Positions 1 through 64,000 of a stretch of DNA of 64,000 bases are shown here, one piece after another. The notes beneath the pieces are model-generated. The model was not told the DNA's origin. It worked only from the letters and a program-made list of their open reading frames with translations, and searched no databases. Position 1 is the first letter of the stretch, and each line of letters opens with the position of its first letter. The DNA is from Jiella sonneratiae (GTDB lineage: Bacteria > Pseudomonadota > Alphaproteobacteria > Rhizobiales > Rhizobiaceae): positions 62,001 to 126,000 of the forward strand of contig NZ_JAFMPY010000014.1 of assembly GCF_017353515.1 (NCBI RefSeq). The letters run 5' to 3'. The position numbers and the translations under genes were made by a program.

Positions 1-305
1 CCAACTCCTCCCGTGCGAATCGTCCGGGGGCCAAGGCTACAGTAATTTTGAATTATTAGAAGTTGAAACTCTGCCGGCCTTCCGGCGTGATGACCGGAAG
101 GTTACGGCGGCGGCGCGGATTGCCGCGAACCCGACGCTCCGCCGCGGCGACACGCCCTGTCGGTCGCCGGTGCCGCCGCGCCTTTCTTGCAAGCTTGGCC
201 AGCAGGCCGCCCCGCCGGCGGGCGGAGCGGGCCGCCGGGACCGCGAATGCCGCGGGGGCGCACGCCGCGACGGCGCGTGCCTCAGCCCGGCCGCGGCGCG
301 TCGTC
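1..305. other. Gene-free window edge downstream of aapP
   Basis: I see no convincing gene in this stretch. Open frames here are arginine/alanine-rich translations typical of shadow frames in high-GC DNA. The left end may be the flank of a gene outside the window. The only structure I can support is the imperfect hairpin at 257-281. Confidence 0.5.
257..281 (-). terminator. Possible terminator hairpin after aapP
   Basis: The arms GGCGCACGCCG and CGGCGCGTGCC flank a CGA loop, with a mismatch and a wobble in the stem. It begins 25 nt downstream of the aapP stop in the direction of transcription. There is no T-run, so termination is only a suggestion. Confidence 0.3.
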
Positions 306-1100
306 TCAGTGCAGGATCTGCGACAGGAACAGCTTGGTGCGTTCGTGCTGCGGGTTGGTGAAGAAGGCGTGCGGCTCGTTCTGCTCGACGATCTGCCCGG
401 CATCCATGAAGATCACGCGGTTCGCCACCTGCCGGGCAAAACCCATCTCGTGGGTGACGCAGAGCATCGTCATGCCCTCCTCGGCGAGGCCGACCATGAC
501 GTCGAGCACCTCCTTGATCATTTCCGGATCGAGCGCCGAGGTCGGCTCGTCGAACAGCATGACCTTGGGATTCATGCAGAGCGAGCGGGCGATCGCCACG
601 CGCTGCTGCTGGCCGCCGGAGAGCTGGCCGGGATATTTGTTGGCCTGTTCGGGGATCTTGACGCGCGACAGATAGTGCATCGCGATCTCCTCGGCCTTCT
701 TCTTCGGCATCTTGCGCACCCAGATCGGCGCCAGCGTGCAGTTCTCGAGGATGGTCAGATGCGGGAAGAGGTTGAAGTGCTGGAACACCATGCCGACCTC
801 GCGGCGCACCTCATCGATCTTCTTCAGATCGTCGGTGAGCTCGATCCCGTCGACGAGGATCTTGCCCTTCTGGTGGCTCTCCAGACGGTTGATGCAGCGA
901 ATCGTCGTCGACTTGCCGGAACCGGAAGGTCCGCAGATGACGATGCGTTCGCCGCGCCGGACGGTGAGGTTGATGTCGCGAAGGACGTGGAACTCACCGT
1001 ACCACTTGTTGACGCCGATCATCTCGACGGCGATCTCGTCGGAGATGGTCATCTTCTTCGGCGCGGCGGGCCGGGCGGCGGCTTCGGTCTGAAGGCTCAT
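306..1100 (-). CDS. aapP: General L-amino-acid ABC transporter ATPase AapP
   Basis: This 264-residue cytoplasmic ATPase powers a polar amino-acid importer. Walker A (GPSGSGKST) is at residues 57-65, the Q-loop follows near 107 (VFQHFNLFP), the LSGGQQQR signature is at 160-167 and Walker B (VMLFDEP) at 180-186. Length and motifs match the GlnQ/AapP family. It is the last gene of the minus-strand aapJ-aapQ-aapM-aapP operon and starts 23 bp after the aapM stop. Substrate range is inferred from the four-gene arrangement and not from this protein alone. Confidence 0.95.
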
Positions 1101-1123
1101 GTCAGGAATCCTCGAAAACCATC

Positions 1124-2623
1124 TTATCGTTTGTGTCCCGTGTCGAGCCGCCGTTCGGTGTAGATCGAGTAGCGCGACATGGAGAAGCAGAACAGCCAGT
1201 AGACGAAGGCCGCGAAGACGAGCCCGGTCGCCGGCGTCGAGGGGGTGATCCAGGACGGATCGTTGAAGCCGCGCCGGACGGTGCCGAGAAGATCGGCGAG
1301 ACCGATGATGTAGACGAGGCTCGTATCCTTGAAGAGGCCGATGAAGGTGTTGACGATGCCGGGGATCACCAGCTTCAGCGCCTGCGGCAGGATGATCATC
1401 CGCATCTTCTGCCAGTAGGTGAGCGCCATCGCGTCGGCACCCTCGTACTGCCCCTTGGGGATCGCCTGCAGGCCGCCGCGGATCACCTCCGCCATGTAGG
1501 CGGCCGAGAACAGCGCGACGCCGACACAGGCCCTGAGCAGCTGGTTGAAGTTCACGCCCTCCGGCATGAACAGCGGCAGCATGAAGTTTGCCATGAACAG
1601 GACGGTGATCAGCGGCACGCCGCGCCAGAACTCGATGAAGATCACCGAGAGCAGCTTGACCGCCGGCATGTCAGAGCGCCGGCCGAGGGCGAGCAGGATG
1701 CCGAGCGGCAGCGACGCGGCGATGCCCGACAGCGCGACCACGAGGGTCAGCATCAGCCCGCCCCACAGATTGGTCGGCACGTGGGTGAGGCCGAAATCCG
1801 TGGTCATCAGCACGATGAACAGGATCACCGCGATCGTCGGGTAGAACATCCGCAGGACGCCGTCGCCGCCGCGGCGCGCGGCAAAGCCCGCGAACAGCAC
1901 CGCCCCCAGCGCGACGAGCGCCGCGAGGAAGGAGACGAGGGTGAGCGGCGAGAAGCGGAAGTCGAGGAACTCCACCGAGCGGGCCGTGACGACCGTCGAG
2001 ACGAGGATCGCCAGCAGCGACACGCCCGCCGCGGCGATGCCGATCTTCACCGGCAGGCTGTGGGTGCCGACCTGCGGCTCCGACGAGACGTCGGAGATCG
2101 TCACCCCCGCGGCGATCAGGAAGAGCAGCGCCATCAGCCCGCCGGAGAAGGAGAAGTCGCCGCCGGTCAGCATCACCAGCGTGACCACCGGGAAGAGGCC
2201 GAACAGAAGCACGGCATTGGCCGTCTTGTAGGGCACCTTCGGGATGGCGAGCCCGAGAATCAGGATCGCCAGGGTAACGAAGAGGATGTCGACCCGCCAG
2301 CGCTGGTCGAGGGGGTAGATGCCGTAGACGAACTGGCCGAACTTCGCCTGGATGAAGGCCCAGCAGGCCCCCACCTCGACGCCGTCCTTGGGAAGGCACG
2401 CCTCGCGGTCCGCGCCGGTGAAGACCGCGTTGACCACCGCCCACTGCAGAATGTTCCACACCGCCCAGACGACGAAGATGCCCGCCGCGATCGACAGGAC
2501 GCTGTCGAGCGGCGTCGCGAAGAGGTTGCGGCGGACCGTGCCGAACGCCCCGACCTCGCTCTCGGGCGGCGGCAGCGCCGCCTTCTGCTCCTTGGAGACG
2601 TATTGGAAAACCTGTTCTTCCAT
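1124..2623 (-). CDS. aapM: General L-amino-acid ABC transporter permease AapM
   Basis: This 499-residue inner-membrane permease forms half of the amino-acid channel. The C-terminal 200 residues carry the His/Glu/Gln-type permease domain, including the [13 protein letters not shown] segment and an EAA-type loop ([22 protein letters not shown]). The N-terminal half has several further hydrophobic segments before this domain. From memory most AapM proteins are about 385 residues, so the central membrane region (roughly residues 140-260) looks expanded. It lies 13 bp downstream of aapQ and is probably cotranscribed with it. Confidence 0.93.
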
Positions 2624-2636
2624 CGTTTCGTCCCCC

Positions 2637-3827
2637 TCAGCGCTCGACGAGCGCCATCTTGGCGTTGAACCAGTTCATGAAGAACGACACCGACAGGCTG
2701 ATCGTCAGGTAGACCAGCATCCAGATGCACACGACCTCGATCGACTGGCCGGACTGGTTGAGCACCGTCGAGCCGACCGCGACGAGCTCGGGATAGCCGA
2801 CCGCAAGGCCGAGGGACGAGTTCTTGGTGAGGTTCAGATACTGGCTGGTCAAGGGCGGGATGATCACCCGAAAGGCCTGCGGCACGACGACGAGGCGCAG
2901 CGCCTGGCCGCGGGTAAGACCAAGGGCCGAGGCCGCCTCGTTCTGGCCCTTCGACACCGACATGATGCCGGCGCGCACGATCTCGGCGATGAAGGCGCCG
3001 GTGTAGATCGACAGCGCCAGCCAGAGCGAGATGAACTCGGGGCGGATCTGGATGCCGCCCGCCAGGTTGAAGCGGTTGGCGGTCGGAAACTCCAGGGTCG
3101 CCGGCAGGCCGGTGACGAGGAAGGCGAGGATCGGCAGGCCGACGATCAGCGCCACGGCGGTCCACAGGAGCGGCTTGCGCTCGCCGGTGGCCAGCTGTCG
3201 CGCGCGGTTGCGCCGCGCGATGACGATCGTCGCGACGATGCCGACGACGAAAGCGGCGAGCGAGGCCCAGGCGAGGAAGCTGAAGATCACCGCCGGCACC
3301 TGCAGGCCGCGATTGGTCAGATAGACGCCGAAGACGTTCTCCGCGAGGCCGCGCGGGGCGCCGAGCACCGACAGGACGCCGAAATACCAGAACAGGATGA
3401 CGAGCAGCGGCGGAATGTTGCGGAAGATCTCGACATAGACCGTCGAGAGCATCCGGATCAGGAAGTTGCCCGAGAGGCGGCCGATGCCGACGACGAAGCC
3501 GAGCATCGTCGCGAAGGCGATGCCCGCGGCCGAGATGATCAGCGTGTTGACGATGCCGACGACGAGGGCGTGGCCGTAGGTGTCGTTGGACGTGTAGGCG
3601 ATCGGCGTGATCGCGATGTCGAAGCCGGCGCGCGACCAGAGAAAGCCGAAGCCCGACGCGATGTTCGCCTCGGCGAGGTTGCGGGCGGTGTTGGTGACGA
3701 TCCACCAGGTGAACGCCACCAGGGAGAGGATCAGCCCGACCTGGATGACGATGCCTCTGATCGTCGGGTTGGTGAGGATCGACGAGCCGCCGAGGCGTCG
3801 GGGTATCGTCTCAGTCTCGACGCTCAT
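2637..3827 (-). CDS. aapQ: General L-amino-acid ABC transporter permease AapQ
   Basis: This is the 396-residue second permease of the amino-acid importer. It has a hydrophobic segment near residues 25-45, a periplasmic region, and a C-terminal permease domain with the conserved stretch [21 protein letters not shown] and the EAA-type loop [24 protein letters not shown]. The length is normal for AapQ. It follows aapJ after 185 bp holding a hairpin (3976-3999) that could lower permease expression relative to the binding protein. Confidence 0.94.
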
Positions 3828-3975
3828 GGCGGCGAACTCCTACAGTCGGGCGAAACAGGCAGTCGGGCGAAACGGGCGGACATGGCGCGAGCGGCATCGC
3901 GGAGCACCGGCCGGGCCGGGCACCTTGCACGGGAGAGGTGGCGGGTCTCCCGTCACGTCGGTCGCGATCGAAGAA

Positions 3976-3999
3976 CGGGCGCCCCTGAAGGGACGCCCG
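3976..3999 (-). terminator. Attenuator-like hairpin between aapJ and aapQ
   Basis: CGGGCG and CGCCCG form a six-pair outer stem, one mismatch follows, and CCC/GGG closes on a TGAA tetraloop. It begins 13 nt after the aapJ stop and is followed on the minus strand by TTCTT. Such hairpins between a binding-protein gene and its permease genes often protect the upstream message or cause partial termination. Confidence 0.5.
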
Positions 4000-4012
4000 C
4001 AGCATGATCGGC

Positions 4013-5032
4013 TCAGCGGATCGGCATGCCGTATTGCAGGCCGCCCTTGGTCCACAGGGCGTTCTGGCCGCGCTGGATCTTCAGCGGCGTGTTGACGCCG
4101 ATGTTGCGCTCGAAGATCTCGCCGTAATTGCCGACGGCCTTGATGACGTTGACGGCCCAGTCCTTGGGCAGGCCGATGGCCGAACCGAAGTCCTTGTCCT
4201 GACCGAGCAGGCGGCGGATTTCCGGATTTTCGGAGCTCTTCATCTCGTCGACATTCGCCTGGGTCACGCCGAGTTCCTCGGCGTCGAGCAGGGCGTAGTG
4301 GGTCCACTTGACGATGTTGAACCACTGGTCGTCGCCCTGGCGCACGGCCGGGCCGAGCGGCTCCTTGGAGATGATCTCCGGCAGGATGACGTTGTCGTCC
4401 GGATTGGAGAGCTCGAGACGCGAGGCGGCGAGGCCCGAGGCGTCGGTGGTCAGAACGTCGCAGCGGCCGCTGTCATAGGCCGAGTTGACGTCCGACTGCG
4501 CCTCGATGACCACCGGATTGTAGTCCATCTTGTTGGTGCGGAAGTAGTCGGCGAGGTTCAGCTCGGTGGTGGTGCCGGACTGGACGCACACCGTCGCGCC
4601 GGAGAGCTCGAGCGCCGAATTGACGTTCAGCTCCTTCTTCACCATGAAGCCCTGGCCGTCGTAGTAGTTCACGCCAGCGAACTTCAGGCCGAGCGTGGTG
4701 TCGCGGTCCATCGTCCAGGTGGTGTTGCGGGCGAGCATGTCGATCTCGTTGTTCTGCAGCGCCGGGAAGCGCTGGACCGCCGAGAGCGGGGAATACTGCA
4801 CCTTGGAGGGATCGCCGAAGATCGCGGCGGCGACGGCCTTGCAGTAGTCGACGTCGAGACCCTGCCACTGGCCCTGGTCGTTCTGGGACGCAAAGCCCGG
4901 CAGGCCGGTGTTGACGCCGCAACGCAGCATGCCGCGCTCCTTGACGGTCTGCAGCGTCTGGGCGGACGCCGCCCCGCCGGCGAGCGCCGCAACCGCCAGG
5001 CCGAGCAATGCGGTCATGAGCTTGGATTTCAT
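4013..5032 (-). CDS. aapJ: Amino-acid ABC transporter substrate-binding protein AapJ
   Basis: This 339-residue periplasmic binding protein captures amino acids for AapQMP. I place the start at 5032 because the residues from there form a classic signal peptide (MKSKLMTALLGLAVAAL, cleavage after ASA-Q); a longer frame upstream is arginine-rich and unlikely to be translated. The mature part has the family-3 solute-binding fold, with the conserved RGMLRCGVNTGLPGF and ATVCVQSGTTTEL segments whose cysteines may pair. It is the first gene of the aap operon and is transcribed away from the metC-like gene at 5196. Confidence 0.94.
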   Translation of the reverse strand: MKSKLMTALLGLAVAALAGGAASAQTLQTVKERGMLRCGVNTGLPGFASQNDQGQWQGLDVDYCKAVAAAIFGDPSKVQYSPLSAVQRFPALQNNEIDMLARNTTWTMDRDTTLGLKFAGVNYYDGQGFMVKKELNVNSALELSGATVCVQSGTTTELNLADYFRTNKMDYNPVVIEAQSDVNSAYDSGRCDVLTTDASGLAASRLELSNPDDNVILPEIISKEPLGPAVRQGDDQWFNIVKWTHYALLDAEELGVTQANVDEMKSSENPEIRRLLGQDKDFGSAIGLPKDWAVNVIKAVGNYGEIFERNIGVNTPLKIQRGQNALWTKGGLQYGMPIR

Positions 5033-5195
5033 CAGGAAGCCTTCCCCATCTGGGTTTATCGTTTTAAATCCGGTCGCGCCGCCAGGGCGGCGTGGCGGCG
5101 CGGCGCGGCGGCACGATCCTCCGGCACCCTCACCAACCAAGGCAATTCCATGACAAATTTTTAATCAGGTCAAGCTGCAGCGCATTTTTTGGCAA

Positions 5196-6434
5196 ATGCG
5201 CACAGACGACGTTCCGCAATCCCGCAGTCATTTTCAGCAGAAGGCCGAAGCATTGACCAACGACAGCTCAAAAAGCCGGCAGCGCGGGCCGAATACCGTG
5301 CTGGCGCACGGACCTTACGATCCCCGCTCGCTCCACGGTTTCGTCAATCCGCCGGTGGTCCACGCCTCGACCGTGCTGTTCGAATCGACCGCGGCGATGA
5401 AGAAGCGGCAGTCGCTGCCTTATACTTATGGACTACGCGGGACGCCGACGACGAAGGCGCTCGAAGATGCGCTCAGCGAGCTGGAGGGTGCCGCCGGCAC
5501 GATCCTCGTGCCCTCGGGCCTCGCGGCGATCTCGATACCGATGCTCGCCTTCCTCGGCGCCGGCGACCACTGCCTGATCGTCGATTCGGTCTATTCGCCG
5601 ACCCGCAGTTTCGCCAACGGCACGCTGCGGCGGATGGGCGTCGAGGTCGAGTATTTCGACCCGCATGTCGGGGCGGACATCGCGGCGCTGATGCGGCCGA
5701 ACACCAGGGTCGTGTTCCTCGAGGCGCCCGGCTCGAACACCTTCGAGATGATGGACGTGGGGGCGGTCTGCGACGCCGCCCATGCCGGCGGCGCCGTCAC
5801 CATGCTCGACAACACCTGGGCGACGCCGCTGTTCTTCCGCCCGCTCGAGCACGGCGTCGACCTGTCGATCCACGCCCTCACCAAGTATCCGGGCGGCCAT
5901 TCCGACGTCATGCTCGGATCGGTCTCGGCCAACGAGGCGAGCTACCGGCGGCTGCGCGAGACGCAGCTGCAGATCGGCGTCAACGCCGCCCCGGACGACA
6001 CCTACCTGGTCATTCGCGGCCTCAAGACGATGGGCGTGCGGCTGCAGCGCCACCAGGCTTCGGCGCTGGAGCTCGCGACCTGGCTGAGCGGGCGCGACGA
6101 CGTCGCCGAGGTGCGCCATCCGGCCCTGCCCTCCTTCTTCGACCACGATCTCTACGCCCGCCAGTTCGGCGGTTCCTCGGGGCTGTTCTCGTTCCTCCTG
6201 CCGGGCGGTTTCGACCGCGCCGCCGCCTTCCTCGACGCGCTCGAGATCTTCGGGCTCGGCTATTCCTGGGGCGGCCACGAGAGCCTCGCCGTCGCCGTCG
6301 ACCTCTCCGACCGCACCGTCTGCAAGGGGCCGGCGGACGGCACCTTCATCCGCCTGCAGGTGGGGCTCGAGGACGTCGCCGACCTCGTCGCCGACCTCGA
6401 ACGCGGCTTTGCGGCAGCCGGCGCCGTCGGCTGA
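5196..6434 (+). CDS. metC: Cystathionine beta-lyase (PLP-dependent)
   Basis: This enzyme of the Cys/Met-metabolism PLP family cleaves cystathionine to homocysteine, pyruvate and ammonia in the cytoplasm. The PLP lysine is K230 in SIHALTKYPGGHSD, and the preceding metal-independent cofactor motif (MLDNTWATPLFF) is intact. The N-terminal HGFVNPPVVHASTVLF segment is typical of the beta-lyase subgroup. ATG at 5196 gives 412 residues. A TTG at 5253 preceded by AGAAGG would remove 19 poorly conserved residues and is a plausible alternative start. The stop abuts a 103-bp repeat at 6436. Related gamma-synthases are possible but fit less well. Confidence 0.88.
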   Translation: MRTDDVPQSRSHFQQKAEALTNDSSKSRQRGPNTVLAHGPYDPRSLHGFVNPPVVHASTVLFESTAAMKKRQSLPYTYGLRGTPTTKALEDALSELEGAAGTILVPSGLAAISIPMLAFLGAGDHCLIVDSVYSPTRSFANGTLRRMGVEVEYFDPHVGADIAALMRPNTRVVFLEAPGSNTFEMMDVGAVCDAAHAGGAVTMLDNTWATPLFFRPLEHGVDLSIHALTKYPGGHSDVMLGSVSANEASYRRLRETQLQIGVNAAPDDTYLVIRGLKTMGVRLQRHQASALELATWLSGRDDVAEVRHPALPSFFDHDLYARQFGGSSGLFSFLLPGGFDRAAAFLDALEIFGLGYSWGGHESLAVAVDLSDRTVCKGPADGTFIRLQVGLEDVADLVADLERGFAAAGAVG

Positions 6435-6435
6435 G

Positions 6436-6538
6436 ACGAGATCGGCTCGATCAGAGCGGGGCTCGTATCAAGCCCGCGCGGCGAATGAGTGTCTTTGTTT
6501 CCGGCATCACGACGTGATCTGCCGGAAACCGTATGAGA
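6436..6538. repeat. 103-bp palindromic repeat, copy 1
   Basis: This copy matches 55767-55869 over 103 positions with six mismatches and no gaps, in the same orientation. It contains a strong palindrome (TTTCCGGCA and TGCCGGAAA arms around ATCACG/CGTGAT) and a second hairpin (GGGCT and AGCCC). It begins one base after the metC stop, so it may also serve as a transcription end. Confidence 0.8.
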
Positions 6539-6723
6539 CGGGAATGGGGCGCGCGGCCGCGGGCCGCCGCCCGGCGCGCCCGCAGCGGCTTCACGTCACG
6601 GTTAAGCCCCATTGCAGCCTCACGAAGCCCACCCAAGATAGGCTGTGGACGCATCCCCGCGCCGCACGAGACGGCGCCGAAACGCAAAGGGACGACCAGT
6701 CCAAGAGAGGAAGCCGCACGAAG

Positions 6724-7374
6724 ATGGCCAAGTTCAGTGAGATCATCCGCAAGACCGGCCGGCGCGCCGGCATGGCAGGCGCCGCCGCCGCCATGCTCGT
6801 GGCCGCCGCCGTTCCGACGGCCCATGCCCAGGCGACCGCCGCCGCCCAGAAGATCGCCGACCATTTCGCCGCCATCGCCTCGATGCACGGCGACTTCGTG
6901 CAGTTCGATCCCGGCGGGCGCCAGTCCGAGGGCAAGTTCTACATCGAGCGCCCGGGCAAGGTGCGCTTCGACTATGCCAACGCCCCGCTGCGGGTGATCT
7001 CCGACGGCTCGAACGTCGCGATCAACAACCGCAAGCTCAACACCTGGGAGACCTACCCGCTGTCGCAGACGCCGATGAAGCTCCTGCTCGACCGGCGGAT
7101 CAACCTGTCGGCCGCCAACATCCAGAGCGTCAAGGAAGAGCCGGACCTGACGACCATCGTCATGGGCGACCGCTCGGTCTTCGGCAATTCCCGCATCACC
7201 ATGATGTTCGACCCGAAGAACTACGATCTCAAGCAGTGGACCATCCGCGACAAGCAGGGCAAGGAGACCACGGTGATGATCTACAACGTCCAGGAAGGCG
7301 GCAACATCCAGGATTCCGCCTTCAAGATCCCCTATACGGCGATCGAACAGGGCCAGACCGGCAACCGGCGCTGA
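6724..7374 (+). CDS. lolA: LolA-type outer-membrane lipoprotein carrier
   Basis: This 216-residue periplasmic protein is expected to ferry lipoproteins from the LolCDE complex to the outer membrane. The ATG at 6724 follows AGAGAGGAAG and opens a signal peptide ending in AHA-QA. The mature part shows the LolA pattern, with IASMHGDFVQFDPGGRQSEG, FYIERPGKVRFDYA and a late IPYTAIEQG segment. A longer frame from 6409 crosses the repeat and is not credible. The downstream gene converges on it across a GC-rich hairpin. Confidence 0.88.
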   Translation: MAKFSEIIRKTGRRAGMAGAAAAMLVAAAVPTAHAQATAAAQKIADHFAAIASMHGDFVQFDPGGRQSEGKFYIERPGKVRFDYANAPLRVISDGSNVAINNRKLNTWETYPLSQTPMKLLLDRRINLSAANIQSVKEEPDLTTIVMGDRSVFGNSRITMMFDPKNYDLKQWTIRDKQGKETTVMIYNVQEGGNIQDSAFKIPYTAIEQGQTGNRR

Positions 7375-7397
7375 CGACGGCAAGAGCGAGCCTGGAC

Positions 7398-7429
7398 ACC
7401 GGCCGCTGCCGCTTCCGCCGGCGGCCGGT
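7398..7429. terminator. Bidirectional terminator-like hairpin
   Basis: The arms ACCGGCCGC and GCGGCCGGT pair perfectly around a 14-nt loop that can itself pair. It lies between the convergent lolA-type gene (stop 7374) and the hydrolase (stop 7549). No T-run is present on either strand. Confidence 0.45.
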
Positions 7430-7548
7430 CCACCAGCAGAGACAGTTCGGGGGCCGGCGCCGCGCCCCGGTCGGGGCGACCGGGCTTGCCCTCGGAGGCC
7501 ATCTCGACGCTGCCGCCGTACCGACGGCCTTGCAGGCCGGTTCCTCGC

Positions 7549-8436
7549 TCAGGCGGCGTCGAAGAACGCGGCGAGCGCCGCGAGGGTCTCGTCCGGTGCT
7601 TCCTCGACGATGAAGTGCCCGGCGTCGATCGCCCGTCCCTCCACGGTCTCGGCCCAGCGCGACCAGACGTCCAGCGGGTTCTCCCCCTCGCCCGGGATCC
7701 CGGCGGCGCCCCAGAGAGCGAGAAGCGGCGCGGCGATCCTGCGGCCCGCCTCCCGGTCCTCGCGGTCGAGCCGCCAGTCGATGGTGGCGCCGGCGCGGTA
7801 GTCGTTGCAGGCGCCGTGGACGTTTTCGGGCTTCGCGAAGGCCGCGGCATATTCGGCGATCGCCTCGGGGGAAAAGCCGTCGAGCGAGCCCGCCTTGGTC
7901 CAGCTCGCCATGGTGTGCTTGAGGTAGTAGACCGGATCCGCCGCAATCAGCGTCTCGGGCATCGGATGCGGCTGGGCGAGGAACGGCCAGTGATAGGTCT
8001 TCATCGCCTCCCGCGCGCCCATCCCTTCCCAGACCTCGGCGACCGGCACGATGTCGAGCACCGCGAGCTTCGTCACGCGCTCCGGCATGTCGAAGCCCAT
8101 GCGATAGGCGACCCTCCCGCCGCGGTCGTGGCCGGCGACGGCGAAGCGCTCGTGGCCGAGCGCCGTCATCACCGCCGCCATGTCGCGGCCCATCTGGCGC
8201 TTGGAAAAGGCGCGGTTTTCGGCGTCGTTTGCGGGAACCGAGGAGCGGCCGTAGCCGCGAAGATCCGGCACGACGAGGCTGAACCGCGCGGCGAGGCGAC
8301 CGGCGATCCCCGCCCACATCGCCCCGGTCTCGGGATAGCCGTGCAGCAAGAGCAGCGGCGGGCCGTCGCCGCCGATGCGGCAGAAGATCTCGGCGCCCTC
8401 GCCGGGGATGATGCGTTCGGAAAAGCCGTTGAACAT
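7549..8436 (-). CDS. Alpha/beta-fold hydrolase, haloacetate dehalogenase-like
   Basis: This 295-residue cytoplasmic hydrolase has the oxyanion region LLLLHGYPETGAMW, followed by the nucleophile elbow AGHDRGGRVAYR in which aspartate is the predicted nucleophile. A late histidine (AGHFIVEEAPDE) completes the triad. The Asp elbow and RGYGRSSVP segment resemble fluoroacetate/haloacetate dehalogenases and related epoxide hydrolases. Substrate is not determined by sequence. I chose ATG at 8436, since residues read from further upstream overlap the antitoxin gene and have no family similarity. Confidence 0.85.
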   Translation of the reverse strand: MFNGFSERIIPGEGAEIFCRIGGDGPPLLLLHGYPETGAMWAGIAGRLAARFSLVVPDLRGYGRSSVPANDAENRAFSKRQMGRDMAAVMTALGHERFAVAGHDRGGRVAYRMGFDMPERVTKLAVLDIVPVAEVWEGMGAREAMKTYHWPFLAQPHPMPETLIAADPVYYLKHTMASWTKAGSLDGFSPEAIAEYAAAFAKPENVHGACNDYRAGATIDWRLDREDREAGRRIAAPLLALWGAAGIPGEGENPLDVWSRWAETVEGRAIDAGHFIVEEAPDETLAALAAFFDAA

Positions 8437-8492
8437 CCTACCGTCCGTCGAAGCAGGGGTCTCTGCTTTGAGATGTCGTCCGCTGCAGTCGA

Positions 8493-8777
8493 CTATCCTT
8501 CGACATAGTCGTGCAGGATCGAGTTGATGAGCGTTTGATAAGGCATGCCCTTCTCGGCAGCCTTGATTTTCAGACGTGCGAGGTCGCGCTCCGAGATTGA
8601 GATGGAAATGCGCCTGGGCCGTTTGCCTGCGAGAATCTGCTGCGCCGAAGCCCTCAGCGCCGCATGTTCCGCTGCGACATTGTCGACCGATACCCATTCA
8701 TCCGAGTCATGGAACTCGAAATCGGCTCGCTCCTCTTCGCTATCGAAGATCGGGCGTGGGGGCTTTGCGTTCGTCAC
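8493..8777 (-). CDS. CopG/BrnA-like antitoxin
   Basis: This 94-residue protein is the likely antitoxin of a two-gene module. Its C-terminal half has the ribbon-helix-helix pattern RRISISISERDLARLKIKAAEKGMPYQTLINSILHDYV, while the N-terminal half is acidic and presumably wraps the toxin. I place the start at GTG 8777, seven to eight bases after AAGGA. This GTG overlaps the toxin stop by four bases (GTGA), so translation is probably coupled. The complex would be expected to repress its own promoter. Confidence 0.8.
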   Translation of the reverse strand: MTNAKPPRPIFDSEEERADFEFHDSDEWVSVDNVAAEHAALRASAQQILAGKRPRRISISISERDLARLKIKAAEKGMPYQTLINSILHDYVEG

Positions 8778-9049
8778 GTTTTTTCCTTCAGGAAGTGCTT
8801 CGTCGCCTTCCGGCTCGGATACATCGTTTTCAGAAAAACGCCGCTGGTCTGACGTACGAACGGCACCAACCATATGTAACCATCGATCGACACGACGTAC
8901 TGTCTCTGATGAGGGTAGCGGTCGACATTGGGATGGCGCCGTTCCTCGATGAGATCGCCATTCGCCAATGCCATGACAACGCGCTCGAAGCCGAAGCCGT
9001 AGCGGCCTTTCAGAACAATGTCCTTCTCGTCGCTCCAATCAATTTCCAT
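8774..9049 (-). CDS. Small BrnT/DUF4258-like toxin
   Basis: This 91-residue protein precedes the RHH antitoxin and has the small basic toxin pattern ending in VPFVRQTSGVFLKTMYPSRKATKHFL, which is widespread in proteobacterial toxins of the BrnT/RelE-like group. The order is toxin first, then antitoxin, as in brnTA. RNase activity is inferred from family resemblance. No phage or IS remnants flank the pair. Confidence 0.75.
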   Translation of the reverse strand: MEIDWSDEKDIVLKGRYGFGFERVVMALANGDLIEERRHPNVDRYPHQRQYVVSIDGYIWLVPFVRQTSGVFLKTMYPSRKATKHFLKEKT

Positions 9050-9271
9050 GGCATATCATGGATGGAATGCATGTCGGTCTCAAGCGCCGCGGCGAGGATC
9101 TCGGCGATCGGTGAGCCGTTTTAGGCGCTGCGCTATGGACAGCGCATTTCCTGACGTCGCGTGTGCCCGATATCCCATGTGCATGAAGCTCCGACGGCCC
9201 TTGCCCGCCATGATCATTGCGCCGTAAGCCCGACCGACGATCTCCTTCGCATTCCCCGGATCCCGACCCTC

Positions 9272-10075
9272 ATGCCCTTTTCCCTCGCCACCTGGAACAT
9301 CAACTCCGTGCGCCTCAGGATCGGCCTCGTCGAGCGTTTGCTCGCCGACCACCGGCCGGACGTTCTGTGCCTGCAGGAGACCAAGTGCCCGAACGACCAG
9401 TTTCCCGAAAAGGCGTTCCGGGCGCTCGGCTACGAGCACGTCGCGATCCACGGGCAGAAGGGCTATCACGGCGTCGCGACGATCTCGAAGCTGCCCTTCG
9501 AGGACATCGTGCGGCAGGATTTCTGCGCCGTCGGCGACGCCCGGCACCTGTCGACCCGGATCGACGTGGCGGGCCGGAAGATCCGCATCCACAATCTCTA
9601 CGTCCCCGCCGGCGGCGACGAGCCGGACCCCGAGATCAATCCGAAGTTCCGCCACAAGCTCGACTTCGTCGAAGAGCTGCGCCGGACCAATGCCGATGGC
9701 GAACCCGGCGTCTCGGCGCTCTTGTGCGGCGATCTCAACATCGCGCCGCTCGAGACCGACGTCTGGTCGCACAAGCAGCTCCTGAAGATCGTCTCGCACA
9801 CCCCCGTCGAGACCGAAGGCCTCGTGACGGCGCAGAAGGACGGCAACTGGACCGACCTGATGCGGGTGCATTTCCCGCCGGAGGAGGTGCTGTTCACCTG
9901 GTGGAGCTACCGCGCCAAGGACTGGGCGGCCTCCAACCGCGGCCGCCGGCTCGACCACGTCTGGGGCTCGGCCGACATGGCGCCGCTGCTGGGCGGGGTC
10001 GAGATCCTCAGCGAGGCCCGCGGCTGGGACAAGCCCTCCGACCACGTGCCGGTGATCGCGCGTTTTTCGCTGTAG
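9272..10075 (+). CDS. xthA: Exodeoxyribonuclease III
   Basis: This 267-residue enzyme is an AP endonuclease and 3'-5' exonuclease of base-excision repair. It starts with the family signature MPFSLATWNINSVRLR, carries the metal-binding CLQETK motif near residue 35, the catalytic CGDLNIAP stretch, and the C-terminal RRLDHVW and SDHVPVIA motifs. All expected catalytic residues are visible. Start ATG 9272 begins the conserved fold; an upstream GTG at 9161 would add 37 unconserved residues. It converges with the gene at 10112 with only 36 bp between stops. Confidence 0.95.
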   Translation: MPFSLATWNINSVRLRIGLVERLLADHRPDVLCLQETKCPNDQFPEKAFRALGYEHVAIHGQKGYHGVATISKLPFEDIVRQDFCAVGDARHLSTRIDVAGRKIRIHNLYVPAGGDEPDPEINPKFRHKLDFVEELRRTNADGEPGVSALLCGDLNIAPLETDVWSHKQLLKIVSHTPVETEGLVTAQKDGNWTDLMRVHFPPEEVLFTWWSYRAKDWAASNRGRRLDHVWGSADMAPLLGGVEILSEARGWDKPSDHVPVIARFSL

Positions 10076-10111
10076 TTTTTCGCCGGCCCGGAGCGCGGGA
10101 CCAGCCGCGCC

Positions 10112-10564
10112 TCAGCGGAACCGGTCTTCCAGCCGCTCGATGTCGTCGAGCATCGTCTCCAGCTCGTCGCGGATGCGCTGGTGCAGCGTGACGGCGAATT
10201 CCGGATATTCCTCCAGCATGCGGCGGAACAGCGCCCGCGACACGCGGATGAGGTCGCAGGCGGTCTCGGTCCTGGCGCTGGCCGGCCGGCTCGTCTCGGT
10301 GATCAGGCAGAGCTCGCCGAGCAGCGCCCCCGGGCCGTGCCGCGCGAGCACCTTGGCGTCGTCGCCGCGGCCGTGGATCAGGACGACCTCGCCGGTGACG
10401 ACGACGAAGCCGGCATCGGCCCGGGCATTCTCCCGGAACACGAATTCACCGGCCCGCAGCCGCCGGTGCTCGGCGCCGAATGCCAGGAGACGGAGCTGGT
10501 CGGTCTCGAGCCCTTCGAAGAGCCGGACCTTCCTGAGGATCGCGATGTCGCTCTCGAGGCTCAT
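10112..10564 (-). CDS. Cyclic-nucleotide-binding domain protein
   Basis: This 150-residue protein consists of one cAMP-binding-like (Crp N-terminal) domain, including the beta-roll segment AGEFVFRENARADAGFVVVTGEV and the phosphate-binding cassette GELCLITETSRPASART. A helix (LHQRIRDELETMLDDIERLEDRF) follows in place of a DNA-binding domain. It is therefore probably not a transcription factor itself. Ligand and partner are unknown. Small stand-alone proteins of this kind occur in rhizobia. Confidence 0.8.
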   Translation of the reverse strand: MSLESDIAILRKVRLFEGLETDQLRLLAFGAEHRRLRAGEFVFRENARADAGFVVVTGEVVLIHGRGDDAKVLARHGPGALLGELCLITETSRPASARTETACDLIRVSRALFRRMLEEYPEFAVTLHQRIRDELETMLDDIERLEDRFR

Positions 10565-10909
10565 GGTTTCGGCGTACCGACCTTCTCCCGCACCAGGGCG
10601 CAGCGTCGTGTTGCAAGGACCGCCGGCATCGCTGCGTTAACCATCGACGGGACGGCACGGCAGCGTCGCGGGGCCTTCGCCGCGGATGAACGGCGAGGTT
10701 ATCGTGAACGGGATTGGTAGAGGAATGGTGAACGCGCGGGCAAGAGCTGTCGCAATGCCGGAGGCCCGACACGGGGCCGGATGCACCGAAAATGTCCGGC
10801 TGGACCAGCGCGCCGCCCTGCCCCGGCGCGCTCCGCGACGATGGGCCGGCGCCTGGTCCAGGTCCCCGTCCTGGTGCCGCGCTGCCTGGGGGCGCGACGG
10901 CGCTGCCGC
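10565..10909. other. 345-bp intergenic stretch
   Basis: This separates two minus-strand genes. The short frames inside are rich in Arg, Ala and Trp and have no family pattern. It must hold the promoter of the cyclic-nucleotide-binding gene and the 3' end of the response regulator transcript, but I see no clear motif. Confidence 0.4.
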
Positions 10910-11593
10910 CTAAGGCATCAGCTTGTAGCCGCCCGCCTCGGTGACCAGCAGCCGGGCATTGGACGGGTCCGGCTCGATCTTCTGGCGCAGGCGATAGACA
11001 TGGGTCTCGAGCGTGTGGGTGGTGACGCCGGAATTGTAGCCCCAGACCTCTTCGAGCAGCACGTCGCGGGTGATCACCTTCCGGTCGGCGCGATAGAGGT
11101 AGCGGATGATCGCGGTCTCCTTCTCGGTCAGCCGGATCTTGCCGCCCTTCTCGTCGATCAGAACCTTCTGGCTCGGCCTGAAGACGTAGGGGCCGACCTG
11201 AAAGGTCGCGTCCTCGCTCTGGTCGTGCTGGCGAAGCTGCGCACGGATGCGGGCGAGCAGCACGGCGAAGCGGAATGGCTTGGTGACGTAGTCGTTGGCA
11301 CCCGCCTCGAGGCCGAGGATGGTGTCGGAATCGGCGTCCTGGGCGGTGAGGATGATGATCGGGGCCTTGAAGCCGCCCTTGCGCAGCACCTTGACGGCCT
11401 CGCGGCCATCCATGTCCGGCAGGCCGACATCCATCACCACGAGGTCGATCAGGCCGCCCCGCGCCGCCGCGATCCCCTTGGCGGCCGTGTTCTCCTGCAG
11501 AACGTTGAATTCCTCATGCAGGGAAAGCTGCTCGGCCAGCGTCTCTCTCAGGTCGTCGTCGTCGTCGACGATCAATATGCTTCTCGCGCTCAT
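10910..11593 (-). CDS. OmpR/PhoB-family response regulator
   Basis: This 227-residue transcription factor has a receiver domain (acidic pocket DDDDDL near residue 10, phospho-acceptor in VVMDVGLPDMDG, conserved T in ILTAQD and K in YVTKPF) followed by a winged-helix OmpR domain (KIRLTEKETAIIRYLYRA and THTLETHVYRLRQKIEP). I place the start at ATG 11593, where the receiver fold begins. It resembles the CenR-like cell-envelope regulators of Alphaproteobacteria, but that identity is a guess. The divergent neighbour is an L,D-transpeptidase, consistent with an envelope role. No kinase gene is adjacent. Confidence 0.9.
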   Translation of the reverse strand: MSARSILIVDDDDDLRETLAEQLSLHEEFNVLQENTAAKGIAAARGGLIDLVVMDVGLPDMDGREAVKVLRKGGFKAPIIILTAQDADSDTILGLEAGANDYVTKPFRFAVLLARIRAQLRQHDQSEDATFQVGPYVFRPSQKVLIDEKGGKIRLTEKETAIIRYLYRADRKVITRDVLLEEVWGYNSGVTTHTLETHVYRLRQKIEPDPSNARLLVTEAGGYKLMP

Positions 11594-11681
11594 CCCTAAC
11601 CGTTCGCGTGCCACCAGCCCTGGGACGCAAGCTCGCCCCGATCGATTGTAACATAGGGATCGCGAGAGTAGGACAACACTG

Positions 11682-12242
11682 TTGCAGAAAGACAGGGAAC
11701 GATTTGTCTTGGCGGGCACGATCAGCCGCCTCACCGTGCGTCGCGCCCCCGGCGACATGCGCCGCGGCATTCTCGCGGCCGGCCCGTGGCGCATCCCCTG
11801 CGCGCTCGGCCGCGCGGGAACGACGGTCCTGAAGCGCGAAGGCGACGGCGCGACGCCCGTCGCCACCATGCGGCTCGTCGCCCTGTGGCATCGTGGCGGC
11901 AGGATGCCGCGGCCGCAGACGACGCTGCCGACGCGACGCGTGCGGCCCGGCATCGACGGCTGGTGCGACGAACCGACCCATGCCGCCTACAACCGTCCCG
12001 TCCGGCTGCCCTTTGCGGCGAGCCACGAAAGCCTTGCGCGCGACGACCGCCTCTACGACGTCGTCGCGGTGCTCGACTGGAACCTTGCCCGCCGCGCCCG
12101 CGGCAGGGGCAGCGCGATCTTCCTGCATGTCGCAAAGCCGGGCTATCCGCCGACGGCGGGATGCGTCGCGATCGCCCCGGCCGACATGCGGCGGCTCGCC
12201 CCCCGCCTGTCGCCCGCAACGCGGCTCGCCGTGCATCGCTGA
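11682..12242 (+). CDS. L,D-transpeptidase (YkuD) family protein
   Basis: This protein should crosslink peptidoglycan stem peptides or attach proteins to them. The catalytic pattern is present as HVAKPGYPPTAGCVAI, with the His and the Cys in the expected spacing. The N-terminal LTVRRAPGDMRRGIL and ALGRAGTTVLKREGDGATP segments match short alphaproteobacterial members. No ATG precedes the domain. TTG at 11682 gives 186 residues; TTG at 11709, about 9 nt after AGGGAA, is an equally good start. No signal peptide is obvious. It is divergent from the response regulator. Confidence 0.82.
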   Translation: MQKDRERFVLAGTISRLTVRRAPGDMRRGILAAGPWRIPCALGRAGTTVLKREGDGATPVATMRLVALWHRGGRMPRPQTTLPTRRVRPGIDGWCDEPTHAAYNRPVRLPFAASHESLARDDRLYDVVAVLDWNLARRARGRGSAIFLHVAKPGYPPTAGCVAIAPADMRRLAPRLSPATRLAVHR

Positions 12243-12245
12243 CCG

Positions 12246-12273
12246 TTTCAGAAAGGTCGGGCCCCTTCTGAAA
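12246..12273 (+). terminator. Terminator-like hairpin after the L,D-transpeptidase gene
   Basis: TTTCAGAA and TTCTGAAA pair perfectly around a 12-nt GC-rich loop, four bases after the stop. The 15-base unit GAAAGGTCGGGCCCC occurs twice (12251-12265 and 12270-12284), overlapping the hairpin. Confidence 0.45.
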
Positions 12274-12398
12274 GGTCGGGCCCCGGCTCGCGAGTTTTCG
12301 GCGGATCGCTTGCAACCCACGCCCGCCGCACGAGTTGCCGTTTCTGGAGCCGTTCGAAAAACTCCCGGGCGGCCATCCGATGTGCAGAGGACGGCGCC

Positions 12399-14714
12399 AT
12401 GGATCGCTCGGAAAACACCGACAAGCCGCGGATCGAACCCTATGACGAGCCGACGGGCGGCTGGGGTTCCGTCAAGTCGCTGGTGAGTAAGGCTTCCGAA
12501 GAGGGACTCCTCGCCTCGACGGTCTGGGCGACGATGCAGCACCAGAACAAGCCGGACGGCTATCAGTGCGTCTCCTGCTCCTGGGCCAAGCCCGCCGATC
12601 CCAAGCCCTTCGAATATTGCGAGAACGGCGCCAAGGCGACGATGTGGGAGATCACCCCGAAGCGCTGCGACCGGGAATTCTTCGCCAGGCACCGCGTGTC
12701 GGAACTGCTCGAATGGACCGACCACGACCTCGAGAAGCAGGGGCGGCTGACCACCCCGATGAAATACGACCGGAGCCTCGACCAGTACGTTCCGGTGAAG
12801 TGGGAAGACGCCTTCCGCGACATCGCCGCCGAGCTCAACGGCCTCGACCCGAATTCGGTGGTCTTCTACGTCTCCGGCCGGGCCTCGCTGGAGGCCTCGC
12901 ACATGTGGCAGCTCTTCGCGCGGATCTACGGCTCGAACAACCTGCCTGATTCATCCAACATGTGCCACGAGTCGACCTCGGTCGGCCTGCCGGAGTCGAT
13001 CGGCTCGCCGGTCGGCACCGTGACGCTCGAAGACTTCGACGCCTGCGACATGATGTTCTTCTTCGGGCACAACACCGGCACCAATGCCCCCCGGCTGCTC
13101 CACTGGGTGCAGAAGGCGAGGAAGCGCGGCGCCCCGGTGATTACCTTCAACCCGCTGCAGGAGCGCGGGCTGATGCGCTTCAAGAGCCCGCAGAATCCGC
13201 TCGAAATGCTTTCGCCCGACGACGGGACGAAGATGTCGAGCGACTACTACCAGGTGCGCGTCGGCGGCGACGTCGCGGCGATGACCGGCATTGCCAAGGC
13301 GGTCTTCGCCCTCGACGACGCGGCGAAGGCGACGGGTGGCAGCCGCGTTCTCGACACCGCCTTCATCGAAGAGCACTGCCACGGCTTCGCGGAATTCGAG
13401 ACTTTCGTCCGCGCCGCCGAGTGGGATCAGATCGCCCGCTGCTCCGGCATCCCGCGCGACGAGCTCGAACATGTCGCCCGCACCTATGCCAGGGCCGACA
13501 AGGTCATCGCCAATTACGGCATGGGGCTCACCCAGCACCGGCACGGCATCGAGAACGTCCAGATGCTGGTCAATCTTCTCCTGATGCGCGGCATGATGGG
13601 GAGAGAGGGCGCCGGCATCTCGCCCATTCGCGGGCACTCCAACGTGCAGGGCCAGCGCACCGTCGGCATCACCGAGAAGCTGAAGCTGATCCCGGTCGAG
13701 AAGTTCGAGGCGTTCTACGACTTCACCGTCCCGAAGGAGGACGGCCTCGACACCGTGAAGGCCTGCGAAGGCCTGATCGACGGCTCGGTCAAGGGCTTCG
13801 TCTGCCTCGGCGGCAATCTCGCGCGGGCCGTGCCCGAGACCGGCAAGGTCGAGGCGGCCTGGAAAAACATGCGGCTCAACGTCCAGATCTCGACGAAACT
13901 CAACCGCACGCATCTCCTCGCCAGCGAGAAGAGCTACATCCTGCCCTGCCTCGGCCGGCTGGAGCGCGACAGCCAGCACGGCGTCGAGCAGATCGTCTCG
14001 GTGGAGGATTCGACCGCCTGCATCCATGCCTCCTTCGGCAAGACCGAGCCGGCCTCGCGCGAGCTGCTCTCCGAGCCGAAGATCGTCGCGGAACTCGCTA
14101 AGGCCACCGTGCCGGGCCGCTCCAGCGTGCCCTGGGACGCCTGGGCCGCCGATTACGGCCGGGTGCGCGATGCGATCGAGCGGGCCTATCCCGACGATTT
14201 CCGCGACTTCAACCGCCGCATGGCGACGCCCGGCGGCTTCCACCGCGACATCGGCGCCTCGAAGCGCGAATGGCGGACAGAGACCGGCAAGGCGAACTTC
14301 CTCACCCCGGAAAGCTTCGACGTCGACCCGGACATCGATACGACCGCGCAGGATGTCCTGAAGCTGATCACCGTGCGGTCCAACGACCAGTTCAACACGA
14401 CGGTCTACGGCTATGACGACCGTCTGCGCGGCGTCAAAGGCACGCGAATGGTGATCCTGATGAATGCCGAGGACATGCGGCGCCTCGGCCTGACAGATCG
14501 CGACCGCGTCGACCTCGAGACCCATGCCGAGGACGGCGTGACGCGGCGGGTCGAGAACTACCTCGTGCACGAATGGCAGCTGCCGAAAGGCAACTGCGCC
14601 GGCTACTATCCCGAGCTGAACGCCCTCATCCCGCTCTGGCACCATTCGCGCCGGGCGCATGTGCCGGCGGCGAAATCGGTGCCGGTGAGGATTTTGAGGC
14701 GCAGCGCCGCCTGA
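12399..14714 (+). CDS. FdhF/YdeP-family molybdopterin oxidoreductase
   Basis: This 771-residue protein belongs to the DMSO-reductase/formate-dehydrogenase superfamily, YdeP branch. The N-terminus has a cysteine cluster (C57, C60 and C74) for an iron-sulfur centre. A YVSGRASLEASHMWQLFARIYGSNNLPDSSNMCHES region binds the cofactor, with the Cys of NMCHE a likely molybdenum ligand. The C-terminal molydopterin-binding domain includes RSNDQFNTTVYGYDDR. There is no Tat signal, so it should be cytoplasmic. E. coli YdeP is linked to acid resistance; substrate here is unknown. Unlike in many genomes, no FdhD is adjacent. Confidence 0.9.
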   Translation: MDRSENTDKPRIEPYDEPTGGWGSVKSLVSKASEEGLLASTVWATMQHQNKPDGYQCVSCSWAKPADPKPFEYCENGAKATMWEITPKRCDREFFARHRVSELLEWTDHDLEKQGRLTTPMKYDRSLDQYVPVKWEDAFRDIAAELNGLDPNSVVFYVSGRASLEASHMWQLFARIYGSNNLPDSSNMCHESTSVGLPESIGSPVGTVTLEDFDACDMMFFFGHNTGTNAPRLLHWVQKARKRGAPVITFNPLQERGLMRFKSPQNPLEMLSPDDGTKMSSDYYQVRVGGDVAAMTGIAKAVFALDDAAKATGGSRVLDTAFIEEHCHGFAEFETFVRAAEWDQIARCSGIPRDELEHVARTYARADKVIANYGMGLTQHRHGIENVQMLVNLLLMRGMMGREGAGISPIRGHSNVQGQRTVGITEKLKLIPVEKFEAFYDFTVPKEDGLDTVKACEGLIDGSVKGFVCLGGNLARAVPETGKVEAAWKNMRLNVQISTKLNRTHLLASEKSYILPCLGRLERDSQHGVEQIVSVEDSTACIHASFGKTEPASRELLSEPKIVAELAKATVPGRSSVPWDAWAADYGRVRDAIERAYPDDFRDFNRRMATPGGFHRDIGASKREWRTETGKANFLTPESFDVDPDIDTTAQDVLKLITVRSNDQFNTTVYGYDDRLRGVKGTRMVILMNAEDMRRLGLTDRDRVDLETHAEDGVTRRVENYLVHEWQLPKGNCAGYYPELNALIPLWHHSRRAHVPAAKSVPVRILRRSAA

Positions 14715-14733
14715 ACGCCGAAAGGTCGGAGCG

Positions 14734-14760
14734 CCGGCCCGGGCGATTCTGCCGGGCCGG
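14734..14760. terminator. Bidirectional terminator-like hairpin
   Basis: A perfect nine-pair stem (CCGGCCCGG and CCGGGCCGG) with a 9-nt loop lies between two convergent genes, stops at 14714 and 14775. There is no T-run. Confidence 0.5.
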
Positions 14761-14774
14761 AGCGTGCGGAGCGC

Positions 14775-15044
14775 CTATCGCCGGCCGACCTTCACCAGCC
14801 GCGAGATCAGGAAGACCGGAACGACGATCGCCGCGCCGAGGAGGAAATAGTAGAAGGCGCGCTCGAACGAGCCGAACAGCGAGCGCCACGCCCATTCGAC
14901 GCTGCGCACCACCCAGTCGATCACGTCGTGGGGGCTCCAGTTCAGCCAGGACAGGATGAAGCCGACGAGGATCGAGATCAGGATCAGCCGGAAGGCGACG
15001 CCGATCGGCGATCCTCCCAGAAATCGGTGAATGGTCTCTGACAT
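14775..15044 (-). CDS. DUF6460 small membrane protein
   Basis: This 89-residue protein has two hydrophobic segments (around residues 14-34 and 63-83) separated by a tryptophan-rich stretch (LNWSPHDVIDWVVRSVEWAWRSLF). The MSETIHRFLGGSPIGVAFRL start matches a family common in Rhizobiales and annotated as DUF6460. Function is unknown; the inner membrane is the likely location. Confidence 0.82.
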   Translation of the reverse strand: MSETIHRFLGGSPIGVAFRLILISILVGFILSWLNWSPHDVIDWVVRSVEWAWRSLFGSFERAFYYFLLGAAIVVPVFLISRLVKVGRR

Positions 15045-15167
15045 TGCGGCGGCGTTCCTTCGGCGTCGTCCCTCAGTTCCCGCAGGTAGGCGGCGGGCCG
15101 GGGCGATGCAAGCGCCGGGAGGCGTCGGAGGATGCGTTCGCTTGCAGCGCCGGGCGCGACGTCATGG

Positions 15168-15252
15168 CAACGGGCGAAGACGCTGATGCGTTCGCCCGTT
15201 GAACACATCCGGATTTTCACACCGAAGCCAGACGTTTGATGAAAATCCGGAT
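15168..15252. repeat. Double-hairpin palindromic element
   Basis: Two perfect inverted repeats sit in a row: CAACGGGCGAA with TTCGCCCGTTG (15168-15201, 11 bp each) and ATCCGGATTTTCA with TGAAAATCCGGAT (15207-15252, 13 bp each). It lies 36 bp beyond the ligase stop and upstream of the DUF6460 gene. It looks like an extragenic palindromic element that may end the ligase transcript. Confidence 0.65.
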
Positions 15253-15287
15253 TTGGAACCAAGGGTCATTTTCAATGCCTCTTGGTG

Positions 15288-17183
15288 TCAATCCCGCAGC
15301 ATCGCCGTCAGCGTCTCGATCCGGTCGGCCTCGAAGGCCGGCTTGTCCCATCTGAGGCGCGAGACGCGGGGAAAGCGCATGGCGACGCCGGACTTGTGAC
15401 GGTTGGAGCGGGCGAGGCCCTCGAAGGCGACCTCGATGACGAGGCCGTGCTCCGGCTCCGCCCGCACCGACCGGACCGGGCCGAAGCGCTCGATCGTGTT
15501 GTCGCGGATGTATCTGTCGAGCTGCTTCAGTTCCGCGTCGGTGAAGCCGAAATAGGCCTTGCCGACGGGCACCAGCTCCGGCTCTTCCCGCGGCCCCGAC
15601 CAGACCCCGAACGTATAGTCGGAATAGTAGCTCGAGCGCTTGCCGTGGCCGCGCTGGGCGTACATCAGCACGGCGTCGATCAGATGCGGGTCCTTCTTCC
15701 ACTTGAACCAGGGCCCCTTCGGCCGGCCGGGCACATAGGCGGAGTCGAGGCGCTTCAGCATCAGCCCCTCGATCACCGGATGCGGCGGCGCCGCGCGCAG
15801 CGCCGCGAGCCTTTCGAAATCGGCGAAAGGCACCAGCGGCGACAGGTCGAACCGCGTCGGCTCCAGCCTCTCGACGAACGCGGCGAGCCGCTCCCGGCGC
15901 TCGGCGAGGGTGAACGGCCGGATGTCCTCCTCCCCGTCCACCAGGAGGTCGTAGCATCTGAGGAAGACCGGATACCGCTTCAGGACGGCGGCCGAGACGG
16001 TCTTGCGGTTCAGCCGCTGCTGGAGATCGGAGAATGTGGCGGCGACGATGTCGTCCGCGCGCGCCTCTCCGCCCGAAATCTTCGGCGCCCCGCTTTTCGG
16101 CGCGGTCTCGGCGACGAGAAGCTCGCCGTCGAGCGTCCCCTCGAAGGTCATGAAGTCGACAAGGTCCGGAAAGGCGCCGGAAATGTCGTCGCCGCTGCGC
16201 GAATAGAGCCGCCGGACGCCGCCTGCGGCGCTCGCCTGGACGCGGATGCCGTCCCATTTCCACTCGGCGGCGTAGACGGCCGGGTCGATCAGCCCGTGGT
16301 CCGGTTCCTCCAGCGGCTGCGACAGCATCACCGGGCGGAACGGCGCAAGTGCGGCGGAGACGGGCTTTTCGCCGCGCCCCTCCAGCCAGGCGAACAGCGC
16401 CTCGTAGGGCGGCTCCAGACCGTGCCAGAGCTCCTCGATCTCGGCGACCTCCCTGCCGCCGAAATCCGCCAGGGCCTGCTTGGCGAGCCGCGCCGAAACC
16501 CCGATCCGCAGCGCACCCGTCACGAGCTTCAACAGCGCATAGCGGCCCGAGGCGTCGAGCCGGTCGAGCCAGGCCTCGACGAGCTTCGGGCCCTCCTGCC
16601 GCGTCGCGGCATCGAGCCGGGCGACGATCTCGGCGAGTGATGGGGCATCCATGCCGGCCTGCGCCGCGCCGTCGTACCCCCCTCTGCCCTGCCGGGCATC
16701 TCCCCCACAAGGGGGGAGATCGGCAGCGGCTTGGCCCCGCGCCTCCGACCTATCGGCGGGAGTTTCGGGCGCAGATGCTCCGGAGGCCTCAGGCAGCCGC
16801 GACCGCTGATCGACCGGAGCAGCGTCGGTGGCTCCTCCGATCTCCCCCCTTGTGGGGGAGATGCCGGCAGGCAGAGGGGGGTGCGGCGCTGCCGTTGCCT
16901 GATACCCGTCCCCCTCCGGCCAGACCAGCGCGATCGTCTCGGCGAGATCGCCGACATAGTCGTAGGAATAGCGGAACAGCACCTCGTCCATGCGGGCGGT
17001 GACGAGATCGCGCAGCATCGCCGGCTTGACGCTCTTGACGTCGAGGTCGCCGGTGATGGCGGCGAGCGCATAGCCCCGCTCGGGATCCGCGACGGCGCGG
17101 AAATGCTCGACGATGAGCCGCAGCTTGCCGTTTCGCGAAGGCTGCAGGACGAGGGCGTCGAGGAGATCGGCGAAGGCTTTCAT
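15288..17183 (-). CDS. ATP-dependent DNA ligase, cisplatin-response type, with in-frame insertion
   Basis: This 631-residue protein seals nicks in DNA with ATP. The adenylation lysine is K309 in EWKWDGIRVQ, and the later nucleotidyltransferase motifs (DGELL, EGLMLKRLDS, KWKKDPHLIDAV) and OB-fold end (GLARSNRHKSGVAMRFPRVSRLRWDKPA) are intact. The N-terminal helical domain (MKAFADLLDAL to ETIALVWPEG) is interrupted at about residues 98-175 by a Pro/Gly/Ala-rich stretch encoded by an inverted pair of palindromic repeats. Without it the length is near the roughly 540 residues I recall for this family. The usual partners (exonuclease, DEXH helicase, PdeM) are not here; an ExoX-like nuclease lies upstream. 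Confidence 0.9.
   Translation of the reverse strand: MKAFADLLDALVLQPSRNGKLRLIVEHFRAVADPERGYALAAITGDLDVKSVKPAMLRDLVTARMDEVLFRYSYDYVGDLAETIALVWPEGDGYQATAAPHPPLPAGISPTRGEIGGATDAAPVDQRSRLPEASGASAPETPADRSEARGQAAADLPPCGGDARQGRGGYDGAAQAGMDAPSLAEIVARLDAATRQEGPKLVEAWLDRLDASGRYALLKLVTGALRIGVSARLAKQALADFGGREVAEIEELWHGLEPPYEALFAWLEGRGEKPVSAALAPFRPVMLSQPLEEPDHGLIDPAVYAAEWKWDGIRVQASAAGGVRRLYSRSGDDISGAFPDLVDFMTFEGTLDGELLVAETAPKSGAPKISGGEARADDIVAATFSDLQQRLNRKTVSAAVLKRYPVFLRCYDLLVDGEEDIRPFTLAERRERLAAFVERLEPTRFDLSPLVPFADFERLAALRAAPPHPVIEGLMLKRLDSAYVPGRPKGPWFKWKKDPHLIDAVLMYAQRGHGKRSSYYSDYTFGVWSGPREEPELVPVGKAYFGFTDAELKQLDRYIRDNTIERFGPVRSVRAEPEHGLVIEVAFEGLARSNRHKSGVAMRFPRVSRLRWDKPAFEADRIETLTAMLRD
16677..16881. 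repeat. Inverted pair of ~45-bp palindromic repeats inside the ligase gene
   Basis: The unit at 16677-16723 recurs in reverse complement at 16837-16881 with only two single-base deletions. Each unit holds an inner palindrome (ATCTCCCCC and GGGGGGAGAT around ACAA). The unit resembles an abundant intergenic repeat of Rhizobiales that I recognise from memory. The pair plus its 113-bp centre reads through in frame. Confidence 0.75.
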
Positions 17184-17268
17184 CGCACCTCAAGATGCGC
17201 CGCGCCGGCCGCGGTTCAAGCAGCGCCCCGGCCGGCGCCGGCCCGCGCCGACCGTTCGGCCCGGACGT

Positions 17269-18087
17269 CTACCCCAAGGCCGCGGCGGGGCCCTGGGGCG
17301 GCAGGGCGCGGGCGCCCCTGATGCCGCGCAGCTTCAGGTGATGCCGCGCGGTGAACACCGCGTCGGCACTCATGCCGGGTTCGCGGGTCAGCCAGTCGAG
17401 ATAGTCGTCCGGCACCTCGGCGATCGGCACGCCCTTGTGCCGGCCGAAGCGGAGCCTGGCGAGCAGCGCCGGCTCGGCCGAGGCTTTCTCCGCGCGGTCG
17501 AGGAAGTCGGCGAGGTCGTGACAGCGCGGCATCAGCGTCTCGGCGATCTTCCGCAGGAGCACCGCCGTGCAGACCGCGTCGTAGAGCGCCCGGTGCGGAT
17601 TGAGGCCGGAAAGCAGGTGTTCGACCGGCGAGAGATCGAGGGGCACGTATTTGACGAGGCTCTGCAGCCCATGCGCCCGGAGTGTCGGGAAGGCTCTGAG
17701 CGCCAGCTTGTGGGTGCAGAGCCAGCGACCGGAGAATCGGAGGCGCGGGCGGTCGAACTCGGCCCGCTGGGCGGCGAAGACCTCTGCCGTGCGGAACGGC
17801 GCGGCGGCGTCGTGGAAAGGCGGCGCGCCGGCCAGCATCTCGTCGGTGATCCGGTGCACCTTTCTGGCATGCGGGTCGATCGCGACGCCGGCGGGATCGC
17901 AGAAGCTCTGCATCGGGCTGCAGATTTCACCCGTGAGGAGATCGAGGTCGACCGAGCCGATCTCGATCACCGCGTCCTCCTCGAGCCGCCGGCCGGCGGT
18001 CTCGGTGTCGATGACCCGCACCCGGCGCGGCGGCGGGTCGGCAAAGAGCGAGGGGGTGACGGGGATAGGCGGGAAGAGATCGGTCAT
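17269..18087 (-). CDS. DnaQ-like 3'-5' exonuclease with ExoX C-terminal domain
   Basis: This 272-residue nuclease belongs to the DEDD superfamily. Motif I is VIDTETAGRR with the first metal-binding Asp and Glu, and HRALYDAVCTAVLL supplies the later acidic residue. The C-terminal segment LRFGRHKGVPIAEVPDDYLDWLTREPGMSAD matches the extra domain found in exodeoxyribonuclease X. It probably acts in DNA repair or primer removal. It lies 85 bp upstream of the ligase on the same strand, so joint expression is possible. Confidence 0.85.
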   Translation of the reverse strand: MTDLFPPIPVTPSLFADPPPRRVRVIDTETAGRRLEEDAVIEIGSVDLDLLTGEICSPMQSFCDPAGVAIDPHARKVHRITDEMLAGAPPFHDAAAPFRTAEVFAAQRAEFDRPRLRFSGRWLCTHKLALRAFPTLRAHGLQSLVKYVPLDLSPVEHLLSGLNPHRALYDAVCTAVLLRKIAETLMPRCHDLADFLDRAEKASAEPALLARLRFGRHKGVPIAEVPDDYLDWLTREPGMSADAVFTARHHLKLRGIRGARALPPQGPAAALG

Positions 18088-18571
18088 CGGAGCCTCAAGA
18101 TCGCCCTTGCCGGCGAAGGGCGCAAGGAGCGAGGCCCGTGATCGGCAGTCACTGGCAGCAACTGGCAGTCATCGGCAGGGCGATCGTCTCCGACGTCCGA
18201 ACGGTGATCGCCGGTCTTTCCCGCACGCGGATTCGCGCGACCGCGCTGTTGTTCCCGGTCTCTTTTTTTAAGATGCGGGCCTTTCCGGCCGAGGCGGCCC
18301 CGGACGGTCGGTCCGGCGCAAAGCCGGGCCGCACGCGCGCAGTTCGGGACCTGCGGGCCTTGCCGCGGGGTCGACGTCCGCCTCGGCAATGCAGCGACCG
18401 GCCAAGCCGGTTCATGACCGAGGCGACTTTTGCCCGGCCCCTATCTCACCGGCGACGCCCGGATCAAAGCTTGCCGGAGCGTTGCGGCGCGCCGGATTTA
18501 CGCTTGAACCGGCCGGCTTTTGCCGGTATCAGGGCGGCGGCATCGGGCGCTGCCCGCGGCAGTTTCGGCAT
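18088..18571. other. 484-bp intergenic stretch before tRNA-Thr
   Basis: I see no credible protein gene. Near 18140-18180 the element TGGCAG/TCGGCAG recurs four times. A hairpin followed by seven Ts is at 18239-18269 on the plus strand, although no plus-strand gene precedes it. The right part should hold the tRNA promoter. Confidence 0.45.
18239..18269 (+). terminator. Orphan intrinsic-terminator-like hairpin
   Basis: GACCG and CGGTC flank a 12-nt loop and are followed by TC and a T7 run, rare in this GC-rich DNA. The nearest plus-strand gene ends far upstream (14714), so it could mark the end of a small RNA. The five-pair stem is weak. Confidence 0.35.
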
Positions 18572-18647
<76 letters not shown>

Positions 18648-18694
18648 TTTCCCGCTTCGCATCGAAATTCGACAAATCGGCCGGGACGCCGGCG

Positions 18695-19672
18695 TCACGC
18701 CGCGGCCGGACCGTCGAGCAGGGCCCGCGCGACGGCGGCGTGGGTGATCAGCGACTTGACGACGCCGCCCCTGATGGCGGCGAGGATCGCCGCGGTCTTC
18801 TCGGTGCCGAAGGCGAGCGCCAGGACGTCCGGGCAGGCCGACAGCTCCTCGGCGCTGATGCCGATCGACATCTCCGACAGGTCCGTTGCGACCGGACGGC
18901 CGTCGCCGTCGAGCGTCATGCCGCAGATCTCGGCGACGGCGCCGCGGGCTGTGACCCGCGCGCGCGCCTCGGGCGACAGCGCCGGCCAGAGCGACGAGGC
19001 GCCCTCGCGCCAGGCGCCGAGGCCGACGATGGCGAGCGTCACGGCCGAAAACATCGCCTTTGCCGCCAGGACGTCCGGCTGGCGGCGGATCGCCTCGGCG
19101 GCATGGGCGTCGCTCGCCACCAGCGGCGCGTAGAAGGTGTAGGCCCTGCCCCGCGTCAACACCGCGAGGTCGCGCACGAGGTCAACCGAGGTGCGGCTGG
19201 TGCCCGCCCCCGGCCAGGCGCCGCCGAGCTGGACGATCGCCTTCGCCTGCAGCGGTTTCAGATGCCGGCTCATCGCCTCGAGCACCCGCGTCCAGGCGAA
19301 GCCGAGCACCTCCTGCGGCCCCGAGATCTCCCGCAACAGCGCCGCGGCGACCTCGCCCATGCTGTCGAGGATCAGCTCGACGTCGCCGCCATGGTCGTCG
19401 ACGACGATCGCGTTCTTCAGGCCGAAGCGCGTCTTCAGGGCGCTCGACAGGTCGTACTGGACATGGCCCGCCGGATGCGAGAACTCGATCCGCACGATGC
19501 CGTCCCGCAGCGCCTTTTCGAGGATGCGCGCCACCCGGAAGCGGCTCATCGCCAGTTCCCCGGCGATCTCCGACTTGGTCTTGCCGTCGCAGTAGTACCG
19601 CCGGGCGACGGTGGTGGCGAGGATGTGCTCGGCAAAGCGGTCCTGGTCGTCCGATGTCGCTGGCCGGTTCAC
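18695..19672 (-). CDS. SorC/DeoR-type sugar-binding transcriptional regulator
   Basis: This 325-residue regulator has an N-terminal helix-turn-helix (ARRYYCDGKTKSEIAGELAMSRFRVARILEKA) and a C-terminal SorC effector domain related to sugar-phosphate isomerases (GLKNAIVVDDHGGDVELILDSMGE, VLGFAWTRVLEAM, ALAFGTEKTAAILAAIRGG). It starts at GTG 19672 after a G-rich stretch. It is divergent from the sulfatase-transporter operon, and matching palindromes lie between the two starts. The effector is likely a metabolite, perhaps phosphorylated, of the imported compound. Confidence 0.92.
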   Translation of the reverse strand: MNRPATSDDQDRFAEHILATTVARRYYCDGKTKSEIAGELAMSRFRVARILEKALRDGIVRIEFSHPAGHVQYDLSSALKTRFGLKNAIVVDDHGGDVELILDSMGEVAAALLREISGPQEVLGFAWTRVLEAMSRHLKPLQAKAIVQLGGAWPGAGTSRTSVDLVRDLAVLTRGRAYTFYAPLVASDAHAAEAIRRQPDVLAAKAMFSAVTLAIVGLGAWREGASSLWPALSPEARARVTARGAVAEICGMTLDGDGRPVATDLSEMSIGISAEELSACPDVLALAFGTEKTAAILAAIRGGVVKSLITHAAVARALLDGPAAA

Positions 19673-19690
19673 GCACCCATCCCCCGTTCG

Positions 19691-19704
19691 CGCTCATATG
19701 AGCG
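19691..19704. promoter_or_regulatory. Predicted SorC operator 1
   Basis: CGCTCATATGAGCG is a perfect 14-bp palindrome, 19 bp upstream of the regulator's start codon. The same core recurs at 19818-19829, 126 bp away, about 12 helical turns, so looping is possible. Confidence 0.65.
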
Positions 19705-19797
19705 CATACTCCCGCAGCCCGCCGACTGCAATCGCCGGCAATCCGGCCGTCGCGACGGATTCATAGCCGGGCGGCGTTGACTTGTCGCGCAAATGCC

Positions 19798-19829
19798 GCT
19801 CATATGATCAGAAAAAAGCTCATATGAGC
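19798..19829. promoter_or_regulatory. Predicted SorC operators 2 and 3 at the sulfatase promoter
   Basis: GCTCATATGATC (19798-19809) and GCTCATATGAGC (19818-19829) are spaced 20 bp centre to centre, about two helical turns. TTGACT at 19777 is a possible -35 and TATGAT (19803-19808), inside operator 2, a possible -10, though the spacing is loose at 20 nt. Binding here would block the sulfatase promoter. Confidence 0.65.
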
Positions 19830-19841
19830 AAGGTGAGGACC

Positions 19842-21335
19842 ATGGCAGCTTCGGCTCTCGCGCCGCGACCGAACATCCTTCTTCTGATGACCGACCAGCA
19901 GCGCTTCGACGCGCTCGGCTGTGCCGGCAATCCCGACATCCTGACGCCGAACCTCGACCGGCTGGCCGCCGCCGGCGCGATGTTCGAGACCTGCTACGTC
20001 CAGAATCCGATCTGCAGCCCGTCGCGGGCGAGCTTCGCGACCGGGCTTTATCCGCACAATCACGGCCTGTGGGCGAACGGCGTGGCGCTGCCCGAGGCGC
20101 TGCCGCTGATTTCCAAGGTGCTCGCCGACGGCGGCTACGACTGCGGCATGGCCGGCAAGCAGCATCTGGCGCCCTGCGCCAACGGCGACGAGCCGCGCCT
20201 CGACGACGGCTACCGGGTCTATCGCTGGTCGCACGATCCGATCCACCGCTCGCCGCAGAACAGCTACCATCTCTGGCTGAAGGCCAATCACCCGGAGATC
20301 TACGCCGAACTCGTCACCGCGCGGGCGGACGCCCCGGCCGAGGCCGGCAACGTCGCCAAGGGTGCGACACTCGCCGACACGCTGCCGGTCGAGGCCCATT
20401 ACAGCCACTGGATCGCCGAGGAGGCGATCGCCTTCATCGGCGAGGCGCGCGACCGGCCCTTCTACTTCATGGCCAACTTCTTCGACCCGCACCATCCCTT
20501 CGGCGCACCCGAGCCGTTCCGGGCGCTCTACGACGCCGCCGCCCTGCCGCTGCCGGTGGGCAGCGCCGGGGAACTCGCGGCAAAGCCCGCGGTCCAGCGC
20601 GAATATCACGCCAAATCCTATGGCGGCCATGCTCCGGGCTTTGCCGAATACAGCGAGGCGGAGCTGCGCGAGGCGCGGGCCGGCTACTACGCCATGGTCT
20701 CGATGATCGACGCCGAGGTCGGGCGGATCCTCGACGTCCTTCAAGCCACCGGCCAGCTCGACAACACGCTGGTCGTCTTCACCAGCGACCACGGCGAGAT
20801 GCTCGGCGACCACGCCATCATGCTGAAGGGCCCGATGCTCTACGAGCCGGTGGTCCGGGTGCCGCTGATCCTGCACTGGCCGCCCGCGATCGGCGCCGGC
20901 CAGAGGATCGGCCGGATCGTCCAGAACATCGACCTGACGGCGACGCTGCTCGACGTCAGCGGGATGCGGGACGCCCTTTCGGTGCAGGGCGAGAGCCTGA
21001 TGCCGCTCGTCGCCGAGCCGGCCGCGGGCGCGGCGGCCGGCCACCGCGACTGGGCCCTTTGCGAATATCGCGACAGCGGCCACGGCGCGACGCCGGCGGT
21101 CCACACCACCATGCTGCGCCACGGCTCGATGAAGCTGGTGATCTGGCACGGCAGCCCGGCGACCGACCGGACGCGCGACGGCGAACTCTACGACCTCGCG
21201 GCCGATCCGGACGAAACCGTCAACCTCTTTCACGATCCCGCCCGGCGCGACGACCGGGAGCGGATGAAGGATCTCCTGATCGACGTCCTCGAGGCGACGG
21301 AATGGCCCCGGCCGATCAGGACCGCGGAGTGGTAG
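19842..21335 (+). CDS. Cys-type sulfatase
   Basis: This 497-residue sulfatase hydrolyses a sulfate (or related) ester. The sequence C58-S-P-S-R matches the CxPxR motif whose Cys is oxidised to formylglycine. The N-terminal metal site (LLLMTDQQRFDALG) and the HGEMLGDHAIMLKGPMLYEPVVRVPLILHWP segment are typical of choline-sulfatase/arylsulfatase relatives. There is no signal peptide, so it acts in the cytoplasm on imported substrate. I chose ATG 19842 because AAGGTGAGG sits five bases before it; ATG 19824 lies within operator 3. A formylglycine-generating enzyme ends the same operon. Confidence 0.92.
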   Translation: MAASALAPRPNILLLMTDQQRFDALGCAGNPDILTPNLDRLAAAGAMFETCYVQNPICSPSRASFATGLYPHNHGLWANGVALPEALPLISKVLADGGYDCGMAGKQHLAPCANGDEPRLDDGYRVYRWSHDPIHRSPQNSYHLWLKANHPEIYAELVTARADAPAEAGNVAKGATLADTLPVEAHYSHWIAEEAIAFIGEARDRPFYFMANFFDPHHPFGAPEPFRALYDAAALPLPVGSAGELAAKPAVQREYHAKSYGGHAPGFAEYSEAELREARAGYYAMVSMIDAEVGRILDVLQATGQLDNTLVVFTSDHGEMLGDHAIMLKGPMLYEPVVRVPLILHWPPAIGAGQRIGRIVQNIDLTATLLDVSGMRDALSVQGESLMPLVAEPAAGAAAGHRDWALCEYRDSGHGATPAVHTTMLRHGSMKLVIWHGSPATDRTRDGELYDLAADPDETVNLFHDPARRDDRERMKDLLIDVLEATEWPRPIRTAEW

Positions 21336-21380
21336 CCCGCCGCTGAAGGCTGCCCGAGTTCAACGATGGGAGGAGAAACC

Positions 21381-22499
21381 ATGAAGACGCATGACGCAAA
21401 GGCCGGCTGGCACCGGCGCACCCTCATCCGGCTGGCCGGAACGCTCGGCCTCGCGGCCCTGGTCGCGCCGGGCGTCGCCGCCGCCCAGAACGCCGTGGTG
21501 GTGGCCCATGCCGCCGGCATCAACGGCCAGGCCGTCGAGGCGATCCTCAAGGACTACACCGCCGAGACCGGCGTGAAGGCCACCGGCATCACCATGTCGG
21601 ACACCGATTACGGCGCCAAGATGCAGCTCGCCGCGCGCACCGGCAACGTCGATTTCGACGTCGCGCTCGGCGTCGGCAGCGACGTCTTCGCCCTGACCAA
21701 GGGCGACGGCATCTATGCCGGCATCGACACGTCGGGCTGGAAGAAGGAAACGCTGGCCGGCATGCAGGAGGCCAAGCTGATCGGCGACGACTACGCCGTC
21801 TCCCAGGACACCGCCGCGCTGATGGTCTACGGCAAGGCGCTCGCCGACAACCCGCCGAAGACCTGGGGCGACTTCTTCGACACGAAGAAATATCCCGGCA
21901 ACCGCGGCATGGCATCGGGCGGCCTCGGCGTGCCGATCGACATCGAATACGCGCTGATCGCCAGCGGCAAGGACCCGGCGAAGCTCTACCCGCTCGACTA
22001 CGACGCCGCCTTCGCCGTCCTCGACAAGGTCGCCAAGGACATCGTCCTGTGGGACAATGCGCCGAAGGGCATCCAGGACCTCGTCAACGGCGACACGGTG
22101 ATGACCTGGTCCTACGCCCCGGCCGCGCTCAGCGCCATCGCCGCCGGCCAGGACATCAAGCTCGCGGCCCCTCCGGGAACCGCCGTCACCCGCCAGCTCG
22201 GCGTCGTCATGGCCAAGGGCCCGAACGGCGAGGATGCCGGCCAGGCCTTCTTCGCATGGTGGTTCCGGCCGGAAAACCAGAAGAAATACACCGAGCTCAC
22301 CAATTACGGCATCGTCGTGCCGTCCCAGGAGGTGCTGAAGCAGTTCTCGCCCGAGCAGTCGGCCTACATGCCGTTTTCCGGCGCCCATCCCGAGAACTAC
22401 CGCACGCTCGGCTACGACTACTACAGCGCCGAAGGCGACCTCGGGCAGAGCAATCTCGCCTTGACGCTCGACCGCTGGAACCAGTTCCGCGCCCGCTGA
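21381..22499 (+). CDS. ABC transporter substrate-binding protein, spermidine/putrescine type
   Basis: This 372-residue periplasmic protein has a long signal peptide (RRTLIRLAGTLGLAALVAPGVAAA-Q) with twin arginines at the start of its hydrophobic part. The mature protein follows the PotD/family-1 pattern (VDFDVALGVGSDVF, WGDFFDTKKYPGNRGM, VMTWSYAPAALSAI). ATG 21381 follows GGGAGGAG. It lies 45 bp after the sulfatase stop. The ligand is presumably the sulfated compound or its carrier molecule, inferred from context only. Confidence 0.88.
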   Translation: MKTHDAKAGWHRRTLIRLAGTLGLAALVAPGVAAAQNAVVVAHAAGINGQAVEAILKDYTAETGVKATGITMSDTDYGAKMQLAARTGNVDFDVALGVGSDVFALTKGDGIYAGIDTSGWKKETLAGMQEAKLIGDDYAVSQDTAALMVYGKALADNPPKTWGDFFDTKKYPGNRGMASGGLGVPIDIEYALIASGKDPAKLYPLDYDAAFAVLDKVAKDIVLWDNAPKGIQDLVNGDTVMTWSYAPAALSAIAAGQDIKLAAPPGTAVTRQLGVVMAKGPNGEDAGQAFFAWWFRPENQKKYTELTNYGIVVPSQEVLKQFSPEQSAYMPFSGAHPENYRTLGYDYYSAEGDLGQSNLALTLDRWNQFRAR

Positions 22500-22511
22500 C
22501 GGCCCGACGCC

Positions 22512-24272
22512 ATGGCTGCGACCCGACGACACGAACGGCAGGCGCGCGCCCCGCGCCTGCCCCGCCTCAGACTGGCGCTCGCCAGTCCGATCCTGCTCGG
22601 GCTGCCGGCGCTGATCTTCGTCGGCGTCTTCGCGATCTGGCCGCTGGCGGACTTTCTCTTCCAGGGCGTGATCGCCAAGGGCGAATTCTCGTTCATCCAG
22701 TTCCAGCGGCTGCTGGCCAGCACGACCTTCTTCATCGTGCTCGGCCGCACGCTGCTCGCCGCCGTCACCGTGACGGCGATCTGCCTCGTCCTCGCCTATC
22801 CGATGGCCTTCGCGCTGACCAAGGCGCGCGGCGGGCTGAAGACCGTGCTCATCGGCCTCGTCGTCCTTCCCTATCTCACCTCGGTGATCGTGCGCACCTA
22901 TGCCTGGGCGGCGCTGCTCGCCATCGAAGGGCCGGTCAACGACGCACTGACCGGGCTCGGCCTCGTCTCCGAGCCCATGCTGCTCGGCCACAGCGACTTC
23001 GGCACCTATGTCGGCATGACCCACATCCTCCTGCCGATCGCCGTTCTGACGCTCTGGTCGGGGCTCGAGAAGATCGACCCGCTACAGCGCACCGTCGCGG
23101 CCAGCCTCGGCGCCTCGCGGGTCGAGGCCTTCCTGACGGTGTTCCTGCCGCAGTCGGCGGCGGCGATGGCCTCGGCCGCCTCGCTCGTCTACATCCTGGC
23201 GCTCGGCGCCTACGTCATTCCCGCGACCCTCGGGGGAACCCGCGGCCTGCTCTTCGCCCAGCTCGTCGTCGAACAGGCGACCTCGCTCCTCAACTGGAAC
23301 CTGTCGGGCGCCATGGCGGTGGTCATGCTGGTCGCAGCCGCCCTTCCCGCCCTCGTCTTCGCGGCCTTGCGCAAAGTCGGCGCGCGCGCCGGCAGGGGCC
23401 GCGCCGTCGGCCGCGGCCAGGCGCTCTTCGCCCGCACGGTCCAGCCGGCGCTCGACCGCCTGCCCGACGCCCTGTGGACCTGGGGCTGGCGGATCGCGGC
23501 GGCCCTGGTGCTCGCCTTCCTTCTCGCCCCCGAGCTCGTCGTCTTCGCCTTTTCCTTCGGCCCCGAGCGGCAGATCACCTTCCCGCCCGCCTTTTTCACC
23601 CTCGACGGCTACGCTTCCACGCTGAGCGATCCCTCCTGGATGCAGCCGTTGAAGCGAAGCGTCGTCTATGCCCTGCTCGACGCCCTGATCGCGACGGCGC
23701 TCGGCGCGCTCGCCGCCTACGGCTTCGCGCGCGGCAAGGCCGCCTTCGCCGCGGCCGCGACGGCGCTCCTCGTGGTACCCGTGGTGCTGCCGGAGATCGT
23801 CATCGCGATCAGCTACTTCATCTTCGCCAACCGGATCGGCATCGCCGGCACGGCGGAAGCGATCGTGCTCGGCCAGGCGGCCTCCTGCGTCGGCCTCGTG
23901 GTCGTCATCCTCTCGACCATCGTGCGCCAGGTCGACGTCAACATCGAGCACGCCGCCACCATGTGCGGGGCCTCGCGCGCCCGGCTCCTGAAGGAGATCG
24001 TGCTGCCGCTGATCGCGCCGGGCCTCGTCGTCGCCTTCGTCTACGGCTTCCTGCACGCCTTCGACAATCTGGTGCTGCCGCTGTTCATCGCGGGCACCAA
24101 CGTCACCGTCCCGGTGCGCATGTTCCTGGCGCTCCAGGAAGAGCTGACCTCGGCGCCGGCGGTGATCGCCTCGCTGCTCATCGCCGTCCTCGTCCTCGGA
24201 CTGACGGCGGCGCTCACCCTGTCGCGGACCACCTCCCTCAAGATACCGCTTCTCGGCGGGAAAGACGCCTGA
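22512..24272 (+). CDS. Fused double ABC permease, PotB-PotC type
   Basis: This 586-residue inner-membrane protein joins two permease domains usually encoded separately. The first spans about residues 25-295 with EAA loop VAASLGASRVEAFLTVFLPQS, the second about 325-580 with HAATMCGASRARLLKEIVLPLI. A basic linker (RKVGARAGRGRAVGRGQ) joins them. One polypeptide therefore supplies the whole channel. It starts 12 bp after the binding-protein gene and abuts the ATPase gene. Confidence 0.9.
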   Translation: MAATRRHERQARAPRLPRLRLALASPILLGLPALIFVGVFAIWPLADFLFQGVIAKGEFSFIQFQRLLASTTFFIVLGRTLLAAVTVTAICLVLAYPMAFALTKARGGLKTVLIGLVVLPYLTSVIVRTYAWAALLAIEGPVNDALTGLGLVSEPMLLGHSDFGTYVGMTHILLPIAVLTLWSGLEKIDPLQRTVAASLGASRVEAFLTVFLPQSAAAMASAASLVYILALGAYVIPATLGGTRGLLFAQLVVEQATSLLNWNLSGAMAVVMLVAAALPALVFAALRKVGARAGRGRAVGRGQALFARTVQPALDRLPDALWTWGWRIAAALVLAFLLAPELVVFAFSFGPERQITFPPAFFTLDGYASTLSDPSWMQPLKRSVVYALLDALIATALGALAAYGFARGKAAFAAAATALLVVPVVLPEIVIAISYFIFANRIGIAGTAEAIVLGQAASCVGLVVVILSTIVRQVDVNIEHAATMCGASRARLLKEIVLPLIAPGLVVAFVYGFLHAFDNLVLPLFIAGTNVTVPVRMFLALQEELTSAPAVIASLLIAVLVLGLTAALTLSRTTSLKIPLLGGKDA

Positions 24273-24274
24273 CC

Positions 24275-25378
24275 ATGGCAGCGAATAGGGCAGCGAAGTC
24301 GGCCGGAGACTTAAGCTTCGTTCGGCTGGAATCGATCTCCAAGACCTATGGCGACGTGGTCGCCCTCGACGATGTCAGCCTCGACATCGCCGAAGGCGAG
24401 TTCCTGACCCTGCTCGGCCCGAGCGGCAGCGGCAAGACCACCTGCCTGCGCGCCATCGCCGGCATGTCGCGGCCCGACGCCGGGCGGCTCTCGATCGCCG
24501 GCCGCGACGTCTCCGCCGTCCCGATGAACCGCCGCAACATCGGCATGGTGTTCCAGAACTACTCGCTGTTTCCGCATCTCTCGGTGGCCCAGAACGTCGG
24601 CTATCCGCTGCGCGTGCGCCGGATCCCGGCCGCCGAGGCGGAGCGGCGGGTGGGCGAGGCGCTGGAGCTGGTGCGGCTTTCCGGATACGGGGCGCGGCGG
24701 CCGAGCGAACTGTCCGGCGGCCAGCAGCAGCGCGTGGCGCTCGCCCGCGCCCTCGTCTTCGAGCCGGACGTCCTCCTCCTCGACGAGCCGCTGTCGGCGC
24801 TCGACCGGGTGCTGCGCGAGGAGATGCAGCTCGAACTCAGGCGCATCCACCGCGAGATCGGCACGACGATGATCTGCGTGACCCACGACCGCTCCGAGGC
24901 GCTGACGATGTCCGACCGCATCGTCGTCATGCGGGCGGGGCGGATCGTCCAGGACGCGCCGCCGGAAAGCATCTATCTGAAGTCCGGCTCGCGCTTCGTC
25001 GCGGAATTCCTCGGCGAGGTGAACGTCCTGCCGATGACGCTGGGTGACGGCGCGCTCCTGCGCGACGCCGCCGGGCGGCCGCTCGCGGTCGAGACGGGCG
25101 AGCTTCCGGCCGGGCCGGTCGACGTGGTGGCGCGGGTCGAGCACGTGCGCCTGACCGCCGCCGGCAATGGCCGGTCTGGGGAAGGAGAATGGCGCGGCAT
25201 CGTCACGGAAGCGCTGTTCCTCGGCGATGCCGTGCGTTTCGTCGTCGACTGCGCGCCCCACACGATCACCGCGCGGCTGACGCTGGAACAGGCCCGGGGA
25301 ATCCGCCCCGGCGATGCGGTGACCGTCGACTTTTCCGGCGAGCCGCCCATGGTGTTCGAGGGGACGGGCGAGCGCTGA
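24275..25378 (+). CDS. ABC transporter ATPase, spermidine/putrescine type
   Basis: This 367-residue ATPase has Walker A GPSGSGKTT, the Q-loop FQNYSLFPHL, signature [16 protein letters not shown], Walker B VLLLDEPLSALD and the switch histidine in VTHDRSEAL. A C-terminal TOBE-like domain (residues about 240-367, VVARVEHVRLTAAGN and VTEALFLGDAVRFVV) may sense or regulate. It starts two bases after the permease stop. It should energise the fused permease. Confidence 0.93.
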   Translation: MAANRAAKSAGDLSFVRLESISKTYGDVVALDDVSLDIAEGEFLTLLGPSGSGKTTCLRAIAGMSRPDAGRLSIAGRDVSAVPMNRRNIGMVFQNYSLFPHLSVAQNVGYPLRVRRIPAAEAERRVGEALELVRLSGYGARRPSELSGGQQQRVALARALVFEPDVLLLDEPLSALDRVLREEMQLELRRIHREIGTTMICVTHDRSEALTMSDRIVVMRAGRIVQDAPPESIYLKSGSRFVAEFLGEVNVLPMTLGDGALLRDAAGRPLAVETGELPAGPVDVVARVEHVRLTAAGNGRSGEGEWRGIVTEALFLGDAVRFVVDCAPHTITARLTLEQARGIRPGDAVTVDFSGEPPMVFEGTGER

Positions 25379-25411
25379 CCGCGCCGTCGCGGATGGGAGT
25401 ATCACCGGACC

Positions 25412-26389
25412 ATGCCGACATCCGCCGACGCCGTGACCCCCGCTTGCCCCGCCCCCTCCGCGTCCGGCGCAAACGCCATGGTCCGCCTCGAGGGCGGCCG
25501 CTTCGTCATGGGATCGGACCGGTTCTATCCGGAGGAGCGCCCGGCGCATCCGGTGGAGGTGGGTCCGTTCCGGATCGATCGCCACGCCGTGAGCAACGAC
25601 GATTTCGACCGCTTCGTGAAGGCGACCGGCTACGTCACCACCGCCGAGATTCCGCTGTCGCGGGAAGAGATGCCCGGCGCGCCGGCCGAGCTGCTCGCCG
25701 CCGGTTCGCTGGTGTTCCGCAAGACCGACGGCCCGGTTCCGCTCCGCGACTTCCGCGCCTGGTGGCGCTTCGTGCCCGGCGCCTCGTGGCGCGCGCCGGA
25801 AGGCCCGGGCAGTTCCATCGACGGGCGCCGGGACCATCCGGTGGTCCACGTCTCCTTGCATGACGCCGCAGCCTATGCCGCCTGGGCGGGCAAGACGTTG
25901 CCGAGCGAGGCGCAGTGGGAATTCGCCGCCCGGGCTGGATCGGACACGACCTATCCCTGGGGCGACGACTTCACGCCGGACGGCCGGGTGATGGCCAACA
26001 CCTGGCATGGCGCCTTTCCCTTTCGCAACGACCGGGTCTGCGGCCCCGTCCTCACCTGCCCGGTCGATGCCTTCGAGCCCTCGGCCTTCGGCCTCTTCAA
26101 CATGATCGGCAACGTCTGGGAGTGGACGGCGACGAAGTTCACCGCCTCCCATAAAAGCCCTTCCCCCTGCTGCGCGCCCGGCGCGGGCGACGGGCCGGTC
26201 AGCCACGTCCTGAAGGGCGGCTCGTTCCTCTGCGCCCCGAGCTACTGCCGGCGCTACCGCGCCTCGGCCCGCAGTCCCCAGGAGGCCCGATCGTCCACGA
26301 ACCACATCGGCTTTCGCTGCGCCGCCCCGGCCGACGGCGATCCGGGCGGCCTTGCCGCTCGTCCGGCCCGGTCCGGCAGCGCCGGATAG
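25412..26389 (+). CDS. Formylglycine-generating enzyme (sulfatase maturase)
   Basis: This 325-residue copper-dependent oxidase converts the sulfatase Cys to formylglycine. The FGE-sulfatase fold starts at MVRLEGGRFVMGSDRFYPEE. The active-site pair is C274 and C279 in GGSFLCAPSYCRRYRASAR, with the same five-residue spacing as human Cys336/Cys341, and the end GFRCAAP matches. Other markers are LPSEAQWEFAARAG and GNVWEWT. Having both Cys separates it from catalytically different family members. It closes the sulfatase operon 33 bp after the ATPase. Confidence 0.92.
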   Translation: MPTSADAVTPACPAPSASGANAMVRLEGGRFVMGSDRFYPEERPAHPVEVGPFRIDRHAVSNDDFDRFVKATGYVTTAEIPLSREEMPGAPAELLAAGSLVFRKTDGPVPLRDFRAWWRFVPGASWRAPEGPGSSIDGRRDHPVVHVSLHDAAAYAAWAGKTLPSEAQWEFAARAGSDTTYPWGDDFTPDGRVMANTWHGAFPFRNDRVCGPVLTCPVDAFEPSAFGLFNMIGNVWEWTATKFTASHKSPSPCCAPGAGDGPVSHVLKGGSFLCAPSYCRRYRASARSPQEARSSTNHIGFRCAAPADGDPGGLAARPARSGSAG

Positions 26390-26455
26390 GTCCCCTCGGC
26401 AAGGGCGAGCGCGATCAGGGCCCGGCCGTCGAATGAAAGACGTCGATCGAAAGGA

Positions 26456-26794
26456 TCAGTGGCTGATCATCCAGGGGCGCTTGCCGACGAAGGACTTGGC
26501 CGCCGCCGCCGGCGCCGCCCCGGCCTGCGACGGCTTCCGCCTCGCCGGGCCGCAGCAGCCGCAGCCGGCGCCGTGGCCCTTCGACGCGAGCGTCGGGGCG
26601 TTGGCGCTCCGCTCGTTGGTGGCGAAGGCCGAGCGCCTCGCGCCGTCCATGATCGACAGGCGCGGCGCCTGAAGGATCACTCGCCTGGCGCTCTCGCCGC
26701 ATTGCGGACAATCGCAGGGCTCGGACGCCTGCGCCATGGGGCGCAGGCTGGTGAAGGACCCGCAGTCGTCGCAGGCATAGTCGTAGAACGGCAT
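26456..26794 (-). CDS. fmdB: FmdB-family zinc-ribbon protein
   Basis: This 112-residue protein starts with the FmdB pattern MPFYDYACDDCGSFTSLRPM, followed by the second Cys pair in CDCPQCGESARRVI, together forming a zinc ribbon. The C-terminal half is Ala/Gly/Lys-rich and less structured, with another CGCC cluster. In Methylophilus, FmdB is a putative regulator of formamidase. It follows fmdA by six bases on the same strand. Confidence 0.88.
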   Translation of the reverse strand: MPFYDYACDDCGSFTSLRPMAQASEPCDCPQCGESARRVILQAPRLSIMDGARRSAFATNERSANAPTLASKGHGAGCGCCGPARRKPSQAGAAPAAAAKSFVGKRPWMISH

Positions 26795-26800
26795 GTCGCC

Positions 26801-28030
26801 TCACAGATCCTTGGCGAGCGGCACGTCGATCGAGCCGTCGAGGAACTTCGTCGGACCGTCGGCGCCGGGCATCACGTCGAATTCGAAGATGTCGGTCGGC
26901 AGCCACAGCGTCGCGCAGGCATTGGGAATGTCGACCACGCCGGAGATGTGGCCCTGGCAGGGCGCGGTGCCGAGGATGGCGTAGGCCTGGGCGCCGGAGA
27001 AACCGAATTTTTTCAGATATTCGATCGCGTTGAGACATGCCTGGCGATAGGCGATGTGGACGTCGAGATAATGCTGCTTGCCGGCCTCATCGACGGAAAT
27101 GCCCTCGAAGATCAGGTAGTCGTCGTATTTGGGGGTGATCGGCGACGGCTTAAAGATGGGGTTCTTGATCCCGTATTTCGCCATGCCGCCCTTGATGAGG
27201 CTGACCTTCAGATGCAGCCAGCCGGCCATTTCGATGGCGCCGCAGAAGGTGATCTCGCCGTCGCCCTGGCTGAAGTGGAGGTCTCCCATCGAGAGGCCGG
27301 CGCCGTCGACATAGACCGGGAAATAGATCTTCGAGCCTCGCGAAAGATCCTTGATATCGCAATTGCCGCCATGTTCGCGCGGCGGCACGGTGCGGGCGCC
27401 CTCGGCCGCCGCCTTGTCGCGCGCTTCGCCCGTCATCTTGCCCATATGCGCCGACTGAGTGGTGGGCAGCGCGGCAAGCTGGGGCACCCGCTCGGGCTCG
27501 GTGTCGAACAGCGCCTTCTCGCGGGTGTTCCACATGTCGAGCATCGCCCGATCCGGCAGGCATCCGATGAGGCCCGGATGGATGAGGCCGGCATAGCGCA
27601 CGCCCGGCACGTGGCGTGATCTCGTGAACATGCCCTCGATGTCCCAGATCGACTTCTGGGCCTCGGGGAAATGCTCGGTCAGGAAGCCGCCGCCATTCTG
27701 CTTGGAGAAGAAGCCGTTGAACCCCCAGAGGCTGTCTTCCTTGGCGCCGATGTCGAGGATGTCGACCACGAGGAGGTCGCCGGGCTCGGCCCCCTTCACG
27801 CCGATCGGGCCGGAGAGATAGTGGACCTGCTCGAGCTCGACGTCGCGCACGTCTTCGGCGGAATCGTCGTTCTTGATCTGGCCGCCGGTCCAGTCGTAGG
27901 TCTCGATCTTGAAGTCGTCGCCCGGCGCCACCCAGCAGGCCATCGGAATGTCGGGGTGCCAGCGATTGTGGATCATCTCGTTGTCGTGCGGCGAGGTGGT
28001 CAGGTCGACCTTGATCAAGGTGTCGGGCAT
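26801..28030 (-). CDS. fmdA: Formamidase
   Basis: This 409-residue cytoplasmic enzyme hydrolyses formamide to formate and ammonia. Family stretches include HNRWHPDIPMACWVAPGDDFKIETYDWTGGQIKNDDSAEDV at the N-terminus, YLSGPIGVKGAEPGDLLVVDI, and GGNCDIKDLSRGSKIYFPVYVDGAGLSMGDLHFSQGDGE in the centre. The length is typical. It sits downstream of an urtABCDE-type importer and upstream of fmdB, as in the amide-utilisation cluster of Methylophilus, so the importer probably delivers short-chain amides or urea. Confidence 0.93.
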   Translation of the reverse strand: MPDTLIKVDLTTSPHDNEMIHNRWHPDIPMACWVAPGDDFKIETYDWTGGQIKNDDSAEDVRDVELEQVHYLSGPIGVKGAEPGDLLVVDILDIGAKEDSLWGFNGFFSKQNGGGFLTEHFPEAQKSIWDIEGMFTRSRHVPGVRYAGLIHPGLIGCLPDRAMLDMWNTREKALFDTEPERVPQLAALPTTQSAHMGKMTGEARDKAAAEGARTVPPREHGGNCDIKDLSRGSKIYFPVYVDGAGLSMGDLHFSQGDGEITFCGAIEMAGWLHLKVSLIKGGMAKYGIKNPIFKPSPITPKYDDYLIFEGISVDEAGKQHYLDVHIAYRQACLNAIEYLKKFGFSGAQAYAILGTAPCQGHISGVVDIPNACATLWLPTDIFEFDVMPGADGPTKFLDGSIDVPLAKDL

Positions 28031-28094
28031 GCCGTTTCACTCCTTCGTGGGTGGTTTCGGAGGCTTTGCGTCGGTCGAGCGGCGCGAATGTCCG

Positions 28095-28784
28095 TCATAC
28101 CGACAGGTATTTCGCGACCTTCGACTCATCGACCTCGGCAATCGGCTCGTCATGGACGAGCTCGCCGTTTTCGAGCACGAGCACCCGGTCGGCGATGTCG
28201 AGGGCGAAGGACAGGACCTGTTCGGAAACGACGATGGAGAGGCCCTTCTCGTCGCGGATTTTCTTGAGGGTGCGCCCCATGTCGCGGATGATCGACGGCT
28301 GGATGCCCTCGGTCGGCTCGTCGAGGAGCAGCACCTTGGGCCGCGAGGCGAGAGCGCGGGCGACGGCGAGCTGCTGCTGCTGGCCGCCCGAAAGGTTGCC
28401 GCCCCGGCGCTTGCGCATTTCCAGAAGCACCGGAAACAGCTCGTAGATGTCGCCCGGGACGGCGGTCTCGCCGGTGACGGTCAGGCCGGTCTCGATGTTC
28501 TCGCGCACCGTCATGGTCGAGAAGATCATGCGGCCCTGCGGAACGTAGCCGACGCCGCCTTTGACGCGCTCGTGGCTCTTGGCGTTGGTGATGTCGGCGC
28601 CGTCGACATTGACCCTGCCGGATTTCGTCGGCACCAGCCCCATCAGCGACTTCATCAGCGTCGTCTTGCCCATGCCGTTGCGGCCCATGATCGCGACGAT
28701 CTCGCCGGGGGCGACGGTGAAGTTGAGCCCGTGCAGCACCTCGCTGGAGCCATAGGCGACATGCAGGCCGGAAACGTTCAGCAT
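28095..28784 (-). CDS. urtE: Urea/short-chain amide ABC transporter ATPase UrtE
   Basis: This 229-residue ATPase of the branched-chain/urea importer group has Walker A MGRNGMGKTT, signature LSGGQQQQLAVARAL and Walker B VLLLDEPTEGI, the last typical of UrtE. It begins 10 bases after the urtD stop and is followed by fmdA. Confidence 0.92.
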   Translation of the reverse strand: MLNVSGLHVAYGSSEVLHGLNFTVAPGEIVAIMGRNGMGKTTLMKSLMGLVPTKSGRVNVDGADITNAKSHERVKGGVGYVPQGRMIFSTMTVRENIETGLTVTGETAVPGDIYELFPVLLEMRKRRGGNLSGGQQQQLAVARALASRPKVLLLDEPTEGIQPSIIRDMGRTLKKIRDEKGLSIVVSEQVLSFALDIADRVLVLENGELVHDEPIAEVDESKVAKYLSV

Positions 28785-28794
28785 GGCTTCGTCC

Positions 28795-29538
28795 TCAATG
28801 ACCGAGATAGACTTCGACCACTCTCGGGTCGGACTTGACGTGCGCCATCGTACCTTCGGAAAGCACCCGCCCCTGGTGGAGCACCGTGACCTTGTGGGCG
28901 ATGTCCTCGACGAACTTCATGTCGTGCTCGATGACGATCACCGAGCGACCCTGGATGATGCGATGGAGAAGCTCGGCAGTCTTGACGCGCTCCGACACGC
29001 TCATGCCGGCGACCGGCTCGTCGAGCATCAGAAGTTCCGGGTCCTGGATGAGCAGCATGCCGATTTCGAGCCACTGCTTCTGGCCGTGGCTGAGATATTC
29101 GGCACGCTCGCTCAGATGGTCGGCGAGGAAGATCATTTCGGCGATCTCGGCGACGCGCTCGCGAACCTTTGCGTCGCGCTTGAAGGCGAGCGCGCCGAAG
29201 ACGCTGCGACCTTTCGGATAGGAGATCTCGAGATTCTCGAAAACCGTCAGGTCCTCGTAGATCGAGGGGTTCTGAAACTTCCGGCCGACACCGGCATGGA
29301 CGATCTGGTGTTCCTTCATCTCGGTCAGTTCCCTGCTCCGGAACCGGATCGAGCCGGCGGTGGCGCGGGTCTTGCCGCAGATGAGGTCGAGGGCGGTGGT
29401 CTTGCCGGCGCCGTTCGGCCCGATGATGACGTGGATTTCCTCCGGATCGACGTAGAAGGAGAGGTCGTCCACCGCCTTGAAGCCGTCGAAGGAGACGGTC
29501 AGGCCCTCGACCGAGAGGAGAAAGTCGTTGTTGGTCAT
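28795..29538 (-). CDS. urtD: Urea/short-chain amide ABC transporter ATPase UrtD
   Basis: This 247-residue ATPase carries Walker A GPNGAGKTT, the UrtD-specific signature LSHGQKQWLEIGM and Walker B LMLDEPVAGMS. ATG at 29538 begins the domain; translation upstream of this is not family-like. It starts 11 bp after the urtC stop. Confidence 0.92.
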   Translation of the reverse strand: MTNNDFLLSVEGLTVSFDGFKAVDDLSFYVDPEEIHVIIGPNGAGKTTALDLICGKTRATAGSIRFRSRELTEMKEHQIVHAGVGRKFQNPSIYEDLTVFENLEISYPKGRSVFGALAFKRDAKVRERVAEIAEMIFLADHLSERAEYLSHGQKQWLEIGMLLIQDPELLMLDEPVAGMSVSERVKTAELLHRIIQGRSVIVIEHDMKFVEDIAHKVTVLHQGRVLSEGTMAHVKSDPRVVEVYLGH

Positions 29539-29549
29539 GGCCCGGATCC

Positions 29550-30692
29550 TCACTCGGCGATGGCAGGCGTGGTTTTTCCCCCGCCGACGGGTCGCCGCCG
29601 GTGGGCGGGCCTGACGACGATGCGGGCGAAGAGCGGCTGGACGTAGCTCTTGTAGATGCCGGCGAGACCGTTCGGGAAAGCCATGACCACGGCGATGAAC
29701 AGCCCGCCCATGGCGAACAGCCAGAGCTCGGGGAAGCTTTCGGAAAAGGTGGTCTTGCCCCAATTGACGAGCAGCGTGCCGTAGACCGCGCCGATCAGCG
29801 AGTTGCGGCCGCCGACGGCGCAGAAGATCACCATTTCGATGGACGGCACGATGCCGACGAAGGAGGGCGACATGAAGCCGACCTGGAGGGTGAACATCGC
29901 GCCGCCGATGCCGGAGATCGCGGCGGCGAAGCAGAAGACGAAGATCTTGAACGCCGCCACGTCGTAGCCGGAGAAGCGCACCCGGTCCTCCTTGTCGCGC
30001 AGCGCCACCAGGATCCGCCCGAGCTTGGAGGAGCGCACCGCGATCGACAGGGCGATCACGCCGAGAAGCAGGAAGGCGTTGACGAAATACAGGATGGTCT
30101 TTGCGGAATCGGTGCGGATGTCCCAGCCGAGCAGCGTGCGCAGGTCGGTGATGCCGTTGACGCCGCCGGTATAGCCCTGCTGGCCGATGATCAGGATCGT
30201 CAGGATCGCGGCGATCGCCTGGGTGATGATGGCGAAATAGACCCCGCCGACGCGCCTCGTGAACATCGCGAAACCGATGACGAAGGCAAGCGCGGCCGGC
30301 ACGGCGACGATCGCGACGATGGTGAAGGCGAGCGAATGGAAGGGCTCCCAGAATGCCGGCAGGGCGGTGAGCTGGTTCCAGTCCATGAAGTCGGGAATGC
30401 CCGGCGTCGACTGGATCTTGGTCGCCTCCGGTGTCGAGGCCTCGAGCTTCAGGAACATCGCCATGCAGTAGCCGCCGAGGCCGAAGAAGATGCCCTGGCC
30501 GAGCGACAGGATGCCCGCCGACCCCCAGCACAGCACCAGGCCGACGGCGACGAAGGCGTAGGTGAGATATTTGCCGACGAGGTTCAGGCGAAAGGGATCG
30601 ACGACGCCCGGCAGCACCAGGAGAACGAAGGCGGCGAGGACGAGGAAGCCGAACAGTTCGGTCTTCCTGGCGGCGTGGAATGGGGGTGTCAT
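29550..30692 (-). CDS. urtC: Urea/short-chain amide ABC transporter permease UrtC
   Basis: This 380-residue membrane protein of the LivM group has about ten hydrophobic segments. Family motifs are GSAGILSLGQGIFFGLGGYCMAMFL and the late AVGGRNSLIGAVYGTLLVNWGKT. The C-terminus is basic (VVRPAHRRRPVGGG). It starts 10 bp after the urtB stop. Confidence 0.92.
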   Translation of the reverse strand: MTPPFHAARKTELFGFLVLAAFVLLVLPGVVDPFRLNLVGKYLTYAFVAVGLVLCWGSAGILSLGQGIFFGLGGYCMAMFLKLEASTPEATKIQSTPGIPDFMDWNQLTALPAFWEPFHSLAFTIVAIVAVPAALAFVIGFAMFTRRVGGVYFAIITQAIAAILTILIIGQQGYTGGVNGITDLRTLLGWDIRTDSAKTILYFVNAFLLLGVIALSIAVRSSKLGRILVALRDKEDRVRFSGYDVAAFKIFVFCFAAAISGIGGAMFTLQVGFMSPSFVGIVPSIEMVIFCAVGGRNSLIGAVYGTLLVNWGKTTFSESFPELWLFAMGGLFIAVVMAFPNGLAGIYKSYVQPLFARIVVRPAHRRRPVGGGKTTPAIAE

Positions 30693-30702
30693 GGCGGCTT
30701 CC

Positions 30703-31629
30703 TCAGCGACGGACCTTGAGGACGAAGAGACCCTGCGGGCGCAGCATCAGGATGCCGACCACCGTCAGGAGGGTGAGAACCTTGGCCATCGAGCCGGAGA
30801 GGAAGAATTCGAGGGTCGACTGGGCCTGGGAGATGGTGAAAGCCGAAGCGACCGTACCGATCAGGCTGGTGGCGCCGCCGAAGACGACGACGAGGAAAGT
30901 GTCGACGATGTAGAGCTGCCCGGAACTCGGGCCGGTCGAGCCGATCATCGTGAAGGCCGAGCCGGCAACGCCGGCGATGCCGCAACCGAGCCCGAAGGTC
31001 AGGCGGTCGACCTTTTCGGTGTCGATGCCGACGGCGCCGGCCATCTGCCGGTTCTGGACGACGGCGCGCACCTTGGCGCCGAAGCGCGAGCGGAACATGA
31101 CGACCGCCACGGCGACGGTGATCGCCAGGGTGATCGCCATGACGATCAGCCCGTTGATCGGGATCTCGATGATGTCGGTGAGCGGCAGCGAGCCCATCAT
31201 CCATTCGGGCAGGGTGACGCCCACCTCGCGTGCGCCGAAGATGGTGCGGTAGGCCTGCTGCAGGATCAGCGACAGGCCCCAGGTGGCGAGCAGCGTGTCG
31301 AGCGGGCGTTTGTAGAGGAAGCGGATCAGACCCATCTCGACGAGCATCCCCAGCGCGCCCGATGCGAAGAAGGCGAGCACCATGGCGACGAAGAAGGAGA
31401 TCGGCATCAAGGCCGGCGCCGCGCTCTGGAAGAAGTTCGAGCACATGTAGGTGACGTAGGCGCCGAGAATCATGAACTCGCCATGCGCCATGTTGATGAC
31501 GCCCATCTGGCCGAAGATGATGGCGAGGCCGAGCGCCATGAGCACGAAGACCGAAAACAGCACCAGGCCGGCAAAGCCCTGCATGGCAAAGATCGATCCG
31601 AGCTCGCTCCAGGAATAGTCCGCGAACAT
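30703..31629 (-). CDS. urtB: Urea/short-chain amide ABC transporter permease UrtB
   Basis: This 308-residue LivH-group permease shows the marker IIFGQMGVINMAHGEFMILGAYVTY and the late GGATSLIGTVASAFTISQAQSTLEFF. I place the start at ATG 31629, just ahead of the first hydrophobic segment; a longer frame from 31731 lacks family similarity. It follows urtA after 256 bp that contain a strong hairpin. Confidence 0.92.
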   Translation of the reverse strand: MFADYSWSELGSIFAMQGFAGLVLFSVFVLMALGLAIIFGQMGVINMAHGEFMILGAYVTYMCSNFFQSAAPALMPISFFVAMVLAFFASGALGMLVEMGLIRFLYKRPLDTLLATWGLSLILQQAYRTIFGAREVGVTLPEWMMGSLPLTDIIEIPINGLIVMAITLAITVAVAVVMFRSRFGAKVRAVVQNRQMAGAVGIDTEKVDRLTFGLGCGIAGVAGSAFTMIGSTGPSSGQLYIVDTFLVVVFGGATSLIGTVASAFTISQAQSTLEFFLSGSMAKVLTLLTVVGILMLRPQGLFVLKVRR

Positions 31630-31846
31630 CGAAGGCTCCGATCGTGAGAGCGAGGAGGAGAGGCTTAGTTGAAAGGCAGGATTTTGGTTATAGCCGACGT
31701 TTGGTACTGCCTCGTGGAGACAGATCGGCAAATATCGGACTCAAGAGAGCGCGATTCTGGTTCATGATGCTGGTGGATGCTTCGAATTTGATAGTTGGTA
31801 CGACGCCCCACCCGACCGGGACTCAAACCTCAAATTCGCTCCACCA

Positions 31847-31875
31847 GCGGTCGCCCGACGACGCCGGGCGACCGC
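31847..31875 (-). terminator. Attenuator-like hairpin between urtA and urtB
   Basis: GCGGTCGCCCG and CGGGCGACCGC pair perfectly over 11 bp around a 7-nt loop, beginning ten bases after the urtA stop. No T-run follows. It probably stabilises or partly terminates the binding-protein message. Confidence 0.55.
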
Positions 31876-31885
31876 CGTCGTCCTG

Positions 31886-33154
31886 TTACTGGTAGCCTTC
31901 CGGGAAGGGATCTGGCTCCATCAGCTCCTTGGTCTCGTAGACCACCTCGTATTGGCCGTCGCTCTTGGCGTGGCCGACGCGGGTCTTGGACCACAGGTGA
32001 TGGTTTTCGTGGATGCGCACATAGCCTTCCGGCGCCGTGGTCAGCTCGATGCCGGGAGAGGCCTCCTTGATCTTGTCGATGTCGAAGCTGCCGGCCTTCT
32101 CGACGGCGGCCTTCCACAGCCAGGGGCCCTCGTAGGCCGCCTGCGTGACGTCGCCGATCACCATGTCCTCACCCCACATGTTCTTGAAGGCTGCGACGAA
32201 TTTCTTGTTGTTGTCGTTGTCCAGCGACTGGAAGTATTTCATCGTGGCATAGGCGCCCTCGATGTTCTCGCCGCCGATGCCGCGAATTTCATCTTCCGTC
32301 ACCGAGATGGTCATGACCAGCGGCTTCTCCTTGGTCATGTCGATGCCGGCCGCCTTCAGCTGCTTGTAGAAGGCGACGTTCGACCCGCCGACGACGATCG
32401 CGTAGATCACGTCGGGCTTCTTGAGCTTGATCTTGTTGATCACCGAGTTGAACTGGGTATGGCCGAGCGGATAGTATTCCTCGCCAACCACCTTCAGGCC
32501 GAGGTGATCCTCGATGTGCTTGCGGGCGATCTTGTTGGAGGTGCGCGGCCAAATGTAGTCGGATCCGAGAAGGTAGAAGGTCTTGGCGCCCTTCTCCTTG
32601 GCAACCCAGTCGAGGCCGGCGATGATCTGCTGGGTCGCTTCCTGGCCGGTATAGATGACGTTCGGCGATTGCTCCAGACCCTCATAGAAGGTTGGATAGT
32701 AAAGCATGCCGTTATACTGCTCGAACACCGGCAGCACCGCCTTGCGCGAGGCCGACGTCCAGCAGCCGAATACCGCCGCCACCTTGTCCTCGACGAGGAG
32801 CTTCTTGGCCTTTTCGGCGAAGGTCGGCCAGTCCGAGGCGCCGTCCTCCTGGATGAACTCGATCTTGCGGCCGAGCACGCCGCCCATGTCGTTGATCTGC
32901 TTGATGGCGAGCTTCTCGGCCTGGACCGAGCCAGTCTCCGAGATCGCCATGGTGCCGGTGATCGAGTGGAGAATGCCGACCTTCACCACGTCGTCGGTGA
33001 CCGCAAGGCCGGTGGTATTGACCTCGCCGGTCGGCGGCGTCTGAGCGTGACCGACGCCAGCCGCCGCCAGGCCGAGCGCCAAGGCGGCCGACCCGATCAT
33101 CAGTTTGCGCCGCAGCATCGAGCGAGGCGCGCCGCCCTTGTCGTTGGTTTTCAT
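31886..33154 (-). CDS. urtA: Urea/short-chain amide ABC transporter binding protein UrtA
   Basis: This 422-residue periplasmic binding protein has a signal peptide (RRKLMIGSAALALGLAAAGVGHA-Q). The mature part shows the amide/urea-binding pattern VKVGILHSITGTMAISETG, AVFGCWTSASRKAVLPVFEQYNGMLYYPTFYEGLEQSPNVIYTG and NDFNSVINKIK-like downstream segments. Start ATG 33154 is set by the signal peptide. Urea versus formamide or acetamide cannot be separated by sequence alone; the linked formamidase favours short amides. Confidence 0.9.
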   Translation of the reverse strand: MKTNDKGGAPRSMLRRKLMIGSAALALGLAAAGVGHAQTPPTGEVNTTGLAVTDDVVKVGILHSITGTMAISETGSVQAEKLAIKQINDMGGVLGRKIEFIQEDGASDWPTFAEKAKKLLVEDKVAAVFGCWTSASRKAVLPVFEQYNGMLYYPTFYEGLEQSPNVIYTGQEATQQIIAGLDWVAKEKGAKTFYLLGSDYIWPRTSNKIARKHIEDHLGLKVVGEEYYPLGHTQFNSVINKIKLKKPDVIYAIVVGGSNVAFYKQLKAAGIDMTKEKPLVMTISVTEDEIRGIGGENIEGAYATMKYFQSLDNDNNKKFVAAFKNMWGEDMVIGDVTQAAYEGPWLWKAAVEKAGSFDIDKIKEASPGIELTTAPEGYVRIHENHHLWSKTRVGHAKSDGQYEVVYETKELMEPDPFPEGYQ

Positions 33155-33496
33155 CAAAACCCCCTGTCGAACAGTATTGCCGGAACGAATGCCAACCGAG
33201 CGACGCCCGGCGATTGACAAGAGGCAGGATCGCCGCCGATTGTGCATGGCAGCAATACGTCAAACTACGTATTTCGCTTCGATGGGGATGCAGCCAGGAT
33301 AGCGCGTAAGAGTAGTCGAGCCGACCCCTTGGCGCCATCACAGAAGGCGCCAAGGTGATCGCCGACGCGTGATCTGGAACGGTTAAAAAACTACAGAGAC
33401 AGCGCAACCAGGCGCGGTATTTCTTGAATCGAACATGCGCGGGCCGAGCATCGTCTTGGAGGTGGTCTGTGGTAGGACAGTGAAGGAGACCGTGTC
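33155..33496. promoter_or_regulatory. Divergent control region with inverted repeat at 33254-33273
   Basis: This 342-bp stretch separates urtA from the sensor kinase gene and must carry both promoters. AATACGT and ACGTATT form a perfect 7-bp inverted repeat with a 6-bp spacer, 100 bp upstream of urtA. It is a good candidate site for the LuxR-type regulator encoded at 36849. I see nothing else distinct. Confidence 0.5.
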
Positions 33497-36848
<3,352 letters not shown>

Positions 36849-36859
<11 letters not shown>

Positions 36860-37727
36860 CCGCACCGACGGACGCCTGGTCATCCTGGTGGTCGACGATT
36901 CGCCGGAGGAGGCGAGCTTCCTCGTGGCGACACTCGAGGCGAGCGGCATGTCGGTTCTCGTGGCGACCGACGGCGCGCGCGCCATCGCGATCGCCGAGCG
37001 CACCACCCCAGACCTGATCCTCATGGACGCCGTCATGCCGGGCGTGGACGGTTTTGCCGCGACACTCGGCATGAAGGCGAACGACAGGATCGCCGATATT
37101 CCGGTGATCTTCATGACCGGCCTCAGCGAGACCGAGCATATCGTGCGCGCCTTCGCCGTCGGCGGAGTCGACTACGTGACCAAGCCGATCAAGCCGGAAG
37201 AACTCGTCGCGCGGATCGGCGTGCACAGCCAGAACGCCAAGGTCAGCCGTTCGACCCGCATGGCGCTCGATACGACCGGACGGCATCTCTTCGCGACCAA
37301 CGGAACCGGCGAGATCCTCTGGGCGACGCTTCAGGCCCGCGAACTCCTGGCGAAGGACGGGACCGCCCATGAAAGAGCGCTGGCGATCTCCCGCGACCGG
37401 CTGCGCGTCGGCGCGACGTTCACCCTGTCGGACGAACTTTCCGCAGCGGTGATCGGCCGGCTGGGCCAGAAGGAGTTTCTCCTGCGCATCGCCCGCGAAG
37501 GCGCGAAAGAGGAGGTCGAGACCCTGCAGGCGCAGCTCGGCGTCAGCGCCCGCGAGGCCGAGGTGCTGTTGTGGCTTGCGCGCGGCAAGGCGAACCGGGA
37601 CATCGCCGATATCCTGAAGCTCAGCCCGCGGACGGTGAACAAACACCTCGAAGTGGTTTTCCGGAAGCTCGGCGTCGAAAACCGCGCCGCCGCGACGGCG
37701 ATCGCCGTGCGTCACCTTTCCGGATAA
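36849..37727 (+). CDS. LuxR-type response regulator
   Basis: This 292-residue regulator has a receiver with phospho-acceptor D60 (LILMDAVMPGVDG) and K in YVTKPIKPEE, a central linker domain, and a C-terminal LuxR helix-turn-helix (VSAREAEVLLWLARGKANRDIADILKLSPRTVNKHLEVVFRKLGV). It overlaps the kinase gene by 11 bases and is surely its partner. The kinase's own receiver suggests a phosphorelay or a side control. The likely target is the urtA promoter. Confidence 0.92.
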
Positions 37728-37886
37728 CGACCCCGTGCGACACGGCTGTCCGCATCGTCGAGGGCCGGCCCGGCCGAGGCGGAAGCGGCGCTGCCGTGAC
37801 CCGCGGCGTTGTGCGGCGCTGCGGACCACCGCCGGACCTTCAGGCCGACCTGCCGGGGCCTCTCGTGGCTGCCTGCCGCGTCCCGG

Positions 37887-38648
37887 TCAGAACTGGACGC
37901 CGCGGGTCAGCGCACCGTCGATGACGAGGTTGGTGCCGGTGATGAAGCTCGCGGCGGGGCTGGCGAGGAACACGGCGCCGTTGGCGATCTCCTGCGGCGT
38001 CGCCATCCGGCCCGTCGGATTGAGCGCCAGCGACGCCTTGAACAACTCCGGATTGCCGGTCTCGATCTGGTTCCAGACGCCGCCCGCGAAATAGGTGTTG
38101 CCCGGCGAGACGGAATTCGCCCGGATGTTCTTCGCTGCCAGATTGTAGGCAAGGCCCTGGGTGTAATGGATCAGCGCCGCCTTGAACGCCCCGTAGGGGC
38201 CGGCGGCGAAGTCGATCTCGCGGCCGGAGACGCTGGAGATCGTGACGATCGACGCGGCATCGCTCTTTTCCAGGAACTCCATCGCCGCGGCGACCAGCCG
38301 GACGGTGCCCATCAGGTCGGTCTCGAAGCCCTTCTTCCAGCTCTCCTCGTCGGCGCCGACCGCGAGCGCGCTGACATTGGCGACGACGATGTCGAGCCCG
38401 CCCAGCGCCTCGGCCGCCTCCTTGACGAAGGCCGCCAGCGCCGGCCCGTCGGCGACGTCCACCGCCTTGCCGGTCGCGACGACGCCCTTGGCCGAAAGCG
38501 CCGAGACTTCGGCGTCGACATCCGCCTTGCTGCGCGCGCAGATTGCCACCGAGGCGCCCTCGGCCGCGAGCGTCTCGGCGATCGCGAGCCCGATCCCCTT
38601 GGTGCCGCCCGTGACGATCGCCTTGCGGCCTTGCAACTTCAGGTCCAT
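37887..38648 (-). CDS. SDR-family oxidoreductase
   Basis: This 253-residue classical short-chain dehydrogenase has the cofactor motif TGGTKGIG near residue 12, NVSALAVG in place of the usual NNAG, a catalytic Ser in ISSVSG and the YxxxK pair in GPYGAFKAAL. ATG 38648 begins the Rossmann fold. The substrate is unknown. It sits alone between the two amide units, convergent with the response regulator. Confidence 0.88.
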   Translation of the reverse strand: MDLKLQGRKAIVTGGTKGIGLAIAETLAAEGASVAICARSKADVDAEVSALSAKGVVATGKAVDVADGPALAAFVKEAAEALGGLDIVVANVSALAVGADEESWKKGFETDLMGTVRLVAAAMEFLEKSDAASIVTISSVSGREIDFAAGPYGAFKAALIHYTQGLAYNLAAKNIRANSVSPGNTYFAGGVWNQIETGNPELFKASLALNPTGRMATPQEIANGAVFLASPAASFITGTNLVIDGALTRGVQF

Positions 38649-38828
38649 GACCAGCCCTTTCCCGACAAGGAAGCGTCGGAGGCCGGGAAATCGCCCCGAC
38701 CGCGCCCGCACATGCGTGATCCGGGCAGATTTCGGCGCCGGACGCAAGCGCTGCCGGCACGACGAAATTTGCCGACGGCAGCCGCTTGACAAGCCTCGGC
38801 AAACCCGGCAGCCTAAAACCTGTGCGCA

Positions 38829-38918
38829 GAGCAGCGTTGCTCAAAATCGCGCCGACGACGATCCTTCATGATTTCTGGCAATGTCGCCCTGGCAGCACGT
38901 CGTGCTGGCGGGGGCTTT
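38829..38918 (+). promoter_or_regulatory. Candidate ANTAR antitermination leader upstream of amiC
   Basis: The first hairpin (38829-38842) pairs GAGC with GCTC and leaves the hexaloop AGCGTT, which has the A1 and G4 reported for ANTAR-bound loops. The second (38887-38913) pairs CAGCAC with GTGCTG and extends with CCC/GGG pairs, then GCTTTCC. The second could act as a weak terminator just before the GTG start at 38926. The 4-bp first stem and short T-run limit confidence. Confidence 0.4.
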
Positions 38919-38925
38919 CCGTTGA

Positions 38926-40092
38926 GTGCTCGAAATGGCGACCGTCCGCTATCCGATCGGCATCCTGTTCTCCGCCACCGGCTCCTACGGCACGGTGGGG
39001 CGGACGATGCTGAACGGCGCGCTGATGGCCTGCGACGAGGTCAACCGGGACCGGTCGTCCGGCGTCGAACTCGTTCCCACCATCGTCGATCCCGCCAGCG
39101 TCCTTTCCGCCTACGCGCCGGCCGTGGAGGCGATGCTCGACGCCGGCATCCGCCACGTCGTCGGCTGCTACACCTCGTCGAGCCGCAAGGACGTCATCCC
39201 GATCTTCGAAAAGCGCGACGCCCTGCTCTGGTATCCGGCGCATTACGAGGGCTTCGAGAGCTCGGCCAACGTCGTCTATACGGGCACGGCGCCCAACCAC
39301 CACATGTCGCCGCTGGTCGACTATCTCGTGTCGCGCTTCGGCAGGAAGGCGTTCTGCGTCGGCTCGAACTACATCTGGGGCTGGGAGAGCAACCGGGTGC
39401 TGCGCGAGGACGTCACGCAGCGCGGCGGCAAGGTCCTGGCGGAGCGCTATTTCGCGGTCGGCGAGACCGACTTTTCCGCCATCATCGAAGCGATCTTCGA
39501 GGCGAACCCGGACTTCGTCTTCAACGCGTTGATCGGCCAGTCCGCCTACGCCTTCTTCCGCCAGTTCCGCCAGGCCTGCCTTTCCCGCGGCATCGATCAG
39601 AAGACCCGCTTTCCCATCGCGAGCTGCAATCTGTCCGAGCCGGAACTTGCCGAGATCGGCCCGGGGGCGGTCGACGGGCACCTGTCCTCCAGCGTCTATT
39701 TCGCCACGATCGCGACGCCGGTGAACCGCGCCTTCGTCGCCGGCTACCAGCGGAGCTTTCCGGACGGACCGACGGTTTCGGCCGAGGCGGAAGCCGCCTA
39801 CATCGCCGTCCGCTTCCTCGCCAAGGCGCTGCGCGACGCCGGCGGCGGCGACCTCGCCGCGGTCAAGGCGGCGCTCGCCGGCCAGTCGCTCGAGGCGCCG
39901 CAGGGCCGGGTGACGATCGATCCCGAGACGATGCACTGCTATCTCACGCCGCGCATCGGCCGCTCCCGGGCCGACGGCCAGTTCGACATCCTCGTCGAGG
40001 CGGAACGTCCGGTTCGCCCCGACCCCTATCTGGTGCATGCCGCCGCGCCGCTCGAAGTCGTGGCGCAGCGGCCGATGCTGAGGGTGGTGTGA
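38926..40092 (+). CDS. amiC: AmiC-like cytoplasmic amide sensor
   Basis: This 388-residue periplasmic-binding-fold protein lacks a signal peptide, so it should work in the cytoplasm, as AmiC of Pseudomonas does when it sequesters AmiR until an amide binds. It shares VVGCYTSSSRKDVIPIFEKRDALLWYPAHYEGFESSANVVYTG with UrtA-type proteins. GTG 38926 and ATG 38935 are both possible starts. Its stop overlaps the amiR start (TGATG), typical of a coupled sensor-regulator pair. Confidence 0.88.
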   Translation: MLEMATVRYPIGILFSATGSYGTVGRTMLNGALMACDEVNRDRSSGVELVPTIVDPASVLSAYAPAVEAMLDAGIRHVVGCYTSSSRKDVIPIFEKRDALLWYPAHYEGFESSANVVYTGTAPNHHMSPLVDYLVSRFGRKAFCVGSNYIWGWESNRVLREDVTQRGGKVLAERYFAVGETDFSAIIEAIFEANPDFVFNALIGQSAYAFFRQFRQACLSRGIDQKTRFPIASCNLSEPELAEIGPGAVDGHLSSSVYFATIATPVNRAFVAGYQRSFPDGPTVSAEAEAAYIAVRFLAKALRDAGGGDLAAVKAALAGQSLEAPQGRVTIDPETMHCYLTPRIGRSRADGQFDILVEAERPVRPDPYLVHAAAPLEVVAQRPMLRVV

Positions 40093-40751
40093 TGGTGCCG
40101 GGCCGCTTCGTCCAGAACTTCAGCCATCGACGCGCCATCCTCGTCTCCAACGACGACCGGGCGATCGCCACGTTGACCGCGACGCTCGGCCGGCTCGGCC
40201 TCACCGTCAGCCACCGCCCGACCAAAGACGAGGCGGCCGACCTGTCGCAGGAACCGCTGCAGGCGGCGGAGGTCGTGCTCTTCGTCGACGGCGATCTGGC
40301 GCGGGCGCCGGTCCTGCCGCTTTCCGACGGGTCCGGCCCGATGCCGCGCGTGCCGGTGGTCGGGCTGGTCGGCGTCGAGGCGCCGAGCCGCCTGCGCGCG
40401 CTGATGCAGACCGGAGCGACGGCCTTTCTCGCCAAGCCCGTCTATGCCGGCTCGGTGTTCTCGGCCCTTTACCTCGCGGTCAACGAACACGCGGCCAAGG
40501 CGGATCAACTCGCCGCGATCGGTGCGCACGAGACGCGCCGGCGCCAGCGCCGCTTCGTCATCAAGGCGGTGCTGAAGCTGATGCGCGAGCGCGGCCTCGA
40601 CGACGACGACGCGGCCTTCGCGATCCTGCGCCGGGAAAGCATGCAGGCGCGCCTCAGCATCGAAGCCTACTGCCAGTTCGTCGTGCAACGGAGCGCGGCG
40701 CTGTCCGAGAGCGGAGCCGACGGCCCTTTGATGAGCCGGTCCGCGGAATAA
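40092..40751 (+). CDS. amiR: AmiR-like antitermination regulator (ANTAR)
   Basis: This 219-residue protein has a receiver-like N-terminal domain lacking a standard phospho-acceptor (residues about 14-135), then a coiled stretch and a C-terminal ANTAR domain (RRFVIKAVLKLMRERGLDDDDAAFAILRRESMQARLSIEAYCQFVV). ANTAR proteins bind paired RNA hairpins and prevent termination. AmiC is expected to hold it inactive without inducer. The targeted leader is probably upstream of amiC, since the next gene starts 18 bp after amiR. Confidence 0.9.
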   Translation: MVPGRFVQNFSHRRAILVSNDDRAIATLTATLGRLGLTVSHRPTKDEAADLSQEPLQAAEVVLFVDGDLARAPVLPLSDGSGPMPRVPVVGLVGVEAPSRLRALMQTGATAFLAKPVYAGSVFSALYLAVNEHAAKADQLAAIGAHETRRRQRRFVIKAVLKLMRERGLDDDDAAFAILRRESMQARLSIEAYCQFVVQRSAALSESGADGPLMSRSAE

Positions 40752-40769
40752 CCCGAAACGGAGACGATC

Positions 40770-42011
40770 ATGCAAGACAGAGCATCAGGCGTCCTTGCGG
40801 CGCTAGGGACCCTATTGCTTCTTTCCGGGGCGGCGATCGCCGAGGAGAAGGGGCCGATCAAGATGGGCGTCCTCGAAGACCAGTCCGGCGACTTCGCCGT
40901 CGCGACCATCGGCAAGGTCCACGGCATCCAGCTCGCGGCCGACGAGATCAACGCCGCCGGCGGGATCGACGGGCGCAAGCTCGAGCTCGACATCTACGAC
41001 ACCCAGTCGGACAACCGCCGCTATCAGGAGTTCATGCGCCGCGTCCTGCAGCGCGATAAGGTCGACGTCGTCTTCGCCGGCTTCTCCTCGGCCTCGCGCG
41101 AGGCCTACCGGCCGATCGTCGACCAGTTCAAGGGCCTCGCCTTCTACAACAACCAGTATGAAGGCGGCGTCTGCGACGCCAACATGATCGTCACCGGCGC
41201 CGTGCCCGAACAGCAGTTCTCGACGCTGATCCCCTACATGATGGAGAAGTTCGGCAAGAACGTCTATACGATCGCCGCCGACTACAATTTCGGCCAGATC
41301 TCGGCCGAATGGGTGCGCGACATCGTCAAGGAGAACGGCGGCACGATGGCCGGCGAGGAGTTCATCCCGCTCGGCGTCTCGCAGTTCTCGCAGACCATCC
41401 AGAACATCCAGAAGGCCAAGCCCGACTTCCTGGTGACGCTGCTCGTCGGCACCGCGCAGGCCTCCTATTACGAACAGGCGGTCTCGGCCAACCTCCACGT
41501 CCCGATGGCCTCTTCGGTCAATGTCGGCCAGGGCTACGAGCACAAGCGCTTCAAGCCGCCGTCGCTCGCCAACATGTACGTCACGACGAACTGGATCGAG
41601 GAGGTCGACAATCCGGCCTCGAAGGCCTTCGTCGAGAAGTGGCACAAGAAGTTCCCGGACGAGCCCTACATCAACCAGGAAGCCGAGAACTCCTACATCG
41701 CCGTCTATCTCTACAAGCAGATGGTCGAGCGCGCCCACTCCACCGACCATGACGCGATCCGCAAGGTGATCGCAGAGGGCGACGTCTGCATGGACGCGCC
41801 GGAAGGCCATGTCTGCATCGACCCGAAGAGCCAGCACATGTCGCACACGATCTATCTGGCGAAGGTCAACGAGGACCACTCGATCTCCTTCCCGAAGGTC
41901 TGGGACGACATCAAGCCCTACTGGCTCGGCGAGGTCGGCTGCGACCTGACCAAGGAGAATCCGGAAGCCCAGTACACGCCTTCCGACAACCCGAAGAAGT
42001 CGGGCGGCTGA
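40770..42011 (+). CDS. Amide/urea-type ABC transporter substrate-binding protein
   Basis: This 413-residue periplasmic protein has a signal peptide ending AIA-EE. The mature part (IKMGVLEDQSGDFAVATIGKVHGIQLAADEINAAGGIDGRKLEL and FAGFSSASREAYRPIVDQFKGLAFYNNQYEGGVCDANMIVTG) matches family-5 amide/urea/branched-chain binding proteins. It differs clearly from UrtA at 31886, so its ligand probably differs. It starts 18 bp after amiR, in the same operon. Confidence 0.9.
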   Translation: MQDRASGVLAALGTLLLLSGAAIAEEKGPIKMGVLEDQSGDFAVATIGKVHGIQLAADEINAAGGIDGRKLELDIYDTQSDNRRYQEFMRRVLQRDKVDVVFAGFSSASREAYRPIVDQFKGLAFYNNQYEGGVCDANMIVTGAVPEQQFSTLIPYMMEKFGKNVYTIAADYNFGQISAEWVRDIVKENGGTMAGEEFIPLGVSQFSQTIQNIQKAKPDFLVTLLVGTAQASYYEQAVSANLHVPMASSVNVGQGYEHKRFKPPSLANMYVTTNWIEEVDNPASKAFVEKWHKKFPDEPYINQEAENSYIAVYLYKQMVERAHSTDHDAIRKVIAEGDVCMDAPEGHVCIDPKSQHMSHTIYLAKVNEDHSISFPKVWDDIKPYWLGEVGCDLTKENPEAQYTPSDNPKKSGG

Positions 42012-42077
42012 TCCGCGGCCGGATGCGGGGCGTGATCGTCCCGCATCCGGCCTCCGGCAATGCGATCGGGGTGCGGC

Positions 42078-42950
42078 ATGGATTTCCTGAGCAGTCTCTT
42101 TTCCTTCGCCTATCAGGCCGGCGACGCCTTCGCCTTCCTCGTCCTGTCGGCCTGCGGCCTCGCGGTGATCTTCGGCATGATGGGGGTCATCAATCTCGCC
42201 CATGGCGAGTTCATCCTGTGCGGCGCCTACGTCTCGACCAGCGCCACCCATCTCGGCGTGCCGCTGCCGGTCTCCATCCTTCTCGGAACCCTCGTCGCCG
42301 GCGCCGTCGGCATGCTGCTCGAACGCGCGATCATCCGGCATCTCTACGACCGGCCGCTCGACACGATCGTCGTCACCTGGGGCGTCTCGATGATCGCCAC
42401 CCAGGGCACCCTCATCCTGCTCGGCTCCACCATGCAGGGCACCGGCACGCCTTTCGGCAGCATCGAGGTCGGCGGCTACGGCTATTCCGTCTACCGCCTG
42501 GTGCTGATGGCGGCGGCGGTCGCGACGCTCGCCGTGCTGTGGCTGATCTTCACCCGCACGCGCTTCGGCATCCTCGCCCGGGCGACCATCCAGGTGCCGC
42601 ACATCGCCGAGGCGCTCGGCGTCAACACCTCGCTGGTCTACAGCCTGACCTTCGGCCTCGGCGCGGGGCTCGCGGGCCTGTGCGGCGGGCTCTACGCGCC
42701 GACCATGACGCTCGTCCCGACCATGGGATCGGCCTTCGTGGTCGAGGCCTTCGTCACCGTCGTGGTCGGCGGCGCAGACATCTTTCTCGGAACCGCCCCG
42801 GCGGCCGCCATCCTCGCCGTCGTCAAGGCGGCGCTCACCTCGTGGGAGGGACAGCTCGCCGGCCAGATCGGCCTTCTGGTCGCCGTCATCATCGTCATCC
42901 GCGTCCTGCCGCGCGGGCTGACCGGCTTCATCCTGCGTGAAAGGGCCTGA
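42078..42950 (+). CDS. Branched-chain/urea-type ABC permease (LivH group)
   Basis: This 290-residue membrane protein has the marker VIFGMMGVINLAHGEFILCGAYVST and the late VVGGADIFLGTAPAAAILAVVKAAL. ATG 42078 immediately precedes the first helix. It is the first permease of the second amide importer. Confidence 0.92.
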   Translation: MDFLSSLFSFAYQAGDAFAFLVLSACGLAVIFGMMGVINLAHGEFILCGAYVSTSATHLGVPLPVSILLGTLVAGAVGMLLERAIIRHLYDRPLDTIVVTWGVSMIATQGTLILLGSTMQGTGTPFGSIEVGGYGYSVYRLVLMAAAVATLAVLWLIFTRTRFGILARATIQVPHIAEALGVNTSLVYSLTFGLGAGLAGLCGGLYAPTMTLVPTMGSAFVVEAFVTVVVGGADIFLGTAPAAAILAVVKAALTSWEGQLAGQIGLLVAVIIVIRVLPRGLTGFILRERA

Positions 42951-42951
42951 C

Positions 42952-44028
42952 GTGCCGTCGCATTCCTCCCTCGGCTCGGCGCTGCGGCTGCTCGAAGGGC
43001 CGCAGACCCTCGGCAAGGGCCCGGCCTTCTGGTCCGGCTTCGTCGTCGTCCTGGCGCTTGCCTGCATCTATCCGCTGTTCGCCGACGGCTACGACGTCGG
43101 CAACAACGTCTACTTCTTCAACTGGGCCTTCATGGCGCTGGGCCTCAGCCTGATCTGGGGCTATGGCGGCGCCCTCTCCTTCGGCCAGACCGCCTTCTTC
43201 GGGGTCGCCGGCTATGCCTACGGCGTCCTGACGATCAATTTCGGCGACGCCTACGGCTTCACCTTCGTCTCGCTCGTTCTCGCAACGCTCATCGCGGCGC
43301 TGTTCGCCGCCGTCCTCGGCTACTTCCTGTTCTTCGGCCGCATCAGCGGCGTCTTCCTCGGCATCGTGACCCTGTCGGTGACGCTGGTCCTCGAACGCTT
43401 CATGTCGCAGACCGCCGGGCCGGAATGGCACATCGGATCGGCGCGGCTGAACGGCTTCAACGGCATGGGCAACATGCCCTCGCTGACGATCCCCTGGCCG
43501 GGCGGCGACGTCGTGCTCTATCCCGACGTGCCGCTCTACTATCTGACGCTGGCGCTGCTCGTCCTCGTCTATCTCGCCCTGCGCATGGTGGTGAACTCGC
43601 GCTTCGGCAACGTGCTGGTGGCGATCCGCGAGAACCCGCAGCGCGCCGAGATGCTCGGCTACGACATCCGCAGGTACCAGCTCGGCGGCTTCGTCGTCGG
43701 CTCGGCGCTGGCCGGCCTCTCGGGCGTCCTCTACACGGCCTGGGGCAACTACATCACCCCCTCCTCCATGGGCATGACGCAGGCGGCGCTGCCGATCGTC
43801 TGGGTCGCCGTGGGCGGGCGCAGCGACCTGACGACGACGCTGCTCGGCACGCTCCTCGTGCTCGCCGGCTTCCAGGCGCTGACGATCTACGGCAGCCAGT
43901 ATGCGCTGGTCGCCATGGGCTTCCTCCTCGTCGTCACCGTGCCCGCCGCCCCGTCCGGCATCATCATCGGCATCGGCTCCCTGTTCTCGCGCGGGCTGAA
44001 GCGCCGCAAGGCGCGGGAGGCGCGCTGA
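42952..44028 (+). CDS. Branched-chain/urea-type ABC permease (LivM group)
   Basis: This 358-residue membrane protein shows GYGGALSFGQTAFFGVAGYAYGVL and the late VAVGGRSDLTTTLLGTLLV. GTG 42952, one base after the previous stop and six after AAGGG, is the better start; GTG 42937 would overlap the previous gene. Its stop overlaps the next ATG (TGATG). Confidence 0.9.
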   Translation: MPSHSSLGSALRLLEGPQTLGKGPAFWSGFVVVLALACIYPLFADGYDVGNNVYFFNWAFMALGLSLIWGYGGALSFGQTAFFGVAGYAYGVLTINFGDAYGFTFVSLVLATLIAALFAAVLGYFLFFGRISGVFLGIVTLSVTLVLERFMSQTAGPEWHIGSARLNGFNGMGNMPSLTIPWPGGDVVLYPDVPLYYLTLALLVLVYLALRMVVNSRFGNVLVAIRENPQRAEMLGYDIRRYQLGGFVVGSALAGLSGVLYTAWGNYITPSSMGMTQAALPIVWVAVGGRSDLTTTLLGTLLVLAGFQALTIYGSQYALVAMGFLLVVTVPAAPSGIIIGIGSLFSRGLKRRKAREAR

Positions 44029-44747
44029 TGGCGATCCTTCAGACCCGCGGCCTCGACAAGTGGTTCGGCGGCCTGCACGTCACAGACAATGTCGACTTCT
44101 CGATGCAGCCGGGCGAGGTCCACTGCCTGATCGGGCCGAACGGCGCCGGCAAGAGCACCTTCTTCCGCCTCGTCCTCGGCGAGCATCTGCCGAACGGCGG
44201 CGCGATCCTCTACGACGGCGCCGACATCACCCGGGCGAAGTCCTATCAGCGGATCCGCCGCGGGATTTCCGTGAAGTTTCAGGTGCCCGGCATCTTCAAG
44301 GCGCTGAAGGTCCGCCAGAACCTCCAGATCGCGCTTCAGGACCATCTGAGCGGCCACTCCCTCAACGAGGAGATCGACCGGCTGCTGGAGTTCCTGAAGC
44401 TGAAGGACGCCGCAGGCCAGCTCGCCGGTTCGCTCAGCCACGGGCAGAAACAGTGGCTGGAGATCGGCATGGCAATCGCGCTGAAGCCGAAGCTCCTGCT
44501 GCTCGACGAGCCGACGGCCGGCATGACCCCGGACGAGACCCACGCCACCGGCGAGATGGTGCAGGCCCTGAACGCCGATGGCGTCAGCGTGCTCGCGGTC
44601 GAGCACGACATGGCCTTCGTGCGACAGATCGCGCAGCGCGTCACGGTGCTCCACTTCGGCCGGGTCTTCGCGCAGGGCACGATCGACGAGATCGTCGCCG
44701 ACGAGCGCGTCGCGGCGATCTATCTGGGCGAGACCGGCCATGCGTAG
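44028..44747 (+). CDS. Urea/amide-type ABC ATPase (UrtD-like)
   Basis: This 239-residue ATPase has Walker A GPNGAGKST, the signature LSHGQKQWLEIGM and Walker B LLLDEPTAGMT. The LSHGQKQW form places it with UrtD. It is translationally coupled to both neighbours, overlapping the next gene by eight bases. Confidence 0.93.
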   Translation: MAILQTRGLDKWFGGLHVTDNVDFSMQPGEVHCLIGPNGAGKSTFFRLVLGEHLPNGGAILYDGADITRAKSYQRIRRGISVKFQVPGIFKALKVRQNLQIALQDHLSGHSLNEEIDRLLEFLKLKDAAGQLAGSLSHGQKQWLEIGMAIALKPKLLLLDEPTAGMTPDETHATGEMVQALNADGVSVLAVEHDMAFVRQIAQRVTVLHFGRVFAQGTIDEIVADERVAAIYLGETGHA

Positions 44748-45468
44748 GGAAGTTCTCCTGGAAACCATCGGCCTGTGGTCCGGCTATGGCGGCAAGCCGG
44801 TTCTGCAGGGCGTCGACCTCGACATCCTCGAGGGCCAGATCGTCGCCGTGATCGGGCGCAACGGCGTCGGCAAGTCGACGCTGATGAAGAGCCTGATCGG
44901 TCTCCTGCCCTGCGACCGCGGCTCGGTGCTGTTCAGGGGCGAGACGCTGGACGCCGTCCCCGCGCATCGCCGCGCCCGGCTCGGCATCGGCTACGTGCCG
45001 CAGGGGCGCGACGTGTTCCCGCGCATGAGCGTCGCCGAAAACCTTCTGGTCGGCCGCTCGATCGACGCCGGGGGGCGCGGCGAGACCAGCGTCGCGGAGC
45101 GGCTCGAGCAGGTCTACGGCTATTTCCCGATCCTGAAGGAGCGCCGCAACCAGCGCGCCGGCACGCTCTCCGGCGGCCAGCAGCAGCAGCTGGCGATCGG
45201 CCGCGTGCTGATCGGCGCGCCGTCGCTGATCCTCCTCGACGAGCCGTCCGAGGGCATCCAGCCGAACATCGTCCAGGACATCGCGCGGATCATGGTGGAA
45301 CTGAACGAGAAGACCGGCATCACCGTCGTCTTCGTGGAGCAGAACCTCGACATGATCCGCGCCATGGCGCAGCGCTGCTACGTCATGGACAAGGGACGGA
45401 TCACCGCCGAGATCGGCGCCGACGTTCTGGAGGACCGCGATGCGGTGCGGCGCTACCTTGCGGTCTGA
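44740..45468 (+). CDS. Urea/amide-type ABC ATPase (UrtE-like)
   Basis: This 242-residue ATPase has Walker A GRNGVGKST, the signature LSGGQQQQLAIGRVL and Walker B LILLDEPSEGI, as in UrtE. It completes the five-gene importer of the second amide unit. Confidence 0.93.
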   Translation: MRREVLLETIGLWSGYGGKPVLQGVDLDILEGQIVAVIGRNGVGKSTLMKSLIGLLPCDRGSVLFRGETLDAVPAHRRARLGIGYVPQGRDVFPRMSVAENLLVGRSIDAGGRGETSVAERLEQVYGYFPILKERRNQRAGTLSGGQQQQLAIGRVLIGAPSLILLDEPSEGIQPNIVQDIARIMVELNEKTGITVVFVEQNLDMIRAMAQRCYVMDKGRITAEIGADVLEDRDAVRRYLAV

Positions 45469-45552
45469 CCCGCCGGTCGGCCGTCCGACCGCGGGCGCCC
45501 GACGGCGATCCGCCGCGCTCGACGACAACTCAAGCCTGAAGAGGAAACACCC

Positions 45553-46551
45553 GTGAGCTGGTTCGACGATTCCATCATGGCCCGCAAGGGCGTCGCCAAG
45601 GGCCAAGCCGGCGCGACGCATTCGATCACCGAGGCGAGCCAGGGCAAGTATCACTACGTCTACGGCGCCTATGTGGAGCCGGTGCTGACGATCGATCCCG
45701 GCGCCGTCGTCTCGGCCGAGACCCACGACGCCTTCGAGGGGGCGATCAAGGCCGAGACCGACAAGCCGAGCGAGATCCTCAACTTCCCCTATCTGAACCC
45801 GCAAAACGGGCCGATCTGGGTCAACGGCGCGGAAAAGGGCGACTGCCTGGCGGTCTATATCGAGAGCGTCGTCCCGCGCGGGCCGCAGCCGCGCGGCACC
45901 ACGGTGATCATGCCGGAATTCGGCGGCCTGGTGCCGACCGCCGACACCGCGATGCTGACCACGCCCCTGCCGGAGCGGGTCAAGAAGCTGGAGATCACCG
46001 CGGAGAAGGGCACGGTCTGGAACGACAGGATCACCCTGCCCTACGAGCCGTTCATCGGCACGATCGGCACGGCGCCGGAGATCGAGGCGATCTCCTCGCT
46101 GGTCCCGGACTACTACGGCGGCAACATGGACCTGCCCGACGTCGCGCCGGGCGCGGTGATCTATCTGCCGGTCAACACCGAAGGCGCCTATCTCTACGTC
46201 GGGGACTGCCACGCCGCGCAAGGGGACGGCGAGCTCTGCGGCGTCGCCATCGAGCATCCGACCGTGACGACCCTGCGCGTCGACCTGATCAAGGGCTGGA
46301 CGATCAGGACGCCGCGGCTCGAGAACGAGAAATTCTACATGACCATCGGCTCGGCCCGGCCGATGGAGGATGCCGCAAGGGGCGCCTATCGCGAGCTGAT
46401 CCGCTGGATGGCCAGGGACTTCGGCTTCGAGGAGATCGACGCCTACATGCTGCTCACCCAGTGCGGACGGATCCGGCTCGGCAACATGGTCGACCCGAAA
46501 TACACCGTCGGCGCATCTATCCTGAAGTCGATCTCGGGGATTGCCCGCTGA
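45553..46551 (+). CDS. Acetamidase/formamidase family amidohydrolase
   Basis: This 332-residue enzyme belongs to the FmdA_AmdA fold, the shorter acetamidase-type branch. Family stretches are GAYVEPVLTIDPGAVVSAETHDAFEG, NPQNGPIWVNGAEKGDCLAVYIESV, MDLPDVAPGAVIYLPVNTEGAYLYVGDCHAAQGDGELCG. It is expected to release ammonia from a short amide. It is only 332 residues against 409 for the formamidase at 26801, so the substrate may differ. It starts at GTG 45553, after GAAGAGGAAA. Confidence 0.9.
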   Translation: MSWFDDSIMARKGVAKGQAGATHSITEASQGKYHYVYGAYVEPVLTIDPGAVVSAETHDAFEGAIKAETDKPSEILNFPYLNPQNGPIWVNGAEKGDCLAVYIESVVPRGPQPRGTTVIMPEFGGLVPTADTAMLTTPLPERVKKLEITAEKGTVWNDRITLPYEPFIGTIGTAPEIEAISSLVPDYYGGNMDLPDVAPGAVIYLPVNTEGAYLYVGDCHAAQGDGELCGVAIEHPTVTTLRVDLIKGWTIRTPRLENEKFYMTIGSARPMEDAARGAYRELIRWMARDFGFEEIDAYMLLTQCGRIRLGNMVDPKYTVGASILKSISGIAR

Positions 46552-46651
46552 CCGTCCGCCGGGCGGTTTGCGGATCGCCCGGCCCGTCCATCCAAACGTT
46601 TCCGGCGTCTCGCCCCGGCGAGCGACAGGAAAGGCTTTGCCGGAGTTCGCG

Positions 46652-48388
46652 ATGACCGCTCCCTTCACCGCCGCCGCCGTCCAGTTCGAGCCGGTCATGG
46701 GCGACAAGCCGCGCAACGTCGAGGCGCTGGCGCGGCTGGTCGAGGAAGCCGCCGATGCCGGCGCGAGGCTGATCGTCACCCCGGAGATGGGAACGACCGG
46801 CTATTGCTGGTACGACCGCGCCGAGGTCGCACCTCACGTCGAACGGGTGCCCGGCCCGACCACCGACCGCTTCGCCGAGATCGCCGGGCGCCGAGACTGC
46901 CACATCGTCATCGGCATGCCGGAGATCGACGACACGACCGGCCTTTACTACAACAGCGCCGTGCTGATCGGCCCGGACGGCGTCCTCGGCACCCACCGCA
47001 AGACCCATCCCTACATTTCCGAGCCGAAATGGGCCGCCAACGGCGATCACGGCCACCAGGTTTTCGAGACGCCGCTCGGCCGGATCGCGCTCCTCATCTG
47101 CATGGACATCCACTTCGTCGAGACCGCGCGCCTCGTCGCGCTCGCCGGAGCGGACGTCATCTGCCACATCTCCAACTGGCTGGCCGAGCGCACGCCCGCC
47201 CCCTACTGGATCCAGCGCGCCGAGGAGAACGGCTGCTATCTCGTCGAGAGCAACCGCTGGGGCCTCGAACGCGGCGTCCAGTTCTCCGGCGGCAGCTGCA
47301 TCCTCGGGCCGGGAGCCGAGACGCTGGCAGTGATCGACGGCGGCGACGGGGTGATCACCGCGACGATCGATCCGGAGCGGGCCCGCACGCGCCGCGTCGG
47401 CGGCGAGAAGGTCTTCGAGCAGCGCCGGCCGGACCTCTACAAGGAGCTCGCCACCAACACCTTTACCTGGAATCCCGGCGACTTCTTCTCCCTCTACGGT
47501 CACCAGCCGCTGCCGAAGGGCCGAAAGGCCAGGGTCGCCGTCGCCGAATTTTCCCCCGCCCCCGAAATCGCGGCCAATCTTCAGACGATTGCCGGCCTCG
47601 CCGAACGGGCGAGGGACGCGGGCGCCGAGCTTCTCGTCCTGCCGGAACGGGCGCTGACCGGCCTTGCCGATCCCGCCGAGACGGCGGTGCCGTTCGCCGG
47701 CGAAGACCTCGCCCGCCTCGCAACGCTCGCGGCGTCACTCGATCTGTTCATCGTCGCGGGCTATGCGGAGCGGGCGGGCGGATGCCTTTACAACAGCGCG
47801 GCGCTCGCCGGGCCGGGCGGCCTTCTCGGCAATTACCGCCAGCTGCATCGGGCGGCATCCGACCAGGGCTGGGCGAGCCCCGGCGAGGACTGGGGGGTGT
47901 TCGACCTGCCCTTCGGCAGGCTCGGCGTTCTGATCGGTCACGACGCGGCCTTTCCGGAGGCCGGCCGCGTGCTCGCTCTGAAGGGCTGCGACGTCATCGC
48001 CTGTCCGGCGGCCGTCCACGGACGCTTCTGGCGCGACCATGCCGGCACCGCCGTCGCCCAGCCGGCCCCCATCCCCACCGGCGCGGATCCCCACCACTAT
48101 CATCCGTTCCGGGTGCGGGCCGGCGAGAACAACTGCTATCTCGCCTTCGCCAACGTCTTTGATCCGGCAAAGGGATATGCCGGCGTCAGCGGGGTCTTCG
48201 GGCCGGACACCTTCCTCTTCCCGCGGCAGGAAGCCATCGTCTCGGGCAACGACGCGCTGGCGGTCGCCGAAATCGATACCAGCTCGCTCGGCGGCGCCTA
48301 TCCCACCCATGTCGTCAGGCGCAAGGACCTCGTCCTGATGCGCCAGCCGCATCAATACGTCCCGCTGGTCGCGACGGCGCCGGCCTGA
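46652..48388 (+). CDS. Tandem nitrilase-family protein with a degenerate second domain
   Basis: This 578-residue protein has two carbon-nitrogen hydrolase domains. The first (about residues 1-285) has the intact triad E45 (TPEMGTTGY), K117 (HRKTHPY) and C150 (LLICMDIHF), so it should hydrolyse an amide, nitrile or carbamoyl compound. The second (about 288-570) keeps E332 (LPERALTGL) but has Q397 for the Lys (YRQLH) and G429 for the Cys (LIGHDAAFPE), so it is probably inactive and structural or regulatory. ATG 46652 begins the first domain. It ends the second amide operon, 100 bp after the amidase. Confidence 0.88.
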   Translation: MTAPFTAAAVQFEPVMGDKPRNVEALARLVEEAADAGARLIVTPEMGTTGYCWYDRAEVAPHVERVPGPTTDRFAEIAGRRDCHIVIGMPEIDDTTGLYYNSAVLIGPDGVLGTHRKTHPYISEPKWAANGDHGHQVFETPLGRIALLICMDIHFVETARLVALAGADVICHISNWLAERTPAPYWIQRAEENGCYLVESNRWGLERGVQFSGGSCILGPGAETLAVIDGGDGVITATIDPERARTRRVGGEKVFEQRRPDLYKELATNTFTWNPGDFFSLYGHQPLPKGRKARVAVAEFSPAPEIAANLQTIAGLAERARDAGAELLVLPERALTGLADPAETAVPFAGEDLARLATLAASLDLFIVAGYAERAGGCLYNSAALAGPGGLLGNYRQLHRAASDQGWASPGEDWGVFDLPFGRLGVLIGHDAAFPEAGRVLALKGCDVIACPAAVHGRFWRDHAGTAVAQPAPIPTGADPHHYHPFRVRAGENNCYLAFANVFDPAKGYAGVSGVFGPDTFLFPRQEAIVSGNDALAVAEIDTSSLGGAYPTHVVRRKDLVLMRQPHQYVPLVATAPA

Positions 48389-48426
48389 TGTCGGAATCCG
48401 TTCCCGGAAACCGCGATGCGCAGACC

Positions 48427-48469
<43 letters not shown>

Positions 48470-48477
48470 GTCCTTTT

Positions 48478-49329
48478 CTACGCCGCTCCCGCCTCATCGC
48501 CGCGGCGCAGCGGGTTTCGCGAATCCGGCCGCGCGCGCCGTTCCGCGACGATCTCGGCGAGGATCGACAGCGCGATCTCGTCCGGGGTGATCGCCGAAAT
48601 GTCGAGCCCGGCGGGCGAACGGACCCGGTCGAGCTCCGCCGCGGCGACGCCGTTCGCCGCGAGGCGATCGCGCAGCGCCTGGAACTTTCGGCGGCTGCCG
48701 ACGAAGGCGACGTAGGAGGGCTTTGCCGCGAGCGCCGCCGTCAGCGCCGCCTCGTCGCCCTTGCCCTGCGTCGCGACGACGACGTAGCGCCGCGACCCGC
48801 TCGCGCCGTCGAGATCGAAGCCGTCGCGTTTCCGCTCCACCGGCGGCATGCGCTCTTCCGAAAGACCCGGGGCGCAGAGCATCCGGAAAAAGCCGAGCCG
48901 TGCGGAGAGTTCGCACAAGGCGAGCGCCACCGGGCTCTCGCCGCAGACGACGAGTTCCGGCGGCGGGGCGACCGGCTCGACGAAGACGTCCATCGAGCCT
49001 TTGGACGGGCAGCGGCTGCGGGCGAAGCGGATGCCCTGGCTCTCCTCGCCATGCGACCGGCCCTCGGCGTTCAGCAGTTCCTCCGGCCGCAGGCTGACGA
49101 AGCGCGGCGTGCCGTCCGAGAGCGCCGCCTCGGCGGCCCGTGACACGGCGCCGCGGGCGCAGCCGCCACCGATCCAACCCTCGGCGATCGTCCCGTCGCC
49201 GAGGACGAGAGCCTTGGCGCCGGGCTTGGCCGAAGTGGCGTCGACCGTGCGCACGACGGTGGCGATGGCGAAGGGAACGCCGGCGGCCCGCAGCGCCGCA
49301 GCCCGTTCATCGAAGGACGAGATCGTCAT
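48478..49329 (-). CDS. coxF: CoxF/XdhC-family molybdenum-cofactor maturation protein
   Basis: This 283-residue protein has an N-terminal XdhC/CoxI domain (VDATSAKPGAKALVLGDGTIAEGWIGGGCARGAV) and a C-terminal Rossmann-like domain (ELVVCGESPVALALCELSARLGF, YVAFVGSRRKFQALRDRLAANGV). Relatives bind or modify the molybdenum cofactor before insertion into xanthine or CO dehydrogenase. I chose ATG 49329, where the domain begins. As the last gene of coxMSLDEF its position matches Oligotropha. Confidence 0.88.
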   Translation of the reverse strand: MTISSFDERAAALRAAGVPFAIATVVRTVDATSAKPGAKALVLGDGTIAEGWIGGGCARGAVSRAAEAALSDGTPRFVSLRPEELLNAEGRSHGEESQGIRFARSRCPSKGSMDVFVEPVAPPPELVVCGESPVALALCELSARLGFFRMLCAPGLSEERMPPVERKRDGFDLDGASGSRRYVVVATQGKGDEAALTAALAAKPSYVAFVGSRRKFQALRDRLAANGVAAAELDRVRSPAGLDISAITPDEIALSILAEIVAERRARPDSRNPLRRGDEAGAA

Positions 49330-49339
49330 GACCGCCACC

Positions 49340-50527
49340 TCACAGCCGTGAAAATTCCGGTTCCAGCGCGGCGAGAGCGGCAAGCGTGTTCGCCGGCGCG
49401 AAGAGATCGAGGCTCGGCATCGCCGCCGCCATGCCGCGCGCCACCGGCGCGTAGCCGCGCCAGCCGGCGAGCGGGTTGAGCCAGACGATCCGGCAGCCGC
49501 GCCGCTTCAGCCGCCTCAGCGCCGCCGTCATCGCCTCCGGCGGGTCGGTGTCGTAGCCGTCCGACATGACGATCACCACGCTGCGGGCATTGACGAGGCG
49601 GCGGGCATAGCTGCGCGCGAAACGGTCGAGATTGGCGGCGATCTTCGAGCCGCCGCCGAAGCCGTCGGAAATCAGCGTCAGCCGGTTCAGCGCCCGCAGC
49701 GGATCGTCGTCGCGCAGCGCCTCGGTGATCCGCACGAGGCGGGTGTGGAAGAGATAGGCGTCGGCCGTCTTCTCGCCGCGGATCAGCCCGGCGACGAAGG
49801 CGAGGAAGACCCGCGCATAGGCGGTCATCGACCCCGACACGTCGCAGAGGACGGTGAGCCGTACCGAGCGGTCGGGGCGCCTGCGGCGCGGCAGGTGCAG
49901 CGGCTCGCCGCCGGTCGAAAGGCTCCGGCGCACGACGCGGCGAAAGTCGATCGCCTCGCCGGCCCGGGCCGCGCGGCGGCGGCGCGAGCGGCGATCGCGG
50001 ATCGCGGCGGCGAGCCGGCGCGCGAGCCTTTCGGCCGCGGCGACGTCCTCCGGCGCGACCAGTTCGCGCAGGTCCTGCCGCATCAGGTTCTGCACGCGGC
50101 TGGCGATCAGCCGGCCGGTCCCCTCCGCAGCGGTCTCGCCATCCTCGCGCCCGTCGTCCGGACCGTGGGCGCTGCCGGCGCTTTCGCTCCGCAAGCCGTC
50201 CGCCGCCTGCGACGAGCGGGTGTGCTGGCGCTCCTTGGCGGCTTCCTCGCGCACCACCTTCCGGCGGACGCGGCCGTCACTCCGCCAATAGGCGTCGAAG
50301 AGGTCGTCGAACCGCGCCGCCTCGTCGGCAGAGCCCGTGCAGACGGCCTTCAGCGCAAGCCGCGCCTCGCGCGGGTCGGCGGCCGTCACCTCGACGAGGG
50401 CGCGCATCGCCGTCTCGGTCTCGGAAACGCCGAGCCGCAGGCCGTTGTCCCTCAGATGCGCCATGAAGCCGGCGAGGCGGGCGGCGGGCCCGGGATCGCG
50501 GGCGGCAAAGCGGGTGATCCGGCTCAT
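49340..50527 (-). CDS. coxE: CoxE, VWA-domain CO dehydrogenase maturation protein
   Basis: This 395-residue protein has a basic, charged N-terminal half and a C-terminal von Willebrand A domain with a MIDAS-type motif (VLCDVSGSMTAYARVF) and a later VIVMSDGYDTDP. It is expected to work with the AAA+ ATPase CoxD in building the copper-sulfur-molybdenum site. ATG 50527 overlaps the coxD stop by four bases (ATGA), so translation is coupled. Confidence 0.9.
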   Translation of the reverse strand: MSRITRFAARDPGPAARLAGFMAHLRDNGLRLGVSETETAMRALVEVTAADPREARLALKAVCTGSADEAARFDDLFDAYWRSDGRVRRKVVREEAAKERQHTRSSQAADGLRSESAGSAHGPDDGREDGETAAEGTGRLIASRVQNLMRQDLRELVAPEDVAAAERLARRLAAAIRDRRSRRRRAARAGEAIDFRRVVRRSLSTGGEPLHLPRRRRPDRSVRLTVLCDVSGSMTAYARVFLAFVAGLIRGEKTADAYLFHTRLVRITEALRDDDPLRALNRLTLISDGFGGGSKIAANLDRFARSYARRLVNARSVVIVMSDGYDTDPPEAMTAALRRLKRRGCRIVWLNPLAGWRGYAPVARGMAAAMPSLDLFAPANTLAALAALEPEFSRL

Positions 50528-51402
50528 GCCGCCCTGCCCGCCAGCCGCTGCGCCACCTCGCTCGAAACCGCTGCGCGGTCGGCCTCGGTCTTCAGGAGGG
50601 TGACGAGCGTCGCCTGCAGCACCCGCGGATCGGCGGCGAGATCGTTGACGCCGAGGCCGACCAACGCCGCGGCGAAATCCAGCATCTCGGCGATGCCCGG
50701 CGTCTTCTCCAGCTCCTCCTTGCGCAGCGCCTGGACGAAGCCGACGATCTGCCCGGCGAGGGCCGGCTCGACCGCCGGGCATCGCGCCGCGAGGATCCGC
50801 AGTTCGCTCTCGCGGCTCGGAAAGTCGACATGGGCGTAGAGGCAGCGCCGGCGCAGCGCGTCGGAGAGCTCGCGCGTGCCGTTGGAGGTGAGGATGACGC
50901 GGGGAATGCTCGTCGCCGTGATGGTGCCGAGTTCGGGGACGGTGATCTGGAAGTCGGACAGGACCTCGAGGAGATAGGCTTCGAATTCCTCGTCGGCCCG
51001 GTCGATCTCGTCGATCAAAAGTACCGGCGGGGTCTCCTGCCGGATCGCCTGGAGCAGCGGCCGCTGCAGCAGGAACTCTTCGGAGAAGATCCGCCGCTCG
51101 ACGCTGCGGCCGGTCTCGCCGCCTTCGGCCGCGGCGCGGATCGCCAGGAGCTGGCGCTGGTAGTTCCATTCGTAGATGGCATGGGCGGCGTCGAGGCCCT
51201 CGTAGCACTGCAGCCGGATGAGCCGCGTCTTCTCGACGGCGGCGAGGGTCCGGGCGACTTCGGTCTTGCCGACCCCCGCCGCGCCTTCGAGCAGCAGCGG
51301 GCGGGAAAGCTTCAGGGCGATGAACAGCGCCATCGTCAGGTCCGCCGGGGCGATGTAGCCCTCGGCCGCGAGCGCGTCTTTCAACGATTCCCAGTCGGTC
51401 AT
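50524..51402 (-). CDS. coxD: CoxD, MoxR-type AAA+ ATPase
   Basis: This 292-residue ATPase shows Walker A LEGAAGVGKTEV, Walker B VLLIDEIDRADEEFEAYLLEVL and sensor regions ILTSNGTRELSDALRRRCL, all typical of MoxR. In Oligotropha CoxD takes part in sulfur and copper insertion into CoxL. It lies 137 bp downstream of coxL and is coupled to coxE. Confidence 0.92.
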   Translation of the reverse strand: MTDWESLKDALAAEGYIAPADLTMALFIALKLSRPLLLEGAAGVGKTEVARTLAAVEKTRLIRLQCYEGLDAAHAIYEWNYQRQLLAIRAAAEGGETGRSVERRIFSEEFLLQRPLLQAIRQETPPVLLIDEIDRADEEFEAYLLEVLSDFQITVPELGTITATSIPRVILTSNGTRELSDALRRRCLYAHVDFPSRESELRILAARCPAVEPALAGQIVGFVQALRKEELEKTPGIAEMLDFAAALVGLGVNDLAADPRVLQATLVTLLKTEADRAAVSSEVAQRLAGRAA

Positions 51403-51539
51403 GGTCGGGCTGCTTTAGCCGCTCCTGGTGTGAAACGGGCGCCACGGCGAACCTCCACGGTTCGCGACGGCGCGCGTCGCGCTCGGCGCCTGCCCGCCGC
51501 GGCTCTGCCGCGGCGAACCGTCTTCGGCGTCACCGCCCG

Positions 51540-53963
51540 TCACCCATGCAGGCCGAGATCGCGGGCGATCTTCCAGATCCGCCAGTGGTCGTGCGGCATG
51601 TGCGACTGCCTCAGGCCGAAGGGGCGGAAGGCGTCGTGCACGGCGTTGGAAAAGGCCGGCACGCCCCCGACGTTCGGGCTCTCGCCGACGCCCTTGGCCC
51701 CGATCGGATGGTGCGGGCTCGGCGTCTCGGTGAAGTCGGTGGTGTAGTGCGGCGTCTCCCATGCCGTCGGCAGGAAGAAATCCATCAAGGTGCCGGTCTT
51801 GACGTTGCCGATCTCGTCATAGGCGATCTCCTGGCCCATCGCGATCGCCAGCGCCTCGGTCAGGCCGCCATGGACCTGGCCCTCGATCACCATCGGGTTG
51901 ATCCGCGTGCCGCAGTCGTCGAGGGCGTAGAACTGCCGGATCTCGTGGACCCCGGTGTCGACGTCGATCTCCATGACGCAGACATAGGCTCCGAACGGGT
52001 AGGTCATGTTCGGCGGGTCGTAGTAGCTGACCGCCTCGAGGCCCGGCTCGACGCCCGGGATCGCCTGGTTGTAGGAGGCGAAGGCGATCTCCTTCATCGT
52101 CTTGAAGCGCTCGGGCGCGCCCTTGACCACGAAGCGGTCGACGTCCCATTCGAGGTCGCCGTCATGGACTTCGAGGAGATAGGCGGCGATCATCTGGGCC
52201 TTCGCCCGGATCTTGCGGCCGGCCATGGCGGTCGCCGCGCCGGCGACCGGCGTCGAGCGCGAGCCGTAGGTGCCGAGACCGTAGGGCGCCGTGTCGGTGT
52301 CGCCCTCCTCGACGGTGATCGAATCCGCCGGCAGGCCGATCTCCGAGGCAAGGATCTGGGCGAAGGTGGTGGCATGGCCCTGGCCCTGGCTGATCGTGCC
52401 GAGCCGCGCCACGGCCGAGCCGGTCGGATGGATGCGGATTTCGCAACTGTCGAACATGCCCATGCCGAGGATGTCGCAGTTCTTGACCGGCCCGGCGCCG
52501 ACGATCTCGGTGAAGTGGGTGAGCCCGATGCCGATCAGCTTTCGCGTCTCGCCGCGCCTGAACGCCTCGACGCGCTCGGCCTGTTCCTTGCGCAGATCCG
52601 CGTAGCCGACGGCCTTCAGCGCCTTGTCCCAGGCGGTGTGGTAGTCGCCGGAATCGTATTCCCAGCCGAGGGCCGAATGATAGGGGAACTGCTCCTTGCG
52701 GATGAAGTTCTTCGCCCTGAGTTCGGCAGCGTCCATGCCGAGCTCGATCGCCAGCACCTCGATCATCCGCTCGATGAAATAGGCCGCCTCCGTGACCCGG
52801 AACGAGCAGCGATAGGCGACGCCGCCCGGCGCCTTGTTGGTGTAGACGCCGTCGACGCCGACATGGGCGACGGGAATGTCGTAGGAGCCGGTGCAGATGT
52901 GGAAGAAGCCGGCCGGGAACTTGGACGGATCGGCGCAGGCGTCGAAGGCGCCGTGGTCGGCGGTGACGTGGCAGGAAAGGCCGGTGATCCTGCCGTCCTT
53001 CGTCGCCGCGATCTTCCCCTTCATCCAGTAGTCGCGGGCAAAGGCCGTGGCCGTCAGGTTCTCCATCCGGTCCTCGATCCACTTGACCGGCCGGCCGGTG
53101 ACGATCGAGGCGACGATCGAGCAGACATAGCCCGGATAGACGCCGACCTTGTTGCCGAAACCGCCGCCGATATCCGGCGAGATCACCCGGATCTTGTGCT
53201 CCTCGATGCCGGACAGCAGCGAGGCGACGGTGCGCACCACGTGCGGCGCCTGGAAGGTGCCGTGCACCGTCAGCTTGCCGTTGACCGTGTCCATCGAGGC
53301 GACGCAGCCGCAGGTCTCGAGCGGGCACGGATGGGTCCGGTGATAATAGACCATCTCCTCGGCGACGACGTCGGCCGATGCGATCACCTCGTCGGTGGCG
53401 GCCTTGTCGCCGGCCTCCCACAGGAAGATGTGGTTGTGATGCCGGCGATCGCCGTGGGCGCCGGAGGTCCGGCCCTGAAGATCCTCGCGCAGCACCGGCG
53501 CGTCCGGCTGCAGCGCCTTGAACGGATCCGTCACCACGGGGAGTTCCTCGTAGTCGACGACGACGAGATCCACCGCGTCGGCGGCGACGTAGCGGTCGGA
53601 GGCGACGACGAACGCGACCTCCTGGCCCTGGAACAGCACCTTGCCGTCGGCGAGCACCATCTGCTTGTCGCCGGCGAGCGTCGGCATCCAGTGGAGATTC
53701 AGCGGTGCCAGATCCTCCGCCGTCAGCACCGCGACGACGCCCGGCAGCGCCAGGGCGGCGCTCTTGTCCACCGACTTCACCCGGGCGTGGGCGTAAGGGC
53801 TGCGCACGAAGTCGCCGTGCAGCATGCCGGGCAGCTTCAGATCGTCGACGTAATTGCCCTTGCCCTGCGTGAAGCGGACGTCCTCGACGCGCTTGCGCGA
53901 ACAGCCGAGGCCCTTCAGCTTCTCCACCCGCTCCTCGCGGCTGATCGGCGCCATCTCGTTCAT
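51540..53963 (-). CDS. coxL: Form I carbon monoxide dehydrogenase large subunit
   Basis: This 807-residue molybdenum subunit oxidises CO to CO2. The active-site loop reads AYRCSFR with Cys at residue 386, which identifies form I (true CO dehydrogenase; Cys388 in Oligotropha) and not the AYRGAGR of form II. The catalytic Glu region [17 protein letters not shown] and the cofactor segments GGGFGNKVG and [14 protein letters not shown] are intact. ATG 53963 overlaps the coxS stop by four bases. No signal peptide is present; the enzyme attaches to the inner membrane face. Confidence 0.96.
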
Positions 53964-54451
53964 TCTGCGGCCTCCCTGACGGCGTTCAACTCGGCGGCGG
54001 CGGCCATGATCGCCTTGACGATGTTCTGATAGCCGGTGCAGCGGCAGAGATTGCCGGCCATGCCGAAGCGCACCTCCTCCTCGCTGGGATTGGGGTTTTC
54101 CTGCAGGAAGCGGTGGGCGCGGGTGATCATGCCGGGCGTGCAGAAGCCGCATTGAAGGCCGTGATGCTCGCGGAAGGCCTGCTGCAGCACGCTGAGCCCG
54201 CCCGGCGCTCCCAGCCCCTCGATGGTGGTGACGTCGGCGCCGTCGGCCTGGGCGGCGAAGACCGTGCAGGACTTCACCGAGCGGCCGTCCATGTCGACGG
54301 TGCAGGCCCCGCAATGCGAGGTGTCGCAGCCGACATGCGGGCCGGTCAGTCCGAGCCTTTCGCGCAGCACGTAAACGAGCAGTTCGCGCGGCTCGACGAG
54401 GAGCTCCGCCGCCTCGCCGTTGACCGTCAGCCTCAGTTGCATCTTCGCCAT
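53960..54451 (-). CDS. coxS: Carbon monoxide dehydrogenase small (iron-sulfur) subunit
   Basis: This 163-residue protein holds two [2Fe-2S] clusters. The plant-ferredoxin-type site uses C42, C47, C50 and C62; the helical site uses C101, C104, C136 and C138. It passes electrons from CoxL to the flavin subunit CoxM. ATG 54451 follows GGGAGGAG. The gene order M-S-L is that of Oligotropha. Confidence 0.96.
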
Positions 54452-54561
54452 GGATCTCCTCCCGTGGAGCCGCCGGCCCAAGGCCCTGCGCCGCTCCGAA
54501 TTGTCCGGTCGCGGCCTCCCGCCGGCCCGGCCGTTGCCGATCGCCGCCCGCCTGCGAAAGC

Positions 54562-55416
54562 TCAGGCGCGCGACCAGGCCCGCTCGATGGCGCGGCGGAT
54601 GACCACGCCGGCGGCGTGGCGCTTGAACTCGGCCGGTCCGCGGTTGTCCGCCGTCGGCGCGATGTCGGCGAGCGCGGCCGCCACCGCCCTGCCGACATCC
54701 GCCGGGCCGCAGGCGCTCCCGACCAGCGCGTCGCCGGCGGCCTTCGACCAGACCGGGACGTCGGAAAGGTTGGTCATCGCGACGGAGGCGGCGCTGCAGG
54801 CCGTGCCGTCCTTCCGGATCGTCACCGCGGCGGCGGCCGTCGCATAGTCGCCGATCTTGCGCTTCTGCTTCTCGTAGGCATAGCCGCCGCCCGGCGCCGC
54901 GAAGTCGATGGCAACGAGGATCTCGTCGTCCTCGCGGGCGGTCACATAGGCGGCTTCGTAGAATTCGCGGGCCTTGACCGCGCGGCTGCCATTCGGCCCG
55001 ACGAGGGAGAAACTGGCATCGAGGCACTGCATCAGCGCCGGCATGTCGTTGCCGGGATCGCCGTTGGCGACGTTGCCGCCGATCGTGCCGACGGCGCGCA
55101 CCTGCGGGTCGGCGATCTGCAGCGCCGTCTCGCGCAGGATCGGAGCGGCGCGGGCGAGCGCCGCATCGGCGATCAGTTCCTGCTGGGTCACCATGGCGCC
55201 GATCCGGACCGCCGCACCGTCGATGCGGATGCCCTTCAGGTCGGCGATCGCCCGGAGATCGACGAGATGGCCGATCGTCGCCATGCGCAGCTTCATCATC
55301 GGAACGAGGCTGTGGCCGCCGGCGATGACCCGCGCCTCGTCGCCGAACTCTTGGAGCGTCGCCAGCGCGGCCTGAAGGTCGGTCGGCCGGTGATATTCGA
55401 ATGCCGCCGGAATCAT
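54562..55416 (-). CDS. coxM: Carbon monoxide dehydrogenase medium (FAD) subunit
   Basis: This 284-residue FAD-binding subunit shows the flavin motifs [15 protein letters not shown] and [14 protein letters not shown], and ends with the CO_deh_flav_C domain. It delivers electrons from CO to the quinone pool. ATG 55416 begins the typical [18 protein letters not shown]; a longer frame upstream has no family match. The 110-bp gap to coxS shows no clear signal. Confidence 0.94.
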
Positions 55417-55766
55417 GCTCGCGTCCTCCCTCGCTGCCGCGGTGCCGGGTTCCCCCCGGTCTCGCCGCCTTTCCGGAGTCATTCTAGGAAGGCGCGCCTG
55501 CGTCCGCCGCACCCTCCTAACCAGCGGCGAGCGGCATTTCACGAGATGCGAAATGGCTGCACGAGATGCGAAGCCGGGCGTCTCGGCCATCGCCGGGCCT
55601 TGCGCAGGCGCCCGCCGCCATGGCGTTGACCGTTGTTTTTCAAAACGTTTTCCGGCCGCGGCCATGATGGCCATGACGGCCACGATGCCTGCGTGACCAA
55701 GGCGGCCCGACCTCCTCCGAGACCCCGCGGCTTCGCCCTGACGGCGCGGGGAAGGTCGGGCCTCAT
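55417..55766 (-). promoter_or_regulatory. coxM upstream region with 13-bp direct repeats
   Basis: CACGAGATGCGAA occurs at 55540-55552 and again at 55560-55572, a 20-bp period, 125-156 bp upstream of coxM. LytTR-domain regulators bind direct repeats with a period near two helical turns, and coxC encodes such a domain. AAAACGTTTT at 55642-55651 is a further perfect palindrome. No protein gene is visible here. Confidence 0.5.
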
Positions 55767-55869
55767 ACGAGATCCGCTCTATCAGACCGGGGCTCGTATC
55801 AAGCCCGCGCGGCGAATGAGCGTCTTTGTTTCCGGCATCGCGACGTGATCTGCCGGAAACCGTATCAGA
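55767..55869. repeat. 103-bp palindromic repeat, copy 2
   Basis: This copy differs from 6436-6538 at six of 103 positions without gaps. Its right edge overlaps the coxC stop codon, and it contains the same two hairpins. Outer arms ATACGAG and CTCGTAT also pair in this copy. Confidence 0.8.
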
Positions 55870-57148
55870 GGCCGAGGGCGTGACGGACGGCGGGCAGCCG
55901 GGAGCGGCTGACCGTCACCTTCCCGAGCGACAGGGTCTTTTCGAAGAAGCAGGTGCCGTTGTCCTTGTGCCGTTCGAATCCTGTCACGTGCCCGACATTG
56001 ATCAGGTAGCTGCGATGGGCCCGCACGAAGTTCGGATCGGCCAGCCGGGTCTCGGCCTCGGAGATCGACCAGGGACAGAAGAGCTGCTGGCCGCCGACAT
56101 AGAGGATCGTGTAATGCCCCTCCGCCCGGATCGCGGCGATCGCCGCCCGGTCGACGAAGATCGTCCGCCCGTCCTTTTCGAAGGGAACCGCAACGGCCGG
56201 CCGGGCCTCCGCCGCCGCCGCCGGCTTCGAGGCTGCCTGCTCCGGCTCCTGCTGCGGCAGAAGGTCCAAGGCGATCGGCGCCGACCGGCCGTCGCCGACG
56301 GCCCCCGGAAGCGCGCCGAAGGCCGGCGCCGACACGCCCGCGAGAGCCGGCGCCGGCATCCGGCGCGAGGGGTCGGCGTCCTGCCCGCGATGGCGCCCGT
56401 CGTCTTCCCCTGCGTCTCGTCGAGCAGCGGCCGGATCGCCGTCCTCGGGCAAGAACGTCACCCCGGTGAGGAGGAACGCCCCGCAGATCACGAAGGCCGC
56501 CACGGTGACGATCATCGCCAGCGTCGCATTGTCGAGGAGGGGGCCGTCCGCCGCCCCCGCGGCGGCGTCGGAAAATCCGGTCCCGCCCATCGCGATGAAG
56601 TGCACGGCAAAGACCGAGGAGCCGAGACAGAGCGTGCCGAAGACGATGTTGCGGCGGCTGCGGTCGCTGTAGATCACCCAGAAGGACAGGGCGCCGAGCA
56701 CCACCGAGGCCCCCCATGCGAGAAAAAGGCCGGGCGGCGAATAGACCGGCCGGCAGAGCTGGATGCCGGACATGCCGATATAGTGCATCAAAGCGATGCC
56801 GAGGCCGACCATCGCGCCGGCGCCGAGGATCGTCGCCGGCGTTCGCGCCCTGAAGTGCATGACGAGCAGCGCCGCCCCGACGACGAGGATCGCCACCAGC
56901 GCCGAGACCAGCGTCGTCAGCGCGTCGTAGTAGAAGAGAACCGGCAGTTGCATCCCCAGCATGGCGACGAAATGCATCGACCAGATGCCGCCGCCGAGCG
57001 CGACCGCCGCCATGGTGACGTTCAGCTTGCGCTGCGGGCTGGGCAGCGCGCCGATCCCGTGCGTCAGCGACAGGCCGGTGAAACTCGCCATCAGGGAAAC
57101 CGCCAGCGAGGCGGCCACCAGATACGGGACATGCGTTTGCTCGAGCAC
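55865..57148 (-). CDS. coxC: CoxC-like MHYT-LytTR membrane sensor-regulator
   Basis: This 427-residue protein has an N-terminal MHYT domain of seven helices, with HGIG, MHFVAMLG, MHYIGMSG and MHFIAMGG motifs thought to bind copper and sense CO, O2 or NO. An acidic, Pro/Ala-rich linker (about residues 230-315) follows, then a C-terminal LytTR DNA-binding domain (DGRTIFVDRAAIAAIRAEGHYTILY and NFVRAHRSYLINVGHVTGFERH). CoxC and CoxH of Oligotropha have the same layout. It should regulate the cox operon from the membrane. The stop codon lies inside repeat copy 2. Confidence 0.9.
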   Translation of the reverse strand: MLEQTHVPYLVAASLAVSLMASFTGLSLTHGIGALPSPQRKLNVTMAAVALGGGIWSMHFVAMLGMQLPVLFYYDALTTLVSALVAILVVGAALLVMHFRARTPATILGAGAMVGLGIALMHYIGMSGIQLCRPVYSPPGLFLAWGASVVLGALSFWVIYSDRSRRNIVFGTLCLGSSVFAVHFIAMGGTGFSDAAAGAADGPLLDNATLAMIVTVAAFVICGAFLLTGVTFLPEDGDPAAARRDAGEDDGRHRGQDADPSRRMPAPALAGVSAPAFGALPGAVGDGRSAPIALDLLPQQEPEQAASKPAAAAEARPAVAVPFEKDGRTIFVDRAAIAAIRAEGHYTILYVGGQQLFCPWSISEAETRLADPNFVRAHRSYLINVGHVTGFERHKDNGTCFFEKTLSLGKVTVSRSRLPAVRHALGL

Positions 57149-57398
57149 GGTAAATCACGGCCTCCCGCCGCTGTTCGACCGATGTCTGTTCGAGAGCGGG
57201 ACGCGGCGTGCGCCTCCCGCCTGACGGAAGGCCCACCCCTCCCGTCTCGACTCATTCTAACAGAACAGGGGCGCAGCAGGCCACCGCGTGCGATCGACCG
57301 CCGGAGCGGCTTCGCCTGTCGGAAAACCGCAATGCATTGTGCGCGTCCGGCCGCCGAACTCGGGCCGTCCGGGCGGCGCCGGGCCGGCGGGAACCGGC

Positions 57399-58061
57399 TC
57401 ACACGAGGGTGGCAAGGATGGCGTAGGCGTCGTTGACGTCGCTGGTGATCGCGGCGCGGGCGGCCGTGCCGTCGCCCTTCGACATCGCCTCAAACAGCTT
57501 GGCGTGGTGATCGTTGGAGATCCGGAAGTTGCCGGATTCCCTGAGGAGATGGAAGAACGGGCTGACCTGCAGCCAGAGGCTTTCGATGATCGAGAACATC
57601 GTCGGCGAGCCGGACTGGCGGTAGACGGCGAAGTGAAACGCGTAGTTCGCCTCGACATACATCTTGGCGTCGGCCGCCGCCTCGCTCTCGACGAGCCGGC
57701 GATAGCGCCGGTCCATTTCGGCGATGAAGGCGTCGTCGACGTTGCCGGCCGCCCATTCGGCGGCGATCGGCTCGATCTCGAGACGCACCCGGCGCAGGTC
57801 GTCCAGCCGTTCGCGGGTGAGCTTCGGAACGCCGATCGTGCGGCCCGAGACGACAGTGAGCGCGCCCGCCGCCGTCAGCCGCGTCAGGGCTTCGCGCACC
57901 GGCATCGGGCTGACGCCGAAGGCGCTGGCGAGGCTCGCCACGGTGATCGATTCCCCCGGCGCGATGCCGCCCTGGAGGATCAGGTCGCAGAGCCGCGTGT
58001 AGACGCCCGTCTGAAGCGTTTCGCGCCTGAGCGGCACCACCTTGTCCTCGATTCTCGCCAT
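57399..58061 (-). CDS. GntR-family (FadR-type) transcriptional regulator
   Basis: This regulator has an N-terminal winged helix (VYTRLCDLILQGGIAPGESITVASLASAFGVSPMPVREALTRLTAAGAL) and a C-terminal all-helical FCD effector domain with metal-binding His residues (ANYAFHFAVYRQSG and NDHHAKLFEAM). ATG 58061 opens the conserved part (220 residues); ATG 58103 would add 14 residues. It is divergent from the sugar-type importer at 58225, with a strong palindrome between, and presumably represses it. Confidence 0.9.
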   Translation of the reverse strand: MARIEDKVVPLRRETLQTGVYTRLCDLILQGGIAPGESITVASLASAFGVSPMPVREALTRLTAAGALTVVSGRTIGVPKLTRERLDDLRRVRLEIEPIAAEWAAGNVDDAFIAEMDRRYRRLVESEAAADAKMYVEANYAFHFAVYRQSGSPTMFSIIESLWLQVSPFFHLLRESGNFRISNDHHAKLFEAMSKGDGTAARAAITSDVNDAYAILATLV

Positions 58062-58132
58062 TGCCGATTCGTCACTCCACGGTTGCCTCGCCCCTGTCGT
58101 CATAGCCGGATTCGCCTGCCCGGTGAATGGCT

Positions 58133-58156
58133 ATTGATTTTTGATCAAATATCAAT
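58133..58156. promoter_or_regulatory. Predicted GntR operator
   Basis: A 24-bp palindrome has outer arms ATTGAT and ATCAAT and inner core TTTGATCAAA sharing one centre, with a single mismatched pair. This AT-rich island stands between the regulator and the importer genes, 69 bp before the importer start codon. Confidence 0.65.
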
Positions 58157-58224
58157 GAGACTTCTCCCCGTTCGCTCCGGCGGCGGGAGGGCCGCGGGGC
58201 GACGACGGTTTCGGGAGGATCCAC

Positions 58225-59340
58225 ATGACGAGCTACGTGAAGCAGCTGGCGCTCGCCGCCGGGCTGACCTGTGCCTTCGTGGCCGCTGCGCCGGCTGCCG
58301 AAAAGCACAAGGTGTTTCTGTCGATGAGCTACATCGGCAACGACTGGCAGGCCGAGGCGGCCAACATGGTCAAGGCGCTCGCCGCTTCGAAGGACTATGC
58401 CGACAAGGTCGACCTGCAGGTGCAGGTGGCCGGGCCGAACGCCCAGCGCCAGATCCAGCAGATCAATGCCATGGTGCAGGCGGGCGCCGAGGCGATCGTC
58501 GTCTATCCGATCTCGCCGACGGCGCTGAACCAGGTCGTCAAGAACGCCTGCTCCAAGGGCGTGAAGATCGTCGCCTACGACGCCGAGATCACCGAGTCCT
58601 GCGCCTACAACGTGACGATCGACCAGGAGGAGGCCGGCCGCAAGACGGCGGAGTGGCTGGCCGACAAGCTCGGCGGCAAGGGCGACATCGTGCTGATCAC
58701 CGGCGTGCCGGGCACCTCGGTCGACATTGCCCGGACCAAGGCCGCCAAGGAGGTCTTCGCCAAGCATCCGGACATCCACGTCGTCGGCGAGGCCGTCGGC
58801 ATGTGGAGCCAGGCGGTCGCCCGCACCGAGCTCTCAAAGCTCCTGGCGACGCGCAAGTGGGACGACATCGACGGCCTGTGGATGCAGGTCGGCTGCTACA
58901 CCGCCAACGCCATGCAGCTCGAAGCCGGCCGCTCCGAGGACAAGCTCGTTCCCTGCGCCGGCGAGGGCTCCAACGGCGGCCGCATCCAGGCACTGGCCAA
59001 GGGCACCGAGGTGGAGGGTGCGAGCAGCCCCTATGCGCCGCTCGGCGCGCCGCGCATCTCCTACGCCTCGCCGCCCTATTCCGGCGCCCTCGCCCTGAAG
59101 CTCGCCGTCGACATGCTCGAGGGCAAGGACGTGCCGCATCACACGACGCTGCCGCTGCCGCTGGTGACCAACGACACGATCAAGCTCTGCGAGACCGGCA
59201 GCTGGGAGGAGATGAAGAACGGCTGCAACACCTTCAAGCCGTCGATCGTCGCCAATCCCGGCTGGTTCGGCTCGATCTTCTCCGATCAGCTTCCGCAGCT
59301 CGGGCTGAACGCCGCTCTGGTCGGCCAGCCCGAGACCTGA
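58225..59340 (+). CDS. Sugar-type ABC transporter substrate-binding protein
   Basis: This 371-residue periplasmic protein has a signal peptide ending PAA-E and a family-2 (ribose-binding type) fold: HKVFLSMSYIGNDWQAEAANMVKALA, NAMVQAGAEAIVVYPISPTALNQVV and VLITGVPGTSVDIARTKAAKEVFA. Several Cys pairs (NGCNTF, ITESCAYN) are unusual for the family. The ligand is not predictable, but a sugar, polyol or similar is likely. Confidence 0.88.
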   Translation: MTSYVKQLALAAGLTCAFVAAAPAAEKHKVFLSMSYIGNDWQAEAANMVKALAASKDYADKVDLQVQVAGPNAQRQIQQINAMVQAGAEAIVVYPISPTALNQVVKNACSKGVKIVAYDAEITESCAYNVTIDQEEAGRKTAEWLADKLGGKGDIVLITGVPGTSVDIARTKAAKEVFAKHPDIHVVGEAVGMWSQAVARTELSKLLATRKWDDIDGLWMQVGCYTANAMQLEAGRSEDKLVPCAGEGSNGGRIQALAKGTEVEGASSPYAPLGAPRISYASPPYSGALALKLAVDMLEGKDVPHHTTLPLPLVTNDTIKLCETGSWEEMKNGCNTFKPSIVANPGWFGSIFSDQLPQLGLNAALVGQPET

Positions 59341-59380
59341 GCCGCCGACGCCGGCCGGCGCCCCGAAGGCGCCGGTCGGA

Positions 59381-59425
59381 GCATGATCCCGAAAAGCTGC
59401 AACCGGCTTTCGGGAACGATCATGC
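59381..59425. repeat. Rhizobial extragenic palindromic repeat
   Basis: The outer arms GCATGATC and GATCATGC and inner arms CCGAAA and TTTCGG form a long hairpin 41 bp after the binding-protein stop. The 'GCATGATCCCGAAAA' start is a repeat I recognise from many rhizobial genomes. It may limit expression of the downstream ATPase. Confidence 0.65.
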
Positions 59426-59518
59426 GCCAACGAGAAGAGAGAGCGGGATGACGGGAAATGCTCGTCTCATCCCGCTCCAAGGGCCCCGGGAAACGCGGTC
59501 CGGACGACGAGGGTGAGG

Positions 59519-61069
59519 ATGTCCAACGATCGGCCGCCGGCCATCGCCATCGAGGGCCTGTCGAAGACGTTCGGCGCGACGCGGGCGCTCGACGACGTCT
59601 CCTTCGCCGTGGCGCCCGGCACCGTCCACGCGCTCCTCGGCGAGAACGGCGCCGGCAAGTCGACGACCATGAAGCTGTTGTCGGGACTGATCGAACCGGA
59701 CGCCGGGACGATCCATGTCGACGGCCGGCCGGTGCGCCTGCGCAGTCCGCGCGACGCGCACCGGGCCGGCATCCAGACTGCCTTCCAGGAACTGACGCTG
59801 GTCCCGGACCTCACCGTCCTCGAAAACATGACGATGCCCTATACGCCCGTCTCGCTGTTCGGGACGCGTCGGATGCGTGCGGCGGGACGGGCCGTGCGGG
59901 CGCATTTCGACCGGCTCGGCCTGGCGATCGATCCGGAGGCGCTCGCCGCTTCGCTCGACCTTGCCGAGCGCCAGAAGATCGAGATTGCCCGGGCGCTGTT
60001 CCGCGAGCCGCGGATCCTCCTCCTCGACGAGCCGACCTCGGCGCTCGCCGGCGGCGACGTCGCCTGGCTCGGGCGGATCGTCGCCGATGCGCGGCGCCGG
60101 GGCGTCACCGTCCTCTTCATCTCGCACCGGATGCAGGAGGTGCGCGAGTTCTGCGACCGGCTGACGATCCTGCGCAACGGCCGCCACATCGTCACCTGCG
60201 AGGTCGCGGAGATCACCGACGAGGCGGTCGTGGAAAAGATCATCGGCCGGTCGATCAGCCAGACCTTCCCGCCGCGGCCGGCGGCGGCGCGCGCCGGAGC
60301 CGAACCGATCCTCGAACTGCGCAAGCTCTCGGCCGGCGCCAAGCTGCGCGACGTCGACCTCGACCTCAGGCCCGGCGAGATCCACGGCATCGCCGGGCTG
60401 CAGGGAATGGGACAGATCGCGCTATTCAGGGCCTGTTTCGGGGCGGAGCCGATCGCTTCCGGCGAATTGCGGGTCGACGGCCGCCCGGTGCATCTGGCCG
60501 CGCCGGCCGACGCGCTGCATCCGTCGCTGCGGATCGGGCTTCTGCCCGAGGAGCGCAAGACCGAGGGGCTGTTTCTGCGGCTCGACGGCAGCAACAACGC
60601 CACCCTGCCGACGATCGACCGCTTCACGCGCGCCGGCCTGATCGACCGCGATGCCGAGCGCGAGGCGACGCTCGCCGCCTTTCGCGCCGTCGAGGTCGAC
60701 GACCGGGCGATCTACATGCCGGCCGGATCGTTTTCCGGCGGCAACCAGCAGAAGATCGCCATCGCCAAGTGGATCCTCGCCGAAAGCCGCATCCTGCTGC
60801 TCTTCGACCCGACCCGCGGCATCGACGTCGGCACCAAGCACCAGCTCTACCAGCTCATGCGCGACTTCGCCGAAGCCGGCGGCGCGGTGCTCGTCCATTC
60901 CACCGAGGTGCCGGAACTCGTCCACCTCTCCGACCGCATCTCGGTGCTCTACGAGGGCGAGATCGTCGCAAGGCTCGAGGGCGAGGCGATCAGCGAGATC
61001 GCGGTGATGGCCGCGGCGCTCGGCGGCGCCGACAAGGCGGCGGCAGAACGACGGGAGCCGGTGCATTGA
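59519..61069 (+). CDS. Sugar-type ABC transporter double ATPase
   Basis: This 516-residue protein has two tandem ABC domains as in RbsA/MglA. The first has Walker A GENGAGKST and Walker B LLLDEPTSAL. The second keeps FSGGNQQKIAIAKWI but has a degenerate Walker A (IAGLQGMGQIAL), and its Walker B reads LLLFDPTRGID, with Phe-Asp in place of Asp-Glu. One active and one weak site is common in this family. GTG 59513 is a possible alternative start to ATG 59519. Confidence 0.92.
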   Translation: MSNDRPPAIAIEGLSKTFGATRALDDVSFAVAPGTVHALLGENGAGKSTTMKLLSGLIEPDAGTIHVDGRPVRLRSPRDAHRAGIQTAFQELTLVPDLTVLENMTMPYTPVSLFGTRRMRAAGRAVRAHFDRLGLAIDPEALAASLDLAERQKIEIARALFREPRILLLDEPTSALAGGDVAWLGRIVADARRRGVTVLFISHRMQEVREFCDRLTILRNGRHIVTCEVAEITDEAVVEKIIGRSISQTFPPRPAAARAGAEPILELRKLSAGAKLRDVDLDLRPGEIHGIAGLQGMGQIALFRACFGAEPIASGELRVDGRPVHLAAPADALHPSLRIGLLPEERKTEGLFLRLDGSNNATLPTIDRFTRAGLIDRDAEREATLAAFRAVEVDDRAIYMPAGSFSGGNQQKIAIAKWILAESRILLLFDPTRGIDVGTKHQLYQLMRDFAEAGGAVLVHSTEVPELVHLSDRISVLYEGEIVARLEGEAISEIAVMAAALGGADKAAAERREPVH

Positions 61070-61083
61070 GCGAGGCCGCGGTC

Positions 61084-63171
61084 ATGGCGAAGGCGGAGGC
61101 GATGCGGCGTCCCGGGTCCCCCTGGACCGGGGGCTTCCGGCACAAGGCGGCGCGCAGCCGCGCGACGCTGGTGGCGATCGCCGTCTTCGTCCTGTTGTTC
61201 CTCGTCACCGACTGGATCAGCCCCGGTCCGATGACCTATTTCGACGTCTCCTTCCTCGCCAGCGGCGGCACGACGCTGGCGCTGGCGGCGATCGGCCAGA
61301 CGCTGGTCATCCTTTCCGGCGGGTTCGATCTCTCGGCCGGGGCGGTGATCTCGCTGGTCAACGCCGTCCTCGCCGCCAATATGAGCATGACCGACATGGA
61401 AGCCTCGGTCGCCGAATGGACGGCGGTCGGCATCGGCGTCGGCATGCTGGTCGGGGCGTTCAACGGCTTCTTCGTCGCCTTCCTCAGGCTGCAGCCGATC
61501 GTCGTCACCCTGTCGACGATGTTCATCGTCGAAGGCGGCACGCTGCTGGTGCTGGAGCAGCCGGGCGGCTTCGTCGCGCCGACCCTCGGCTCGTTCTACA
61601 TGGGCGATGCCGTGCCGAACCTTCTGCCGGCGCCGATCCTGCTCCTCGGCGTCGTCCTCCTCGCCTGGGCGTGGCTGAAGCGCACCCGCTACGGCCTGGC
61701 GCTCTACGCCGTCGGCAGCGACCCCGCCTCGGCCGCCGCCGTCGGCATTTCGGTGCCCTGGGTGCGCTTTGCCACCTACGTCCTCGCCGGCGGCCTCTAC
61801 GGCCTCGCCGGGGTGTTCATCAGCGCGCAGACCGGCTCCGGCGACCCGCTGGTCGGCAACTCGCTGCTGCTCTCGGTCTTCGCCGCTGTGGTGATCGGCG
61901 GAACGCGCCTCGGCGGCGGCAAGGGCGGGCCTGTCGGCAGCGTCTTCGGCGCCTACACGCTGATGATCGTCGTCAACATCCTCCTCGCCCTCAACGTCTC
62001 GGCCTATTTCTCGAGCATCGCCGAAGGCGCCGTCCTGCTCCTCGCCGTCCTGTTCGCCTCGTTCTCGAAGACCTCCGTCCTCGCCGACCAGATCCGCCAC
62101 GGCCTCGCGGCGGCGCGGGCGCGCAGTGCCGGGCTTCTGGTCGCGCAACGGCCGAAGGCGGATCGCCGGCTCGCCTTCGCGGCGCGCCGCGGCGCCGCGT
62201 CTGCCGGCGGCGTCGAGCTCCCCGGCCTCTTCAGGCGCAACGCCGAGACGATCCGCTATGCCGCCCCCGCCTATGTCGCGCTTTGCCTGGTGCTGATCGC
62301 GACGCAGTTCGTGCTCGGCAACGTCCTCGTCAATTTCGGCTACTGGAACGCGCTCTTCGTCCTCTCGACCTTTCTGGCGATCCTGGCGCTCGGCCAGGGC
62401 GCGGTGATCCTCACCGGCGGCCTCGACCTGTCGCTGCCCTGGACCATCGCGCTGTCGGGGATCCTGCTCGCCGGCATGGTCCGGGGCTCCGATCCGGCGC
62501 TCCTCTACGCCCTGCCGATCGTCCTCGCCGTCGCGGCGGCGATCGGCCTCCTCAACGGCATCGGCGTCGTCATGCTGGGCCTCTCGCCGATCGTGGTGAC
62601 GCTCGCCATGAACGGCATCCTGCAGGGCGCCGCGCTGCTCTATTCCAACGGCACGCCGTCGGGCTTCGCCTCGCCGGCGCTGCGCTGGTTCATGACCGGG
62701 CACGTCGCCGGGGTGACGCCGGTGATCCCGTTCCTCGCCGCCTTCGTGATCGGCGCGACGGTGCTTCTCGGCCGCACCAGCTTCGGCCGGCGGGTCTACG
62801 CCATCGGCAACAGCCTCGAGGCGGCGCGGCTGTCGGGCGTGCGCACCGGCCGGGTGATCATCGCGGTCTACGTCCTGTCGGCGCTTTCGGCGGCGCTGGT
62901 CGGCATTCTCCTCACCGGCTTTTCCGGCCAGGCGAGCCTCGGCATGGGCGACGACTACCTGCTGCCCTCGATCGCCGTGGTGGTCGTCGGCGGCGCGCTG
63001 ATCACCGGCGGCCGCGGCCATTATCTCGGCATGTTCGGCGGCGCGCTGCTGCTCACCGCGCTGCAGACCCTGCTCGCCGGCACCACCCTCCCCTATGCCT
63101 TCCGGGCCATCCTCTTCGGCTGCGTCGTGCTCGCCGCGGTCGTCGCCCTTCGTGAACGCAGGACCTCGTGA
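61084..63171 (+). CDS. Fused double sugar-type ABC permease
   Basis: This 695-residue membrane protein joins two RbsC-type permeases. The first (about residues 20-335) has ILSGGFDLSAGAVISLVNAV and VIGGTRLGGGKGGPVGSVFGA; the second (about 375-690) has ILTGGLDLSLPWTIALSGIL and VVVVGGALITGGRGHYLGMFGGA. An Arg/Ala-rich linker of some 40 residues joins them. TTG 61066, overlapping the ATPase stop, is an alternative start to ATG 61084. Confidence 0.9.
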   Translation: MAKAEAMRRPGSPWTGGFRHKAARSRATLVAIAVFVLLFLVTDWISPGPMTYFDVSFLASGGTTLALAAIGQTLVILSGGFDLSAGAVISLVNAVLAANMSMTDMEASVAEWTAVGIGVGMLVGAFNGFFVAFLRLQPIVVTLSTMFIVEGGTLLVLEQPGGFVAPTLGSFYMGDAVPNLLPAPILLLGVVLLAWAWLKRTRYGLALYAVGSDPASAAAVGISVPWVRFATYVLAGGLYGLAGVFISAQTGSGDPLVGNSLLLSVFAAVVIGGTRLGGGKGGPVGSVFGAYTLMIVVNILLALNVSAYFSSIAEGAVLLLAVLFASFSKTSVLADQIRHGLAAARARSAGLLVAQRPKADRRLAFAARRGAASAGGVELPGLFRRNAETIRYAAPAYVALCLVLIATQFVLGNVLVNFGYWNALFVLSTFLAILALGQGAVILTGGLDLSLPWTIALSGILLAGMVRGSDPALLYALPIVLAVAAAIGLLNGIGVVMLGLSPIVVTLAMNGILQGAALLYSNGTPSGFASPALRWFMTGHVAGVTPVIPFLAAFVIGATVLLGRTSFGRRVYAIGNSLEAARLSGVRTGRVIIAVYVLSALSAALVGILLTGFSGQASLGMGDDYLLPSIAVVVVGGALITGGRGHYLGMFGGALLLTALQTLLAGTTLPYAFRAILFGCVVLAAVVALRERRTS

Positions 63172-63172
63172 C

Positions 63173-63967
63173 ATGTCTGATACGACGCCCAACATCCTTT
63201 CCGGCCTCGCCGGCCAGCGCGTCGCGCTGACGGCGGGCGGCGCCGGGATCGGCTTCGCCATCGCCACCCTCCTCCACGCGCTGGGCTGCCGCCTGGCGAT
63301 CTGCGACGTCGCCGAAGAGGCGCTGGAATCGGCCCGCCAAGCCCTGCCGGGCTCCATCGCGGTGAAGGCGGACGTCGCCGACGAGGGCTCGGTCGAAGGC
63401 TTCTTCGCGGCGGCGATCGACGGTCTCGGCGGGCTCGACGCGCTGATCAACAATGCCGGCATCGCCGGACCCACCGGCGGCGTCGAGGAGATTTCCGTCG
63501 CCGACTGGCGCCGCTGCCTCGACATCGGCCTGACCGGCCAGTTCCTCTGCACCCGCCTCGCCGTACCGCATCTGAAAGCGGCCGGCGGCGGCGCCATCGT
63601 CAACATGTCCTCCTCGGCTGGGCGCCACGGCTATGCCTACCGCACGCCCTACGCCTCGGCGAAGTTCGGGGTGATCGGCTTCACCCAGAGCCTCGCCAAG
63701 GAACTCGGCCCCTCGAACATCCGGGTCAACGCGATCCTGCCCGGCATCGTCTCCGGCCCGCGCATGGAGGGCGTCATCCGCGACCGTGCAGCGCAGCTGG
63801 GCGTCTCCTACGGCGAGATGGAGACGCGCTATCTGGAGAAGGTCTCGCTGCGCCGGATGGTGACGCCGCAGGACGTCGCGGCGATGGTGGCGTTTCTCCT
63901 GTCCGATGCCGGCCGCAACCTCTCCGGCCAGTCGCTCGGCGTCGACGGCAACGTGGAGACGCTGTGA
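63173..63967 (+). CDS. SDR-family oxidoreductase
   Basis: This 264-residue short-chain dehydrogenase has TAGGAGIG near residue 20 (Ala replaces the usual second Gly of TGxxxGIG), INNAGIAG, the catalytic Ser in MSSSAG and YxxxK in YASAKFGV. It starts two bases after the permease stop, so it probably oxidises the imported sugar or polyol. Its stop overlaps the next ATG. Confidence 0.92.
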   Translation: MSDTTPNILSGLAGQRVALTAGGAGIGFAIATLLHALGCRLAICDVAEEALESARQALPGSIAVKADVADEGSVEGFFAAAIDGLGGLDALINNAGIAGPTGGVEEISVADWRRCLDIGLTGQFLCTRLAVPHLKAAGGGAIVNMSSSAGRHGYAYRTPYASAKFGVIGFTQSLAKELGPSNIRVNAILPGIVSGPRMEGVIRDRAAQLGVSYGEMETRYLEKVSLRRMVTPQDVAAMVAFLLSDAGRNLSGQSLGVDGNVETL

Positions 63968-64000
63968 TGACCCCCTCCGAGACGACCGTCGCGATCGTCG
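63967..64000 (+). CDS. Start of a further gene in the operon (cut by the window end)
   Basis: ATG 63967 overlaps the SDR stop (TGATG) and the frame stays open to the window end, giving only MTPSETTVAIV. The overlap suggests a cotranscribed catabolic gene. Nothing can be said about its function. Confidence 0.55.
   Translation, partial: MTPSETTVAIV

Follow-up and report, generated by a model that had tools for sequence, protein, structure and literature searches.

Positions 18695-26389 of the window, by which we mean the whole stretch of 64,000 nucleotides that was analysed, carry a gene for a SorC-type regulator that is divergent from a tight operon for a sulfatase, an ABC importer and a formylglycine-generating enzyme (FGE). 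This result of a Pfam scan, in which every domain scored above its own cut-off, confirms the regulator, sulfatase, importer and single operon with an FGE gene that a sequence-only reading of this DNA had described. The regulator (325 aa, GTG start) is encoded on the minus strand at 18695..19672 and has a PF04198 domain (182.6 bits). The five operon genes all lie on the plus strand and encode a Cys-type (formylglycine) sulfatase predicted to be cytoplasmic (497 aa; 19842..21335; PF00884, 166.8 bits), a periplasmic solute-binding protein (SBP; 21381..22499; PF13416, SBP_bac_8, 107.1 bits), a fused two-domain ABC permease (586 aa; 22512..24272; PF00528, BPD_transp_1, 54.9 bits), an ABC transporter ATP-binding protein with a TOBE domain (24275..25378; PF00005, ABC_tran, 130.5 bits; PF08402, TOBE_2), and the FGE (325 aa; 25412..26389; PF03781, FGE-sulfatase, 252.4 bits). 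The gaps between them are 30, 12, 2, and 33 bp when the SBP is counted from 21366, and by this spacing the genes from sulfatase to FGE form one operon. For the SBP, ATG 21381, with GGAGGAG upstream, is a likelier start than the ORF start 21366, and ATG 24275 is the more likely start of the ATPase. No enzyme for the desulfated product is encoded within the operon. Neither the operon nor the FGE gene is clearly set apart by GC content, and no repeats of at least 14 bases of the 3' end of a tRNA-Thr gene (18572-18647), a candidate island boundary, were found in the window and in the stretches of contig C4 analysed downstream of it.

The regulator aligns over its full length with SorC and LsrR, and its nearest solved proteins are the sorbitol operon regulator 2w48 and LsrR. 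An N-terminal HTH, the PF04198 effector domain and palindromes that are putative operators together place it in the SorC/DeoR type. Three near-identical palindromes lie between the regulator and sulfatase genes. O1 (GCGCTCATATGAGCGC, 19690..19705) is a proposed SorC operator adjoining the regulator gene, with the same site at position 9832 of the Martelella locus described below (L009). O2 (GCTCATATGATC, 19798..19809) is a proposed operator over the likely -10 region and has two mismatches in Martelella, and O3 (GCTCATATGAGC, 19818..19829), just ahead of the ribosome-binding site, is conserved there. The spacings, 106 bp from O1 to O2 and 20 bp from O2 to O3, are identical in the two genomes, and three sites with at most two mismatches occurred in none of 2000 shuffles of either intergenic region. 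Across the rest of the 64 kb, allowing one mismatch gave no further site, and allowing two gave two sites. A consensus scan reported no promoter for the operon; TTGACT on the plus strand (19777..19782) is a possible -35 element seen by eye only, and TTGACG is similarly placed in Martelella. In a wider regulon search with the pattern GCTCATATGAKC, the window's genome gave one extra site, which falls within a frame called coding, and Martelella gave two further places. One of the Martelella places overlaps coding frames and sits where one of them begins, and the other is a perfect palindrome 14 bp upstream of a TetR-type gene, so the SorC regulator may have other targets in Martelella.

The importer had been read as spermidine/putrescine-type with a fused permease. 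The fusion is borne out by PF00528 in two stretches of one protein, the first half being PotB-like and the second PotC-like. The polyamine assignment holds for the superfamily and fails for the equivalog, as the NCBIfam polyamine models stay under their cut-offs (144.8 bits against 348 for PotB with the permease; 341 against 355.6 for potA with the ATPase) and no NCBIfam model matched the SBP at E <= 1e-5. By sequence, the closest solved proteins to the SBP are an unnamed ABC transporter protein (3rpw), a mannopine protein, 4i1d, GABA sensors and a polyamine-labelled protein, and the importer belongs to the polyamine/opine/GABA class of ABC importers. A structure prediction of the SBP from two sequences was set aside (mean pLDDT 33.3).

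Martelella mediterranea IOP_24 carries the same five genes, from regulator to ATPase, in the same order and with 57-73% identity (regulator 57%, SBP 69%). The two loci share genes, order and three palindromes at matching spacing, and they differ in that the Martelella operon lacks the terminal FGE gene and has an IS240-type transposase fragment after the ATPase gene. There is no FGE hit in the 21 kb around that operon, and the only Martelella FGE found sits on another contig. Conservation of the five genes and three palindromes argues for a conserved, specifically regulated import-and-desulfate unit. The version with a polyamine-type importer is rare. The SBP search matched one of 297 genomes of the order (the window's own) and, in Martelella's family, one of 296 (Martelella itself), and the whole five-gene operon had a single relative among the sampled genomes, in searches that scored 4 to 7 candidates per genome and can miss copies.

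The FGE is of the aerobic kind, as its PF03781 score is accompanied by both active-site cysteines that had been claimed for it, C274 and C279, within GGSFLCAPSYCRRYR. Among solved structures it matches FGEs best, with 6s07 at the top (E 3.6e-71), and its N-terminus does not read as signal-like. Across 297 genomes sampled from the order, 18 of 75 other FGE genes had both a sulfatase gene and an importer gene within 8 kb (14 without the added NMT1-type importer references); narrower limits gave lower counts (3 of 75 within 3 kb, 11 of 75 within 5 kb), and proximity is no proof of a shared operon. At 11 of these 18 loci there were sugar-type ABC or tripartite tricarboxylate genes, with importer labels assigned mostly by blastp/tblastn to references named by eye and a Pfam check of ten proteins, six being importer or regulator references. 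Several of the loci stretches are short owing to contig ends. Similar units also lie on Shinella and Chelativorans plasmids. Linkage to importer and sulfatase differed between groups of FGE genes (15/27 vs 3/48, Fisher p = 3e-6), a comparison that ignores shared ancestry and is descriptive only. FGE types W and 2 were set by the better tblastn score, and W is a score class with no supported clade; two loci called W (L138 and L159) are uncertain, and the FGE fragment of L159 is too short for the tree. In the FGE tree, where two Sciscionella rows with branch lengths of 10 were disregarded as most likely in the wrong frame, the window FGE falls outside the clade holding most importer-linked FGEs. 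A signal-like N-terminus was seen in none of the 12 recognised sulfatases beside type-2 FGEs of other genomes, as in the window sulfatase. This proxy covered sulfatases with a recognised first-strand motif (26 of 51 hits at W-type FGEs and 12 of 21 at type-2 FGEs, own loci excluded) and used stop-to-stop frames, in which a stretch before the start may be counted.

It had been proposed that this FGE is a maturase serving the sulfatase of its operon. This part of the proposal is weaker than that on uptake and desulfation: the sole relative found lacks an FGE beside its operon, which leaves a dedicated role without support from conservation. The transposase fragment sits where the Martelella FGE gene would be, so loss there is possible. 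The FGE might instead be a general maturase that stands at the end of the operon by chance and serves all formylglycine sulfatases of the cell, with the unit independent of it. Martelella's five-gene operon with an unlinked FGE, the second FGE and five sulfatases of the window's genome, and the position of the window FGE outside the importer-linked clade, as though brought in from elsewhere, all favour this explanation. However, the FGE gene follows the ATPase gene by only 33 bp on the same strand, other FGE genes of the order repeatedly have a sulfatase and an importer gene close by, and the transposase fragment may explain the Martelella case. On balance we lean slightly away from a general maturase while regarding it as a serious contender. 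With similar reserve, we tentatively propose that one FGE clade of the order travels in portable import-and-desulfate cassettes, the importer being swapped with the substrate, while other FGEs lie mostly beside exported sulfatases. The window operon would then be a hybrid in which an FGE from outside the cassette clade serves a cassette of cytosolic sulfatase and importer, and might provide an undescribed route for a sulfated sugar- or polyol-like compound. The cassette importers in that reading are of the sugar ABC, tripartite tricarboxylate, peptide-type ABC, NMT1-type ABC and polyamine-type ABC kinds.

The sulfatase is of type I (formylglycine), with a CxPxR motif that contains Cys and with metal and catalytic residues. 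Its C58-S-P-S-R motif had been numbered correctly for a start at ATG 19842, with AAGGTGAGG preceding; an alternative start at the upstream ATG 19824 would renumber C58 to C64. The metal ligands are D18, D316, and H317, further residues are K106, H108, H217, and K329, and in an alignment of 17 rows D18, H217, D316, H317, and K329 are invariant and Q19, N79, K106, and H108 nearly so. The enzyme reads as leaderless, as its N-terminus leaves no space for a signal peptide. A homologue search of 385 genomes of the class at E <= 1e-150 matched the window's own copy alone. In the sulfatase tree the enzyme belongs to a clade of eight rows (99/100) that reaches into Actinomycetota and Thermomicrobiota; a Sciscionella member adjoins LacI, a GH2 glycosidase and a sugar porter, and other members neighbour peptide-type importers.

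Formylglycine phosphonate monoester hydrolases (PMHs) are near relatives of this sulfatase, and 2-aminoethylphosphonate permeases are distant relatives of the window permease (PhnU2, 94.5 bits, cut-off 593). The enzyme, a member of the AP superfamily, could be a phosphonate monoester or phosphodiester hydrolase with an importer that carries a phosphonate ester, and the PehA phosphoric/sulfuric ester hydrolase model also matches (214 bits, cut-off 900). Against this, PMHs generally carry Tyr/Thr in place of the Lys/His pair, whereas the window enzyme has K106/H108, which aligns with GKTH in 4upl and GYTD in 4uph in an alignment that shows no PMH-named chain. Nor were any phosphonate genes seen next to the operon. 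We consider a phosphonate substrate unlikely.

The importer superfamily carries amines, and the names of the SBP's nearest solved proteins fit an amine cargo. Utilisation of choline-O-sulfate, or of a very similar quaternary amine sulfate, would agree with this and with a match of the choline-sulfatase model TIGR03417 to the window sulfatase (210 bits). That score, however, falls short of the 433-bit cut-off, contig C20 of the genome encodes a true BetC of its own (886 bits), and the window sulfatase lacks the C-terminal tail, ending where BetC rows run on. Choline-O-sulfate was set aside as the substrate on these three grounds, and such a unit is quite improbable. In the excerpted text of PMC5870055, Glu386 of SmCS binds the quaternary ammonium and the C-terminal tail of BetC serves oligomerisation. 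The window sulfatase seems to have Ser in the Glu386 column after a hand-made three-residue correction (Tyr by plain offset), with Asp one column before. Use of a xenobiotic sulfamate or sulfate, with acesulfame as an example, is less credible still. The Shinella acesulfame sulfatase is the closest characterised enzyme found (41% identical by tblastn, 43% in the alignment), but it falls in another clade (98/99), so that its activity is not transferable to the window enzyme.

The expectation of a charged or zwitterionic substrate rather than a plain sugar was not supported: according to an excerpt of PMC11229326, SorC repressors form tetramers and bind phosphosugars through their effector domains, and the Sciscionella clade-mate stands among sugar genes. 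In view of the peptide-type importers beside other clade members, the substrate may nevertheless be charged or zwitterionic, and the SBP class and the regulator class hint at somewhat different ligand types. From the regulator class and the neighbours of some relatives, we favour a sugar- or polyol-like sulfate ester; our best guess is a low-molecular-weight sulfated sugar, amino sugar or polyol rather than choline-O-sulfate.

Taken as a whole, the locus is probably best explained as a substrate-inducible import-and-desulfate unit. Uptake followed by desulfation inside the cell, as had been proposed, is supported by the leaderless sulfatase, the FGE without a signal, and the conservation in Martelella. 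Without substrate, the SorC regulator, probably a tetramer, would occupy the three conserved palindromes. O2 and O3 would cover the operon promoter, and O1, 106 bp away, could allow looping and autorepression. A small sulfate ester may be captured by the SBP and imported intact by the ABC transporter, as the protein families and the operon suggest. The FGE would oxidise Cys58 of the sulfatase to formylglycine, and the cytosolic sulfatase, to judge by its conserved catalytic residues, would free sulfate and an alcohol. SorC repression would presumably be relieved by the imported ester or its product. An FGE gene within the operon would match maturase supply to sulfatase synthesis and make the unit portable. 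That FGE genes recur in such neighbourhoods suggests that cytosolic sulfatases are held back in their horizontal spread by needing a maturase, a constraint overcome when the maturase gene travels with them. Soils and seas store a large amount of sulfur as organic sulfate esters. The substrate is known for few sulfatases, as an excerpt of PMC5066984 states. Where a single sulfatase is coupled to a single importer and a single regulator, there is a direct way to the substrate, because the binding protein and the regulator are open to ligand screening.

Several known systems resemble this operon in part. In Pseudomonas putida, the atsRBC sulfate-ester transport genes occur with an arylsulfatase, and the likeness lies in a sulfate-ester importer adjoining a sulfatase; the name atsRBC is absent from the literature matches listed. 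A second unit of the window's own genome (contig C4, 131-138.8 kb) likewise combines an FGE, a regulator, an ABC importer and a sulfatase, but has a LysR regulator, a sugar-type importer with a UgpC-like ATPase, a 36% identical sulfatase and a type-2 FGE. BetC with betI and the bet genes in S. meliloti and Ruegeria shares a substrate-responsive regulator and a formylglycine-type sulfatase whose substrate is a small alkyl sulfate taken up by the cell, whereas it has a TetR regulator and the BetT transporter, and the excerpts name no FGE in the cluster (PMC12442346, PMC5870055). As far as the excerpted report goes, acesulfame is hydrolysed by a formylglycine sulfatase from Shinella sp. WSC3-e, and the FGE PF0003 is named there as possibly involved in maturing that sulfatase (PMC11500405). 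By gene order, PF0003 appears to be WP_272792138.1, which sits with LacI, an ABC importer and sulfatases. The Shinella plasmids pj and pf (WSC3-e) and pg (WSD5-1) (PMC11500405) also bring together an FGE, a regulator, an ABC importer and sulfatases, and the acesulfame sulfatase is likewise a formylglycine enzyme of about 500 aa; the differences are a sulfatase of 41-43% identity from another clade, a sugar-type importer, LacI and a type-2 FGE. The suggestion that this is not a described arrangement was only half right, as groups of FGE, sulfatase and importer recur with other importers and the general kind is not unique.

The sequence-only reading had placed a self-contained sulfate-ester unit of six genes at 18695–26389, and this set was borne out, with all six genes intact there. 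A SorC-family regulator encoded on the minus strand (18695–19672) faces a plus-strand operon that begins with a sulfatase gene (19842–21335), continues with genes for a solute-binding protein (21381–22499, in a reading frame that opens at 21366), a fused permease (22512–24272) and an ATPase (24275–25378), and ends with the gene for a formylglycine-generating enzyme (FGE; 25412–26389). The intergenic gaps within the operon are, in order, 30, 12, 2, and 33 bp. Convergent with the operon, on the opposite strand at 26456–28784, are genes for formamidase FmdA (776 bits), a small zinc-ribbon protein, and an ABC ATPase. A tRNA-Gln called by ARAGORN at 18935–19019, within the SorC coding region and on the same strand, is probably false.

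The sulfatase start codon at 19842 is preceded by AAGGTGAGG and makes the active-site cysteine C58, while an alternative upstream ATG at 19824 falls within a palindrome. As the metal ligand D18 lies only 17 residues from the start at 19842, there is no space for a signal peptide. Judged by its sequence, the enzyme is catalytically complete: D18, C58, P60, R62, H217, D316, H317, and K329 are invariant in an alignment of 17 sulfatases, and Q19, N79, K106, and H108 are nearly so. The FGE possesses the paired cysteines C274 and C279, and its top solved-structure matches are FGEs.

The palindrome GCTCATATGAGC occurs in three copies with at most one mismatch in the 64 kb, against 0.12 expected, and all three (proposed operators O1, 19690–19705; O2, 19798–19809; O3, 19818–19829) sit in the stretch that separates the regulator gene from the start of the sulfatase; two further places in the 64 kb match with two mismatches. 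The equivalent intergenic region of Martelella mediterranea IOP_24 holds three sites with 0, 2, and 1 mismatches, at spacings of 106 and 20 bp that are identical in both regions, while the flanking sequence has largely diverged. A three-site result was obtained in 0 of 2000 shuffles for each region. SorC relatives are described as tetramers acting on paired half-operators (PMC11229326). The three palindromes and their conserved spacing in Martelella are good evidence that the SorC protein acts as a specific repressor here. A TTGAC motif is visible by eye ahead of O2 in both genomes, and a consensus promoter scan reported no promoter. Outside these regions, the window's genome contains the pattern GCTCATATGAKC one more time, within a predicted coding frame, and Martelella contains it at two sites. 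One of the Martelella sites falls in coding frames; the other, a perfect SorC palindrome (L052:173–184, G677:C45), precedes a TetR-type gene by 14 bp and may be a further target of the regulator there.

Within the genomes sampled, the operon has a rare and scattered distribution. When 84,980 species genomes were scanned for close relatives of the sulfatase, three loci emerged; the scan may have passed over entries for the window's own genome or a very near one. In Martelella, the regulator, sulfatase, binding protein, permease, and ATPase occur in the same order with identities of 57, 72, 69, 71, and 73%, respectively. The Sciscionella sulfatase is 56% identical, and its 21 kb locus gave no match to the window-type importer; that of a Thermomicrobiales MAG is 55% identical and lies on a contig of only 4.2 kb. 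In the window's order, the sulfatase matched 6 of 297 genomes at E <= 1e-100 (own included) and the binding protein only its own at E <= 1e-70 (1/297); in Martelella's family, the binding protein matched Martelella alone at E <= 1e-60 (1/296).

The sequence-only reading was partly supported overall, and its dedicated maturase is the weaker part. No FGE match was found in the 21 kb Martelella locus, and the single FGE match of that genome is located on another contig. However, an open stretch beginning 74 bases past the Martelella ATPase gene (L009:15549–15914) matches part of an IS240-type transposase domain (57.4 bits) and occupies the position where the window has its FGE. Because this fragment directly follows the ATPase gene, the operon end in Martelella is a rearranged spot. 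The refutation test that the sequence-only reading had set itself, linkage of the maturase in relatives, is therefore not passed, yet it does not fail cleanly.

To gauge how unusual the arrangement is, FGE genes were considered across the order, where 62 of 297 genomes matched at E <= 1e-35 (own included). Up to 19 kb, less at contig ends, was fetched around each of the 75 matches besides the two of the window's genome, and neighboring sulfatase and importer genes were identified by comparison with our own reference set. Both lay within 8 kb at 18 of the 75 loci, with sugar-type ABC genes in 6 of the 18 and tripartite tricarboxylate genes in 5 others. By the better tblastn score, the FGEs were split into type W (48 loci), which denotes a closer score to the window FGE and no supported clade, and type 2 (27 loci), which forms one 31-row clade with the second FGE of the window's genome and those of Martelella, Shinella, and Chelativorans (support 100/99). 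A sulfatase and an importer accompany 15 of 27 type-2 FGEs and 3 of 48 type-W FGEs, although a sulfatase is present in 42 of the latter. By a rough proxy limited to sulfatases with a recognized motif, own loci excluded, a hydrophobic stretch precedes the first-strand motif in 21 of 26 sulfatases that neighbor W-type FGEs, as against 0 of 12 that neighbor type-2 FGEs. The window FGE falls outside the type-2 clade and pairs with the L085 sequence (98/93); its deeper placement is weakly supported (88/69). The surroundings of that FGE (L085:9081–15483, G100) include a nitrile hydratase alpha gene as well as NMT1-type ABC genes, which were recognized by similarity to those of the Pfam-checked locus L113, and no sulfatase was detected within 8 kb of the FGE with the reference set. 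At L113 itself (4961–12852, G250), LacI faces a sulfatase, a W-type FGE, an NMT1-type ABC importer, and a second sulfatase, a complete set with a W-type FGE. An FGE gene in the neighborhood of both a sulfatase and an importer is thus a recurrent arrangement; the window unit is a variant of it in which the importer is of the polyamine/opine class and the FGE falls outside the clade that such units usually draw on.

As a substrate, choline-O-sulfate is unlikely because contig C20 of the genome encodes a separate true choline sulfatase (BetC; 886 bits), whereas the window enzyme reaches 210 bits where the cut-off is 433 and lacks the BetC tail in alignment. The position of Glu386, described as a choline-binding residue (PMC5870055), seems to be Ser in the window enzyme after a hand-corrected residue offset, with Asp one column before. 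From the neighbors of related sulfatases and from the phosphosugar-binding folds of SorC effector domains (PMC11229326), the tentative choice, at somewhat less than an even chance, is a sulfated sugar, amino sugar, or polyol; an amine-bearing member of this group would fit the kinship that the binding protein shows with mannopine and GABA proteins. Among the eight rows of the clade that holds the window enzyme, the sulfatase neighbors a polyamine-class importer in the window and Martelella; in Sciscionella its neighbors are LacI, a GH2 glycosidase, and a sugar porter, and in G145 a sugar-type binding protein and permeases. Peptide-type importers in G115 and one G183 copy lend no support to the sugar or polyol reading; no neighbor of these kinds was noticed beside the other G183 copy, and the MAG copy is at a contig end.

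Among the literature matches listed, in which subscription journals are thinly covered, there is no description of a polyamine-class importer, sulfatase, and FGE in one operon or of FGE types W and 2, and this absence is weak evidence of novelty. As a compact system whose substrate could be found by ligand screening, the operon is of moderate interest.

The closest characterized relative found is acesulfame sulfatase (41% by tblastn, 43% aligned), although the two enzymes belong to different supported clades. Acesulfame is hydrolyzed by a formylglycine sulfatase of Shinella strains, and proteomics suggested possible involvement of the FGE PF0003 of plasmid PF in its maturation (PMC11500405). 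From gene order, we infer that PF0003 is WP_272792138.1, an FGE gene found on Shinella plasmids together with LacI, a sugar-type importer, and sulfatases. The Shinella WSD5-1 plasmid NZ_OZ012603.1 (L033) bears an acesulfame sulfatase gene whose protein accession is the one also found on pjSHIWSC3. Immediately downstream of it are an IS6 transposase gene and an FGE/LacI/sugar-ABC/sulfatase unit, which suggests that the gene may have originated in such a unit. At L025 and L158 (G202), a close acesulfame sulfatase relative on a short tree branch is separated by about 9 kb from a type-2 FGE and from genes for a sugar-type importer. A KCE-type (beta-keto acid cleavage) gene is near an FGE unit in both the window's genome (L008:2943–3875) and Shinella WSC3-e (L160:521–1477). 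The window's own contig carries a second unit (L008, C4:124000–140000; 7046–14838) with FGE and LysR on the minus strand and a sugar-type ABC importer, a sulfatase, and a UgpC-like ATPase on the plus strand; two further sulfatases are near the end of that contig. This second unit likewise combines an FGE, a regulator, an importer, and a sulfatase, but differs from the window operon in its LysR regulator and sugar-type importer.
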